NCBI GenBank assembly: GCA_947561715.1
Contig: OX387202.1
Location: 16,753,001-16,817,000, forward strand
Reading direction: 5' to 3'
Source: Ascidia mentula
Lineage: Eukaryota > Chordata > Ascidiacea > Phlebobranchia > Ascidiidae
DNA length: 64,000 nt
Of this stretch, positions 1-64,000 are shown one piece after another. The position numbers and the translations under genes are program-made. The notes under the pieces were generated by a model. That model was not told the origin of the DNA. It saw nothing but the letters and a program-made list of their open reading frames with translations, and searched no databases. Numbering within the stretch: position 1 is the stretch's first letter; the number at the start of each line of letters is the position of its first letter.

Positions 1-3000
1 GGAAACTTAACATTTAAAAGTTTATGTTGTAATTTTACCTTGTGTATTGACATAACTATGTCCAAGGCCACAATTCTGTTCATTAGTATGTTATCTGAAA
101 AATAAATTTTTGTTCAAGCACATGTTAATCTAAATCTGTGTATCAATGACTTAAATTCCTTTACGCATGTTCTTTTTCAGGGGCAATGATAAATACAGCT
201 TGTTTGTTCTTGACAACTACAATCTCAAAGAACTGTGGGATATGGACAAACAAGGACACAGAAACTTTACCATTGATGGGGGGAAAGCCTTTTTTCACTT
301 CAACCCACATCTGTGCTTGGACAAGATTAACAAAATAAGTAATCTGACTGCGGCGGTTGAGGATTCAACAGATATCTCCACAACCACCAATGGCGACAGA
401 GCTGCATGTAAGAAGTTTAACAAATATTTTACCACTAATTTACTGGCAACAGACATTTTCATGACAGTTTTGCTATTTTTATTGACGTATCACATGTTGG
501 TTGGGATTTGTTATTTTTGTGAAGTGGTGATTTTCAGACACTTTAAAATTTTGCAAACGTAGTTTTAAGTTTTTTTTACTTTTATATACTATGTTTAAAT
601 AGCAGAAAGTAGTTATATCAATATGACAGTGGTTTCCAAACTGTTGTATATACCAGTAGTCTTCCACTCTTTTAATGCAAAACCCATTTTGCTCAAAGAG
701 AAACTTCAAGGTTTTTTGATATAGCACTTTTCTGATGACCGTAGTAGTGCTGTAGCCTATTTATTAGTTTTTTAATTTGTATTTTTGGGCTGATATTTGG
801 ATAAAAATGATCAAACTTTTTTTCATATAGTGTGTTTGTTTTTAAGACTTTTTAAATGTGGGTGGAAGTTGATACATTGAAGGTTTCATATCCACCGCTG
901 TGGGGAAAATATACATTTCCTGAAATATAAAATATGTTTTAGAGCAAGTACTTTGTTTATTAATTGTATGATGTTCTGTCTGACAGGCGATGTTGAAGAA
1001 ATGATCATTGAATCGTACGGAATGCGTGGGGGAGACTTGGAAATTACATGGCGAAAACCAAACATTACGGATTACCGCACTCTGATCAGTTACCATGTGT
1101 ATTACAAAGAAAGGTACTTTGAATCATATCAAAACTTTCTGCAAAAACGTTCAAAAAAACAATTGAAAAAAAATTGTGGACAATTTTTTAGTTTTTTCTT
1201 GCAAATCACAAAGTAAGAACCTGAAACGTTTTATTTCTTTGTTTTTGTTTCCAATTTTGTTGTTTGTATCTCAAAACCTTTTTTATACCAACGATACATC
1301 ACCTATTACTCGCTTTTTTCAGCCCAACCGAAAATGCAACGTACTCTAGTGGGATCTCAGCTTGTGGTGAAAGCAGGTAAATTTCTTACTGCATTGGCAC
1401 AATGTTTCAAAGATGCACTTTTAATGCATATTTTCCTTTACTTAGTAACATTTACTTGTAAAGCAGAGAAAACTTCTTCCCCTCGTCCTGTTGTAAGAAA
1501 TCATAATTTCATTTTTCAGTTGGTTAATTGAGGACGTTGCTAAGGGAAAAGAACCGGTGGGCAATGAGTTTGCCTTTGGTGAAACAGTCATTCAAAATCT
1601 GGCCCCCTTTAGCAAATACGCATTCTACGTCACCACTTCAATGACCTCGACTACTCAAACAGGAGCCCAATCAAAAATCCATTATATCATTACCCCTCCA
1701 AACAGTAAGAACTCATATTTTGATGTTTATTTTGGATTTTAGCAAAAAAATTAACAGCTCACTACTTGTATATTAGCAAGAATATTGTTAGCCTGAATTA
1801 GTTTGATATAGAAACATATTTGAAGAATATACATTCCGATGAAATTCGGATGGATTAAAGTCGTTAGTGTAAGTGATATGTGGTTTGCTGGTACTGTTGC
1901 GTTCTGGTGGTTTTCCACAGCAGTTTGTAGTTTGTCACAAACACGTCAACAGCAACAACAAATTCACCATGTGCATGCATCTGTGTCTGACCAACAAGCT
2001 GACACGGGCTACATTTTTGTGAAAAATTTACAGTAAACTAACCTTACATCGCTTCATAGAGCCAAGTGTTCCAAGAGATGTGACCGTCACTGCTAATAAC
2101 CAGTCAACAATCTTTATTGAGTGGCTCCCACCAGCGCACCCCAATGGAAATATAACACATTACCTAATACGGTGGAAACAAGAGGTGGAGCACAGTGTCG
2201 ACATGCTAATAACAGTTGATATGTGTGGACATGGTAAAAATTGCAACGTTTATTGGCATTTTTTTGTTATTTTGAAGCTGAACGAAGACTACTGTGCAAA
2301 TTTTCACTTTGTTCAATCGAATTGCTTTTGTGGCATTTCGGTTGCCCTTGTTTATTAAAGAGTTTTTTCACAAAATCAGTCTTTAAATGAGCTTGTTTTA
2401 CTTAAGCCTGTTATTCTGTGATATTTTACCATTGAAAACCTCCATCTATTTAAAACATCTTTAGGATTCGTCCCAAAGGACACAAAGCCACTAAATCCTC
2501 CTGAACAAGATCCTGACATACCAGGGGAGGTATGTGATGCCCATACGTCAACTTCTATTTGCTCGGCACATAGTTTAAAATATATATACCAGAAAAAACA
2601 AGAATTAAGTTAAATTGATGTGTAGCGTAAGTGTGTGCATTGATAAGACCCACTCATCAAGTTGAACTTTATAACATCAAAACTTTTAAGATTTATTTTG
2701 TCTGGTTTTTAGTTAATCCACGGTCATGGTATTGCGTTACAGGTAAATTGCAAGTGTGACAGCACATCCAACACCCCCGGACAGCATACAACGAGTGTAC
2801 AAAGTCGAATCGATTCCCAGAAATTTGAAGATTTTCTTATTGATACTCTGATTGACAGGTAACTGCGCAGAGCACTGTGGTCTGTTACATATTGTTTTGA
2901 TAATATGTTTTTCCGTAATAGGCAACTATCAGAGTTTTGAGTTACGATGTGTGTTTTTCAAAAAAAAAAAGTTTTCCATAGCAAAATGAAAAAAAGTAAC

Positions 3001-5555
3001 ATTCTACAAGCATTGAGCCAATAATGACCAGTGGGTTGCAGAGAGATGTACACACTGTACAGACCTATCGGGTCCTAGTATTTAGGCTGACTTCACAAAA
3101 TTTGTTTTTTGATAATTATCAAATTTTATATCTGGGCATGATTTCAGTGTGTACGAGGGGAATTCAGTCGCCTACATTGAATTCAATGAAGGAACAGATG
3201 GATCCTTAAAGAGAAGGTAACCTCCACTCAACTGATTTTTATTTAGTCACTTGAATTTACCCCAAAACACATGATTTGTGCAAGACAAAATCACCAAATA
3301 TTTATAGAATTCTCATATGTATTACATGGATTATTTATTATTTTTATCGTTCAATGTATTTTAAGTTAAACTCCCCGTGCCAATCCTGATGTCGATTTTT
3401 TTGTGCTTGTTTTTTATGATTAAAACTAGAGCTTATCACCTAATTTCTTCAGAAAAAAGCGCAGCGCCAATTCAACTTTTCCGGAGAATCAGACTGTCAA
3501 CCCCAACACGACCAAGCCAGGTAATAATTAGAATATCTCAGCAACTGTAAAGAAATACTACGAAACTGTCTGCAATAGTCAGTGAACAAATATACTGTTC
3601 AGGTTTTTCAACTTTTTCGCTTTCGTCTACTTTTAACTGATTATAAAATTTTCTGTGACCACTTATATTTGTCGGCATAATAAGTTGCCTTAAAGCAGCA
3701 AAACCGATTGTCACAAATGTATATTTGGGTTGAAAAACGTATTGACCTTCTGTGAAGGAAACTGTATTCACACAGATGTTTGCTATAGGTCGCCAATCAT
3801 AATTTTCCAAAGGCTTTCAGAGTGCTGCTGCAATTACTAAAAAAAAACTGTTGTTACCAAAACACAAAACAATAATTGACCATTTCCTTTAATTGCAGAT
3901 ACCGCCACTGTAAAATTGGACCCCAAATACTTGTACAAGAATTTCACAACGTTTTCCAGCAACTTCACTTTGACCGGGTAATGACGACTAGAAATTAATA
4001 ATGGTTTTTGTTTTAAAGAAGTTAATTCTCCTCTGCAAATTGTTTGTTCCTAACTTTCACTTTATCCATTCTTTACACATTTCTTTTGCGCAGTTTGGAA
4101 CATTTCAGCAAATACATGTTCGAAATAAAAGCATGTAACCATGCTGCCATGTGCAGCGTCGCAACTATTTTAACACGCAGAACGAAAAAATCAAGCACAG
4201 TAGACGTTATTCCCGGCAATATTGAATATCTTCAGGATGACAAAAAGGTAAAGGAAAATATTGCACCAAGGTTCTTTTTAAGCTATACAAAGTCCTGGTT
4301 TTTTATTTCAACGAAAAATTTTTGACAAATGTCCGAAATGCCACACAAAATTTCGTCCTAATTCGATTTTTTCCGCATATTTACAACGTACATTCTGCAT
4401 TAAAAACAAGTAGCGCATTGCAGTATCGACATAACAGCCAAAAACTTTCGCAAAACATAGGACTTTTTGCTTATCCTGACTTGCGTTTGTCCAAGTTTAA
4501 CGAAAACAAACCCGTAAAAAATGTTACGTAAAAATTCAGCTATATCTTATTACGTGACAATTCACTTCCCGTTGCTAACCATCAGCTATCGAGACCCTTA
4601 ATACAAAGCGCCACGAATCGCAATGATTGACGTCCTAAACATTACATGACATTCCCAATTTCAGACAGTTGGTTCACTGAAGATGAGCACAGCAGCGTTC
4701 GAAACGTTTGCTTATAATGATAAGCATATTACCTTGGGCTTTTCTGTTCCGTGTAATCAACTCCCACGTTTTTCGCACCTAAATATGTTTCAATACTTCA
4801 ATAGACCAAATCACAGACGCAAACCGTCTTGTTTTTCAGCCTGAAAACAGAACGTTGAAGTGGAATCCCCCGGTAATGCCCAACGCTTTCATTAAGTATT
4901 ACACCATTGAGATAGAGAGACTGAGCGACGGAGTAAGTGTGTGACGTCAGTCAGCTTGTTTGTGTTAGTTTGTTTTGTTTATGGGGGTGGGTATATGCCA
5001 GTAAAACATATCAAATTAAATGTGGTTTAATGTTTATTGCTATTAGTTGTTTTGGAAAAAGTTTGTGGTATTTTATAATGATTTTGAAGGTCGCATGCAG
5101 AAATTGAGTTAAAATCACGTTCCTTTAAGACAATATGGGAAAATGGAATAGGCCTTAAAGCATAATAGTTGTCTGTGCTCAACGTAATATGGCGCAAAGA
5201 CGCAAATCGTTTTGCAGTGTAATATACGTGTTTCCCGTGCTGGTTAACCGATATCCATTAGCATACAGGTCGTTTATACAAAATAGCGCTACAATTCTAT
5301 TGAAAATTCAACAACAAAAAACGCTTGTTGCAGAAGTTGCAAAACAAATGCTGTTCTGCCATGTTCTACATGCGCCAAAACCACCAGTGCGAATTGCCCG
5401 GCGACCTCAAGAAAGGCGATCACAGAGCCAGGGTTTTACCTGTGTCGCTGGCGGGCCCCGGCATATGGTCGCCGCATGTTGTCTTTTCTATTGCAAGTCC
5501 GCCCACTGAAACTGTATCCACTACTGTTGTTGCTGGTCGTGACATTTGCAGTGCT
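1..5555 (+). repeat. Direct segmental duplication, left copy
   Basis: From base 1 to about 5555 this DNA aligns, introns included, with 22293-28123. The match reaches the left window edge, so the duplicated unit is longer than seen. It ends a few bases after the start of the membrane-spanning codons of the receptor gene. Introns carry many substitutions and small indels, and the right copy has roughly 250 extra bases in the intron before its exon at 27421. The copies are in the same orientation, about 16.7 kb apart. Confidence 0.9.
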
Positions 5556-5639
5556 GTATGGTTTCCAGTGACTTTCCTCTGCTCTTTGGAGCAATGGCTT
5601 GGTTCTTATTCATTATCGTTGTTTGCATTTGAAGAATAG
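181..5639 (+). CDS. Kinase-less insulin/IGF-receptor ectodomain duplicate (partial, 5' end outside window)
   Basis: Thirteen exons repeat the receptor gene at 16.7-31.9 kb: 181-407, 987-1113, 1323-1376, 1520-1704, 2060-2233, 2465-2529, 2713-2858, 3148-3216, 3453-3520, 3899-3977, 4094-4247, 4840-4932 and 5334-5639. The first twelve have exactly the same lengths and phases as their partners. They encode the end of L2, the FnIII domains, the insert domain and a basic cleavage site (RRKKRS, like RRKRRS in the full gene). In the last exon the frame shifts at the start of the membrane segment: the hydrophobic run of the full gene is replaced by a 36-residue tail starting VAGRDICSAVW and ending at a stop. 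No kinase exon follows in the window. If L1 and Cys-rich exons lie to the left, the product would be a soluble or weakly membrane-associated receptor ectodomain able to bind ligand or form dimers with the real receptor; this is inference. Alternatives are a pseudogene or an assembly artefact. Homology is certain; expression is unknown. Confidence 0.75.
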
Positions 5640-8281
5640 TTGGACAGTCATCATCCTGTACACAAAAATATAAACCCATGCTGTTTAAAGGTGTTTTGCC
5701 AATTTGCTGTCTGGTGATGATAAATTTAGATGTAATCAGTGCTGCATTAACTTTTTTTAGCTGAAAAACATGCTTATATGTTATAAATTGAATAAAACCA
5801 AGGTATCTTAAAGTGGTGGTATATTGCATACTATTGCACAAAACATGCAACATATCCAACATCTGCATTTTATAAACCATCACCCACACAAAGTAACAAT
5901 AAAATGATCTTTTTTAATTACCAGTTGTAAAATAGTAGGTGCTTGTTGTTCAACATTGTTGCCTGTTTGCAACACACCAAGAATCTGAGCAGCTTCGTAC
6001 GGTGGAATTTGGTCGAGTAGAGATGATATCAATCCATTTCCGGTGTTCATTTCATGCTCAGCAATCCCATTGCTTCCGTTTAGGTTGTCGTTGTTGGGAA
6101 TTTCAGTAACATTGCCAGAGTCCATTAGTAAATCGTCTGACACCACAATTCTGCAATATATAAGAAATTGTTGGCGTAACATTCAGTATTCTACCTCAGA
6201 TAACAGTTAAGTACTTGTCAAGTGGCACAAAACAAGCAGATGCATTGTGATAGTAAAGTAGCTAGGGCATACAACATATTTTTTTCCACAAGAAATTGTG
6301 ACTAAACATAGGAGGTTACTATGTTACATTCAGATTTCACATTTAAATTTAAAGTCAGCTCAGTCTTTTCAGCAACATTGACATGTTTATACCTAGCTGG
6401 TTGATGCACAGTGATGCTGCATGTGGCACTTGAAGCTACACATTGTCCTTCGGCATATGAATACTGCGTCATGTTTCCTTTGCTGCTCATGGCATTCGGT
6501 GACACATTTTGATGGTTATCCGACATCTGAATGCTGAATAACAAAAGCTTGGGTTTGTCATATGTTATAATTGTCTCCAAAAGCAAATTAAGTACATACT
6601 AATTAGTATTACAATAACCCATTCTCGATCAGTATAATATTTTAGCTTTTATAATTTTATATCATTAAGATTTAAAATACGGTACATTTCAGAATTACAG
6701 TAAAACTCGGTTAATCTGGATACATTTCATGACCAGATTAAGCATTTTTTCACATTGTCTGAAATTGTTTATTTATTACAGTCGAATGCTGTACAGCTAG
6801 AAAAATATCAGTAAAAAATGCCTTGATTGAACAATCTTATAATCTAAAAATCCTAAAAGCAGTGCATCATGTGTTTGATTTTGTTGATTTGAGTAGGCAT
6901 AAAGTGCCAATCTAGGCCACAAAGACTTGGGCTAATTTAGTACCATGTACTGTATTCCACATAGGAATATTGAATGGCACACTGTAGTGCAATAATGTAA
7001 TTGTCAAAGCAGTTCAGGATTTGCATTCTGTTCATAATTGGGAAGTTGATATTTTACTATTTTACCTTGGCAATGTCCCTATACAATGTATATTGTGGGT
7101 TATCTGTGTTGGTACAGCATATCGTGAACTTGATTGAATGTTTGTGTTGTTTGAAGGAAGGCAAACAGAAAGCTGATTCATTTGATTGCCTGCAATAAAT
7201 AAAAAATCAGTAAATGAACAATTTGTGACGAAGTTTACAACAATATTATGCAGCAGAACTTTTTTTCTACGAATAACACTGTTCCTTCTGGAAGTCCTTT
7301 TAGTAGGTTATGGGCAAAGGTATATTTACCCCTAAAAAATGGCAGACGGGCAATGTTTTTTTATTATTTCTCATGTCTTTTGTTAACGATCATAGAATAT
7401 GTACAATTGTATCAATGTGTTTATTAGTATCTCTGTCAACAAAAATATAACAGTAGTTTAAAAATTGATAATTGTTTTAACACTTATAATGCTAATTTAC
7501 ATATTGCCACACATTTTTACCTTCGTTCATTGGAATAGATTGCAAAGAATTCATGTTATTTCCTTCATAGCTGGCCTCCATTCGAGCATCAACACTGGAT
7601 ACTTCGTCAGAGAGAATGTGCTGTGGCATGGGTGCAGTTGGGCACATCTGTTGTCGTGGTGGCATACATGGTGTGTTTTTGTGTTGGAAAAACATTTCCA
7701 AGCTGTTAAATTGTTGCTTGCATCTGTACAGCACATGGGTGAGTGATTAGAAACACCTTGGCCACCTCTTTGTTCAAACACAAATTGACTGAGCAGAAAT
7801 ACACATATCACTTTATGACAAAACAATAGGCAATATGTCATGAAGGAAAAGAATCGTAAGTCTCACAAAAAAATATTCGTTAGACTACCAAAGCATTCGA
7901 TGCTTTCTGTTTTGACAAAATTGATTTGTAGGAAATGGTCCAATGAAATTACTTTGTGCAGTGACTTTGCATTTGCACGATCCCTACAGAAAAGAATTGT
8001 TTCTTACCTTCCACATTGGAATATATCACTTTCATCATTCCGATTGCAGAATTCTGCATTGATTGGGCAGCACTAGCAATGTGAATATTTGGGGCGTTGT
8101 GGTTAAGACCATCTTGCCTTCCATCCGACAACGATGAAGAATTTTCCAGAAAAGGCAAATTTTCTGGTGCACCTGTGTAATTGTTTGACCATGAATTTTT
8201 CTAGTTGAATGCATTTAAAAAGACAATGAAACAAAACACACGCTTACCCGGCGCAGACAACGACTCAAAGTACGACTGCAT
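5521..8281 (-). CDS. Unrecognised Asn/Ser/Gln-rich protein, multi-exon
   Basis: I do not recognise this gene. Exons on the - strand, 5' to 3': 8281-8248 (start MQSYFESLSAPG), 8172-8008, one uncertain junction, about 7702-7521, 7189-7066, 6533-6393, 6150-5922 and 5655-5521. From 7702 onwards the phases fit (2-1-2-2-0-0-stop). The join between the exon at 8008 and the next is not solved: phases clash unless a small exon near 7.87-7.97 kb is used. The protein is rich in Asn, Ser, Gln and Met with no visible catalytic motif, zinc finger, coiled coil or membrane segment, like the activation region of a transcription factor or coactivator; that is only a resemblance. A helical-looking stretch reads QIPPYEAAQILGVLQ. 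The last exon runs antisense across the last exon of the receptor duplicate and stops in duplicated sequence, so the duplication may have cut off the original 3' end. Confidence 0.5.
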
Positions 8282-9234
8282 GGCAAAAGGACAGATGTAC
8301 TGTCTTAAGCATGTAAAAGTCTAATCGTTTGCTCGATAACAAATCTCGAAGACTGTATTGTTTTTACATGTTTCAGGGCTAAACCATATCGACAGAAATT
8401 TTTCAAAACAGCAAACAAACACAATTTAAGCTCCACAGCTGATTCGGCGGTAGTCACACTTACGTACATAACTTGGTGCTCTCTTATTTCATGCCTACTC
8501 CAAGAATTTGACAAAAAGGTTTAAATAAGTTGACCAAAAATGTGTGAATTTTGTAATGTATATTTCAAATAATTCTTAACTTTGTCAAAAAAAGATTTGT
8601 TACTTTAACAAAATTGCACAGAAATTGAAAACCATGTTTTCTGTGATGCTCGGGATTCCGCATGTCAAAAGTATAATGATAATGTGCCAGAAAAAGCACA
8701 TCCCTGGGCTGACGGTCCCTCCAAAAATTCATTATATGCATTTTGGTTTCCAGACAACAATGGAATTAAAGTAAAATTACTAATAAATCACCTCGCAAGA
8801 TACCTATAAGCACGACCTTGTTCGTTCTCACATCAAAGTACTGTACTTTGGAAATGTAAGATTTCTATCGAACGCACAAGCTATGACGTAATAAGTATAT
8901 TTAACAACAATGACCGCAATACCGCCACTTTCTTTGTAAAGCTGAGAATTTGAAAGTGGAAGAAGCCAGATGTTTGCTTTAAAATAGACTGAATATAAGT
9001 CGACATGGTGAGGAAAGAAACATTGGCTTAAAGTTTTAAACGAACATAAAAAACTTAAGTAACAAATTCTCCAATAAAACTAAAATTATGTCTTTTTGGG
9101 CATGGTTGATGATATATATTTATTGTAAATTGCTATTTTAGATGTGATAGCTGATAGGTAATAAGCTCTACATTTTGTTATTCCTGAGTTTATTGCTCGT
9201 TTTGCTGGTGATCTTGCTGCTTTGTGCTTGCTAC
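8282..9234. other. Intergenic spacer between divergent genes
   Basis: This is 953 bases between the divergent start codons of the unrecognised - strand gene and Spire. No convincing exon or repeat is seen. It probably holds the promoters or 5' UTRs of both genes. An upstream non-coding or short coding exon of Spire cannot be excluded. Confidence 0.5.
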
Positions 9235-12200
9235 ATGAATTTGCAAGACATTTTGAGCTGCTTCAATAATCCATTAAAAGAGGACCAAGTATGGGCACTT
9301 TGTTACAAATGCGCAACAAGCATTCTATGTAACGACACTTATAATAAAGACGTGATACAGGGAGATGCATTTGTGTCACCAAACGGACTAAAATCAGTGT
9401 TTTTGGACCACCATGGTCAGGTTGACGTTGATGGGGTCAGTGTTCAAAATGAAGCGGAGGTATGGATGTAATGTACATTGTGGTACTTGATATTCATTTG
9501 TTTATCATAATTTAAAGGTAGTATTTGTTTTTTACCATTAAAACTATCCCATATTGGGGAAAATAGAAGCAATAGAAGTTAGATAATGCGTTACCATATG
9601 AAAAACGTTGCGATCGTCTGTGTAGTTAAAGATTGCTGAAAAAATCTTCCCCACAAATAACAAACTTTCCAATCTGGGAACTACCAAACAACTTTTGGTT
9701 TGCATAGCCTACATGCACAAACATTTTCGAACAGCTGCTTAATTTTATTGATTATTGAATCTATTACAGGTGGTATTGAATTTGGGGCTTGTCCTGTTTG
9801 CTGCTTTGGATTATGGACTTGATGCTGATGAAGAACAGCAGATATCGGAACCTTTGGAGAAATTGCTATCTGTTATGACTTGTGAAGTTTCGGACCAGGA
9901 AAATTGGGACGAAGGTTACAATGACGACAAGACAACTGAACCGTGCTCCCTAAGTTCTATCATTCAGGTAGAAAGCTTTGGTAACACAAGTTTGTTTTGT
10001 GCTGTGACAATGTTTTGTTGAATCTGAGGTTAATAAAATTTTTGGTATTTTAGTCCCATGTTTGTGAGCTTTAAGATAATGTTATTCTGGTTTAAGGTTT
10101 GCGAGAACAACTTTTGCCGCAGCGAAGAAATGTATTCGGAAATCTGTCGCAACATGCTGAAAGAGGCTTACTTGCTCAAGTCATTCCTTGGCAACATATC
10201 AACGGCTTCAGAAGTAAGCCAAGTTGAACTTTGTGTGTTAGTTGGCTGGCATATCATTGTCACCTTTACATGTAAATCTAAACAAGTATGTACTTCTGTT
10301 GACTTTGCATTCCAAAAAACTAGTCATGTGCAATGTGATAGAACTATAGTGACTGTTACAGTTTCGTGTTAAATGTTTTTTGGTGTAATGCTTCCGTGGT
10401 TGTTTTATGGTTATACATATATAGTGTTTTCGTATCAGTATCATTATGAACTTGAACATTTGACCAACTTTATAGTTTCGTATTGGTAGTACTGTGGAGT
10501 GGTGAGTTCAGGCAAGAGCATGAAACACCTTTGTTTTCAGAGACCGGCCTTTGCTATAAAATCAATATGCATGAAAGCAGGGCTTTTAATTTGTATGTGT
10601 ATATTTATGTTTATGCACGAATGATAACAAATCCAGGTGCATGCAATATTTAAGAGAAATTGAACAGCAAAGCCAACTTAAAATTATGCTTCCATTTATG
10701 GAATTTTAACTTACAAATGCCCTTTCTCAAAACAGTGAGCACTCTTTGACTTGTCGTTATACTTGAAAACCTATGGTCAGTCTTGTCCCACCACTTGATT
10801 TGACAAGAATTTCCCGATCAGACTTCGTAGAAAGGCACACGTCCCATATACTTTCACAAAGCACTTAACTTCTTAGATGAGCCCACGAAAGTCGCAATCA
10901 AGACGTAATTGTGGCCCAGAGCCGGTTACGCCTAAGCCTATTACACTTAATTATGACTGACTTATAAGCCACTGAGTGTGGTGATTAAAACTGAGATGGC
11001 CGACGTATACTTCAGCACCTACGCACAGTTCCTTTTAGCTGGAATTCCAGACTAAACATCGCACTGCACTAGTTTTGGAGTGACAGAAACCTAATGAAAA
11101 CCCTTGCCAATCAATAAATCAAATATTTCTGTTTACTTTGTTTTTATGCAAATAATCCAAACCTACATGTCAACTTCTATTTACTCTATGCTAACATACT
11201 TGTTTCTTCTTATGCATTGGGAAGTGTTGAAAATTCGCAAATAACCCATACATTTTTCATTTAAAAGGGCCTAAACAGACTAAGTCGGAAATGTAGAAGG
11301 CCCAGCGTGAACAGTGCAAGCTCCATTGGAAAGCAAGACTTTGAATGCTGGGTGAGCGTTTGCTGCAGAAACAACACACAATCAACGCAAATTTCATGTC
11401 CTTATTTTGTGTTTTTGAATTTAGACCCACTCGTGGCTTGATGTTCTTGGCGACTTGCACTCTCGCAGGCCATCTCTCCGACATGTTGATACGCCACAGG
11501 GGCCACCGATCAATAAGTTCGACTTATCACCCTATGAATTGTTAATGGAGGATATCAGGCAGAGGAAATATAACTTGTACAAAGTAAATACAATAGTTGT
11601 GTGTTTACCTGCACAAGTGAGCTTTATTCCCCCCGCCATCAAAAAACATTTATATTTGCACATAAATCAAAATTGTTTTTGTCGAAAACAGTTGTTTGTC
11701 AGTGTATATATGTAAAGAACGGTAGCGATATTTGTGAAGAAATATATAGCTCCTATTGTGATGTAACAGTTTTCAAAACCACGATACAATTTGATTGGTT
11801 TATTGCACTTTTTACTAAAACAACAACTTGCTGTCTATCCAGGTGAAGGAAGTGCACAAATCGCCAAGTAAAGCAAACCCTTCCGTGCATGACACAATAT
11901 TGGAATTTGTGCGTTCACAACCCACTTTAATGCCAGTAAGTTAGAAATTAATTTGTTCTATGTACAATTGTGCGTACTGTCACCCAACTAAAAATTTAAA
12001 ACTTATTGCTTTTTATGATATAACCAACTTTGGTCTGTTGTTAATTTTTAAGTGTTAAGTTGATTTAAAAACGTTTTTTGCAGGCACACAAAAGAGTCCT
12101 TAGGCCTTTGCCTCCTCGTTCCAAATCAGTACACGAAAAGTTAATTGAACAAATCAAAGACCATTCTTTAACCTTGAAGCCAGTTGCAAATGTGGAGAAT

Positions 12201-15043
12201 GTGTTGAGATCGTCACAGAGCTTTACAGCGCCTGGTTTGTAAAATATTGTGTTTCACCACAGTAATTTCTTTTAAAAAAGCTAAAATTATGTGTATACAT
12301 TTTTGGGTATATTTTTGTTGTTTGAATCATGTTTTAAGTATATCATGAACTTTTGCCATGGTTGCACAGTTAATTTAACAAGTGGATAATTTCACCACAA
12401 TTAATTACAAAGATAACGTTGCAATGTAAATGGCTTGTTTCGTTCTTGTTTAATTGAGTGTTCTTTAAATCAGTCTGCCTCAAAGTGCCAAGACATTACA
12501 AAAGAACAGTCAAGTAACACGGGACGGATACTGTTTGCTGCATAACTTGTTCAAAATTAAAAACTTACATCACAGATAAAATGGAAGATGGTTTTACTCC
12601 CTGCAAGATTAGAGGAAAAGCCATCCGTTACAGTGATTCCATTCGCAGAAACCAGTGTAAGTTTAACCTCACCCTGGTATTAAAGGAAAATGAACCTTTT
12701 TATTTGCTTTCTATACTTATATGCAGGCAAGGTTATGATGCTTTATTGAACAGCTAAATTATTTCGTAGAAAGCGGTGTTAGTTTAACCTCATACTGTAT
12801 TAAAATAAATTATACCGTTTTAAAATTATGATGCTTTATTGAACAGCTGAATTCTTTCTCGTTGACTAATTTTTCTCACATGATTTTTTTTGTTTCTAAT
12901 CATGTTATTTCTTCACAGTGCTGCCATCTGGTCTTTACTCCAACAAAAATTGGCTTTATGACGATGCAGTGTTCGTTTCTAAGCAAACCAAACCCCTGAG
13001 GCGGACGCAAAGTGCAGCGATACGTTCCACCTCCAAGAACTGGTCTTCAAGCAAAAGAAACAAACTTCTTGGCGGTTTGCCCGAAAACGCAAATCTTACG
13101 CATTCGTCAAGTCAGTCTGTCACCAACCTGAAGGATATTCACGAGGACCGCCGCTGCCAAACCGATGGAAAAGTAATTTTAATCACCATTGTTGTGACAT
13201 AGTTCATTCCACGATTACAGCATATTAACACTGTTTTACAATGTTTGCAGAGTAGTAAACTTTTATCACTCTCAAGCATGTGATTTCGCACATGCGTAAT
13301 CACAATAAGTTACTACACTTGAGTGAAGTTAATGTTTTATATGACCTCCACAAATAACCTTGTTGATGAGTTCACCAAGTTTGACTTGTAATTTTGTTAT
13401 GATTGAACTATTTGAATGAGTATCAGAATCACCAAACAGTTTTTCTAAGCGACTAAGACTTATTAGATTTTTTTGACAAATTGTATTAGACAAAATAGAA
13501 TGTAATTGAATAAGTGATACTGACGATGCCCAACTGTAGGCATAGTGACAAATGACATGGGTTTTTTTCTTATATAATTTGTTATAATTGTGTTGATATT
13601 AACTAGGCATGGAAAATGACTCCAAATGATTGCTTGTCGTTGACTGTCGAGGAAGTTATGCACATACGACAGGTCTTAACCCGCGCTGACCTGGAAAAAA
13701 TACAGCAGTCAAAAGAACTGTACCAGGCTTTAAAGAATGGCAAGGTAAGTTTTTACAAACTGATGAACAGTAACAAATTAAAGGAAACTTGTTCCATTTT
13801 TTTAGGTTTGTTTTAACTGCAAACTGAAAAAGTTTTCAATATTTTCCTGGTCCCACCCATGTCAGATATGCAAGCAAAAAGTGTGCAGCAAATGTCTGAA
13901 AAAGGTAAATCACTGGACACTGGAAATATAAAATACAGTAGGACTCAGTTAATCCAGAATCCAGATTTGCTGAAAAATTTGTCTGCAATAAGTTAAGTTC
14001 TGTTTTGTCTGAAGCCGATTGTTTTAGGTCTTAGTCTGTGTTGTTAATACGATATCTACCAAAATCATTGTAATTAAACTAATACATCTTTGTAACTTCG
14101 AAAGACCTTTTGCATGCATAGTTTTCAGTTTCTCACAGACTGATACCCAAGTAGCTTCGTTCAGCAATAATAATTGCTGGTCAGCCAGTTGAGTTATATA
14201 GATATTACAATGTTTGAAGCGCACAATCAAGCAAGTAACTAACAGTAAGTTATTTGTGTTTCTTAGTTGGAAGCACCTGCACAAAAGTACCTGAAAATAC
14301 CTGTGTATGCTCTAAGCCCAGCCACTTTCACCTCTCCTACTCCAGATACAAGTCGCATGCTGCGCCCAAGGTACGTTTACAGTTGTCATTTGTTCATACT
14401 CTTTAGTGTTTCATTTATGTTTAACTTTAATGTGATTGTATTGTGGGTTTCAACCTCACCAGTATTTGCTATGTCACTGTTGTCTGTGGCACTGCAGTCT
14501 TTTTCATCTATGTTTGGTTTGATATTAAATCCTTTTTACATGTGATAAAGTAAACTATCTTGAATTCTTGTTTGTTTTTTCCCATAATAAATGAGGAACT
14601 TGCAATTCACTAGGCACAAACTTTACATTCGATGCAAGCTGATAGAACAAATAGGCATATAGTATTGAAATGTTGATTTAATATGTCTTAGAGTGACACA
14701 AAGTTTAACAGAATAAAAGACGATTGACTTTAGGCAATTTTTGTTATATGCAACTCAGGTACGGGTAATACGAAGGTTTTTTTTATGAATAATTGGAGAA
14801 ACAACTGCCAATGAATCCGAATCATCAGCTATAAGGACCATATTGTATGATTTTTATTTCAGTTTTTCGATGATGTTCGGAAGTTCACTGTATCGATTGT
14901 CGACAACACAGCAAGAAAGTCTGAAGCAGACGTACAAGAAGCAATCTGGAAGCAACCTTTATCAGGGTTTTCGAATGGACGTTTGTGTTGAATGCTACTT
15001 ACTTATCACTGCAATTTTGGAAGTTAATGGTCATGCCCCCTAG
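9235..15043 (+). CDS. SPIRE: Spire-type actin nucleation factor
   Basis: Thirteen phase-consistent exons: 9235-9459, 9770-9967, 10097-10213, 11268-11351, 11425-11583, 11843-11935, 12084-12234, 12576-12656, 12919-13172, 13607-13744, 13806-13904, 14267-14370 and 14863-15043, giving about 627 residues (human SPIRE1 is about 750). Domains in order: a KIND domain ([20 protein letters not shown] near the start, then [10 protein letters not shown]), WH2-type actin-binding motifs ([44 protein letters not shown]), the Spir box ([16 protein letters not shown]) and a modified FYVE zinc finger with CxxC pairs in the exons at 13806 and 14863. Spire nucleates actin filaments with formins and acts on Rab11 vesicles. 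The start is the ATG directly before the conserved KIND helix; no upstream extension is seen. The C-terminus after the last CxxC (VCVEC) is short and lacks the basic tail of vertebrate Spire proteins, so another 3' exon may be missed. Confidence 0.9.
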
Positions 15044-15148
15044 TAAACTCACCAATTTACTGTTGTTACACTTTATGCCAAATGCAATTATTTGTCTGTA
15101 TATATTTAATATAGTATTACAGTGTTGCCGCAATATACTTTTGCACAG

Positions 15149-15429
15149 GTTTTGTGAAACATAGACAGATAACTGCTACACAATCTGCTACTGTGATAAT
15201 CACCATCCTTACACTAGTATTTTTATGTCATGCCATTCCAAATGTTGCTTACTTTGGTGCTCTTTATGTCCTGAAGCTAGTGGCCGTTCTTCTAACTGTA
15301 TTAAGTATGTTACTGTATTTACTTTTATGTCTTAGGCTTTGTACACAAAATGCAACAAGGACCAAATATTTTCCAACAGTGTGTGTGTGTTTTCTAGGCA
15401 ACTGTTTGAAGAGTAGGCCCACAGAATAG
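15149..15429 (+). pseudogene. GPCR-like exon fragment (TM6-TM7)
   Basis: After an AG acceptor at 15148 an open frame reads FVKHRQITATQSATVIITIL and continues into LVFLCHAIPNVAYFG. This resembles the end of intracellular loop 3 and TM6 of rhodopsin-like peptide receptors (CxxPN in the FxxCWxP position). A second hydrophobic run follows (VLKLVAVLLTVLSMLLYLLL) in the TM7 position, but without an NPxxY motif. No TM1-TM5 coding sequence is seen nearby. It may be a degenerate receptor fragment, a chance hydrophobic ORF, or an unrecognised terminal exon. The assignment to the GPCR family is by resemblance only. Confidence 0.3.
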
Positions 15430-16733
15430 CTAAGTAAAACGTCAATAGATTATTTAGGATCAGTGACAAATGCTCTTGACCATGGTAACAATGTAGAGTT
15501 CTGCTGCTAAGGTAATTTCAAAAAAGATTCCTCAATTAGAGAAACACGATTGGGTTGTTACGCAATGATCCACGTTGTTTGCACCGTTTGGTTTGTCTTT
15601 ACAATAGAGAATGGTTTGTAAGGATCTCCATTGACGAAAGGCCCGCGGTAAATAGCTTTGACTTGGTTTTGTTTGGGTGGGAACTGCAGTATGGTTTCCG
15701 TTGATCCGCCACGGGAATTACTGCTCTTTGCGTCACATTGTAAATGTTTAAAAAATGTCGAAAGCAATATTTCGTCTGTTAGAATAATAAAGCACAAGCA
15801 CCAACGCCCACCGAAAGGTCAACAACGCACAGATGAAAACATCGAACTATGATCCATATTGAAACAAGAAACATTACACTAAAAATCCAAACCACATAAT
15901 TTACCACCGATACGTATTACTACGGCAATTTTACTGAAAATAGTAAAACGCCCACGCTTACGGATTATTCACTCAGACGGGTGAAATCGGTTTGACACGA
16001 GGTGTTTTGCGCTTTTGTTTCAACAATTTCGACGAGTGCGAACAAGCTTGATGAACCGTAACGAGTCACGTGACCCTAAAAATCATGTTGTTTACGGGAA
16101 TTGTATTGTGTTGGCCTTCGTCGGTTCACGAAGGGAAAGGTAATGCCAGCGAGTTGTTTGTCTAGGTTTGGTTGCTATTTCACCGCATTCGCGTTGCATT
16201 TTCGCCCTTGACAGATGCGTCCTGCCCAAATAAAGCAATTAATTACAGTCGAAATGTGGGAAAGTTTAATTGTTTTTGTTTTTTATGTTTGTTGGATGTA
16301 ACTTCCGCGCCATTGTTTTCGACACATAGGCCACACTCCAATAAATTGAGACGTATTGCTGAGAAAAGAAGGAACTAACACTTGAAAAGCTCTATGAGGC
16401 ATACCTTACACAAAATAGTAGTCAGTTTTTTGTTGACAATGAACTAAATTTATTATTTTTTTGTTAGGATCCCAATAACTTCTTTTTTTTCAGTTCAATT
16501 AAAGTTCAATCATTAAAAGTGTGGTTATTCTTAACATTTCAAATACATACATAGTGCCACTCAGCTTATCTAGGAAGAGAGTTGCCATAAAAAAGCATAG
16601 AAAAGCGTTGTGTATTTGTAACAAACAAATTAAATGAGGTATAAGTTAAGGTAATCGTCATTAATGTTATGCAAAAAAACAGTAGAATGCTTATTGACGT
16701 TTTTTTTAGCAGTTGATAAGAATGAAATAAAAA
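15430..16733. other. Intergenic spacer upstream of the receptor gene
   Basis: No supported gene. A - strand open frame ends at 15558 but has no good start or splice context. The 3' end, close to 16.7 kb, carries the polypyrimidine-AG site described separately. Confidence 0.5.
16693..16709 (+). promoter_or_regulatory. Candidate splice or trans-splice acceptor 24 nt before receptor ATG
   Basis: A run of eight T followed by AG at 16708-16709 lies 24 bases before the ATG at 16734. In Ciona many mRNAs receive a spliced leader at such a site; it could equally be the end of a 5' UTR intron. Confidence 0.4.
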
Positions 16734-19700
16734 ATGTCGCATTGGCACAATCTTGTTGCCTGTTTATTTTGCTTGATGACTGCTTGCTCATTTGCAACGA
16801 AAAATAGCACGCAAATGCTAAAAAGTCTGTTTGATGAGTCATTTGAAGGGATTCCAGGAGAAGACGTGCCAACGAACAGTTCACTTGGTATAGATATATG
16901 GGCACATTTCTATGAAGGGCCAGGTAAATGTTTTCATAGCAATTTTGTTTATGAACTGTTTTCAACTGGTTTTTCTTGTGCTTGAAGTATGAATATAACT
17001 ATTTATATGCATCTGAGAGACTTTATAATCTGTAAGGATTTTGTACGCTATAGCTTGTCACAAACCTATCGCACAAACAAAATGAAGCACAACCAAAATG
17101 TTTACTTTTGAAACAGTGTTTGGTAATTTTTTTTATTTAATGGAACTTGTCTACCTAGTTAAATAGTATAGATATTGCTTTCTGGCTCATTTTGCTTACA
17201 CCTTGGGTTTTTGTGCAGTGTGTGAACTTATTGAAGTCAATCATCCAGACTCCTTTGCTGACCTTGAAAAATGTACAATAGTAAATGGTTTTGTGAGGAT
17301 TTTGCTGTTGAACCAGGATGGATACGATGAAAACAAAATGTATGATCCAGGTCGAAAAGTGTCACAATATAACAAAATAATGATTTTGTTCTTTCCAGTG
17401 AGACATTTCCAACTTTTCCGAAGTTACGTGTGATAATTGACTATTTGTTGATATACCGTGTGTATGGCTTGAAGACAATACGACGGTTGTTCCCCAACCT
17501 TGTGATGATCGGTGGTAGAAATTTGCTGTATCAAAAATACGCCATGGTAATTTTCGAGAATCCGGATCTTACTGAGGTAATATGACCTTGGTTTTGGCTG
17601 CTCAATGTGATAAATTATGATTTTTCTGTTTGCTAGATGGTTTTTGTCTTAGATTTGCAAACCTTGTTCATTTTTTAATAACCTGTTCAAGTTAGTTTCC
17701 AAATACCTTAAAATGTATGGTAATTTGTTGTAAGCTTGGCTGTTGATACAACATACACATTCCATCTCAAAGGTTAAGGACAGTTATATCACTAAAAAGT
17801 CATTGAAAATAATTACACCATAACATGACAAGGTAATACCCCAAAATAACAAGTATTAAACTCGTAATATTGTTTCTTGAAGCACAATCAAGGATATTGT
17901 ATCATCTACATGTTTTCATTTTCAGATTGGTCTAAGCAATTTGGGATACATTAAAAAAGGTACAGTGCGAATTCAGAACAACGGCAACCTATGCTACCTG
18001 CGGACAATAGACTGGTCCTTGTTGGGAACGGTGAGTTAATCTTTTAATTGCTACCAGTACAACAACTATCCATACATGCACACAAACATTGTGGGTTTGT
18101 GTGCCCTGTTTGTACATACAGGCCCCTCTGTACGCAATCTAAATAAAACACTACTGTGCACACCAAGGTTTGGTCAGTGCCCAATGTGCCCCGCTTCTGA
18201 TGGTACTTTAAAACGTAAATGTAAGTTGCCAACTGATGTTGATGCACGCGCGTGTACCTAACAGACATAGTTATGTTTACCAACAGTCTGGATAAGGCGA
18301 GCTTCGATAACACGATGTGTAGATAACTAACTAGTTCACAGTGTTCAAATAATAATGCTTTGCTATGTTTAATTGATGATATTGCACAGGTTTAAGCAAA
18401 TATGACAGAAAATTGGAATAAATGTAACTATGGTTTCCCATTTAATATTTATTGGAAACTCAAGGAATGCATTGCTCGTTTATATTTTATTGTTGCGCCT
18501 ATTTTAAATAAATTTATAGCAGAGCTAAGAATATTTTTAACTAAAGGAACTTCTGCTTAACTGAAGGGGCTCATGTTTATTTCATACATGACAACACTTC
18601 CAGTAGAAAATACATAACTTAATTACAAAACCAATATAAAGGGTTATAACTGAAAAACAACCTGCGTTAAAGCCATTTCCAGTGCATGTGTTGACAGACA
18701 TTCCCAACCTAGCCAACAACTTCCTGTCGGGTGGTTGATTTTGTTTAATTTCATCATTTTGTTATAATGCTTTCCTGTTGTTTTAGTTCTATTCAAACGT
18801 TGCCCTGAAAGATACGGATGTGTTGGACAACAACGACAATTGCATTGACCAATGCAGCGAGACAAGTGAAAAGCGATGCATTCTTGAGGATGTGGGTGAC
18901 ATTCCAAGCGCATATTGTTGGGGATTGGGTCTTTGCCAAGCAAGTAAGTATAAACTTCTCATTTCGCATTGTAGCACTCTCAAACTAAATCAACCTCTAA
19001 AACAAAAAAAGCCTTGTGTGAAGGCGCAATAAATACAAAACACATTTGTATCTTATTGAAAATGCAAGAACAAAGTATTTCCACTGAATACGCAAGGTAT
19101 AAAATTCTGAAATGTTTTGCGAAGATATTTACCTCCGTTATGCAAAGAAGTGGCATTTTAGAAGAGGTTGATTCTATGAAGAAAACCTTAATATTGTAAC
19201 CTGTAGATTCATGTAATCTTTATGTTTTTCGTAACATCTATGTTACCAATGATGTGGTTCATCCCATTAAAGTGCAGAGACATGTCAAAGTGTAGTTCGC
19301 TCGATGTTGACTTTTTTTTCAACTGGTTTTTAAAGGCGTGCGATGATATTGAAATTTATTGTCGGATACTAGCTTGGATGAGAATTTACTAAACTGCTCA
19401 GTCTAGTCTAAATGTGGACTCGAGTATTTATACCCCATAAAAATACCTTTTGTACTTACCATGGCTGGTATATGGTCCCAATTTGTGTCCAAGAACATTG
19501 CATTTACACAGGCACCATACTATATCCTGAAAGTAGATTTAAGAATGCTTTTATTTATACTCTTTCATTATTGTTTCAGAATGTCCAAAAAATTGTACTA
19601 ATGCCTGTCAGGCATCTTCCTGCGTTTGCCATGAGCAGTGCCTTGGCGGTTGCTACTCGTCCAACAGTGCTTCAAGCTGCTTCGCTTGCCGAAATTATTA

Positions 19701-22700
19701 CTTTGAAGGAACCTGTGTAGAGCAATGTCCGTCCCACACTCTTCTGGTAAGAGTCAAAATTATCCCAGACATTAACTTTTTGAGGTAGAATTCTGTACTT
19801 CTTTCTGGAGTTGAATTTAGTGTTGACAAACTTGCTTATCTTGACAACTTATTGATATTCCTGTGTATGCAAACAACCTGTATGTTTGTTGCCTTGCGTG
19901 TGGCAAATTTCAAAACAATGCATAGCTGTAAATGTGCTCTAACTTTTTAAACTACATTATTCACACAAGCCTTTGCTTTCACGCTAATGTTTAAATTTTT
20001 TTGGGGGGTTATGAAAATACCGTATTTGTTTATGCAATCTTTTTCATGTATTGTAGACATATCCATTATGCATTTTCAAATCCAAGGTAATTTTTTTTTA
20101 AAAAACTTTTTCAAAAATGTGTTTTTCACTTGGTGTCACCAAAAAGTTGTCAAAAACGAGCAATCTATTTGTAAATATATGATAGTGTGGCAGGTCTGTC
20201 GGGTGATAAATTAGATTTTTGAAGCCAAATAATTTGTATTAGTTTTGTGCTTTGTTATTAAACACAACAGAAAAGATCGACAAATGCTCTGGCCAACATT
20301 CACACAAAGGCATCAGCTACCTTATTTTAAAAATTTGCAGGATACTTTAATTAGTGCTCTGCATATATACAGTGGGAGCAATAAAACATATATACCACCC
20401 CGTTAGGGTTAATAAGCACCACAGTTTTTGAATTCAGAGAATTTGATAGCAATGATTTGGCTATATTAGTTGGCAGAAACATCAATAAAAAAAAAACATG
20501 CAAAAAATAAATAATTAGTAATGAAAAAAGTATTTCAAGATTTCTTAGATATAAGGATATTATTTTGTTTTAAGATTTATTGTTAAGAGCAGGATTCATA
20601 TGACTGCAGTGAGGCTACTATTTCCTTTTTAAACTTTTCAGGCTCATAAATGGCAGTGCTTGTATCATGAAAATTGCAGTGCCATTGAATTTGTCCATCA
20701 TGAGGGGCTATGTCTGGAGCACTGCCCACACCAGCACAAAAAAGTAGCAAGCGGGTCCAAGTTTACTTGTGTTAAGTGCGATGGAGAATGCAATAAAAGT
20801 AACTACATCATTCTTGTTATTTTAATCATTTTTATTCTTCAAATAACATTTTAGTTTAATAGATATTGAGACTGGGAAGTACTTATGTTTTTGCTGTATA
20901 AAACCATCATTAAGCAGACCTATTTTAACATGCCTGTACATTAAGTGTGTCTTGATTAACTTTTGTGTTCTTTTGAGGTATTTGCCAAATTCTAAACCTT
21001 TTTCGGTGCTAAAATTATTGTGTTTTATTCAGTCTGCCTATTTGAATCATCGTATGAAGTCACAAACCTGGAGTCACTGCAAAAAATTCAGAGGTGCACA
21101 GTGATACAGGGTCAGCTGATATTGAGCTTGTCTGGAGGAGGTAATGACATTTTCCTTTCAATGGTATCAAAAAGTAATGAAAATATGCAGAAGAAAAATT
21201 ATGCATATTTTTATTGTGTCAAGACATTGTTCACCATATTACTATTGTTGTTTAAAGCAGGTATTCTTAAACATTTTGGGCCACAGACCTTATTTGTCCA
21301 ATCTGTATGTTAGGGAAAACAAAAAAATAAAGCAACACTGCAGCCCCCATAAGTCCGTGGACCCCAGACTGGTTTATATCATATCGATAGTGGGGGGCTT
21401 GTCAATTATAGCTTATCCTGAAAGAAAATGTTGTTCACAATTGCGGTTTAATTATGTTTGGCAATAATGATTGTTCGTACATCACCACAGCATTTAAATT
21501 CGGACACGGTAGTCATCATAGTATGACCCTGCATTTACATAGTTACAAAAAAATATGTGTCCAATATCTTACTGAAGGTTGAATTATACACATGTGACGA
21601 TTTATCATGATATTTTCTCTAATTTGAAGTAAATGAATCAATTCGTTTTTGTTAGCTTCGGTTGATGTGGATAATAAACTACAAGAAGCACTCGGGGAAC
21701 TACAACAGGTTGATTCACTTGTGATTCGAAGATCGTTTCCGATCGTCTCTTTATCCTTCTTCAAAAATCTTCACAAAATAACAGGAGTTGAGCAATACTT
21801 ATATGAACAGTATGTACAGTAGATCACATAGCTGTAACTGCTTCATTTCAAATTATCACGGGCATCCTGTAATAATTATTAACAAAGAAAATGGGACCCA
21901 TAACAAATTTAGCTAGCCTTTTGCAATGGTTAATGGTAAACTAACAACTCATTCTAATTGGTGTACGATTGATGCATTGCAAGTTCGGTAAATCTTACCA
22001 AGTTCGTCTCTCGAGAAGAAATTTGGAGAACTACTGGCTTGGTTGTTTGTTAGGTCTCTGATGTAAAATAGCTTTGGTGTATGTATTCCAATTACAGTGT
22101 TTAGACATAATATGTAAAACCTGACAATATCGATCGAGGTGGTAGACCTTCTATAAATCCTGAAAAGTCCTGACTGGGATTTAAACCCAGGTCATCCCTG
22201 CATAGTAAAAAAATTTGGAAAATAAAAGCATTTAATATATTCTTTTCAAAATCCACCTTTTTCCAACTTTATTTATTGTGCATGACACAGGTGGAAACTT
22301 CGCATTTAAAAGTTTATGTTGTAATTTTGCCTTGTGTAATGGCATAACTACGTCCAAGGCCACAATTCTGTTCATTAGTATGTTATCTGACAAATATTTT
22401 GTGTTGAAGCACCTGTTAATCTAAATCTGTGTATCAATGACTTAAATTCCTTTACGCATGTTTTTTTCAGGGGCAACGACAAATACAGCTTGTTTGTTCT
22501 CGACAACTACAATCTCAAAGAACTGTGGGATATGGACAAACAAGGTCGCAGAAACTTCACCATTGATGGGGGGAAGGCCTTTTTTCACTTCAACCCACAT
22601 CTGTGCTTGGACAAGATCAACAAAATAAGCAATTTGACTGCAGCGGTTGAGGATTCAACAGATATCTCCACGACCACCAATGGCGACAGAGTTGCATGTA

Positions 22701-25700
22701 AGAAGTTTATTAAATATTTTACCACTAATTTACTGGAAGCGTATATTTTCGTGACAGTTTTGCTATTTTTACTCACTTATCCCATGTTGGTTGGGATTTG
22801 TTATTTTTGCAAAGTGCTTGATTTTCAAAAATTTTAAAATATTGCAAACATAGTTTGAAATCTCTTTTACTTTTATTATATCAATATGACAGTGGTTCCC
22901 GAACTGTTGTATATACCATTAGTCTTCTACGTTTTTGATGTAACACCCATTTTGCTCAAAGAGAAACATCTAGCCTTTTTGAATATAGCACTTTTCTAAA
23001 GACAGTAGTAGTGCTGTAGCCTATTTATTGGTTTTTAATTTGTCTTTTTGGGCTGATATTTGGATAAAATTGATTAAACTGATTTCCATGGAGTGTGTTT
23101 GTTTTTAAGACTTTTAAAATGTGGGTGGAAGTTGATACAAGGAAGGTTTCCAATCCACTGTTGTGACCAAAATATGCATTTCCTGAAAAATAAAAAGCTG
23201 TTTTGGAGCAAGTACTTTGTTTATTAATTACATGATGTTCTGTCTGACAGGCGATGTTGAAGAAATGATCATTGAATCGTACAGAATGCGTCAGGGAGAC
23301 TTGGAAATTACATGGCAAAAACCAAACATTAAGGATTATCGTACTTTGATCAGTTACCATGTGTATTACAAAGAAAGGTACTTTGACTCGTATCAAAACT
23401 TTCTGGAAATGCCCTTTAAAAAACTAACTAAAAAAAATTTGTTGACAATTTTTTAGTTTTCTCTTTGCAAATTGCAGAGCTTAGTAAGAACCCCAAACCT
23501 TTTATTTCTTTGTTTTTGTTTTCAATTTTACATTCATTTATATCTCAAATTTTTTTTATACCAACGATGCATCACCTTTACCTCATTTTGTTTGCATTTT
23601 TTCAGCCCAACCGAAAATGCAACGTATTCAAGCGGGATCTCAGCTTGTGGTGAAAGCAGGTAGATTTTATATCTGCATTTGTATTTTCCTGTACTTATTC
23701 ACATTTACTTGTAAAGCAGAAAAAATCTTCTTCCCCATCGTACAGTTGTAAGAAATCATAATTTCATTTTTCAGTTGGTTAATTGAGGACGTTGCTAAGG
23801 GAAAAGAACCGGTGGACAACGAGTTTACCTTTGGTGAAACCGTCATTCAAAACCTTGCCCCCTTTACCAAATATGCATTTTACGTCACCACTTCAATGAC
23901 CTCGACCACGCAAACAGGAGCCCAATCGAAAATCCATTATATTATTACTCCCCCAAACAGTAAGTACTCATATTTTGGTGGATTTCAGCAAAAAAATTAA
24001 CAGCTCACTACTTGTATATCAGCGAGAATATTGTTAGCCTGAATTAGTTTGATATAGAAACATATTTGAAGAATGTACATTCCGATGAAATTCAATTGGA
24101 TTAAAGTCATTAGTGTAAGTAATAAGTGGTTTGCTGATACTGTTGCGTTCTGCTGGTTTTTCCACAGCAGTTTGTCACAAACAGCAACAGCAAAGTCACC
24201 GTGTAAATATGTCTATGGCTGACCAACAACCTGACATGGGTGTCATTTTCACGGCTACATTTTTGTGTAAAATTTACAGTAAACTAACCTTACATCGCTT
24301 CATAGAGCCAAGTGTTCCAAGAGATGTGACCGTCACTGCTAATAGCCAGTCAACAATCTTTATTGAATGGCTTCCTCCGGCACATCCCAATGGAAACATA
24401 ACACATTATGTGATACGGTGGAAACAAGAGGTGGAGCACAGTGTCAACATGCTAAAAACAGTTGATATGTGCGGACATGGTAAAAATTGCACCGTTTTTT
24501 GGCATTCATACTTTCTTTTGTTTATTTTGAAGCTGAACGACGGCTTCTATGCAAATTTTCACTTTGTTCAATCCAATTGCTTCTGTGGCATTTCGGTTGC
24601 CCTTGTTTATTAAAGAATTTTTTTTTTACAAAACCTGTTATTCTGTGATGTTTTGCTTACCATTGAAAACCTCCATCTTATTAAAACATCTTTAGGATTC
24701 GTCCCAAAGGACACAAAGCCACTAAATCCTCCTGAACAAGATCCTGACATACCAGGAGAGGTATGTGATGCCCATCTGTCAACTTCTATTTGCTCGGTTT
24801 AAAATATACCAGAAAAAACAAGAATTAAGTTAAATTGATGTGTAGCGTAGGTGTGTGCATTGATAAGACCCATGACTCATCAACTTTATAACATCAAAAC
24901 TTTTTTAAGTACTTGTTTATTTATTTCTCTGGTTTTTAGTTAATCCACGGTCATGGTATTGCGTTACAGGTAAATTGCAAGTGTGACAGCCGATCGAACA
25001 CCCCCGGACAGCATACAACGAGTGTACAAAGTCGAATCGATTCCCAGAAATTTGAAGATTTTCTTATAGATACTCTGATTGACAGGTAATTGCACAAAGA
25101 ACTGTGGTCTGTTACATAATTGTTTTAATAATATATTTTTCCGTAATAGGCAACTATAAGATGTTTGAGTTACGATGTGTGTTTTTCAAAAAAAAAGTTT
25201 TCAATTGCAAAATGAAAAAAATAACATTCTACAAGCATTGAGCCAATAAACACCAGTTAGTTGCACACAGATGTACACACTGTAATTACCAATCGTGTCC
25301 CAGTATTTAGACTGAATTCACAAAATTTGTTTTTTGATAAGTATTAAATTTTATATCTGGGCATGATTTCAGTGTGTACGAGGGGAATTCAGTCGACTAC
25401 ATTGAATTCAATGAAGGAACAGATGGATCCTTAAATAGAAGGTAACATTAACCCAACTAATTTTTATTTAGTCTGTTGTATTTACCCAAAACACATGTGT
25501 GAGACAAAATCACAAAATATTTGCAAATATTAATAAATTTCCCCTATCTATTACATGGATTATTTTTACTTTTATCTTTCAATGTATTTTGAGTTAAACT
25601 CAACATGCCAATCACAATGTAGATTTTTTTGTGCTTTTATTTATGATTTTAACAATAACTTATCACCTGAATTCTTCAGAAAAAGACGCAGCGCCAATTC

Positions 25701-28700
25701 AACTTTTCTGGAGAATCAGACAGTGGCCCCCAACACGACCAAGCCAGGTAACAATTCGAATATCTCTGCAACTCTAAAGAAATACCACGAAACTGTCTGC
25801 AATAGTCAGTGAACAAATATACTGTTCAGGTTTTGCAACTTTTTCTTTTTTTTCGCTTTCAACTGATTATAAAATTTTCTGTAGCCACTTATATTTGTCG
25901 GCATAATAAGTTAGGTAAACTATGATCAGCAAAACCGATTTTCACAAATGTATTTTTGGGTTGAAAAACATATTGACCTTCTGAGGAGGAAACTAAATTC
26001 ACACAGTTGTGTGCTGTGATTCACATAAAAATTTCTTACATGGAGTCACAGAACTAAAAAGTTTGCTAAAACTATATCCAATCATAATTTTCCAAAAGCT
26101 TTCAGAGTGCTGTTGCAATTACTAAAAAAAACTGGTGTTACCTAAACACAAAACAACAAACGACCATTTCCTTCAATTGCAGACACAGACATTGTAAAAT
26201 TGGACCCCAAATACTTGTACAAGAATTTCACAACCTTTTCCAGCAACTTCACTTTGACCGGGTAATGACGACTGGAAATTAATAATGGTTTTTGTTTCAA
26301 ACAACTAATTCTCCTCTGCAAATGTTTTTTTTCCCAACCTACACTTTATCCACGTTTTACACATTTCTGTTACGCAGTTTGGAACATTTCAGCGAATACA
26401 TGTTTGAAATAAAAGCATGCAACCATGCTGCCATGTGCAGCGTTGCAACTATTTCAACACGAAGAACCAAAAAGTCAAGTACAGTAGACGTTATTCCCGG
26501 CAATATTGAATATCTTCAGGATGAAAAAAAGGTAAAAGAAAATATTACCACAAGGTTCTTTTTAAGTTATACAGAGTCCTGGTTTTTGTATTTCAACGAA
26601 AAATTTTTGACAAATGTCCAAAATGCCAGACAAAATTTTGTTCTTTTTAAATGTTTTTCGCATATTTACAACGTACATTCTGCATTAAAAACAAGTAACG
26701 CTTTGTAGTATCGATATAACAGCCAAAAACTTTCGCAAAAACACAGGACTTTTTGCTTATCCTGACTTGCGTTTGTCCCAGTTTAACAAAAATCGCAAAA
26801 ACAAACCCCATTGTTACGTAAAAATGCAGCTGTATCTTAGCGAGTATTCCGTGACAATTCACATCCCGTTGCTTGTCATCAGCTATCGAGACCTTAAATA
26901 CAAAGCGCCACGAATCGCAATAACTGACGTCCCAAGCATTACAAGAACAAGCATATCCTTGCCGAAATGTAATCGGACATTATTTCCGAGATGGCTTTTG
27001 TTTTTTACTGACATTTCCTTAAAAAAAGGTCGATCAATGACTGACAAATGACCGAAAAAAAAAAAACATTCACTAAGTCTGCATTTTACATTTTGTTCGT
27101 AAACGAAAATAAAAGCAAAAAACACCGTTATTTAAGTTTGTTTGCATGACTTCATCCACGTTTTCCAAGTTATAGTAATTTATAAAGTAACCTTTATCAA
27201 TCACATGTCACTAAACTGCTCTGTTCGCAACTCAGTCAGTTAGTTCACAGCACTGATGATGAGCACAGCAGTGTTCGTTTGCTTATAATGATTGGCATAT
27301 TTGCTTTAGCTTTTCTGTTCACTGTAACCAACTCCCACGTTTTTCTCACCTAAATAGGTTACAAATACTTCAATAGACCAAACCACAAACGCGAACTTTA
27401 CAAACCGACTTGTTTTTCAGCCTGAAAACAGAACATTGAAGTGGAAACCCCCGGTAATGCCCAACGCTTTCATCAAGTATTACACCATTGAAATAGAAAG
27501 ACTGAGCGACGGAGTAAGTGTGTGACGTCAGTCAGCTTGTTAGTGTTAGTTTGTTTTGTTCATGGGGGTGCCAGTAAAACACATATCAAATTAAATGGGG
27601 TTGAAGATTTATTGCTATTAGCTGCTCTGTAAAAAGTTTGTGCTATTTTATAATGATATTGAAGGTCGCATGCAGAAATTGAGTTAAAATTAAGTTCCTT
27701 TAAAAAAAAATATGGGAAAATGGAATAGGCCTTGAAGCGTCAATCTGTGCTCAACGTAATATGGCGCTAAGACGCGAAGCGTTTTGTGGTGTGATATACG
27801 TGTTTCCCTGGTTAACCAATACCCATTAGCATACATGTCTTTTATACGACAATGGCGCTACAATTCCATTAGAAATTCAACAACAAAAAACGCTTGTTGC
27901 AGAACTTGCAAAACAAATGCTGTTCTGCCATGTTCTACATGCGTCAAAACCAGTGTGAATTGCCCGGCGACCTCAAGAAAGGCGATCACAAAGCCAGGGT
28001 TTTACCTGTGTCGCTGGCGGGCCCCGGTATATGGTCGGCACATGTTGTTTTTTCGATTGCAAGCCCGCCCACTGAAACTGTGTCCACTACTGTTCTCTTG
28101 CTGGTCGTGATTTTTGCAGTGCTTGTGGTGAGCGCCACTTTGGCTGGATTTTGCTGGTACAGACGAAGGTGAGTGTTTTTGCTTATTGGTGACCCCGACG
28201 GTTGTTTGTGTTGAATAAGTTGTTTTTCTTGCATTCAGCAAGTGTGAGTACGGCGACGAGTAAAAACATGAAGTATTTTAAATAAAACACGATTTGAAAT
28301 TTATCTTTATGACGTCATAATAGAACAGCAGCACGCATACGCATTTTGCCACGAAGAGGCGAATTCACTTCGATATTAATTTTTCATTATTTTCACTTCG
28401 GGGCGTAGAATTATCAAAAGTAATTCGTGCTTTTTTGTCTGCAGGCAACGACAAAACAAGCACCAGATTTACGCTTCAGTGAACCCGGAATATTCGAGCA
28501 TCGGTGTGTACGAACCTGATGAATACGAGATACCGGCTGAAAACATAGAATTGCTTCGTGAAATTGGTCATGGCCATTTTGGCAAGGTGAGGAGTTGCAT
28601 TGAGTGGAACGAGAAGATTTTTTTCGGGTGCCTTTTTGGCTTCAACCAAATCAGTAGAGGAATTTTAAATGTTTACTGGAATTTTTACAAGTACTTTTTT

Positions 28701-31700
28701 TATTTGGCGACTCTCAGCTAATGCCTGAATCCTTTTTCCCATGACATTAAAATAGTCTTAGTAAAACGTGATTGCATTATGGTTAGGTAAAGTCTATGAA
28801 CTCCAACAACATTCTAAAACGTATGTAAGCAAAATGGAGCCAATGATGTGAGGTTTAAACAGATGGCCACTGTTTCGACCTATAAAGTGTCATCTAGGCA
28901 GCTTGGTGTGATTATTGTAGACCATCTTGCCGACCAAACGTTCTACAATGTTTAACATAGGGAAAGCAAAATCCGTTATTTGTTTTGTGCTTAAGGTATA
29001 CGAAGGTTTGGCGAAGGAGGTGGTTATGGGACAAGCTGAGACCCAGGTGGCTGTCAAAACACTGCACGGAAATGACACAGTTTCCAAAAGGTATGCTTTA
29101 TCTTTTGATTTTTTAAAAACAATTCACGGGTATTTTGCGCAAAAAAACAATTACCCATGTGAAACAACACACAATAGAAATAGTAGGGCATAGGCACCGA
29201 TAAAGACATAAACGTTATCAAGTCATGCACCCATTTATCTGTAAACGAGGTGGAAAGGTTGTTTGTGTTTTCTTCTGTTTGAGAAGCGAATGTTGTTTTG
29301 TTGTAAAATGGTCCGCGCCTTCTCCGTGTGCATCATTTTACGTAATTTGTATGATTTCTATTTAATACTTTGTCTTGTTCTTTTTTTTAAGTTTAAAATC
29401 GTTTTATAAACAAATTAATAATAAATATTCCGTGATGGCGACTAAAAAATAGCATGCTACGAATAAATATCAGGTAATTTTGCGAGGTATCTTGTATGGA
29501 CGTGCATAAGAAAATCCTCCACTTACACCTTACTACCGGTTGCCAAAGCCGTGATCAAAATCCTTCGAACGTAGAAACAAAATTAAACACCCTCGCTACT
29601 CTTTCCCGTAGAATGGAATTCCTTAAGGAGGCGAGCGTGATGAAGGCGTTCAACTCCCACCACGTGGTTCGTCTTCTCGGCGTTGTGTCTATCACCAGCA
29701 AGCCCATGGTTGTCATGGAGTTCATGGATCATGGGGATCTCAAGACTTTTTTGCGCTCCACGAGACCGGACGCCGAGGTAAGGACGACTTTCAGCTTGTG
29801 TCAGAATGGGTAAAGGCGACGAAATGTGAAAAGATTGAGTATCGGTGTTGATTATAAACAATGGAACCAACGGTGCGTTTTAAGACTGAATGCACTTAAA
29901 ATTGGTGTTAAATGTCGCATGAAACTGTAATCAGAACCACACTCGAAGGCTGCAACTTCCATTGTGTCGTCATAAAACACTTTTTCCACGTCGTAACGCG
30001 TAACCCTCGTGTGTAGGAAAAGAGGGAGGCGCCTCTGACCCTGCAACAAAAACTCCAAATGTGTGGAGAGATTGCGGACGGGATGGCTTACCTCTCCGAG
30101 ACCAAATTCGTGCACAGGGATCTGGCGGCAAGGAACTGTCTCGTGAATGCCGACATGACGGTGAAAATCGGCGACTTCGGTCTGACCAGGGACGTGTACG
30201 AGACGGATTACTACCGCATAGACAGCAGAGGTGCGGCTTTTTGTTTGTGCTTGAACCAATGACTTTGTCTTATTTTTTGGAAGATTTTGTTTTAGCTTGA
30301 AATCTACATTTTGAAAATCCTGAGAATATTACGAATTAAGAAACCTGTAAATCACTTCCAACTAGTTTTTTAATGAAAAAAAAACAACAACAACAGATAC
30401 CTTTTTACAGACTGTACGTACACTGCACATTCACAAAAATTCAATTTTGCCGACTTTTAGGGATACTTCCTGTCCGCTGGATGGCGCCCGAGTCGCTCAA
30501 AGACGGTGTTTTCGACTCGCGCAGTGACGTGTGGTCGTACGGCATCGTACTTTGGGAGATTGCGACTCTTGCCGAACAACCGTACCAAGGGTTGCAGCAC
30601 GACCAAGTCACCCGTTTCGTCATCGACGGGGGTTACATGGAACAACCGAAGGAGTGCCCACAGAAGTTGTACGTTTTCGTGTATCAATGCATAGGTTTTC
30701 AAACTGTGTGTCGCTAGGCCATGGTGCGTTGGTTTAGAGTTCCTAAGGCGTCGCGTAAGAATTTAAACAAATAAAATCATGTGGGGTAAAATGCAGGCAA
30801 ATGACCTTCAGCAACTAAAATCGTAAATATGCGAACAAATTGTCCCGAAATATTTACGATTTCCACGTCGCAAGTGGAATATAAAGAACGTTGCACGCGA
30901 AACAGTTTAAAAGGCACTTTATTAGATATCTGTCCGGAAGTTACAACTAATCTACATTGTTGAGCTAATTGTTCGACACACCAATGACAACAATGTATTC
31001 CCAGGTACGATTTGATGCTCATGTGTTGGCACTACAGCCCCGGAATGCGTCCAACCTTCATCGAGATCGTCTCCAGTCTGTCCCCGGACCTCAGCGACAA
31101 CTTTCGCGAAGTGTCGTTTTATCACGAGCGAAAAGAGTAAGTTGCCTTGTTGTGTGAATGTTTTGCTATTTTTTTTCACCATTTCGCACGCTTTGTTACT
31201 ACACACGCACAACAATAAACGTGATATAAAAAAAAACGGCACGGACACCGAAAAAACGGGGTTATCAAGCGTTTTGCACGTGAGCGAAAATGTCATTTAG
31301 ACAACAGGAATTGGACTATTCTTGCTATGTGGCACCGACGAATTTGTCCTTTCTTGTTAGGTAACCAAAATTACTCAGAAAGCTCGTCAGTTACTCTTTG
31401 CGGGTAATTTTGGATTGTTTCATGCGTTCGACCACGTTTATAACCCTAAAAATACAGCACAATTTGCTACGCACTACTATGATGTATATGTACTAACTTA
31501 CCGTATTGCTCTTGTTGTTGCTGGTGCCGTATTCGACCTCTAAACGCTACCGCCGTGCATTAACTAACTTCTCCATTATCTCTATTCCAGTCCGGGAGAC
31601 GAGCGACCAAACGAAGACGAGGGACTGCTCTCCGAGTCGGTGAAAACGACTGATAACGACGACATGTACTCGTCATTGGTGGCCACGGCGGTGGACATAC

Positions 31701-31891
31701 ACGGTGGCGAAGGCGACTCGCTTAACTTCATTGACCCCCAAACGACAGACCTTTCGGCGTTTCGTCACCTTAACGGTCTGCACCAAAAAGACTTTCAAGT
31801 CGAACAGGGCGAGCAAGCCAACGGCAAAGACGACGCGCTTCGCTACGTCTCGGAGCCGATAACGCACAGAAAGTCTTCAACCATCTGCTAG
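16734..31891 (+). CDS. INSR: Insulin/IGF receptor tyrosine kinase
   Basis: Twenty-nine phase-consistent exons, about 1438 residues: 16734-16923, 17219-17358, 17403-17576, 17926-18030, 18787-18943, 19580-19746, 20642-20798, 21033-21140, 21656-21809, 22471-22697, 23251-23377, 23606-23659, 23775-23959, 24306-24479, 24696-24760, 24940-25085, 25373-25441, 25680-25747, 26183-26261, 26378-26531, 27421-27513, 27903-28168, 28445-28586, 28996-29090, 29612-29777, 30017-30230, 30461-30668, 31005-31136, 31591-31891. Order: signal peptide, L1 ([11 protein letters not shown]), furin-like Cys-rich region, L2, FnIII domains with an insert region, tetrabasic alpha/beta cleavage site RRKRRS (about residue 800), membrane helix (about 994-1015), juxtamembrane NPEY (about 1033) for PTB adaptors, kinase with GHGHFG loop, VAVKT lysine, [11 protein letters not shown] and the activation loop YETDYYR. 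All key kinase residues are present. Single-copy INSR/IGF1R/InR ancestry is likely; it cannot be split into insulin versus IGF type. The C-tail has MYSSL and YVSEP but no YxxM. The 44-base intron between exons 2 and 3 is the least certain junction. Confidence 0.96.
21255..21375. mobile_element. hAT-MITE-like remnant in a receptor intron
   Basis: It has CAGGTATTCTTAAACATTTT on the left and GTCCGTGGACCCCAG on the right, resembling the element at 62490 in layout. No target duplication was found. It lies between the exons at 21033 and 21656. Confidence 0.4.
22293..28123 (+). repeat. Direct segmental duplication, right copy (inside the full receptor gene)
   Basis: This is the partner of the segment at 1-5555, lying within the full receptor gene and continuing into its kinase half. 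The exons are nearly identical in protein; the introns are clearly related but diverged, including a shared short repeat starting CAGTGGTT near 22.89 kb (near 0.62 kb in the left copy). Confidence 0.9.
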
Positions 31892-33229
31892 TACCATAGC
31901 CAAATCGTTCCTTTCATAGTTTGAACAATATACGACCACGCGGATCTGGTAGCTAAGTAGACGTGTCAATCCAAATGCATTCTCATCCATAGTACACAAC
32001 AGCATTGTTGAACAGCCTGCATTACATTTGATGAAGTCCTCGACCTGCTTTTTCCCGGCGCCATTTTGGACACTGGTACACTGAACTTGGGTGCCGTATT
32101 ATATCTCGTATTGCGCGGGTTTGTCCTCCGCGTTGTTCCTTTGCTAACATGTTCCGCCTTAGTTAAAGGTAGGGTGCTTACAGCTTCGGTGCTGGGCGAA
32201 TATCAATTAAGGGTAGGTTCTTTTCTGCGTTTCCAGCGACCTTTTCCTCTGTTTTGCGCCCTTGTACATACGATTTCAGCAAGTGTTATTAGTTGAACGA
32301 TTCCTGAGGGCCTGGCCGCATGCTTCGACGTCCGACACGCGAGCGATCGATCGATCGCGTTCGAGTTCTTTCTTGTTGTTTTTATTGCAGCGCCATGTCG
32401 CGAATTTCGCCACAAAGCATGCCCGCGTTTTAGCGTAAGCGAGCCCGTTTTTGTTGCTGTTGCCCTGTTTGTTTTTCGGGTAACAAGCATCCAAAACCGG
32501 CTGTCCACCATCATGGAGTAACATTATCAATCTTACCGTGCCCAAAGAATTTGCAGAACGTAGATTCTCGAACGTGCTCCATTTCTCTGTTTAAAATGCT
32601 CCCTCTATACTTTCAATCACATTTTACATTGTAGAAAAACATCACGTTATAATGGCGCCATACAAAATTTTCGGTGACTCTAATTTTTTCCTAAATGTTA
32701 TCCTCAAATTTTCCGCACCAACTGCGCCCATGCCTGCGATACCTCACGGCGAAAACCGAAACGGACTGGAAACCTTAATTCATATTGAACGTCACCCTTC
32801 ATATTTTCTGTATCGTGCTAAATCACCTTTGCCGTCAGTTCTATTTTGAGACGTGCGGTGCCGGTAGTGTCTTTCTGTTGCATGAGTGCGGTCCTGATTT
32901 GTACAATTTCTATTTATTTTTTGTGCTTCTCGTAGCAACAGGAGAGAAAACGTTTGCCCAATCAGCGTCCAGTGTCGTCTGCCCGTCGTGTCGCGGATTA
33001 TACGAAAACACATCGGTTTGTATTTTCCTGTAAACTTAATCGTTCCATTAAGAATCTTTACCTTCAACACTGTTCGACATGTTAAAATTCTGTTGCCAAC
33101 GTTCACGACTGCAAACGAGCCAAAATATTGAAATAACGCCGATCCGAGTCTTGAGACAAAGAGATTTCCTATTTCTGTTTAAAAACAATTGGCTTGAAGT
33201 TGTAGCACGCATATTTCCTGACTTAATTC
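31892..33229. other. Receptor 3' flank
   Basis: This stretch starts with the likely 3' UTR of the receptor and stays relatively GC-rich to about 32.5 kb. It contains scattered short ORFs, with no recognisable domain or splice structure. Confidence 0.5.
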
Positions 33230-33389
33230 CAGTGGTGAGTTTCAGCCGGTTCTATAGAACCTTCTCACGAATTTGAGATCAGCGAACCGGTTAGCATTAC
33301 TGTCAATGGATTTTTGTAATAGAATCAGCTGAGAAATATGACTTTTGTGATAGAACCGGCTGATAAAAAAAATTTAAATCCCACCACTG
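33230..33389. mobile_element. hAT-like MITE, 160 bp, imperfect terminal inverted repeats
   Basis: It begins CAGTGGTG and ends CACCACTG. A second inverted pair, AGCCGGTTCTAT on the left and ATAGAACCGGCT on the right, lies just inside. It is flanked by 8-base direct repeats that differ at one position (CTTAATTC and CTTACTTC), as expected of hAT insertions. There is no coding capacity. Confidence 0.7.
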
Positions 33390-33462
33390 CTTACTTCCAC
33401 TAAAAAAGTGCCGGATAAATTTTGGTATTATCCAAAACTGCAGGCTTTCACTTCCATTGGAT

Positions 33463-33570
33463 TGAAGTGTCGGCCCAGATGTAGTTACTACAGGTTTTCG
33501 CTTCAACACGAGATTGCATTACAATTTCACGAAACATCAAATATATCAAATGGGCAAGTATTTCGACGAG
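33463..33570 (+). repeat. Dispersed repeat, copy A
   Basis: A stretch beginning with GCCCAGATGTAG and continuing TACTACAGG closely matches 36481-36575. The two copies share several blocks over about 100 bases. Family unknown. Confidence 0.6.
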
Positions 33571-33851
33571 ATAAAGATGTTGCCAAAACCCAACTTTTGT
33601 TTCTGTTTACCAAATTTCTTAAAATGTTATGCAAGTCTGCATGTTGCTACAGTTTTCTGGTATTGTAGGCAGGTGGCACGAATAAAATTATTGCGTCAAA
33701 ATGTTTCAACCAACTAACGTTACACGGCATTACAAACAAAACGAATTTAGCACCAACCTTTGTTTGAAAAGCTCCAAAGTAACAGTCGCTCATCATGACA
33801 ACCACGATCGACACAAACCGCATGGCGACGCGTTATAAACGATGGTGAAAG

Positions 33852-34377
33852 CAGGGTTGCCATTTGGCCGTCTTCACGGCCAAATTCCAGAAATTTGGCC
33901 GTTTGAAAATCGGCCTGGCCGCAAAAAAATCGTTTGGCCGTAAGGCAGATATTTGGCCGAATTTGGCCGAATTTCACTTGGTACTATATAAATCCACAAA
34001 AGGCATTGCTGGTTTCAGGTTATCAACAGATTTGTGGACGATTGTGTTGTCATAAATATGTCTCCGAAAAATTGTTACGTCATAAACTAATCTTGACTGA
34101 GTTGGTAAAGAATTATGCTGCAATCGTAATGCTTTAGCAACATAACCGGTTTTGAAACCACTGATAAGCATATAGATAACAGTGTTTTGAACATACAATT
34201 TACGAATTTATTTCCGGCTATGTAGTCGTTTTTGTAGAAATCATCAAACTTATAACGTGATTTGGCCGAATTTTGGCCGTAAGAGAAAAAAAATATCAAA
34301 AACGTGATTTGGCCGAATTTTGGCCGTAAGAGAAAAAAAAATTGGCCGTCAAGTGTTTTAACCATCTGGCAGCCCTG
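33852..34377. mobile_element. hAT-like non-autonomous element, 526 bp, with TTGGCC-rich subrepeats
   Basis: Ends are CAGGGTTGCCA and TGGCAGCCCTG. It is flanked by a perfect 8-base duplication GGTGAAAG (33844-33851 and 34378-34385). Both flanks of the interior are full of TTTGGCCG and CGGCCAAA units; near the right end a roughly 33-base unit containing TTGGCCGAATTTTGGCCGT is repeated in tandem. There is no transposase frame. Confidence 0.8.
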
Positions 34378-34385
34378 GGTGAAAG

Positions 34386-35641
34386 TACATTTATTGCTCT
34401 TGAAGCAATCACACCAGGCATTCCCCTGTTATAAATGTGACACATATGGGCGTGGGACATTACAGTTACTTTCGTTCAAAAGTACAAATAGCTAAAACGC
34501 AAGGACTCTGCAACTCTAGGGCGGTATATTTTTGGTGGCAGTTAGACTCGTCATGCGCACGCCATAAAAACACATCTGTTGGCATAACTTTATGCTCTGG
34601 TGGCTGGTGTCGTGTAGGTATGTGTAAGCATACACGCCTATATTGCCCCATTTGTTTTTTTGCTGTTTAGACCAGGTTCTATTGACAAAGAACTCCAATG
34701 ACATTTTACGTATGAGTGGCAACCACTATGCAAAATCCCTTGCTACGTCTCACAAAGAAACAACCTTGGGTTTTAGAGATAAGCCAGATGCGGATCTTTC
34801 ATTGCCTTATGTTATGGTCGTCTGTTTCGCTCAGCAGAGCGTTGTCAAGGGGTCTGTGGCAACCTGCTCCTACGCCATATGACTAATGATCCTCTATTTT
34901 CGAAATATGTCTGCGCATTTCACAATAGAAGCCTGATAACATGCAAAATTGGAGAAGCATGTTGCAGATTTGTAATATGGCAAACAAAAACGCATTATGA
35001 CCTGCACCCTAGTCTTAAATCTTAGCAGAAGCATTTTTTTTGAAAAACCTAAAGGGGTCCGCGACTACTCTGATGCCATCAACGGGGTCCACAATGACAA
35101 AAAGGCTGAGAACCATTGGTTTAACTGTTTTTTTTTCATCAGTTAAGAGAATACTGCCGAAGTTTTAAGTGCTGAAGTTCAAACCTGCACGACTGTTCAG
35201 CTAAAGTAGCAAAAAAGTTTAAACATGTTCTATAATTATCGCAATAAAAAGTATGACACCAACATGTTACAAACGTATCAACGAAAACACAAAGAAACAA
35301 ATCAATTGTGCAATCTTAAACAAAACTTGGGTGAGGAGGCCTGTGAAACTAACAGTAAAAGTCAGTGTTCATTGCATACTGCAATCAATAAAAGTAGTCA
35401 TGAAATATGGGTGCAGGTGCAGCTTTTACCAATTAACAAAACCGTAGCCAAAGAATATTGAATTAACAGGTGACTTTTATGCACTCAAGTTGTTACACGT
35501 GCTTACAAGTGTGGAAAAAGTGTTAATATGCAGTAAAATGCCCTTGAAAAATATGCAGTTAGGTACATTATGTAAATAATGGTCAACGTAGCAGCATGCT
35601 CGTAGCCCATTTCACCCAGTGACGTTGCATGTCTAAGTTAT
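34386..35641. other. Intergenic, with one repeat end
   Basis: No supported gene. At about 35.04-35.13 kb a repeat-like block ends with GCTGAGAACCATTGG, typical of hAT-type MITE right ends, but I could not find the matching left end. An open frame starting at 35225 has no domain. Confidence 0.45.
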
Positions 35642-35929
35642 ATGCAGAATGCAGATAGCGTTTTATTACCGATCATACAAAACAACTTAAATGTTAAGAC
35701 ATTTAAGGGCAACATTGAAGCTGGCTTGTACGAAGGTATCGGTCCCGCCAAAGAAGACAAAGGAGTCTACTTTATGGCTGCAAATAAAAAATACTGGGAT
35801 TACAAAAATGCTCATATTCAGGTGTTTATTTTATTCTGTGAACATTATGGTACCCCACACTTACATAGGCCGTATTTGCCAAGTAATGTATTATATGAAA
35901 AAACTGTAGCATTATTGTTGGTGCAATGA
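35642..35929 (+). CDS. Possible short exon or ORF, unrecognised
   Basis: The open frame from ATG 35642 reads MQNADSVLLPIIQNN and later GLYEGIGPAKEDKG. A usable acceptor (TGCAG) sits at its start and a possible GT donor about 180 bases in. Codon usage looks coding-like, but I recognise no family and found no connecting exon. It lies just beyond the 3' end of CFAP20 on the opposite strand. Confidence 0.2.
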   Translation: MQNADSVLLPIIQNNLNVKTFKGNIEAGLYEGIGPAKEDKGVYFMAANKKYWDYKNAHIQVFILFCEHYGTPHLHRPYLPSNVLYEKTVALLLVQ

Positions 35930-35964
35930 TTTTGGTTACATAATGTATTACTACCAGCCATCAA

Positions 35965-37486
35965 TTATACCTTGGCTTTGTTTTGAACGGGTAAATAAAG
36001 TTTGAATTCCGCTGGTAGTTCATCTTCGGAATATAATCGGTCAGAAAAGTACACTCTTCGAATTCGACAGTTTGCATGAATCTGCATATAAATGATTTGT
36101 CAAGCATAACATTTTAAACACATTCTGCTGTTAACAGCACAGTAACCATTCAAGGTAAGTCTATTTAATTTTACATCAATCCACATAAAAATTAAAACAA
36201 AATCTACCTGTACTCGGAGTGTTTCAATGTAATTTGTTCCATACGCCCTCCTAGTGAAATCAGACAGGTTGAATTGGATCTGATTCCAGCCATCATCAAG
36301 TCTCATTGGCATTGTGCAAATGAATGGTTTCACTCTGGTAGTGCTCTGATAATTTGAAGCACGGAAACGCCTTCTGACATTTTTGTCGTCGAGCACCTAG
36401 AAATTTTGCATCAATTGAACCATTGATAACAAGATTGCTGTGCAGTTATAAAAAATGCTTTTAATATATTTATTTTTTTGTCAGCCCAGACGTAGTGACT
36501 ACAGGTTTTTGCTTTAACAGGAGAATGCATTGCGACATCAAATGTTTCCAATGGGCATGTTATTTCGAAAAGATTGCTGTGCAGTAACAATTATAAAAAA
36601 TACTTAAAATATATTTACCTGAACTTCAAAAGTAAAGTATTTCTTCAAGTTCTTTATGATCATAACAAGGAAAGGAAGTTTAATTCCTAATGTTTTATTG
36701 GGGTCAGCTGGGCATGTGATAAATGTCGTACTGACATTGGTTCCTTCAATTTCAAGCACAAGAGACTGAATGTCGTTGTCTGTTATTCTTTTGATGTGTC
36801 CATTGCGCACCTGGAAGTGAGAAGTTTTATGTTAATAAGAGATTTTTTACTATGGTAAAATAAAAAAAAGTACATAAAAACTAGTGCTTCAATAAAATAA
36901 AGGGTAGGTGTGTCGTTGTTCCTAGTAAACAGTTTCGCAAAGCAAAGGCATCAACCTAGCTTAATCATGTTGTAAGGATGTAGCTTAAATGCTTTTTGTC
37001 AAAATATGGTAAGACTTGTTTTTGTAAATACTATTTATTGACATTCACACCAACACTTAGCTAAACACAGTACATGTTTGCAAATTACAAAACCTGTAGT
37101 CATACTGACTTGGCGATACAGCCATTCTGCAAGCTAACACAACTGAAAATTGTGACCAACTACAAAAACGCATTTAAAACATTGCCAGTTTGTACATATT
37201 TACAGGTTTGCATGCAGGTTTTTGTTAAATATGCATAAAATCATGCTGGAGTAAAATTGGTTTAAACTTGAAAGAAAAGTTTTAAACTTTTTGAACAAAA
37301 TTTGAATAAACACATAGATGCACAGAGTGCTACAATTAAATGTTGTTTGAATGTAAATTACAGTTTATTAGAACAACAAAATTCCACCGCAACGCATTTT
37401 ACCTTTTTGTCCCAGATCTGCAATGGCTTGCTTCCAATGCTGTACAAAATGGACAAAAATCCGCTTTGAAACGTGTTTTTAAACAT
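35965..37486 (-). CDS. CFAP20: Cilia- and flagella-associated protein 20
   Basis: Four exons: 37486-37403, 36810-36619, 36396-36208 and 36081-35965, 193 residues, the same length as the human protein. Almost every residue matches what I recall of human CFAP20: it starts [20 protein letters not shown], continues [20 protein letters not shown], and ends [15 protein letters not shown]20 (BUG22) is an inner-junction protein of ciliary doublet microtubules, needed for ciliary motility and tubulin modification, and is one of the most conserved ciliary proteins. All four exons have clean GT-AG borders in phase 0. The gene is transcribed in the same direction as CK2 alpha, whose visible 3' end lies 2.5 kb upstream. 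Confidence 0.97.
36481..36575 (+). repeat. Dispersed repeat, copy B (in a CFAP20 intron)
   Basis: Matches 33463-33570 (shared blocks GCCCAGA, TACAGGTTTT and CATCAAAT). It lies inside the second intron of CFAP20, same orientation on the + strand as copy A. Confidence 0.6.
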
Positions 37487-38865
37487 AATATCTTTCAGCT
37501 TCGGCGATTATTAATAGCAAAACTTAACAACTTCCCAAGCTTCCAATTCAGTAAGACTAATACGCAAGTCCTGTACTTCTGAACCACATCCAAGGCAACT
37601 GATCATGTAACTGGGGTATCTGACTTCACCAGGGATGGGAAAAGGTGGTTGTTACGTAGTGATCAAAAATCGGCAGTTACTACGGAGCCGTGACAACTAT
37701 ATATTCATCCGCGGCATGTCCAATAACCCCATTTTAAGGAGATTTTTCACAAATTTTGGCCATAACTTACTCGTTAGTAGTAATTACGAGCTTTTTATAA
37801 AGTTTTAAAGAAAATTTAACGCTTATGTGAAGTTTTATGGCTTTAAATGGAATTTTAATTTGTAACCACTAACAACGCGGATGCTCATCCGACCGAAACG
37901 CCATGTTGCTAGGTAGCAGACGATACGCTTGGTGAGTCCATAAAAGTATAATTACTCATCAAGTGTCATCACGGGACTGTTATAAGTGTGACATGAAAAA
38001 AAAACGTGCAAAAATACAAATTTTGTTTGTGCACAGTGGTCATAAGTTACACGAGCTATCCAAACCTGCCCATGGCATTTGACAAAACTATTTATTTTTG
38101 ATTGGTCGTCCTAGATGGAAATTATTTGACTATCTTCACCAGCATGTTTGTTTTATCCACTGACTACGCGTGTGTGAAGATGCCAAATGATAAAGGGGCG
38201 TTTCTGTTGTTTATGTGGCTAAAAGCTTAAATTAAAATAGATTACTTTTGAAAACAGAAAAAAACCCTTATTTTTACACTTTGGAATGTTGATGAACTCT
38301 TGAGAACTTTAGGCTGTGTTTGTCAGAACGGAATAATGCATGTTCTGTGAACTGGTTTTTGGTACTTTAGCTGTTACTGGATTTTGTTAAGGTCAACACG
38401 ACGTGGTGCCACCAGTCACAAAACCTTTCCAGTGCGATTGTGATCGACGGCAGATCTTTTTGATTCTCTGCGCGGAAATCACCTGACTGGACAGTGGTAT
38501 TACCAGTGCAGTCTGTATGTCATTCCATTGTTTTGTTCATTTGCATATAAGAGTACACTCTACTTTTTTAAGAAAAATGAGAATGATATGATGGAGATAT
38601 ATATCCAGTTCAATCCTATTATTAGAATAAATAAATTAAGATGTTACTTTCTTTCAACTTTCACCAACATCTGTAAATTGTTTTTTGAAGGCCTACAGAA
38701 ATTTCTTTTCGCAGAAACATTATCCTTTTAACCTAGCCCCATGAATAGCAAAAGAAGATCCACGACAACCACTGTTCTTTTTTCTAGCTGGTTAAACAAG
38801 TACTTGCTAATACGAACTTACTGCAACTGAAGCTCCATAACTAGTGTCCGTTACTATTATTTTTT
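37487..38865. other. Spacer between CFAP20 and CK2 alpha, left part
   Basis: Upstream region of CFAP20. No supported exon is seen; AT-rich with scattered short ORFs. I looked here for the missing last exon of CK2 alpha and did not find it. Confidence 0.45.
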
Positions 38866-38869
38866 TCTA

Positions 38870-38975
38870 CACTGGGATTCCAACCCATGTTACTCTAGAC
38901 AAGGAACGGATTTTCCAATTGGTGTATGGGTCGGGCGCCTTGTTAGATCATCACAGAGAGGGAATCGTAGCCCTC
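38870..38975 (-). repeat. tRNA-derived SINE-like sequence
   Basis: On the - strand GATCTAACAAGGCGCC resembles a Pol III A box, and further on GGTTGGAATCCC resembles a B box, with spacing like a tRNA-derived head. Mismatches in the stems argue against a working tRNA gene. Confidence 0.45.
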
Positions 38976-39138
38976 GATGGGTGCAAATATTCTTGTAAAC
39001 CTTGCCCATATACTGATACGAACAAGACGCCGCAGCCAAACAAGCTGGTTTATTTTGAAACACTTGTCCACCGTCACTTATTTTTCGCGCAAGACACTTT
39101 TGCGTCTTCGGCGCAGACGTCGCACGTGCGGGTAGGGG

Positions 39139-39753
39139 GAACCCCCCCCCCCCCGTTAACAGTAAGAACCTAATGGGGAGTAGATACGAATTTACACGTA
39201 GAAAAAAGCAAACGCACAAACAGAGAAGCAACATCCGCTAGGTTGCCAAAAATGAGTGCGGGACCGCGACGCGGTCTGATTCGGGCACCCAGTGTGCAAG
39301 TAACGCGCCTCTGTCGGTTTAAGAAACACTCAAAAAGAACTTTTAAGTTTTGGTCAGAAGACGGGGTGTCGATTTCTGCGCCGGCAGAAGTGTTAGGGTT
39401 TGCGGCGCATCGGGGCGCCATTGGCACACATGCACTATCAACACAAAAAGAAACGAAATTGAGCGGTTTAAGTACACACTGCCGTCAGCCGCCGGCCATT
39501 GGGGTTTGAAACAAAAAATGTGTGATGTATGCAACTGTCGCCAACTTGCTGTCACTCTTCCTCAGTTACTTCATACTGTACAAAAAAACGGGGTATTAGC
39601 GGTGCCTCAAGAGTGCAATTGGTTACATTTTTTTTAACGTACCCAATGCCTCCGGGGACGCCGATTTGGGTGGACGATGACGGCAGTGTAGCATTTGACG
39701 ATAGACCGCCTTGTTCTTTCACAACCGGATCTGCGTTGGAACAAAATCGTTAA
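39139..39753 (+). other. GC-rich ORF-like block of unknown origin
   Basis: It starts with a run of 14 or more C and is GC-richer than its surroundings. One frame reads KQKMCDVCNCRQLAVTLPQL and then VPQECNWLHFF; a neighbouring frame continues TYPMPPGTPIWVDDDGSVAF and DDRPPCSFTTGS to a stop at about 39752. The two frames look like parts of one coding sequence. I recognise no family. It could be a decayed gene, a transposon remnant or an exon with a wrong base. Confidence 0.3.
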
Positions 39754-40008
39754 ATCTAGCGGAAGGTGTTATTTCGACAATTTTTTTGTGGGATTATAGG
39801 TAAACGGTACTAAAAAAGGCTCTATATTAAAAACCGTATCAAGGGGTTACTGATAAAGTTTGTTTGATGCGGTATGCAACAAATTACATCAATGGCCAGG
39901 TCCCCTTGGTTGCTATGCCAACACTATGTAAAAGGCCAACTGGGATATATAGAGCATTTGTCCAAATAGGGTTACAAGCCTACTGATGTCTATTGAATAT
40001 GAAAATTA

Positions 40009-45044
<5,036 letters not shown>

Positions 45045-47400
45045 TTAAAAGAACAATGGATTTTTTTGTAAAGGATGTATTTTCCGTCATGTCCCAAAAC
45101 TGTCTGTGATTTACTGGAATGACACAAACAAAACAGCACTTTTTGAGATCTAAAATTGTTTTTATTGTCTGATTTTCCCGGCAATGCCATGAAGGCTTTG
45201 TTGCACTTAGAAAATAAAAATAAAACTAAACAATAAAAACATTGTTTTTGTTTTGCTTTACATATTTTAGGAAACTTCGAATGAATCATGATTATAAGAA
45301 ACAAATTTTCAGGGGAACATTGACATAAACCTGTTGTACAATCATACAATCCTGACAGTTGCTCCACAACCATATTTGTAACTGAGATACTATGATCACT
45401 TGTGTAAATATACCAGTGATTACCCATCAACTCCATGTTAAGATTATTGATTTGCTCAGACATTTATACTTTGTGTAGTTGGACAAAATGCATTTCTTAA
45501 GAAGAGGTGGACATATAACTTAGGAATTATTCCTGGATATAAGCTATATGGCAAACATATATATATAAACATTTTACTACACAAATGGCCAGATTGAAAA
45601 GTTTGTAATTCGCGCAGAAGGTTCTTTTTTGACAAGTGTTAATTGCCCGGACTAACCAACAACTTCCAAATGTTAAGTCATTAGTTCTGTGCAAACTGTC
45701 GATAATTTTTTTTACAATATAGGTAGGCTATATGGTGTTGTTAGTCAAACACACAGTAAAATATAGTAGCATAACAGCTGTAATAATCATTGAGCTTTCA
45801 ACCTGTAAGGCTTCATACAGTATACAGTCACTGATTAGACCTTAAAGCAGTGGAAACACTACTGTACACAATAAAAAGTTCTTTTAATAACAGAATCTCA
45901 GACAACATAAAAGTTTACTTTTTTTATTTAATACACCTAATTTATAAATTAATTACCATCAACATTTTTTACTCTAGGCCTATAAAATTAGTGTTAAAGT
46001 CATACCTTGAAACAACTTAAAAAATAGTTACCTGTTGACCAGATTTGTCTTTAGGCTTTTGTCATATTAACCTAAACTTGAAGTCAGTTGCTTCTGTTAC
46101 AAGAAAACATACATAGTTGTGAAGAAAAATCAATCGTTTAAACATTTTTATTAGTTTGTGCTTTCACACAATTTTTGGCAGTTACAAAAACCAACGTTAA
46201 CAGAAGTTCTGAAATTAAGTAAATTACAAAAACCAAGTCAGAAAAACACACAACTCTATTTACACACAGCGGGATTTACATTTTTTTTAAGCGACGGAGA
46301 AAATTCAAAGACAACTCGATTCGCGTGTAATGTCGATGACGCGTTTTGTAACAGCTGCGGCCGTCAACACCGCATTGGTCCACAGAAAGGTTTATTTAGG
46401 AAATTTGTAACATTCTTTTGTCTTGCGAGTGTCATAAAACTACAGTTTAGTAACGTCACATGCTTCTCTACGCCATTCACATATTTTCTTACTATGACGT
46501 CATTGTCTACTTTTTCTGGGGAGGCCGTGGAGGCAAAGCATTTTTACAATATTAGCCGAGCATGTCTAAAGAAACTTGGACGCGCGTCCAAGGTAAAACG
46601 ACTCTTGATTATGAATAAAAGAAGTCACAGTTTGAAAATATGCTTCCTTATTTTGTGTCAAACAAAATAACGATGTAATAAATGAGAAAAAGAATGGAAA
46701 TGGACAAAATACCTGGCGGATTTTGTTAAAACGAAATTTTTTACTATTAGTAATAACAGCTATTTATGGTATTACTTTTCGTAGACAATTCAACTGTGTG
46801 GTGCAGGATCGTTGTTTTTACAAAAAAGCACGCCCCTCAGGAATTTCTCTTCTTTGTTTTGCGCCTGTTGGTGGAAGCACGCCTTTCCTTAAATATTTCT
46901 GGGGACCCAAGGTAATATTTTTCTTGCTGTGTTTGTTGTAACAAACAAGTGATAAAAAAGCAGTGTTGTTTGGTCTGAATGATACCATAGAATAACAACT
47001 GACTTATTTTTACCGTGGCTCGACTTCTGCTCCGGGGGGTATTCCGAAGATTACACAAAATCACCCAAAACACCACGGCCACTGGCTTAGACTAAATAAA
47101 GCGAACTCTGGCCACATTTATTTTGTAACTCCAATTACTGTGCACCTCTGAATTGATTCGGATTCTCCTGAAGAAAATTGCCTTTCACATATATGCGTGA
47201 CTAAATGACCTTTTTCGAGTCCATTTCACTTCATTTCCATCATTAATAGCCTAACATTGTAGATCATTGTATTAGTGTTTGCGTAAAATACAAATCTTCT
47301 TCCAATACGTTTAAAAACAAATTTGCAACCTTCATCATTAAACATTATTGTTCTAAAGCAACAAGATGTGGCAATCGAAGCAAAAACTGACACAAAACTT

Positions 47401-47440
47401 GAAATAATGTTCTGGACAGGGAAATAATGTTCTGGACAGG
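47401..47440 (+). repeat. Perfect 20-base tandem duplication
   Basis: The unit GAAATAATGTTCTGGACAGG occurs twice without a gap. Confidence 0.95.
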
Positions 47441-47441
47441 T

Positions 47442-47480
47442 TTGATGTTGGGTTCGCGGTGATGCAATTCCTTCAAAATC
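47442..47480 (+). repeat. Block shared with 57502-57540
   Basis: About 39 bases match 57502-57540 with only a few differences; the core TTCGCGGTGATGCAATTCC is identical. Both copies lie in gene-poor DNA on the + strand. Confidence 0.7.
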
Positions 47481-48438
47481 TTCCGACAAACCACACTACA
47501 ATCCTTCAAGACCAAGTTTAAAACAAAATACCAATAAATATTCGAATTACGACAAGCCAAAATCCCTACAGTATCAACCGCATCACCTTTTGACAACTGT
47601 AATTATTGCATTTATAGGAATTATGGAAAAATGGAGTTATCAACAGTTAATTTCGCCTGGTATTAATTAAAATATAATTATACTAAGTCCATTGTGACTG
47701 AGGCTCTATTTTAGTTAAACAAATGGACATTTACATTAAGTGAGGGAATTTCCCACCGGCAAATGAGTGACGTTGGGCAATGTGTTCGCTGTAACGAAAC
47801 GAATGCCACATTAGCAAACAGCTAAACTGGGAAAAGTAAAGTTATGGTTCTTCAATGTATATTCGTATGTTAAGGCTAATTTTTGTTGGTACATGTTGTA
47901 ACATTCCATAGAATGAAAGTTTAGGCCTTTGTTAATAATGTTAAATTAGTTTTCCACTTCGTGTTAAAACTGATCGCGGCCTATAATTTGAGTTCAATTT
48001 GCTTGTAAGCATAATAGGCATGTCAATAAATTTAACAATAAGGAGTAACTTACTGATTAGCAATAACCTATATTGAGTAAAGTACTGATTTGCAAAAAAA
48101 CAATATCGCCTAGGTGTGAGCTAAATTTTTGGTGAATTTTGTTACAGTTAACTATTTATTTTGATACTTTAAAGAGAGAGTTTATTTGCTAACCTACATT
48201 TTCGACCAATTTTGGCAGTCTTGTCGGTGATTCTTACATGCTTAATAAGATTGGTATCTGTCTATGTGAAACATGTTGATGTTAAATTTTATTGCTTGCA
48301 ATGAAAACTTCGCATCTTGACACTTCACTCTTTGCTTGTAGGCTATTTGTTTGTTTAACCCTAGTAAGATTGCATTACTTTAAAGTTACATAACATTGTG
48401 TTGTTAATTTATGTTGTGTGTCATCATGAAACAACTAA

Positions 48439-48455
48439 TTTTGTTGTTTTTTTAG
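48439..48455 (+). promoter_or_regulatory. Candidate splice or trans-splice acceptor before DAD1
   Basis: A T-rich tract followed by TTTAG ends 71 bases before the DAD1 ATG. It could be a spliced-leader acceptor or a 5' UTR intron end. Confidence 0.4.
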
Positions 48456-48526
48456 TAACTGTTGGCCAACTAATACGTTGGGATAGATTGTCAAGAGTTT
48501 AAAGTAGATTTGAATAATTTATAATA

Positions 48527-49358
48527 ATGTCTTCTGAAAACATTGTCTCCGTGGTTACAAATTTCTTTTCTGATTATACTGTAAAAACTCCATCCAAGTT
48601 AAAAGTAAGTGGGATTTTCTTGCTTTGTGTTAAAAACATTTGCAGCAACCATAAAGAGTTCTGCTGAAAGCAAAATTTTTTTAAAACTTTCTATTCCTTT
48701 GTTTTTCAGAGTTAATTGTGATTTTATGAATAATTGAGCCTCGTGTGAGAGGCCATGTTTTAAAGTAGAGCTACTTTTTCCAGTAATTCTTAAAACTATA
48801 TAGATATGGTTTGAATGGATGCTTACGGTATTTTTGTTCTGTATAGGTTGTAAGATTTTGCCATGCTTATTGTTTGCAGGTTATTGACTCCTATCTGGCA
48901 TACATCCTTATAACTGGGGTGTGTCAATTTGTTTATTGTGCGTTGGTGGGAACCTTTCCTTTCAACTCGTTTCTGGCAGGTTTTATTTCCTGTGTGGCTT
49001 CCTTTGTGTTGGCAGGTAAATTGAAACTTATGTAGTTATTGAAGACGACATTGACAAATTATAATCATAGTGATTGAAGGGTACATTATGATTGTGTTTG
49101 CAGTAATAACCAGTATAGGGTGGGAAGAACCTTAATATTAGGTTTTCAATAAACTATGTTGCTTTCATAGAGATTTTGATTCATTTTTGCAATTATGTTT
49201 TGCTTATCGTAACTCTGTTTCATGCAGTTAACCTACGGCTACAAGTGAACCCAGAAAACTCCAATGATTTTCGATCTATTGCCCCAGAGCGTGCCTTTGC
49301 CGACTTTTTGTTTGCTCATGTAGTTCTGCATTTGGTTGTCATAAACTTCATTGGTTAG
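48527..49358 (+). CDS. DAD1: DAD1, oligosaccharyltransferase subunit
   Basis: Three exons: 48527-48604, 48880-49015 and 49228-49358, 114 residues (human 113). Recognised from [20 protein letters not shown] and [20 protein letters not shown] with the C-terminus FIG. DAD1/OST2 is a small ER membrane protein with three membrane helices in the oligosaccharyltransferase complex that N-glycosylates proteins; loss triggers apoptosis, hence the name defender against cell death. Length, hydrophobic segments and C-terminus are all as expected. It is divergent from CK2 alpha. Confidence 0.97.
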
Positions 49359-51339
49359 AGAGTGGTATGTACCAAATTTACAAGAGGAAGAAAAAAACAT
49401 TTCTACATTTGATTTCTATTTTACAGGTTGATTTTGGTGAGCTAAACACCTGGGTAAGAAAAAAAACAAGCATCATGTAGTCTAAATCACAGATTGCAAT
49501 GTTAAATGACTTCGAAGCATTTATGATATATTGTAATAAACTTTTTTCAAATGAAATAAGTAAGTGTGTTGTAAATTTTAGTGAGGTAGTTTGAATACAC
49601 CAGAAAAGAAAAAAACAGTTGATTGTGTTAAATACAAACACTCCAGATTTAAAAAATAGCAGTTCCAGGCAATGAGCAGCTACACACAGTGTAAAGTATT
49701 ATTTTTGTCGGTCTAAAAAGTAGGTGTGGGGACTTATCTGTTTGGTAGGTGTGGGGGAAGTTTAAAATTTGACACGAGTACCACTAAATTACTGATAAGC
49801 GTAATCACAATTTAAGCAAAGTCCAGTTAGAGCACTTATACAGCACAATCGATTTTTCTGTGAACGCTTCTCGCAGAGAGTGTGTATTGATTGTAAGTTT
49901 GTGACCAATAGCAAGTGGTATTACTTGCCTGACTTTATTTGCAGGTTTGAAACTATCGGCGTAGCCAGGGAAGGGCAAATAGTCCCCGGCAAGTATGCAA
50001 GTTCAAGATTTGTAAGTTTGGGTTTTGCGAAATATCCTAAATTGATAAATAATTATGTTTGAGCTATACCGTCACGTAATGTTTTTAAACCAATAACTTT
50101 TACTCAAAATAAGAAATTAGGAGTAACCGTATTTTTCGCTTTGGTTTGGTTTTTATTTATCAGGTTAGGGTACAACAGTCGATGATATTGGTAGTAGTTT
50201 TTTAAATTCCATAATTTGTTGCCAAGAATGCCATTTACGAAATTCGAGTCGGCTTAACATCTTAACATTGCTTGGACAATTCTAATTTTAGTTCTAACGA
50301 ATTGCAGCAAAATGGCGGCGATTATTATCTAAATAGCAAAAACTAAATAAGCTCTTGATATAGTCCTAATCTAATTATTGGTTTTACCAAAAATGCTACT
50401 TAATCTGTCCAACGGTATTTTTATTCGGGACGTGCTTTCACCACCATAGGCAAATTACACAGCACAAAAACGGGTCAAACTTGGCGCATAAACCGTTCCT
50501 TTTTGAAAATCCTAGCTAATATAAATTGAAATTGACTTGTGTTTATGCCTGTAGCACTTAATTCAATCTAATTCAAGAAAAAACAAAGAACCTTAATTAC
50601 AATTCTCGTCTAATTGGAAAACGCCCCCAAAATTATAGCTTTATCAGTCAGCAATGCTTATGTTGGTTGGCTGTTGTGCCTGGTCGAGAATCCACTGTGG
50701 TTTAATGGGCGTTTGTCACGAGACGCGACGGAGGGTAGTTCTTCTTGCATTTTCGTAGTGTTTGTGTGGGAAGTTTCCGTATTGTTGTTTTGCTTAAATA
50801 CCATAGTGTGATGGAAAACGTACACAGTACAATATATGTCGTTTTTCATAACCGCTTTCGGTTCCCGTTAGTTTTCTGCATAAATTTTGCAATATAGTAG
50901 CCTACTTGCAAATGCGAGGAGAAAAATAAGTTTATGTGTATGTGTAAGGTGTTTTTTGTTTGCAAATATATGATCCATGTTTTAATATTATTACATATAT
51001 GTGTGTGTAAGATTCTTTAGCCAGGTTTACTAATCGGTTTGCTAAATGTCATTTAAAGAAATAAGTTTTTGATTTCTTTTGTCATTTAACCCATGTTTAA
51101 GGAATAAAAAACAATGTGGACAATACAATTTCGAGCTGTGCCTTTGTTTTGCAATGGTTGGCATTTAAAATTCGTTGCAATGCCAGGTTAATTGGCTTAC
51201 AGTGTAAACAGAACTGGGAACATTAGAACTACTAAAAACAAATTTGTCTTTTCAAATTACTAATAAGAATTCTACTAAATGGTTTTATGCCTAACATCTT
51301 CACTTTTAATATCACCTAATTATATTATTTCTGACTTTC
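49359..51339. other. Intergenic, DAD1 to synaptophysin-like gene
   Basis: No supported gene. Near 49.95 kb a GGCGTAGCCAGG motif resembles the end of a MITE family related to the element at 59.5 kb, but its other end was not found. Several short ORFs look like chance. Confidence 0.45.
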
Positions 51340-51357
51340 TATGTCATAGCTTCACAG
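51340..51357 (+). promoter_or_regulatory. Candidate acceptor pair before the synaptophysin-like ATG
   Basis: CATAG (ending 51349) and CACAG (ending 51357) follow a pyrimidine-rich stretch 43-51 bases before the ATG at 51401. The coding region is intronless, so a spliced leader or a single 5' UTR intron are the two readings. Confidence 0.35.
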
Positions 51358-51400
51358 TAACAAGTTATATAATTGGTTTGTTTGTTTGTGGCAAGTAACT

Positions 51401-52117
51401 ATGGATACTTCATCTTGGAGACCAAGAGTGTTATTGGAGCCAAGGGGATTTATACGAGTTATTGAGGTGGTCCTGGCCATTGTTGCATTTGCAACTACTG
51501 GAGGATTCCACAGTGCTATGGAGTTTTCATTAAAATGTACAACAGGGTCTGAAACTAAACAAATAAATGCTACAGTGGACTATCCGTTTAGACTATCAGC
51601 AAAGACCAATACTTTCCAAAATTGTAGCAGCACCGATACAAGCTTCCAACTAGAAGGTGATCTGTCTCCTTCAGCTCAATGGTTCATGTTTGTTGCAGTT
51701 ACCGCCTTTCTCTATGCATTGGCATCTGTGGTGTTCTATGTAGTGTTTGATGCAAATTTTCGGAAGACCTATGAGAGTATTGTTACCATTTCTGATCTTG
51801 TAGGCACTGCTGTGTATGCATTTCTCTGGCTTACTGCTGCTTCTGCATGGGCTTGGGGCCTTGGGCAGGTCAAAATGTGGACGAATTCAGAACATGTGTT
51901 GGAAATTCAAGAAATCAAAGACCAATGTGCTAGTGGTGTATGCAGACAAACTGTTTATCCAGACTACTCCCCATTGAATGCATCTGTTGCTTTTGGATTC
52001 CTAAACTTTTTCCTATGGGTTTGTAATGTATGGTTTGTCTACAAAGAGTCTCCCTACCACCAGGAACCCGATAAAACCACTGACCCAAATCAACAACCAC
52101 CACCAAATACCATGTAG
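51401..52117 (+). CDS. Synaptophysin-family vesicle protein, single exon
   Basis: 238 residues in one exon from ATG 51401. This is a four-membrane-helix MARVEL protein of the synaptophysin / synaptoporin / SYPL group: the family signature is seen as EPRGFIRVIEVVLAIVAFAT, followed by the Cys-containing first luminal loop, YPFRL, FLWLTAASAWAWGLG, and the final helix FGFLNFFLWVCNVWFVYKES. The short Pro/Gln-rich tail lacks the Tyr-Gly repeats of synaptophysin, closer to SYPL1/pantophysin. These proteins sit in synaptic and other transport vesicles. Vertebrate relatives have introns, so the intronless form could reflect intron loss or an old retrocopy that is still intact. An AATAAA at about 52382 may serve as poly(A) signal. 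Confidence 0.93.
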   Translation: MDTSSWRPRVLLEPRGFIRVIEVVLAIVAFATTGGFHSAMEFSLKCTTGSETKQINATVDYPFRLSAKTNTFQNCSSTDTSFQLEGDLSPSAQWFMFVAVTAFLYALASVVFYVVFDANFRKTYESIVTISDLVGTAVYAFLWLTAASAWAWGLGQVKMWTNSEHVLEIQEIKDQCASGVCRQTVYPDYSPLNASVAFGFLNFFLWVCNVWFVYKESPYHQEPDKTTDPNQQPPPNTM

Positions 52118-53642
52118 AAATTATCACAACAGTATGAAAAAATTGGTGAAAATATGATTAAGAAGTTGTGCTTGCAGAGTGTTTCGTGTTGTTCTACTGT
52201 AATGGTACTAAACCGCTCTAAAGAATTGGCTTGCATGTTAATATGTTATTCTTACATGTGTAGAATGTAGGTGATATTTCAATGAATCTCATAAATTTTT
52301 ATGTAAATATAAATTTGATTACCCTGAATTACCTGTTTACTGTTGTGTAGTTTATATTGTTCATCTGTAAAAATGTCAAGAAATAAATGTTGTAACCACT
52401 TATGTCTGAAAATTCTTTTATGGTATATACACAAATGGCAACGTACCTACTGACGCTTGTTTGCCTTGAACAACCTAAAAGAAATTGTCATCATACGGAC
52501 AGAGTGGAATCTAGTCGCAGAACATTGTAAGATTACCAAGCAACAAGAGTTATTTCAGGCAAATATAAAGACATCTTATGGGGACCAGGCTATTCTATAC
52601 AACCCACAACACGTCGTGGTGGGGTTTTTACGACACCGAACACGGAAGCAACCAAATACGTATATTGGACAAACGCTAGCAATCCGAACCCCAACTTCCG
52701 GGCTCACCTTATACATCTCGAAAGCAATGAAAACAGGTTGCTTTTTGCGGTTATGAACGGTAGAGTTATATATGCAACAGGAACTTTAAACGGGTATTCG
52801 CTGAAAAGATGGATTAATTACCTAAAATCGAGTTAGGAAGTTGGCAAGAACGTGCCCCTTTTGAACAGTCCAATGTTGCACCAACTTTTCAGACAAAGCA
52901 TCGTTTTCTCCATGGTAAACAATGAACAAATACCTTTCGGCGTCAACTTAATCAGCGCGACTCCAAGCTAATTGAACACAACTAAAAGCAGCAACAAGTG
53001 TCCAAGCCCTTTCTTTTCAATTACACTTATCTACATACAAGAGATCTATCACGAAATTGTAGCCACGCTATTGAAAAGAGCACGCCACAAACTGGTTTGG
53101 GTAAATAAAAGCGAAATGAACAACCAATACAGTGTGCTATATGGCTCGTAAGCTTTGAAAACAAGACTGCATCTGACTCATTCCAATCTATAACATTTTT
53201 GCAGGAGGTTATTGGAAACTAATCGACGTCCGCTGTCACTTTGGAAATATAAATAAAATCAATAGGCCCATGAACTACACAACAACATATTTATACTCAA
53301 TTTGTTCTGCATATGTGAGCGTCCAAGTTTAATGCAAAATTTATCAACTGGAAATAAATACAAAAGTGTTTGTTTTTGTTGGTAAAGTTGCGGTAAATCC
53401 CCTTTGGATAGCACGGTTGTATGACGTATTGTAGCACACGTGTCGGAGAAAATATGTCAATAAAATGCGTATGTACAAGCAATATTCGTTGAATTTCTGA
53501 TGAAGGCTACTACGCCCAACAAACTGTGCTGTGCGACGTTGGGAATACATAACATTAGTTTGTAGTGATGCATTTTCCTGTCACTAAAAAGCATTGTTAC
53601 AAAGCATTGTTATGTGCCACTGTTATAATTCTGGGATATAGA
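52118..53642. other. Intergenic
   Basis: It holds the 3' UTR of the synaptophysin-like gene up to about 52.4 kb, then short ORFs without domains. No repeat with clear ends was seen. Confidence 0.5.
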
Positions 53643-54331
53643 ATGGAGCGCTATGCTTTTTCAACCGGACACTCACAGCCTATAAAGGCATTCATTGATT
53701 CTTCATTTCATTTTATTATTGGTGAGTGATTTTTTTCAACAATTGTCTGAAAGTTTGACAACTGTTTATAGGTTTTTGGTGCTGGCTGATTGCCTCCAAA
53801 CTTGGATATACAGAGTCCCTTATTGATGCACTTATCTGTGGCCTTTTGTCCAGCATGATCGACATTGATCATTTCATTGCAGCAAAGAGTTTTTCTTTGA
53901 AGGTATTTTGTAATGTTGTTCATCCTAAATGAATACTAACTTCCAAGCCTGAATTCTTTTTGTAGAAAGCGGTTTCTCTCCAGAGCAGACCTGTACTCCA
54001 TTCAGTGATTGCCATACCTGGGTGCATGATTCTAATACATTTACTTCGAACCGTGGTGCAAAAATCGTCAGCATTGAGTTGCTTCATTGAACAGTCAAAC
54101 GTGTGTTCCAATTTGCACTTGCTCTTATTTGTCGCATGGACTTCACATCAACTGCGAGACAGCATTCGTCGTGGCTTATGGTTTTGGCCATTTGGCTCAA
54201 CTTACCCAACCCCACTGTGGCTTTATCTTTTTTCCATATGTTTCTTTCCACTGGTATTACATTGTTTGATGGAATTGGGATTGATATCTTATACTATGCC
54301 TGGCAGTGAAAGTGTGGTGCTCACTGTTTAA
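53643..54331 (+). CDS. TMEM267: TMEM267 membrane protein
   Basis: Three exons: 53643-53721, 53772-53902 and 53966-54331, 191 residues (human 215). The match to TMEM267 (C5orf28) rests on SSMIDIDHFIAAKSFSLKKA, RPVLHSVIAIPG, FVAWTSHQLRDSIRRGLWFW and PFGSTYPTPLWLYL; human has IDVDHF, SWTSHHIRDGIRHGLW and PFG at the same places. It is an integral membrane protein of unknown function, with His and Asp residues resembling the DUF457-type metal-dependent membrane hydrolases. The introns are about 50-63 bases. The stop is only 58 bases before the METTL5 start, suggesting one polycistronic pre-mRNA. Confidence 0.93.
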
Positions 54332-54389
54332 AATTTACTTTTATTCTAGAATGTATTCTCACGATTAGGGCTTTTGTATAATGTAAAAA
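54332..54389 (+). promoter_or_regulatory. Operon-type intercistronic spacer with acceptor site
   Basis: Only 58 bases separate the TMEM267 stop from the METTL5 ATG. A T-rich tract ends TTTTATTCTAG at 54349, 18 bases after the stop. This is the layout of Ciona operons, where a spliced leader is added at an acceptor almost touching the upstream gene. A short ATG-TAA at 54381 precedes the real start. Confidence 0.6.
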
Positions 54390-55669
54390 ATGAAGCTGCG
54401 TCAGTTGGAAATGATTTTGGAACAAGTTGATGGTTTTAAAAATCCCAAAGTTCACCTTGAACAGTACATGACACCACCTCACTTGGCAGGTTTGCTTTAG
54501 CTTATTTGAATACTAATTAGCAGTATTGCTCATTGTGATGTTAATGGTTTTTAAAAAATTATTTTGTTTGCCATATCTAATATAGTTGAAAAATTTGCCG
54601 AAGTCCTGTTTAGCAGCTAAACAAATATACATTGTTGGTGAATAGTGATATATTAATTTTTTTATGTGTTTGCCTGAGAATATCTTTTCTGTACAAAGTA
54701 CCAATAGTATACAATGTTTATTTCAGCCTGTATGTTGCATATGGCACACAGCAAGTATAACGACATATGCAAAAAAACTGTGCTGGACATTGGTTGTGGT
54801 AGTGGAATTTTGTCTCTTGGTGCTGGGTTGTTGGGAGCTAATTACATTTTGGGCATTGATATTGATGAAGGTGAGATTATCTGTGTTTACATCACAAAGA
54901 ATGCAAATTCTATTAGTTTGTTTTCATACAGAAGCATTGGAACTTTTTGTACAAAACGCTGATGTACTTGAACCTACTTATGTAGTAGATACAATACAAG
55001 GAGATGTAAAACAACTACCTTCCACCTTTATGTATGTTGTACGGTACTTTGAAAACTATGAATTGCTTGTTTACGATTTATTTTTTTTTGTTTACCTCCA
55101 GGAAGTCATTTGACACGATTGTTATGAATCCACCTTTTGGCACAAAGAACAATAAAGGTAATAAATTTGTTGCTGATGCTACCAGGCATAATATTCAATA
55201 ATTCATGCTCTTTTGACAAATGAGTATTAGTTTTGTCGATGTCTGTTGCATAACGACCAAAACGTCATCCAAACTGATAATTATTTGCCAGAAGAGCCTT
55301 GAATTATTGAATAAAGGTAGTCCTATAATAATTAGAAACAATTTCAAATATAATTTTCTTTTCAATCTAGGTATAGACATGGAGTTTTTGCAAGCAGCGG
55401 CAAATCTATGCCACAATGCCATTTATTCTCTACATAAAACAGCAACTCGAAAATTTGTTTGCAAAAAGGCTTCAAGTATGAGCCTTAAACCAGAAGTAAT
55501 TGCAGGTAAGCAATATTTTTATTTTGTCTTAATCTATAATGCACCTGTGCCTAACTTTGCAGAGTTACGTTACAACTTAGATGCAAGTTACTCATTCCAT
55601 AAAAACAAGTCGAAGGACATTGAGGTTGACTTGATACGTTTTACTCCCATTAAACACGTGAAGAGATAA
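54390..55669 (+). CDS. METTL5: METTL5, 18S rRNA m6A methyltransferase
   Basis: Six exons: 54390-54489, 54727-54870, 54932-55031, 55102-55157, 55371-55505 and 55563-55669, 213 residues (human 209). The SAM-binding motif is [12 protein letters not shown], the acidic loop GIDIDEEALE and the catalytic NPPF motif reads [13 protein letters not shown]; the end is DIEVDLIRF followed by a short extra tail, [13 protein letters not shown]5 with its partner TRMT112 puts a single m6A on 18S rRNA in the nucleus. All active-site motifs are intact. The first donor is GTTTGC, less usual but in phase. It is the second gene of the proposed TMEM267 operon. Confidence 0.96.
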
Positions 55670-55865
55670 CATCCTCAAAGATATTTTTTTTGTGTTTTTT
55701 GTTTGTAAAGCAGTTTGATACTAAATTTATTTTGATATTGACTCTGTGCTGCATGTGTTACCTGCTGGACTTATCTGCCAAATCCTGTTTTAAACAAGTA
55801 AAAATGTTGTTTTTTTGCAAATTTGTGTTGTAATACTGCCACAGATATATTTTGTGCAAGATTCC

Positions 55866-56054
55866 ATGAAATGCCATTCTCCCAACTGCCACTTTCATAA
55901 ACGTAAAACAAGAGAAAAAGCAAACACAGAAATGCTTCTTGACTCCAGTCCAGTACCAAGATTTGAAAGCAATAAAACTCTGTCAGGTTGTGAGATGAAC
56001 CCACATGACCCCTGCGGTGCCAACGCAGGTAACAGCCAGGAGCCAACACATTAG
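55866..56054 (+). CDS. Possible small third cistron, unrecognised
   Basis: 62-residue frame from ATG 55866: MKCHSPNCHFHKRKTREKAN, ending NSQEPTH. It lies 196 bases after the METTL5 stop and follows a TGCCACAG acceptor-like site at 55844; an AATAAA follows at 56093. This could be a small protein or simply the METTL5 3' UTR. No domain is seen beyond the Cys/His-rich start. Confidence 0.25.
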   Translation: MKCHSPNCHFHKRKTREKANTEMLLDSSPVPRFESNKTLSGCEMNPHDPCGANAGNSQEPTH

Positions 56055-56307
56055 ACCTTTTGGTCGCAAATATTCCTGTGATGTGAACCTGAAATAAAGT
56101 AAACTTTATACAATCTGTATATTTTCTTATTCTTTTTAAATAGTTTTGCTTTTTGTGTAGATGTTTTGTTTGGGACTAGGTTTAATTGGGAAAAACGGGC
56201 AATTGTTTTTAGTAAACAGGACAGATGGTATTGTTATAACTGAATGCTTTCTTAAATATTGGTATTTTTTCAAAAACAAGTATTTTTTTCTGGAGGCTAC
56301 AGTCCAA

Positions 56308-56900
56308 TTAGTGTTCAAATACATACTTTTGAAAGTTTGGAGATGATAGCAATTGACTATTTGTAGACTTTCCCACATCCAAGCAGTTAAAGTAGATCAT
56401 CATTCCCATTAGAGAACATGTCACCAAGCCTAAAAGTAAACAAAGTTGCCATTGTTGTGTAAAGGAAAGAATTTAGGTAACTACAGAAAATACAAAATCT
56501 TGCAAGTAATGAAAATATTGTTGTTCATGTTATAATATATATAATTGCTATGATACAAATGTCTATTTTATGCACAAACAATGTCAAATTTAAACAAACA
56601 AACTAGTTTGAAACTACACGAATCACCTGCAGAAATTGCAGCAAGGGATGGATCAATGCTCAGAAGAAAATTATACAAAAAATGGTATCCAAGATCAACG
56701 GATTGAACTTGCTGATGTAAATTACTTGCCCAAGATCCATAGTTAACAGTCAAAATCCATTTTACTGTGGCCCCTATAATTGCACACCACGCAGCTAAGT
56801 TTGACCAACGAAACGTTTCTCTGCTTTCATCCATCCCTGATATAGAAACTGGAGGTATGAAATCAATCGGTTTCCACAGCTGCAAATTTTGCCATTTCAT
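56308..56900 (-). CDS. Small membrane protein, unrecognised
   Basis: Two exons, 56900-56627 and 56429-56308, joined in phase 1, 131 residues. It starts MKWQNLQLWKPIDFIPPVSI. Two hydrophobic stretches are clear (LAAWCAIIGATVKWILTV and LVTCSLMGMMIYFNC) with a less hydrophobic middle segment (GYHFLYNFLLSIDPSLAAIS), so two or three membrane helices. There are no charged catalytic motifs and no signal peptide. I do not recognise the family. An upstream ATG (MVTAVDQFAVAG) would need a 25-base intron and is not favoured. Confidence 0.6.
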
Positions 56901-57441
56901 TTACCAGCAACAGCAAATTGGTCTACGGCGGTTACCATATTATATACTTGTGTGGTGCGGTTTTGTCGTCTGTGGGGATAATGAAATCAACAGCAATCAA
57001 TATCCAGTGTCAAATTATTTAAGAATTACGCTACATTTAAAAGATTAAGATGGTACAACATAAAATTTGTAAGAATCCGGCCTCAAGTATATCGGTATAC
57101 TGATTTGACACTTACACCTGAATCGCATTTTATACGAAATCAACTTGAAAGTATTGAACAGGAATAAGTTGGTGGTTAACTATTTGTTTTTGAAAATTGG
57201 TTTATCTGAAGAAACTTAGGTGTTCTTTTAATGTTATGGTATTATCCAATTTCAATTTGCTTCGTATAAATGAAAGGATATTGTAGGGAATTCGGCTCGT
57301 TATAATTCGAAACCTAATATTTCATTTGAACTTGATTTTTCGAAACTGCTTTCTGCTCTTTTACATTTACATCCCGTCTTTCTGACGCCATCGCTAGTTT
57401 CTCGCATGCGTTGCATCTTTTAACTTGTAATAGGGAACTAG
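56901..57441. other. Intergenic
   Basis: Upstream region of the small membrane protein gene. No gene or repeat seen. Confidence 0.5.
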
Positions 57442-57711
57442 AACAGATCATCGGTGAGGAGACTTGCAGCTACCTTGGTGTCTGACCAAGACTGTCTTGA
57501 CTTGATGTTAGTTCGCGGTGATGCAATTCCGTCAAACTCGACATTGTATACTGTAGGTGAACAACTTAAAATGGGTGTCATAGTTCCGTATCACAGAAAT
57601 TGCGCCGCTTTGTTAAAGGCCTATCGACTCCTTTGTCTTACTACACAGCAGGTTATACTGGCAAAGCGATTTGTAAACGAATACAGAGGTAAAAAACGTA
57701 AATTTGGTTAG
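57442..57711 (+). CDS. Possible exon or relic, unrecognised
   Basis: An AG-bounded frame reads NRSSVRRLAATLVSDQDCLD, then LMLVRGDAIPSNST and KAYRLLCLTTQQVILAKRF, to a stop at 57711. It has no ATG at its start, so it would be a terminal exon or a fragment. It contains the block shared with 47.4 kb. No family recognised. Confidence 0.25.
   Translation, partial: NRSSVRRLAATLVSDQDCLDLMLVRGDAIPSNSTLYTVGEQLKMGVIVPYHRNCAALLKAYRLLCLTTQQVILAKRFVNEYRGKKRKFG
57502..57540 (+). repeat. Block shared with 47442-47480
   Basis: Partner of the block at 47442; see that entry. Here it lies inside the open frame at 57442-57711. Confidence 0.7.
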
Positions 57712-57793
57712 GATTTTCTGTGCAGTCCGTATTCTCAATGTATGCCCACAACAGTTTCGCATTTATTAAAAACTTCACGTATCGTCAGATAAC

Positions 57794-58081
57794 ATGTGGT
57801 TGTACAAAAGTCCCAACTCACTCGAAACCTTCGGGACAGGCGTCAAATTCTGCCCTCCACCAGATGTTTACAGGAAAACAAACAGAATGAAGGAAAAAAA
57901 TATCACCAAAGCACTGAGTCGATTAATAGGGACAACTGCTTGTGTGGATGAAGAGGTGGTGTTGAATGGTACGATCAACATTGTATTTGTATTACTTTCA
58001 TCGTCATCTGAAACAGAGACCGGTTATTACAGATTCTCCATAAATCCGCACGTTTTTACGACACAACTTACCGTGCATTGA
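57794..58081 (+). CDS. Hypothetical ORF, 95 residues
   Basis: ATG at 57794, MWLYKSPNSLETFGTGVKFC. No domain, membrane segment or splice context recognised. It lies in the 3' flank of the stereocilin-like gene on the other strand. It may be chance. Confidence 0.15.
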   Translation: MWLYKSPNSLETFGTGVKFCPPPDVYRKTNRMKEKNITKALSRLIGTTACVDEEVVLNGTINIVFVLLSSSSETETGYYRFSINPHVFTTQLTVH

Positions 58082-58337
58082 TTTACGATTAAACAATATT
58101 TTCATGTGTTTGTGCAACTATAAAATGCGAAAACTGATATGAATTGTAATTTTAATGATTGCAGTAACTACAATACTAAGTAAAGTAGCTCTCTCACACC
58201 AATAGACTTGTTTGCCATAATTTGTGTCACTGCCACTAGAGTCTTAATTAACTAAAAAAATTTTCTTATTAGGAAAAGAGTTGTTACTTGAACATAAGCC
58301 AATCGCCAAAATGAAAGATATTTAAAAAGATTTTTAC

Positions 58338-61300
58338 TCGCAAATATTGCGAAATCCACCAAGGTGAACGGAACATTTGTTGTGGTCTCCGTTGTATTTC
58401 CTGTTAGCAAAAAAAAAGTTTAGTTTTTGGTCAGCGAAAACTTGAACGCAAGACCTAAAATTCTGCCAAACGCGGCCAACTGCAGGGCTTCTCGTTGATC
58501 TACGCCGAGGGCGTCGTACAATCGAGGCGTTCCCATTAAAGCAGCAACATTTTGAATTCCGGATGCAGCAAGTTGGGTGCTTGACATTCCATTCTACAAC
58601 AATATACGTCGATGATATAGATGGAAAAGACATCGTATTTAGCCAACTTGTTACTATGGTTTGTTTGAATGACGTAATTAGGCAATATTCGTAATAAACA
58701 AAAGTGCACCGCTGAGGTTGATATCTTTGTGAAAAATAAGGCAATTTTAATAAAAATTAGACTTCATATTCTTGCACAAAACATAGCTGTAAGGGCAGTA
58801 ATCATCAATCACTATTTGTTATTCCACGAGTTAACATTTTTCTGAAATATTTCAACCTTACGAGTGATATGCGACAATAAGGTTAAAAGCATTAGAAAAC
58901 AGATTGGTTGATAAAAAATCTATGCCGCTGCAGTCAGGACCATCAATACCTGCCTATATCCGCAGCGCACTTTTTTACCCACCACAGCGCAATGCTACAC
59001 CTCACCGTGACTTTGTCTGACGATATGACGGCAAAAATATCTGGGCTGATAAAAGGCATCGACTCAACAGGGATTTGCTGCAGTTCTTCCACCGTCAACC
59101 CAGCTGAAAAAAAGAATGTGAATATTTTTATAAAGCTTTGAAAAGTCAATTTTGTCTTTAAAAAACCTGCTAACGTTCCCATTTCTCTCAGCAGTGATGG
59201 ATCGGGTAGGAAATTGTCATTTGAGAGCAAAACAAAGGAAATGAGAACATCCATTTGTTCTTGATTGTAACAAGTCAACAAGCCCAAGTCTTTCATGGCT
59301 TCGCTATCAAGAGAATATCACTTGTTACCGACAAAATACAATGGATAGATAGATCCGTATATGCGTTTAAATACATCTCAACTAGGTTTCAAAAACTTTT
59401 TTCCTCTTAGTTAAACTCAGTCTACAAATTTGCTTGTATCTTACTGCATCTGAGCTATTCATACACTGATAAACCCAGACAAATACACATGTTCCCATAA
59501 GCGTATCCAGGATTTTTGTCAAAGGGAATTTTGACAAAAAATACAGTTAAGTTTATTTAGCTTTGAAAATAGACAAAAATATTTTTCAAAATGGAGGTCC
59601 GGACCCCACATGAATACGCCTATGCATGCACCTAGCAACATCCACTGACAAATCCATCATATCAGACTTCGTTGCTCCACAGAATATCGGCCCTAGAGCT
59701 GTCAGGTCTTCCGCAGTTAAACTTTCAGTTGTTTTGGAATTTTGTGACAAAAAGGCCCCGAACAAAGCCACTCTCTGCAACATTCACAATGGCAAATTAC
59801 ATGCATTTATATCTAATGTAACTAAGATACAAAGTGAATCAACGCTTGTCTTCTTCCAGAAGTCGGTATTCTATGCAAAACGCTTTTTAAAAACTGTGGC
59901 ATGTAATGCAGATAACTTTCACACACTTGACTTCTGAATATTAACGTTCACTGGCATCACAGCCAAGTTGGATCAGCCACTTTTCCCACCTGGTCGGAGC
60001 GAGATCTGAAAAATCAAGCCCCCGGTGAGGTTTGAACTTACGACCCTGGGCTAACCAGGCCCAACGCTGTACCGACTGAGCTACGGGAACCTTTCATTCG
60101 ATTGCATGAAACATTTCTGCGTGGTCTGATTACGGTGGTGGAGATTTCCTACGTAAATGTGTAGGTCGCCTAGCTCGTGGTGTACAGCTCAGCTTGGCCA
60201 CAATACACCCCGTGAAACCGCTGAGCTTCTGTTGTTCAGTCAGTAGAGTGCCGGGCCTGGTTAGCCCAAGGTCGTGAGTTTAAACCTCACCTGGAGCTTG
60301 ATTTTTTAGATCTCGCTCCGACCTGTCCAAAAAAGTGGCTGATTCAACTCGGCTGCAATGCCAGTGAAAATCTATTGATCGAAATGTGTGAGCTGAGGTC
60401 GCCGAGTGGAGATCGTAAGATCCTGCCTTGTCATACGATAGCCTGTAACACTGCTGCGTCGACTTTAAGAACAAATTCATGCCACTTTTATTTTGTAAAT
60501 GACATAGGTGGTCTAGCTTATAAGTCAGTGGTCGACACCTTTTAAACACAAAGTGCAAGCTCACACTTTTGTCTGTAGCACAGGTTTTTACGCAAAACAT
60601 TATTGAAATATGAACTCATAAAATACCACCTGGTGTGTCATTTACCAAAAACTCTAAAAAGCTAAAGGAACATAAAACTTCTGCTATATATAACATAATA
60701 ATAAACGGAGTCTTACAACTCTGCAATGTTCAAGGACTCCAACCAAACTGCCTAAACTTTAATTGCAATTATTTCCTGTCACTAGCTACCATCACCAGCT
60801 AAATCAACTTGACAAAGTCAAAAAAACTGAACTCAGTAATTGACAAGTAAACTAACGAGTTTCATTTGTTAACTACTAAGTTTAATTTAAAATAAAGAAA
60901 AACAAATTTGGTGATCTAATCATAAAAAAAACTTTGCCGGAACCTGTCCACTTGTCCATTCTACTTCCGACAAAGATGCCACAGCGTCAATATCCACAAG
61001 GTTAAGGTCAGATATCTCAACTGTATCCAAGTTTCTCAGCAAATGTTTAGCATCAGATATTGTTTCCACATCCCACTGTGATGGTGTGAAGAACACCTTA
61101 CATGAAAATAAAAAATTTTGGAGATAATTTTTTTTAAAAAGATGTAAAAAAAGGTGATAATGAAAACTAGATTTACTCAATTATAAGTAAAAAGTACTGA
61201 CACCAAATCTGTCGTTTACAATTGTTAAGCAGGCACACTTGCACAGCAAAACCTATGTTAAAGTTATTAATACGCAATAAGAGTGGGGTTAAGGTGAAAG

Positions 61301-64000
61301 CCAGTGAAAATTGGAGCCGTGTGGCAAATTGTAAGTCGCACAAACCACAAAAAGTGATGGCTTACAATTGAACAAACACTACAGGCAAAAACAAAGCAGT
61401 TCTATAATGAATGGTTACATGGACGTTTATCCAAAACATGCGTAACATGGTGTTTGATTTTGTCTTGTACACTTGGAAAGAATTGCCATCAAAGATTTAT
61501 TTGCACAAACCTGCTTGTTTACTGTGTATTAGCCGTGTAACCAATGTTTAAGATGAAAAACCTGTTTTAATCTGGTCAACAAAGCAATCAGTTGGTCATC
61601 AGACCACTGATCTATGGAGCCCAGAACTTGTAGGGAACTCGAAAAATCGTCATCTGACATTCCCCGTAGCTGCTCTGGAAGCCACCTTGTATTTCCAATG
61701 CCAAGGGACATTACAAGGTCATACGTTGGTGCAGTTACTAAACAAAATATTTAATTAAAAAACGAACAGACAAAATATCATCTTATATGCGCAAAAGAGA
61801 CATAATAGTCAATCCCAAACATGTTGATTGGTACCTAGTTTGGTAACCAACATATCGACGATTGACCGAAAGGTACCACAAATGGAAATCTGTGTGCCTG
61901 CAAGTCTACCAGCTAGCATGTGCAACGGTCACCAGCTGCACTGATGAGACCTTACAGGTCGAAACAGTGTGTACACCTCTCTGCAGCTCTTATAACATTT
62001 CATCAAAATTATGAAAGTGCATTTTTTAAATGGATTTTGAACAATTAAATTGCCAATGATAACTATATGTTTTGTGTGAACTAACAGCTGATGCACATTA
62101 GACAAAGTTGATGCAAAATGCTTATGGACCTTCACGCCTTCGCCGTAATGCAGAGACATTACTGGATGCTGTGAGTGATTCTATCGCTTTGTCATAGAAA
62201 GCATTGTAGTTGATAAAACTGGAAGCGGAATGGCCTTTTTCCACATCCGGGGGGAACATATTAGAAAGTGAATTAGAAAACTGTTCCTGTGGAAACAATT
62301 ATTTGCTGTTAGTAATATGCAAAACACTTTCGACAGGAAGGGATTACTACCAACAATCTAAGTTTAAAAGCAAATAACATTTAATAGGAAATGAGTTGGG
62401 AAATGCATCCCTAGTAAAGTTCAACCCAATAGTTACTTTTGTCAGAAAAGTCCTAAGGGGCAGCTTTGGTTGCTGCCCTTAGTCTAAAGCAGTGTTTCTT
62501 AACCTTCCCCTAAAACTTTCTTTGAAAAGCTATGGACCCATTTGCAAGAAACACATTGCAAATGTTGAAAAATTAAAATTCGTGGACAGCGAAACCTTAT
62601 GGACAGAGGAAAATCCGTGGAATTTCGGAATAATTGTATTTCGTTTCATGGACCCCTTAATGCATCTTCTCGGACCCTTAGGGGTTCATGGACCCCAGGT
62701 TAAGAACCCCTGGTCTAAAGGGTATATCAGCATTTCGTAATTGCCTCAGTTGGCTACAAGGTCAAACAAAGTGTTTCAAACCTACTTCAATGCTTATTCA
62801 GTCCCGAAAAATACACTTTGGGAATGCTAAGATAAATTGCAAGAATATGCTATTATGAACAAACCAAAAAATTGCCCCTATAAAATGTATGGAACAATCT
62901 AGTAAAAGTCCACAATGACTAACTGTGTCAAGATTGGTGATAATAGAACTGGGCATTATAGTGACGATCGGTCCCAATAGATCGAGAGCATCACTATCCC
63001 ATGTAGATGAATCAGAATCTTGGTAGTTGGTGACAAACGTCAACAAATTGTTGACATGTTCGAATGTAAACCTTCAAAACAAAGAAGACTAACAAGTAGA
63101 TTAATATTAACTAAAAAAAATCTATTAACTATCAAACTGATGTTCGATCTAACGACACTTCAGACAACAGTGACTTATGGAAAGTAATAAAATTGGTTAT
63201 TTTGAAACAAACAGTTACATCGCAACCCCTTGTTGGCATTCATCTCACCTGGGAATGCAGTCTTTGAGCAAGTCGATGGCAACTTCACCGATCGCAAGAG
63301 GAAATTCTGCAATGTAACTGGCAGGAATATCACACAGAAGTCCGCCCAGTACATACAGGTCATTTTCGGTCACTAGAGGGCTTGTCCGATTTTCAGAAGC
63401 CAACTGCGGCACACATTTAAAATTTGTATAAAATTGATTCTCTTAACCTTATTGTTATATTCTAATGGTAAACATGGAAAAAATGCAACAACGCTTTTGC
63501 TCTGTACAACACAAACATGACAAACTTTTGTTAATTTTTTTTTAGATTTTAAGAAAATGTAATTTAATATAACGCCATACCAAGCATTTCATGGATAATG
63601 CTGCAAGCTGTTTCCTTTTGGAATCACCCGGTCCTTTCGGCAACATGTCGAGATTTGCATTTCCGAGTTTCTCCACCAACGTTCCACATGCATGTCGGGC
63701 AGTAGCGTTCACAACTTCATAGCTAAATCATTTATAATTTGCCATTAAAAGGCGTTGTTACATTAACGTTTGTTTCATCGACACAAATTGTTCATCCTTA
63801 AAGGTTTTCTAAATCAGCAACTAGTTCCCTGCAGCATGCGACAATAAAAAATTGAAATTTTTGAACTTTTTTAAATCGGCAACGAGTTTTTCACATGCGA
63901 CGTTAAACACAAAAAATTATGTTGGGATGCCGCACCAACCTATAGAACATGCTGACGTCATTTGGAACTGCGCTTAATAGATCTGGCAAGTATGGGTCGC
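58338..64000 (-). CDS. Stereocilin/otoancorin/mesothelin-like protein (partial, 5' end outside window)
   Basis: Twelve phase-consistent exons on the - strand: 64000-63940 (cut by the window end), 63722-63581, 63403-63249, 63071-62924, 62286-62163, 61737-61562, 61096-60944, 59774-59632, 59303-59167, 59103-59006, 58593-58455 and 58400 to about 58338 or a stop near 58264. The protein is a string of helical repeats with the family style of L-x-x-LG-x-L/I-x-C: YVLGGLLCDIP, LTAEDLTALGPIFCG, MSDDDFSSSLQVLGSI, LTVEELQQIPVESMPFISPD. Stereocilin, otoancorin and mesothelin are extracellular, often GPI-linked, superhelical proteins; in vertebrates they attach inner-ear gels to cells or act in cell adhesion. 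Assignment is by pattern, not by close identity. The C-terminal end is uncertain. One exon donor (59632) lies eight bases from a MITE end. Confidence 0.7.
59496..59624. mobile_element. Short MITE with CATAAGCGTA / TACGCCTATG ends
   Basis: About 129 bases with imperfect inverted ends (CATAAGCGTATCC and ATACGCCTATG). No coding capacity. The target duplication is not clear. It ends eight bases from the 59632 exon border of the stereocilin-like gene. Confidence 0.55.
59944..60110 (-). repeat. tRNA-derived SINE, minus copy
   Basis: The - strand has GTAGCTCAGTCGGTACAGC (A box) and GTTCAAACCTC (B box), then a tail with AGATCTCGCTCCGACC and AAGTGGCTGAT. The anticodon stem folds, but the acceptor stem does not pair, so it is a SINE rather than a working tRNA gene. 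Confidence 0.75.
60205..60372 (+). repeat. tRNA-derived SINE, plus copy (inverted partner)
   Basis: Same family in opposite orientation: AGTCAGTAGAGTGCCGGGCC, B box GTTTAAACCTC, tail AGATCTCGCTCCGACC and GTGGCTGATTC. With the minus copy it makes an inverted repeat with a roughly 95-base loop in an intron of the stereocilin-like gene. Confidence 0.75.
62490..62712. mobile_element. hAT-like MITE, 223 bp
   Basis: Ends CAGTGTTTCTTAACCT and AGGTTAAGAACCCCTG are inverted repeats; the flanking 8-base duplication GTCTAAAG (62482-62489 and 62713-62720) is perfect. It lies in an intron of the stereocilin-like gene. The chance frame inside it is not a gene. Confidence 0.85.

Follow-up and report, generated by a model that had tools for sequence, protein, structure and literature searches.

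The insulin receptor gene of Ascidia mentula has been partially duplicated head to tail, and we propose that the upstream copy (copy A) is probably a maintained, ectodomain-only insulin receptor gene that would encode a secreted decoy and may also form silent hybrids with the full-length receptor lying next to it (copy B). The window analysed is a 64,000-nucleotide stretch of contig OX387202.1 (C70); genome position equals C70:16,753,000 plus the window coordinate, negative coordinates lie left of the window, and all receptor features given below are on the plus strand.

Self-BLAST of C70:16713001-16789000, a 76-kb interval without any N, placed copy A first and copy B after it, colinear at 86-100% identity. 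Together the repeats make up a single colinear tandem unit, ruling out chance. The copy A unit runs from -23485 to 5562 (1-5562 within the window), so that the duplication starts 23.5 kb to the left of the window and takes in the entire 5' half of the receptor gene; its left edge (C70:16729515) was the same in the whole-genome DNA search and in self-BLAST. The copy B unit occupies 5553-28129, as defined by self-BLAST and the junction sequences, and its right end falls within the exon that encodes the transmembrane helix of the full-length receptor. The A/B junction (5553-5562) is base-precise, with only a few bases of homology. Each unit also holds DNA of its own: self-BLAST showed A-specific repeats in copy A, and the unit B stretch 8939-14163, which contains a Spire-like gene, has no counterpart in copy A at E 1e-3, KIND matches above the cut-off being confined to unit B. 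Exons on the opposite strand sit between the two copies, and the truncated duplicate of an opposite-strand neighbour gene likewise looks preserved.

Copy B comprises exons 1-22 at 16734-28168, encoding the complete ectodomain and the transmembrane helix, and continues into juxtamembrane (NPEY) and tyrosine kinase exons that are missing from copy A (28445-31137, approximate outer limits from frame translation). A genome search with the ectodomain protein returned 42 matches among the best 46 of 60 candidates scored, all of them in copies A and B, and as far as this search shows the genome appears to have one signalling insulin receptor. L-domain matches on another contig, C73, were set aside as a further insulin receptor locus, being ErbB-like by eye.

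Exon models recovered 22 of 22 ectodomain exons in copy A. E1, with the start codon and signal peptide, lies at -15349 to -15163 (C70:16737651-16737837), and the protein-search match begins at its first base; the signal peptide was assigned by visual inspection (its best hydropathy over 19 residues is 1.25). E2-E9, encoding L1, the Cys-rich domain and the first part of L2, span -9479 to -475. E10-E21, with canonical splice sites, span 181-4932 (E10 at 181-407, E21 at 4840-4932) and encode the end of L2, FnIII-1, FnIII-2 with the insert domain and alpha-CT, and the start of FnIII-3; exon 18 (3453-3520) carries the furin site RKKR at its start. E2-E21 equal those of copy B in length, E10-E21 measuring 227, 127, 54, 185, 174, 65, 116, 69, 68, 79, 154 and 93 nt in both copies, with equal phases and 89.7-98.5% identity. 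All 21 acceptors and all 21 donors are intact, and the reading frame runs for 978 codons, up to the membrane codons, without a stop or frameshift. An alternative end of exon 2 at CCAGGTCGA was dropped, as its phases did not chain while those of a GTATGA donor do; a Cys-rich-looking extra frame at 18118-18258 was omitted, exons 4 and 5 joining in phase without it and matching human INSR. The preliminary description had reported twelve complete exons repeated with identical lengths and phases and a basic alpha/beta cleavage site, and had made its reading depend on unbroken L1 and Cys-rich exons to the left of the window. E10-E21 of copy A do match copy B exon for exon, the cleavage site is present as RKKR at residue 784, and the L1 and Cys-rich exons were found together with L2, a start codon and a signal-peptide exon, none of them broken; the sole frame break affects the membrane codons of exon 22.

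The predicted product is 1016 aa long, terminating at TAG 5637-5639, and has the ectodomain architecture of the insulin receptor family: L1, Cys-rich, L2 and three FnIII domains with an insert. Pfam identified two Recep_L_domain stretches, Furin-like and fn3, with only one fn3 stretch, the other FnIII domains coming from alignment to INSR. A phmmer search of the PDB matched residues 58-967 to INSR (9jfd_A; 480.5 bits, E 9.6e-143). The furin site reads RKKR|S, with RRKR in copy B. All 42 cysteines are common to the ectodomains of A and B, 36 of them aligned to a human cysteine. Copy A also keeps the alpha-CT segment KFEDFL, the cysteines in SACGES and VNCKCD and the alpha-beta cysteines; we take these cysteines to form the alpha-alpha and alpha-beta links, their allocation to individual bonds being presumed. 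A ligand-binding-type ectodomain with conserved L1 and alpha-CT behind a signal peptide (by eye), lacking helix and kinase, fits the layout of a decoy.

Exon 22 of copy A (5334-5639), aligned to 27903-28168 of copy B, encodes the rest of FnIII-3, a frameshifted and truncated membrane region and a tail derived from the junction. The breakpoint of the duplication sits inside the membrane-helix codons, and a 2-bp deletion immediately before it puts the helix out of frame; the best 19-residue hydropathy is 1.42 for the tail of copy A versus 2.89 for copy B. Copy A thus lacks the transmembrane helix through breakpoint and frameshift, and the tyrosine kinase through the stop at 5637-5639. A candidate poly(A) signal, AATAAA, lies about 150 bp past the stop (5791-5796), with a further AATAAA at 5898, in a pattern scan of 5640-6100. 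When the six kinase-side frames of copy B (28401-31137) were compared with 5563-16733, the best E value was 0.32, while each of the six frames found itself as a positive control, and the genome DNA search found no second copy of the kinase-side DNA among the best 40 of 470 candidates scored. The earlier statement that no kinase exons follow the copy is therefore borne out. Its companion, that the copy ends at the membrane exon, needs amending: the acceptor of exon 22 is that of the membrane exon of B, but the donor is missing at the matching place, and the exon is fused to other sequence at ~5562 and carries the 2-bp deletion. Because breakpoint and deletion remove the helix, copy A is expected to be secreted. 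Between the two outcomes originally envisaged, a secreted or a loosely anchored protein, helix loss and the signal-peptide exon favour the former; weak or lipid anchoring through the mildly hydrophobic tail (1.42 over 19 residues) is possible.

Over 978 aligned codons (93.6% identity), dS between A and B was 0.223 and dN 0.030, a ratio of 0.133; these selection figures are pairwise, give only a bound on the rate of the A branch, and hold on condition that A and B are paralogues and not alleles. Divergence across introns was 0.109, calculated without 2 of the 21 introns (those after E1 and E3), where copy A has kilobase insertions. E17 has no per-exon ratio because it shows zero synonymous differences. 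Both copies share 314 of 883 aligned residues with human INSR, and of 61 amino-acid differences between them 53 align to it, A matching the human residue at 9, B at 9 and neither at 35, so that A and B have equal relative rates against human INSR. By domain, dN was higher in the Cys-rich domain (0.046) than in L1 (0.016), and the Cys-rich domain is tied to ligand choice. The FnIII part of exon 22, which A uses only if its transcripts end in that exon, showed 3 nonsynonymous changes versus 14.5 expected (P 3e-4), or 8.3 expected at the slower intron rate (P 0.035). If A and B are paralogues, these values suggest that copy A is separately maintained by purifying selection; if the species is highly polymorphic, some of the divergence may be older than the duplication, which would weaken the test.

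The condition on paralogy raises the question of an assembly artefact, in which A and B would be highly diverged alleles set in tandem, A stopping where a haplotype contig ended. Such a misassembly would give the same X-unit-unit-Y pattern, and tandem allele misassemblies are documented for Ciona savignyi in the part of PMC1868934 consulted. Copies A and B and the duplicated opposite-strand gene all look constrained, as alleles would, and the 2-bp deletion sits near the junction. We nevertheless consider this reading unlikely. A dS of 0.22 and an intron divergence of 0.109 are well above the allelic diversity known for the most polymorphic ascidians, the Spire-like gene and the DNA around it in unit B are matched nowhere in A at E 1e-3, and with a base-precise junction and gap-free sequence the homology would appear too short for an overlap join. 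Whole-genome DNA searches with control stretches for haplotype duplicates (one on the kinase side, one in the left flank and two downstream) returned, among the candidates scored, the own place of each stretch plus matches of up to ~300 bases resembling dispersed repeats. Like the kinase side, all three further stretches were single-copy apart from these short matches (40 of 65, 40 of 262 and 10 of 10 candidates scored). Retained haplotigs thus seem not to be common here, which bears on haplotigs and not by itself on a local misjoin.

A dead partial duplicate whose decay is still to come would equally lack kinase and helix and could carry the one frameshift in its membrane codons. Frame integrity and substitution pattern ruled out a pseudogene as the main reading of copy A, and we regard it as quite unlikely. 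When neutral evolution was simulated at half the intron divergence, 7.6 stops accumulated on average, and zero stops occurred in 0.1% of 2000 runs. About 15 frameshift indels would be expected on one neutral branch, as estimated from intron gaps, versus none in the 978 codons of A, and 67.5 nonsynonymous changes were seen on both branches versus ~240 expected if A alone were neutral. The intact splice sites and the dN/dS ratio of 0.13 argue in the same direction.

Under the decoy model, copy A would have arisen as a second insulin receptor gene when part of the locus was duplicated in tandem and the right breakpoint fell within the membrane helix, its product consisting of signal peptide and L1-CR-L2-FnIII(1-3) without helix or kinase. 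If expressed, the protein would be cleaved at RKKR, linked by disulphides into dimers and secreted. Judging by homology, it would bind and sequester the animal's insulin-like peptides, lowering or buffering their action on receptor B, with net antagonism as the likely outcome. Pairing of A with B might also yield kinase-poor hybrids at the cell surface, and such hybrids are possible because the dimer cysteines of A are intact. That A works solely through such pairing, as a membrane-retained dominant negative leaving little free decoy, seems very unlikely: its dimer cysteines are all kept, and hybrids of DAF-2A and DAF-2B are reported in the portion of PMC13421766 consulted, but a protein with a signal peptide and no helix should be secreted as homodimers wherever A is in excess. 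Highly improbable is an alternative cassette, with transcripts beginning at A and A exon 21 spliced to B exon 22 as a second ectodomain for the single kinase. In its favour, this join would run from phase 0 to phase 0, all boundaries agree in phase (as follows from their duplicate origin), and A exon 22 lacks the corresponding donor. Against it, the FnIII codons of A exon 22 show the conservation of translated sequence (though P is only 0.035 when the intron rate is used), AATAAA signals come after the A stop, and the interval between the two copies holds exons of the opposite strand.

Among the papers listed in a literature search on decoy, truncated and tunicate insulin receptors, mostly open-access ones, no title or abstract opening named a tunicate decoy insulin receptor. 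Copy A may well be the first chordate gene dedicated to encoding a decoy insulin receptor, formed by a one-step tandem duplication cut in the helix, freed by a 2-bp deletion and kept by selection beside its parent, with the Cys-rich domain changing faster than L1. It offers a clean case of selection keeping a duplicate after its catalytic half was lost. With decoy and parent adjoining at ~94% exon identity, either one could be removed or exchanged on its own, and the pair opens the question of how an animal with apparently a single signalling insulin receptor adjusts its hormone level by means of a soluble counterpart.

Decoy insulin receptors as a kind are already known from flies, other insects and, in transcript form, nematodes. 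Drosophila SDR, an old and strongly diverged gene, resembles copy A in being a separate gene for a receptor ectodomain without helix or kinase; unlike SDR, copy A is the head-to-tail neighbour of a live receptor, with 93.6% identity across the aligned codons and all introns kept. According to passages of PMC7041946 and PMC7357564, SDR binds insulin-like peptides and antagonises signalling. The insect decoys of Smykal et al. (2020) are, from the part of that work consulted, kinase-less insulin receptor paralogues like A in another phylum, whereas for copy A the single partial tandem duplication that produced it can be traced to the exact base. A 2013 title places genes and splice variants of this kind in arthropods and in cDNA from human brain; going by that title, the human case is a cDNA or splice form, and a chordate decoy encoded by its own gene would remain distinct from it. 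FGFRL1 belongs to another receptor family than copy A and keeps its membrane helix. This kinase-less relative of receptor tyrosine kinases was, by the account in part of PMC12026108, initially thought to be a decoy and is now seen as multifunctional. Similar in length is DAF-2B of C. elegans (1020 aa by its paper versus 1016 aa), described in sections of PMC7041946 and PMC13421766 as an ectodomain-only, secreted, dimeric protein that sequesters insulin-like peptides and forms hybrids; it is an alternative transcript of the single receptor gene that extends past exon 11.5 into the following intron and lacks the beta subunit. Copy A, unlike DAF-2B, forms a gene of its own, has its own leader exon and retains FnIII sequence beyond the cleavage site.

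Copy A, the kinase-less copy of the insulin receptor ectodomain, has the same 22 exons (E1–E22) as copy B, the full-length receptor gene beside it. Positions are given relative to the window (C70:16753001–16817000), so that adding 16,753,000 yields the genome position and zero or negative values denote upstream sequence. E1 of copy A, with the start codon and putative signal peptide, occupies −15349 to −15163 and differs from its counterpart by one in-frame 3-bp gap, E2–E9 lie at −9479 to −475, also upstream of the window, and E2–E21 are identical in length between the copies, with AG kept at 21 of 21 acceptors and GT at 21 of 21 donors. The twelve repeated receptor exons that the preliminary description had placed at 1–5639 were thus confirmed, as E10–E21 match copy B in length and have intact splice sites. 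In E22, copy A carries, in order, an in-frame 3-bp gap, a 2-bp deletion among the codons for the helix, the duplication junction, a junction-made tail and the stop codon TAG (5637–5639). The best 19-residue hydropathy was 2.89 for the helix of copy B versus 1.42 for the tail that replaces it in copy A, and AATAAA occurs at 5791 and 5898, downstream of the stop. The further claim that no kinase follows copy A also held: six kinase-side frames of copy B gave a best match of only E 0.32 between the copies (5563–16733) and of only E 0.12 in −39999 to −15350, while in a control stretch every one of the six frames recovered itself.

About 30 bp 5′ of the ATG, both copies have a pyrimidine tract with TTTTAG, a sequence that could be a spliced-leader acceptor. 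The Ciona-type spliced leader plus GT was found at 931 + 899 places genome-wide (1830), whereas its reversed control gave 0 + 0, which supports an ascidian origin of the sequence. Among the places listed, many sit in regular arrays, and on another contig (C1:15239664–15315846) the arrays have a regular spacing of 719–720 bp among the places listed. Upstream of E1 of copy B, 14911–15360 and 15811–16110 are 97–99% identical to matching parts of −17150 to −15850, and the sequence between these blocks is mostly 80–83% identical, with 95% in its final 150 bp. Gene conversion could explain the near-identical blocks, as could conserved elements, for instance a small coding exon or promoter parts common to both copies.

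When the 76 kb between −39999 and 36000, which contain zero N bases, were compared with themselves, a single head-to-tail duplication emerged, with unit A at −23485 to 5562, unit B at 5553 to 28129 and long matches mostly of 86–92% identity. At the middle junction, right-end TTTGCAGTGCT is fused to left-end GTATGG with a similarity of a few bases only, and the right breakpoint falls within the transmembrane helix codons of the full receptor. By exon models, E1–E22 of copy B extend up to the helix at 16734–28168, followed by an NPEY juxtamembrane exon and then by kinase frames including DFG, the kinase exons being approximate and taken from the frames. Introns 1 and 3 of copy A are extended by several kilobases, with repeats making up much of the addition. 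A Spire-like gene at 9200–14100 (KIND domain by Pfam, the rest by eye) is present in unit B only, and 8939–14163, which holds it, has no match in unit A at E 1e-3; KIND matches genome-wide numbered three, of which two exceed the cut-off and are pieces of unit B, whereas the one on contig C1 falls below it. Next to this stretch, 85 bp (8854–8938) are 100% identical in both units, with surroundings at about 87%. Duplicated with the unit is an opposite-strand gene at 5553–8940 (minus strand) and −23485 to −19966, with exons containing MSDNHQNVSPNAM... and ...LISSLLDQIPPYEAAQILGVLQ; its frame at 5883–6182 has no Pfam match. Its copy beside receptor A is at the unit edge and so would have lost anything beyond. 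Elsewhere in the window are minus-strand exons resembling casein kinase 2 alpha (41683–44645, named by eye) and a 255-aa open frame with a MARVEL domain (51350–52114).

The strongest rival explanation is that A and B are alleles misassembled in tandem, which is reported as a known problem for Ciona savignyi (PMC1868934). However, the junction is seamless and homology-poor, and the Spire-like stretch of unit B is missing from A. In the 195.8-Mb assembly of 79 contigs, moreover, the kinase side has no second copy among the candidates scored, and three control stretches are single-copy apart from short repeat matches (for two of them, among the candidates scored). The dS between A and B is also high relative to the allelic diversity of the most polymorphic ascidians. 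The opposite-strand gene at the unit start, whose compared exons are open reading frames in both units, is neutral to slightly adverse here, since alleles and a moderately old duplication would both account for it.

Treating A and B as duplicates, we counted 119.5 synonymous and 67.5 nonsynonymous differences in 978 aligned codons (dS 0.223, dN 0.030, ratio 0.133). By region, the ratio was lowest in L1 and Fn3 (0.08), followed by the initial part of Fn2 (0.09), L2 and Fn1 (0.10), the beta-side insert with the remainder of Fn2 (0.16), the Cys-rich region (0.22), the signal/pro region (0.26) and the short alpha insert (0.36, from just 2.5 synonymous differences). Intron divergence was 0.109 (19 of 21 introns, 7265 aligned bases), with 93 gaps, of which 75 have lengths not divisible by three. 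The neutrality tests attribute half of the divergence to A by assumption, and would be weaker if the duplication joined diverged alleles, part of dS then predating it. With a neutral A on that half, about 240 nonsynonymous changes and 15.1 coding frameshift indels are expected; 67.5 (on both branches) and 0 were seen. Neutral simulation at 0.055 gave a mean of 7.6 stops and was stop-free in 0.1% of 2000 runs, and at the slower intron rate the nonsynonymous deficit persists (131 expected, P 4e-10). With 3 changes against expectations of 14.5 (P 3e-4) or, from the intron rate, 8.3 (P 0.035), the extracellular codons of copy A E22 are by this comparison under constraint, which favours transcripts ending in A's own last exon over A21→B22 splicing.

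In the 1016-aa copy A protein, Pfam recognized two stretches of L domain, one of fn3 and a Furin-like Cys-rich region. Using phmmer against PDB, A and B scored 480.5 and 485.8 bits to the insulin receptor ectodomain (9jfd_A), 476.7 and 473.8 to IGF1R (6vwg_A), and 279.6 and 284.5 to an 'Insulin-like receptor' (8cls_A), and are thus about equally good receptors. Each is identical to human INSR at 314 of 883 aligned residues; the copies differ at 61 amino acids, 53 of which align to human INSR, and of these 9 have the human residue in A, 9 in B and 35 in neither copy. The copies have all 42 cysteines in common, including those of SACGES, VNCKCD, DMCGH and QNKCC, and both retain the furin site (as RKKR in A and RRKR in B) and the alpha-CT KFEDFL. 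One L1 site is Arg in A and Asn in B, and aligns to human Arg14, a residue that contacts insulin. On a further contig (C73:1932079–1973911), four L-domain matches, ErbB-type by eye, share a strand and span no more than 40 kb; they may represent an ascidian ErbB receptor cluster arranged in tandem.

With a signal peptide and no helix, copy A would be secreted; its conserved L1 and alpha-CT would allow it to bind insulin-like peptides, and its conserved cysteines to form disulphide dimers, possibly hybrids with B. Because of this predicted secretion, binding and dimerization and the parallel with DAF-2B, the ectodomain-only insulin receptor form of C. elegans, we favour a decoy, as the preliminary description had proposed, or a buffer, with B hybrids as a second mode. 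Ectodomain-only insulin receptors are as a kind already known, from SDR, insect decoy receptors and DAF-2B. By their titles, Smykal 2020 reportedly treats insect decoy insulin receptors, and Vastermark 2013 describes arthropods and human brain cDNA as sources of such ectodomain genes and splice variants. DAF-2B, which follows the same logic as copy A, is reportedly secreted, sequesters insulin-like peptides and makes homodimers and hybrids (PMC7041946, PMC13421766), and Drosophila SDR is described as a decoy insulin receptor (PMC7041946, PMC7357564). No tunicate decoy or truncated insulin receptor was among the matches listed in our open-literature searches. Beside these systems, copy A would represent an independent and very transparent chordate origin of a predicted decoy insulin receptor.
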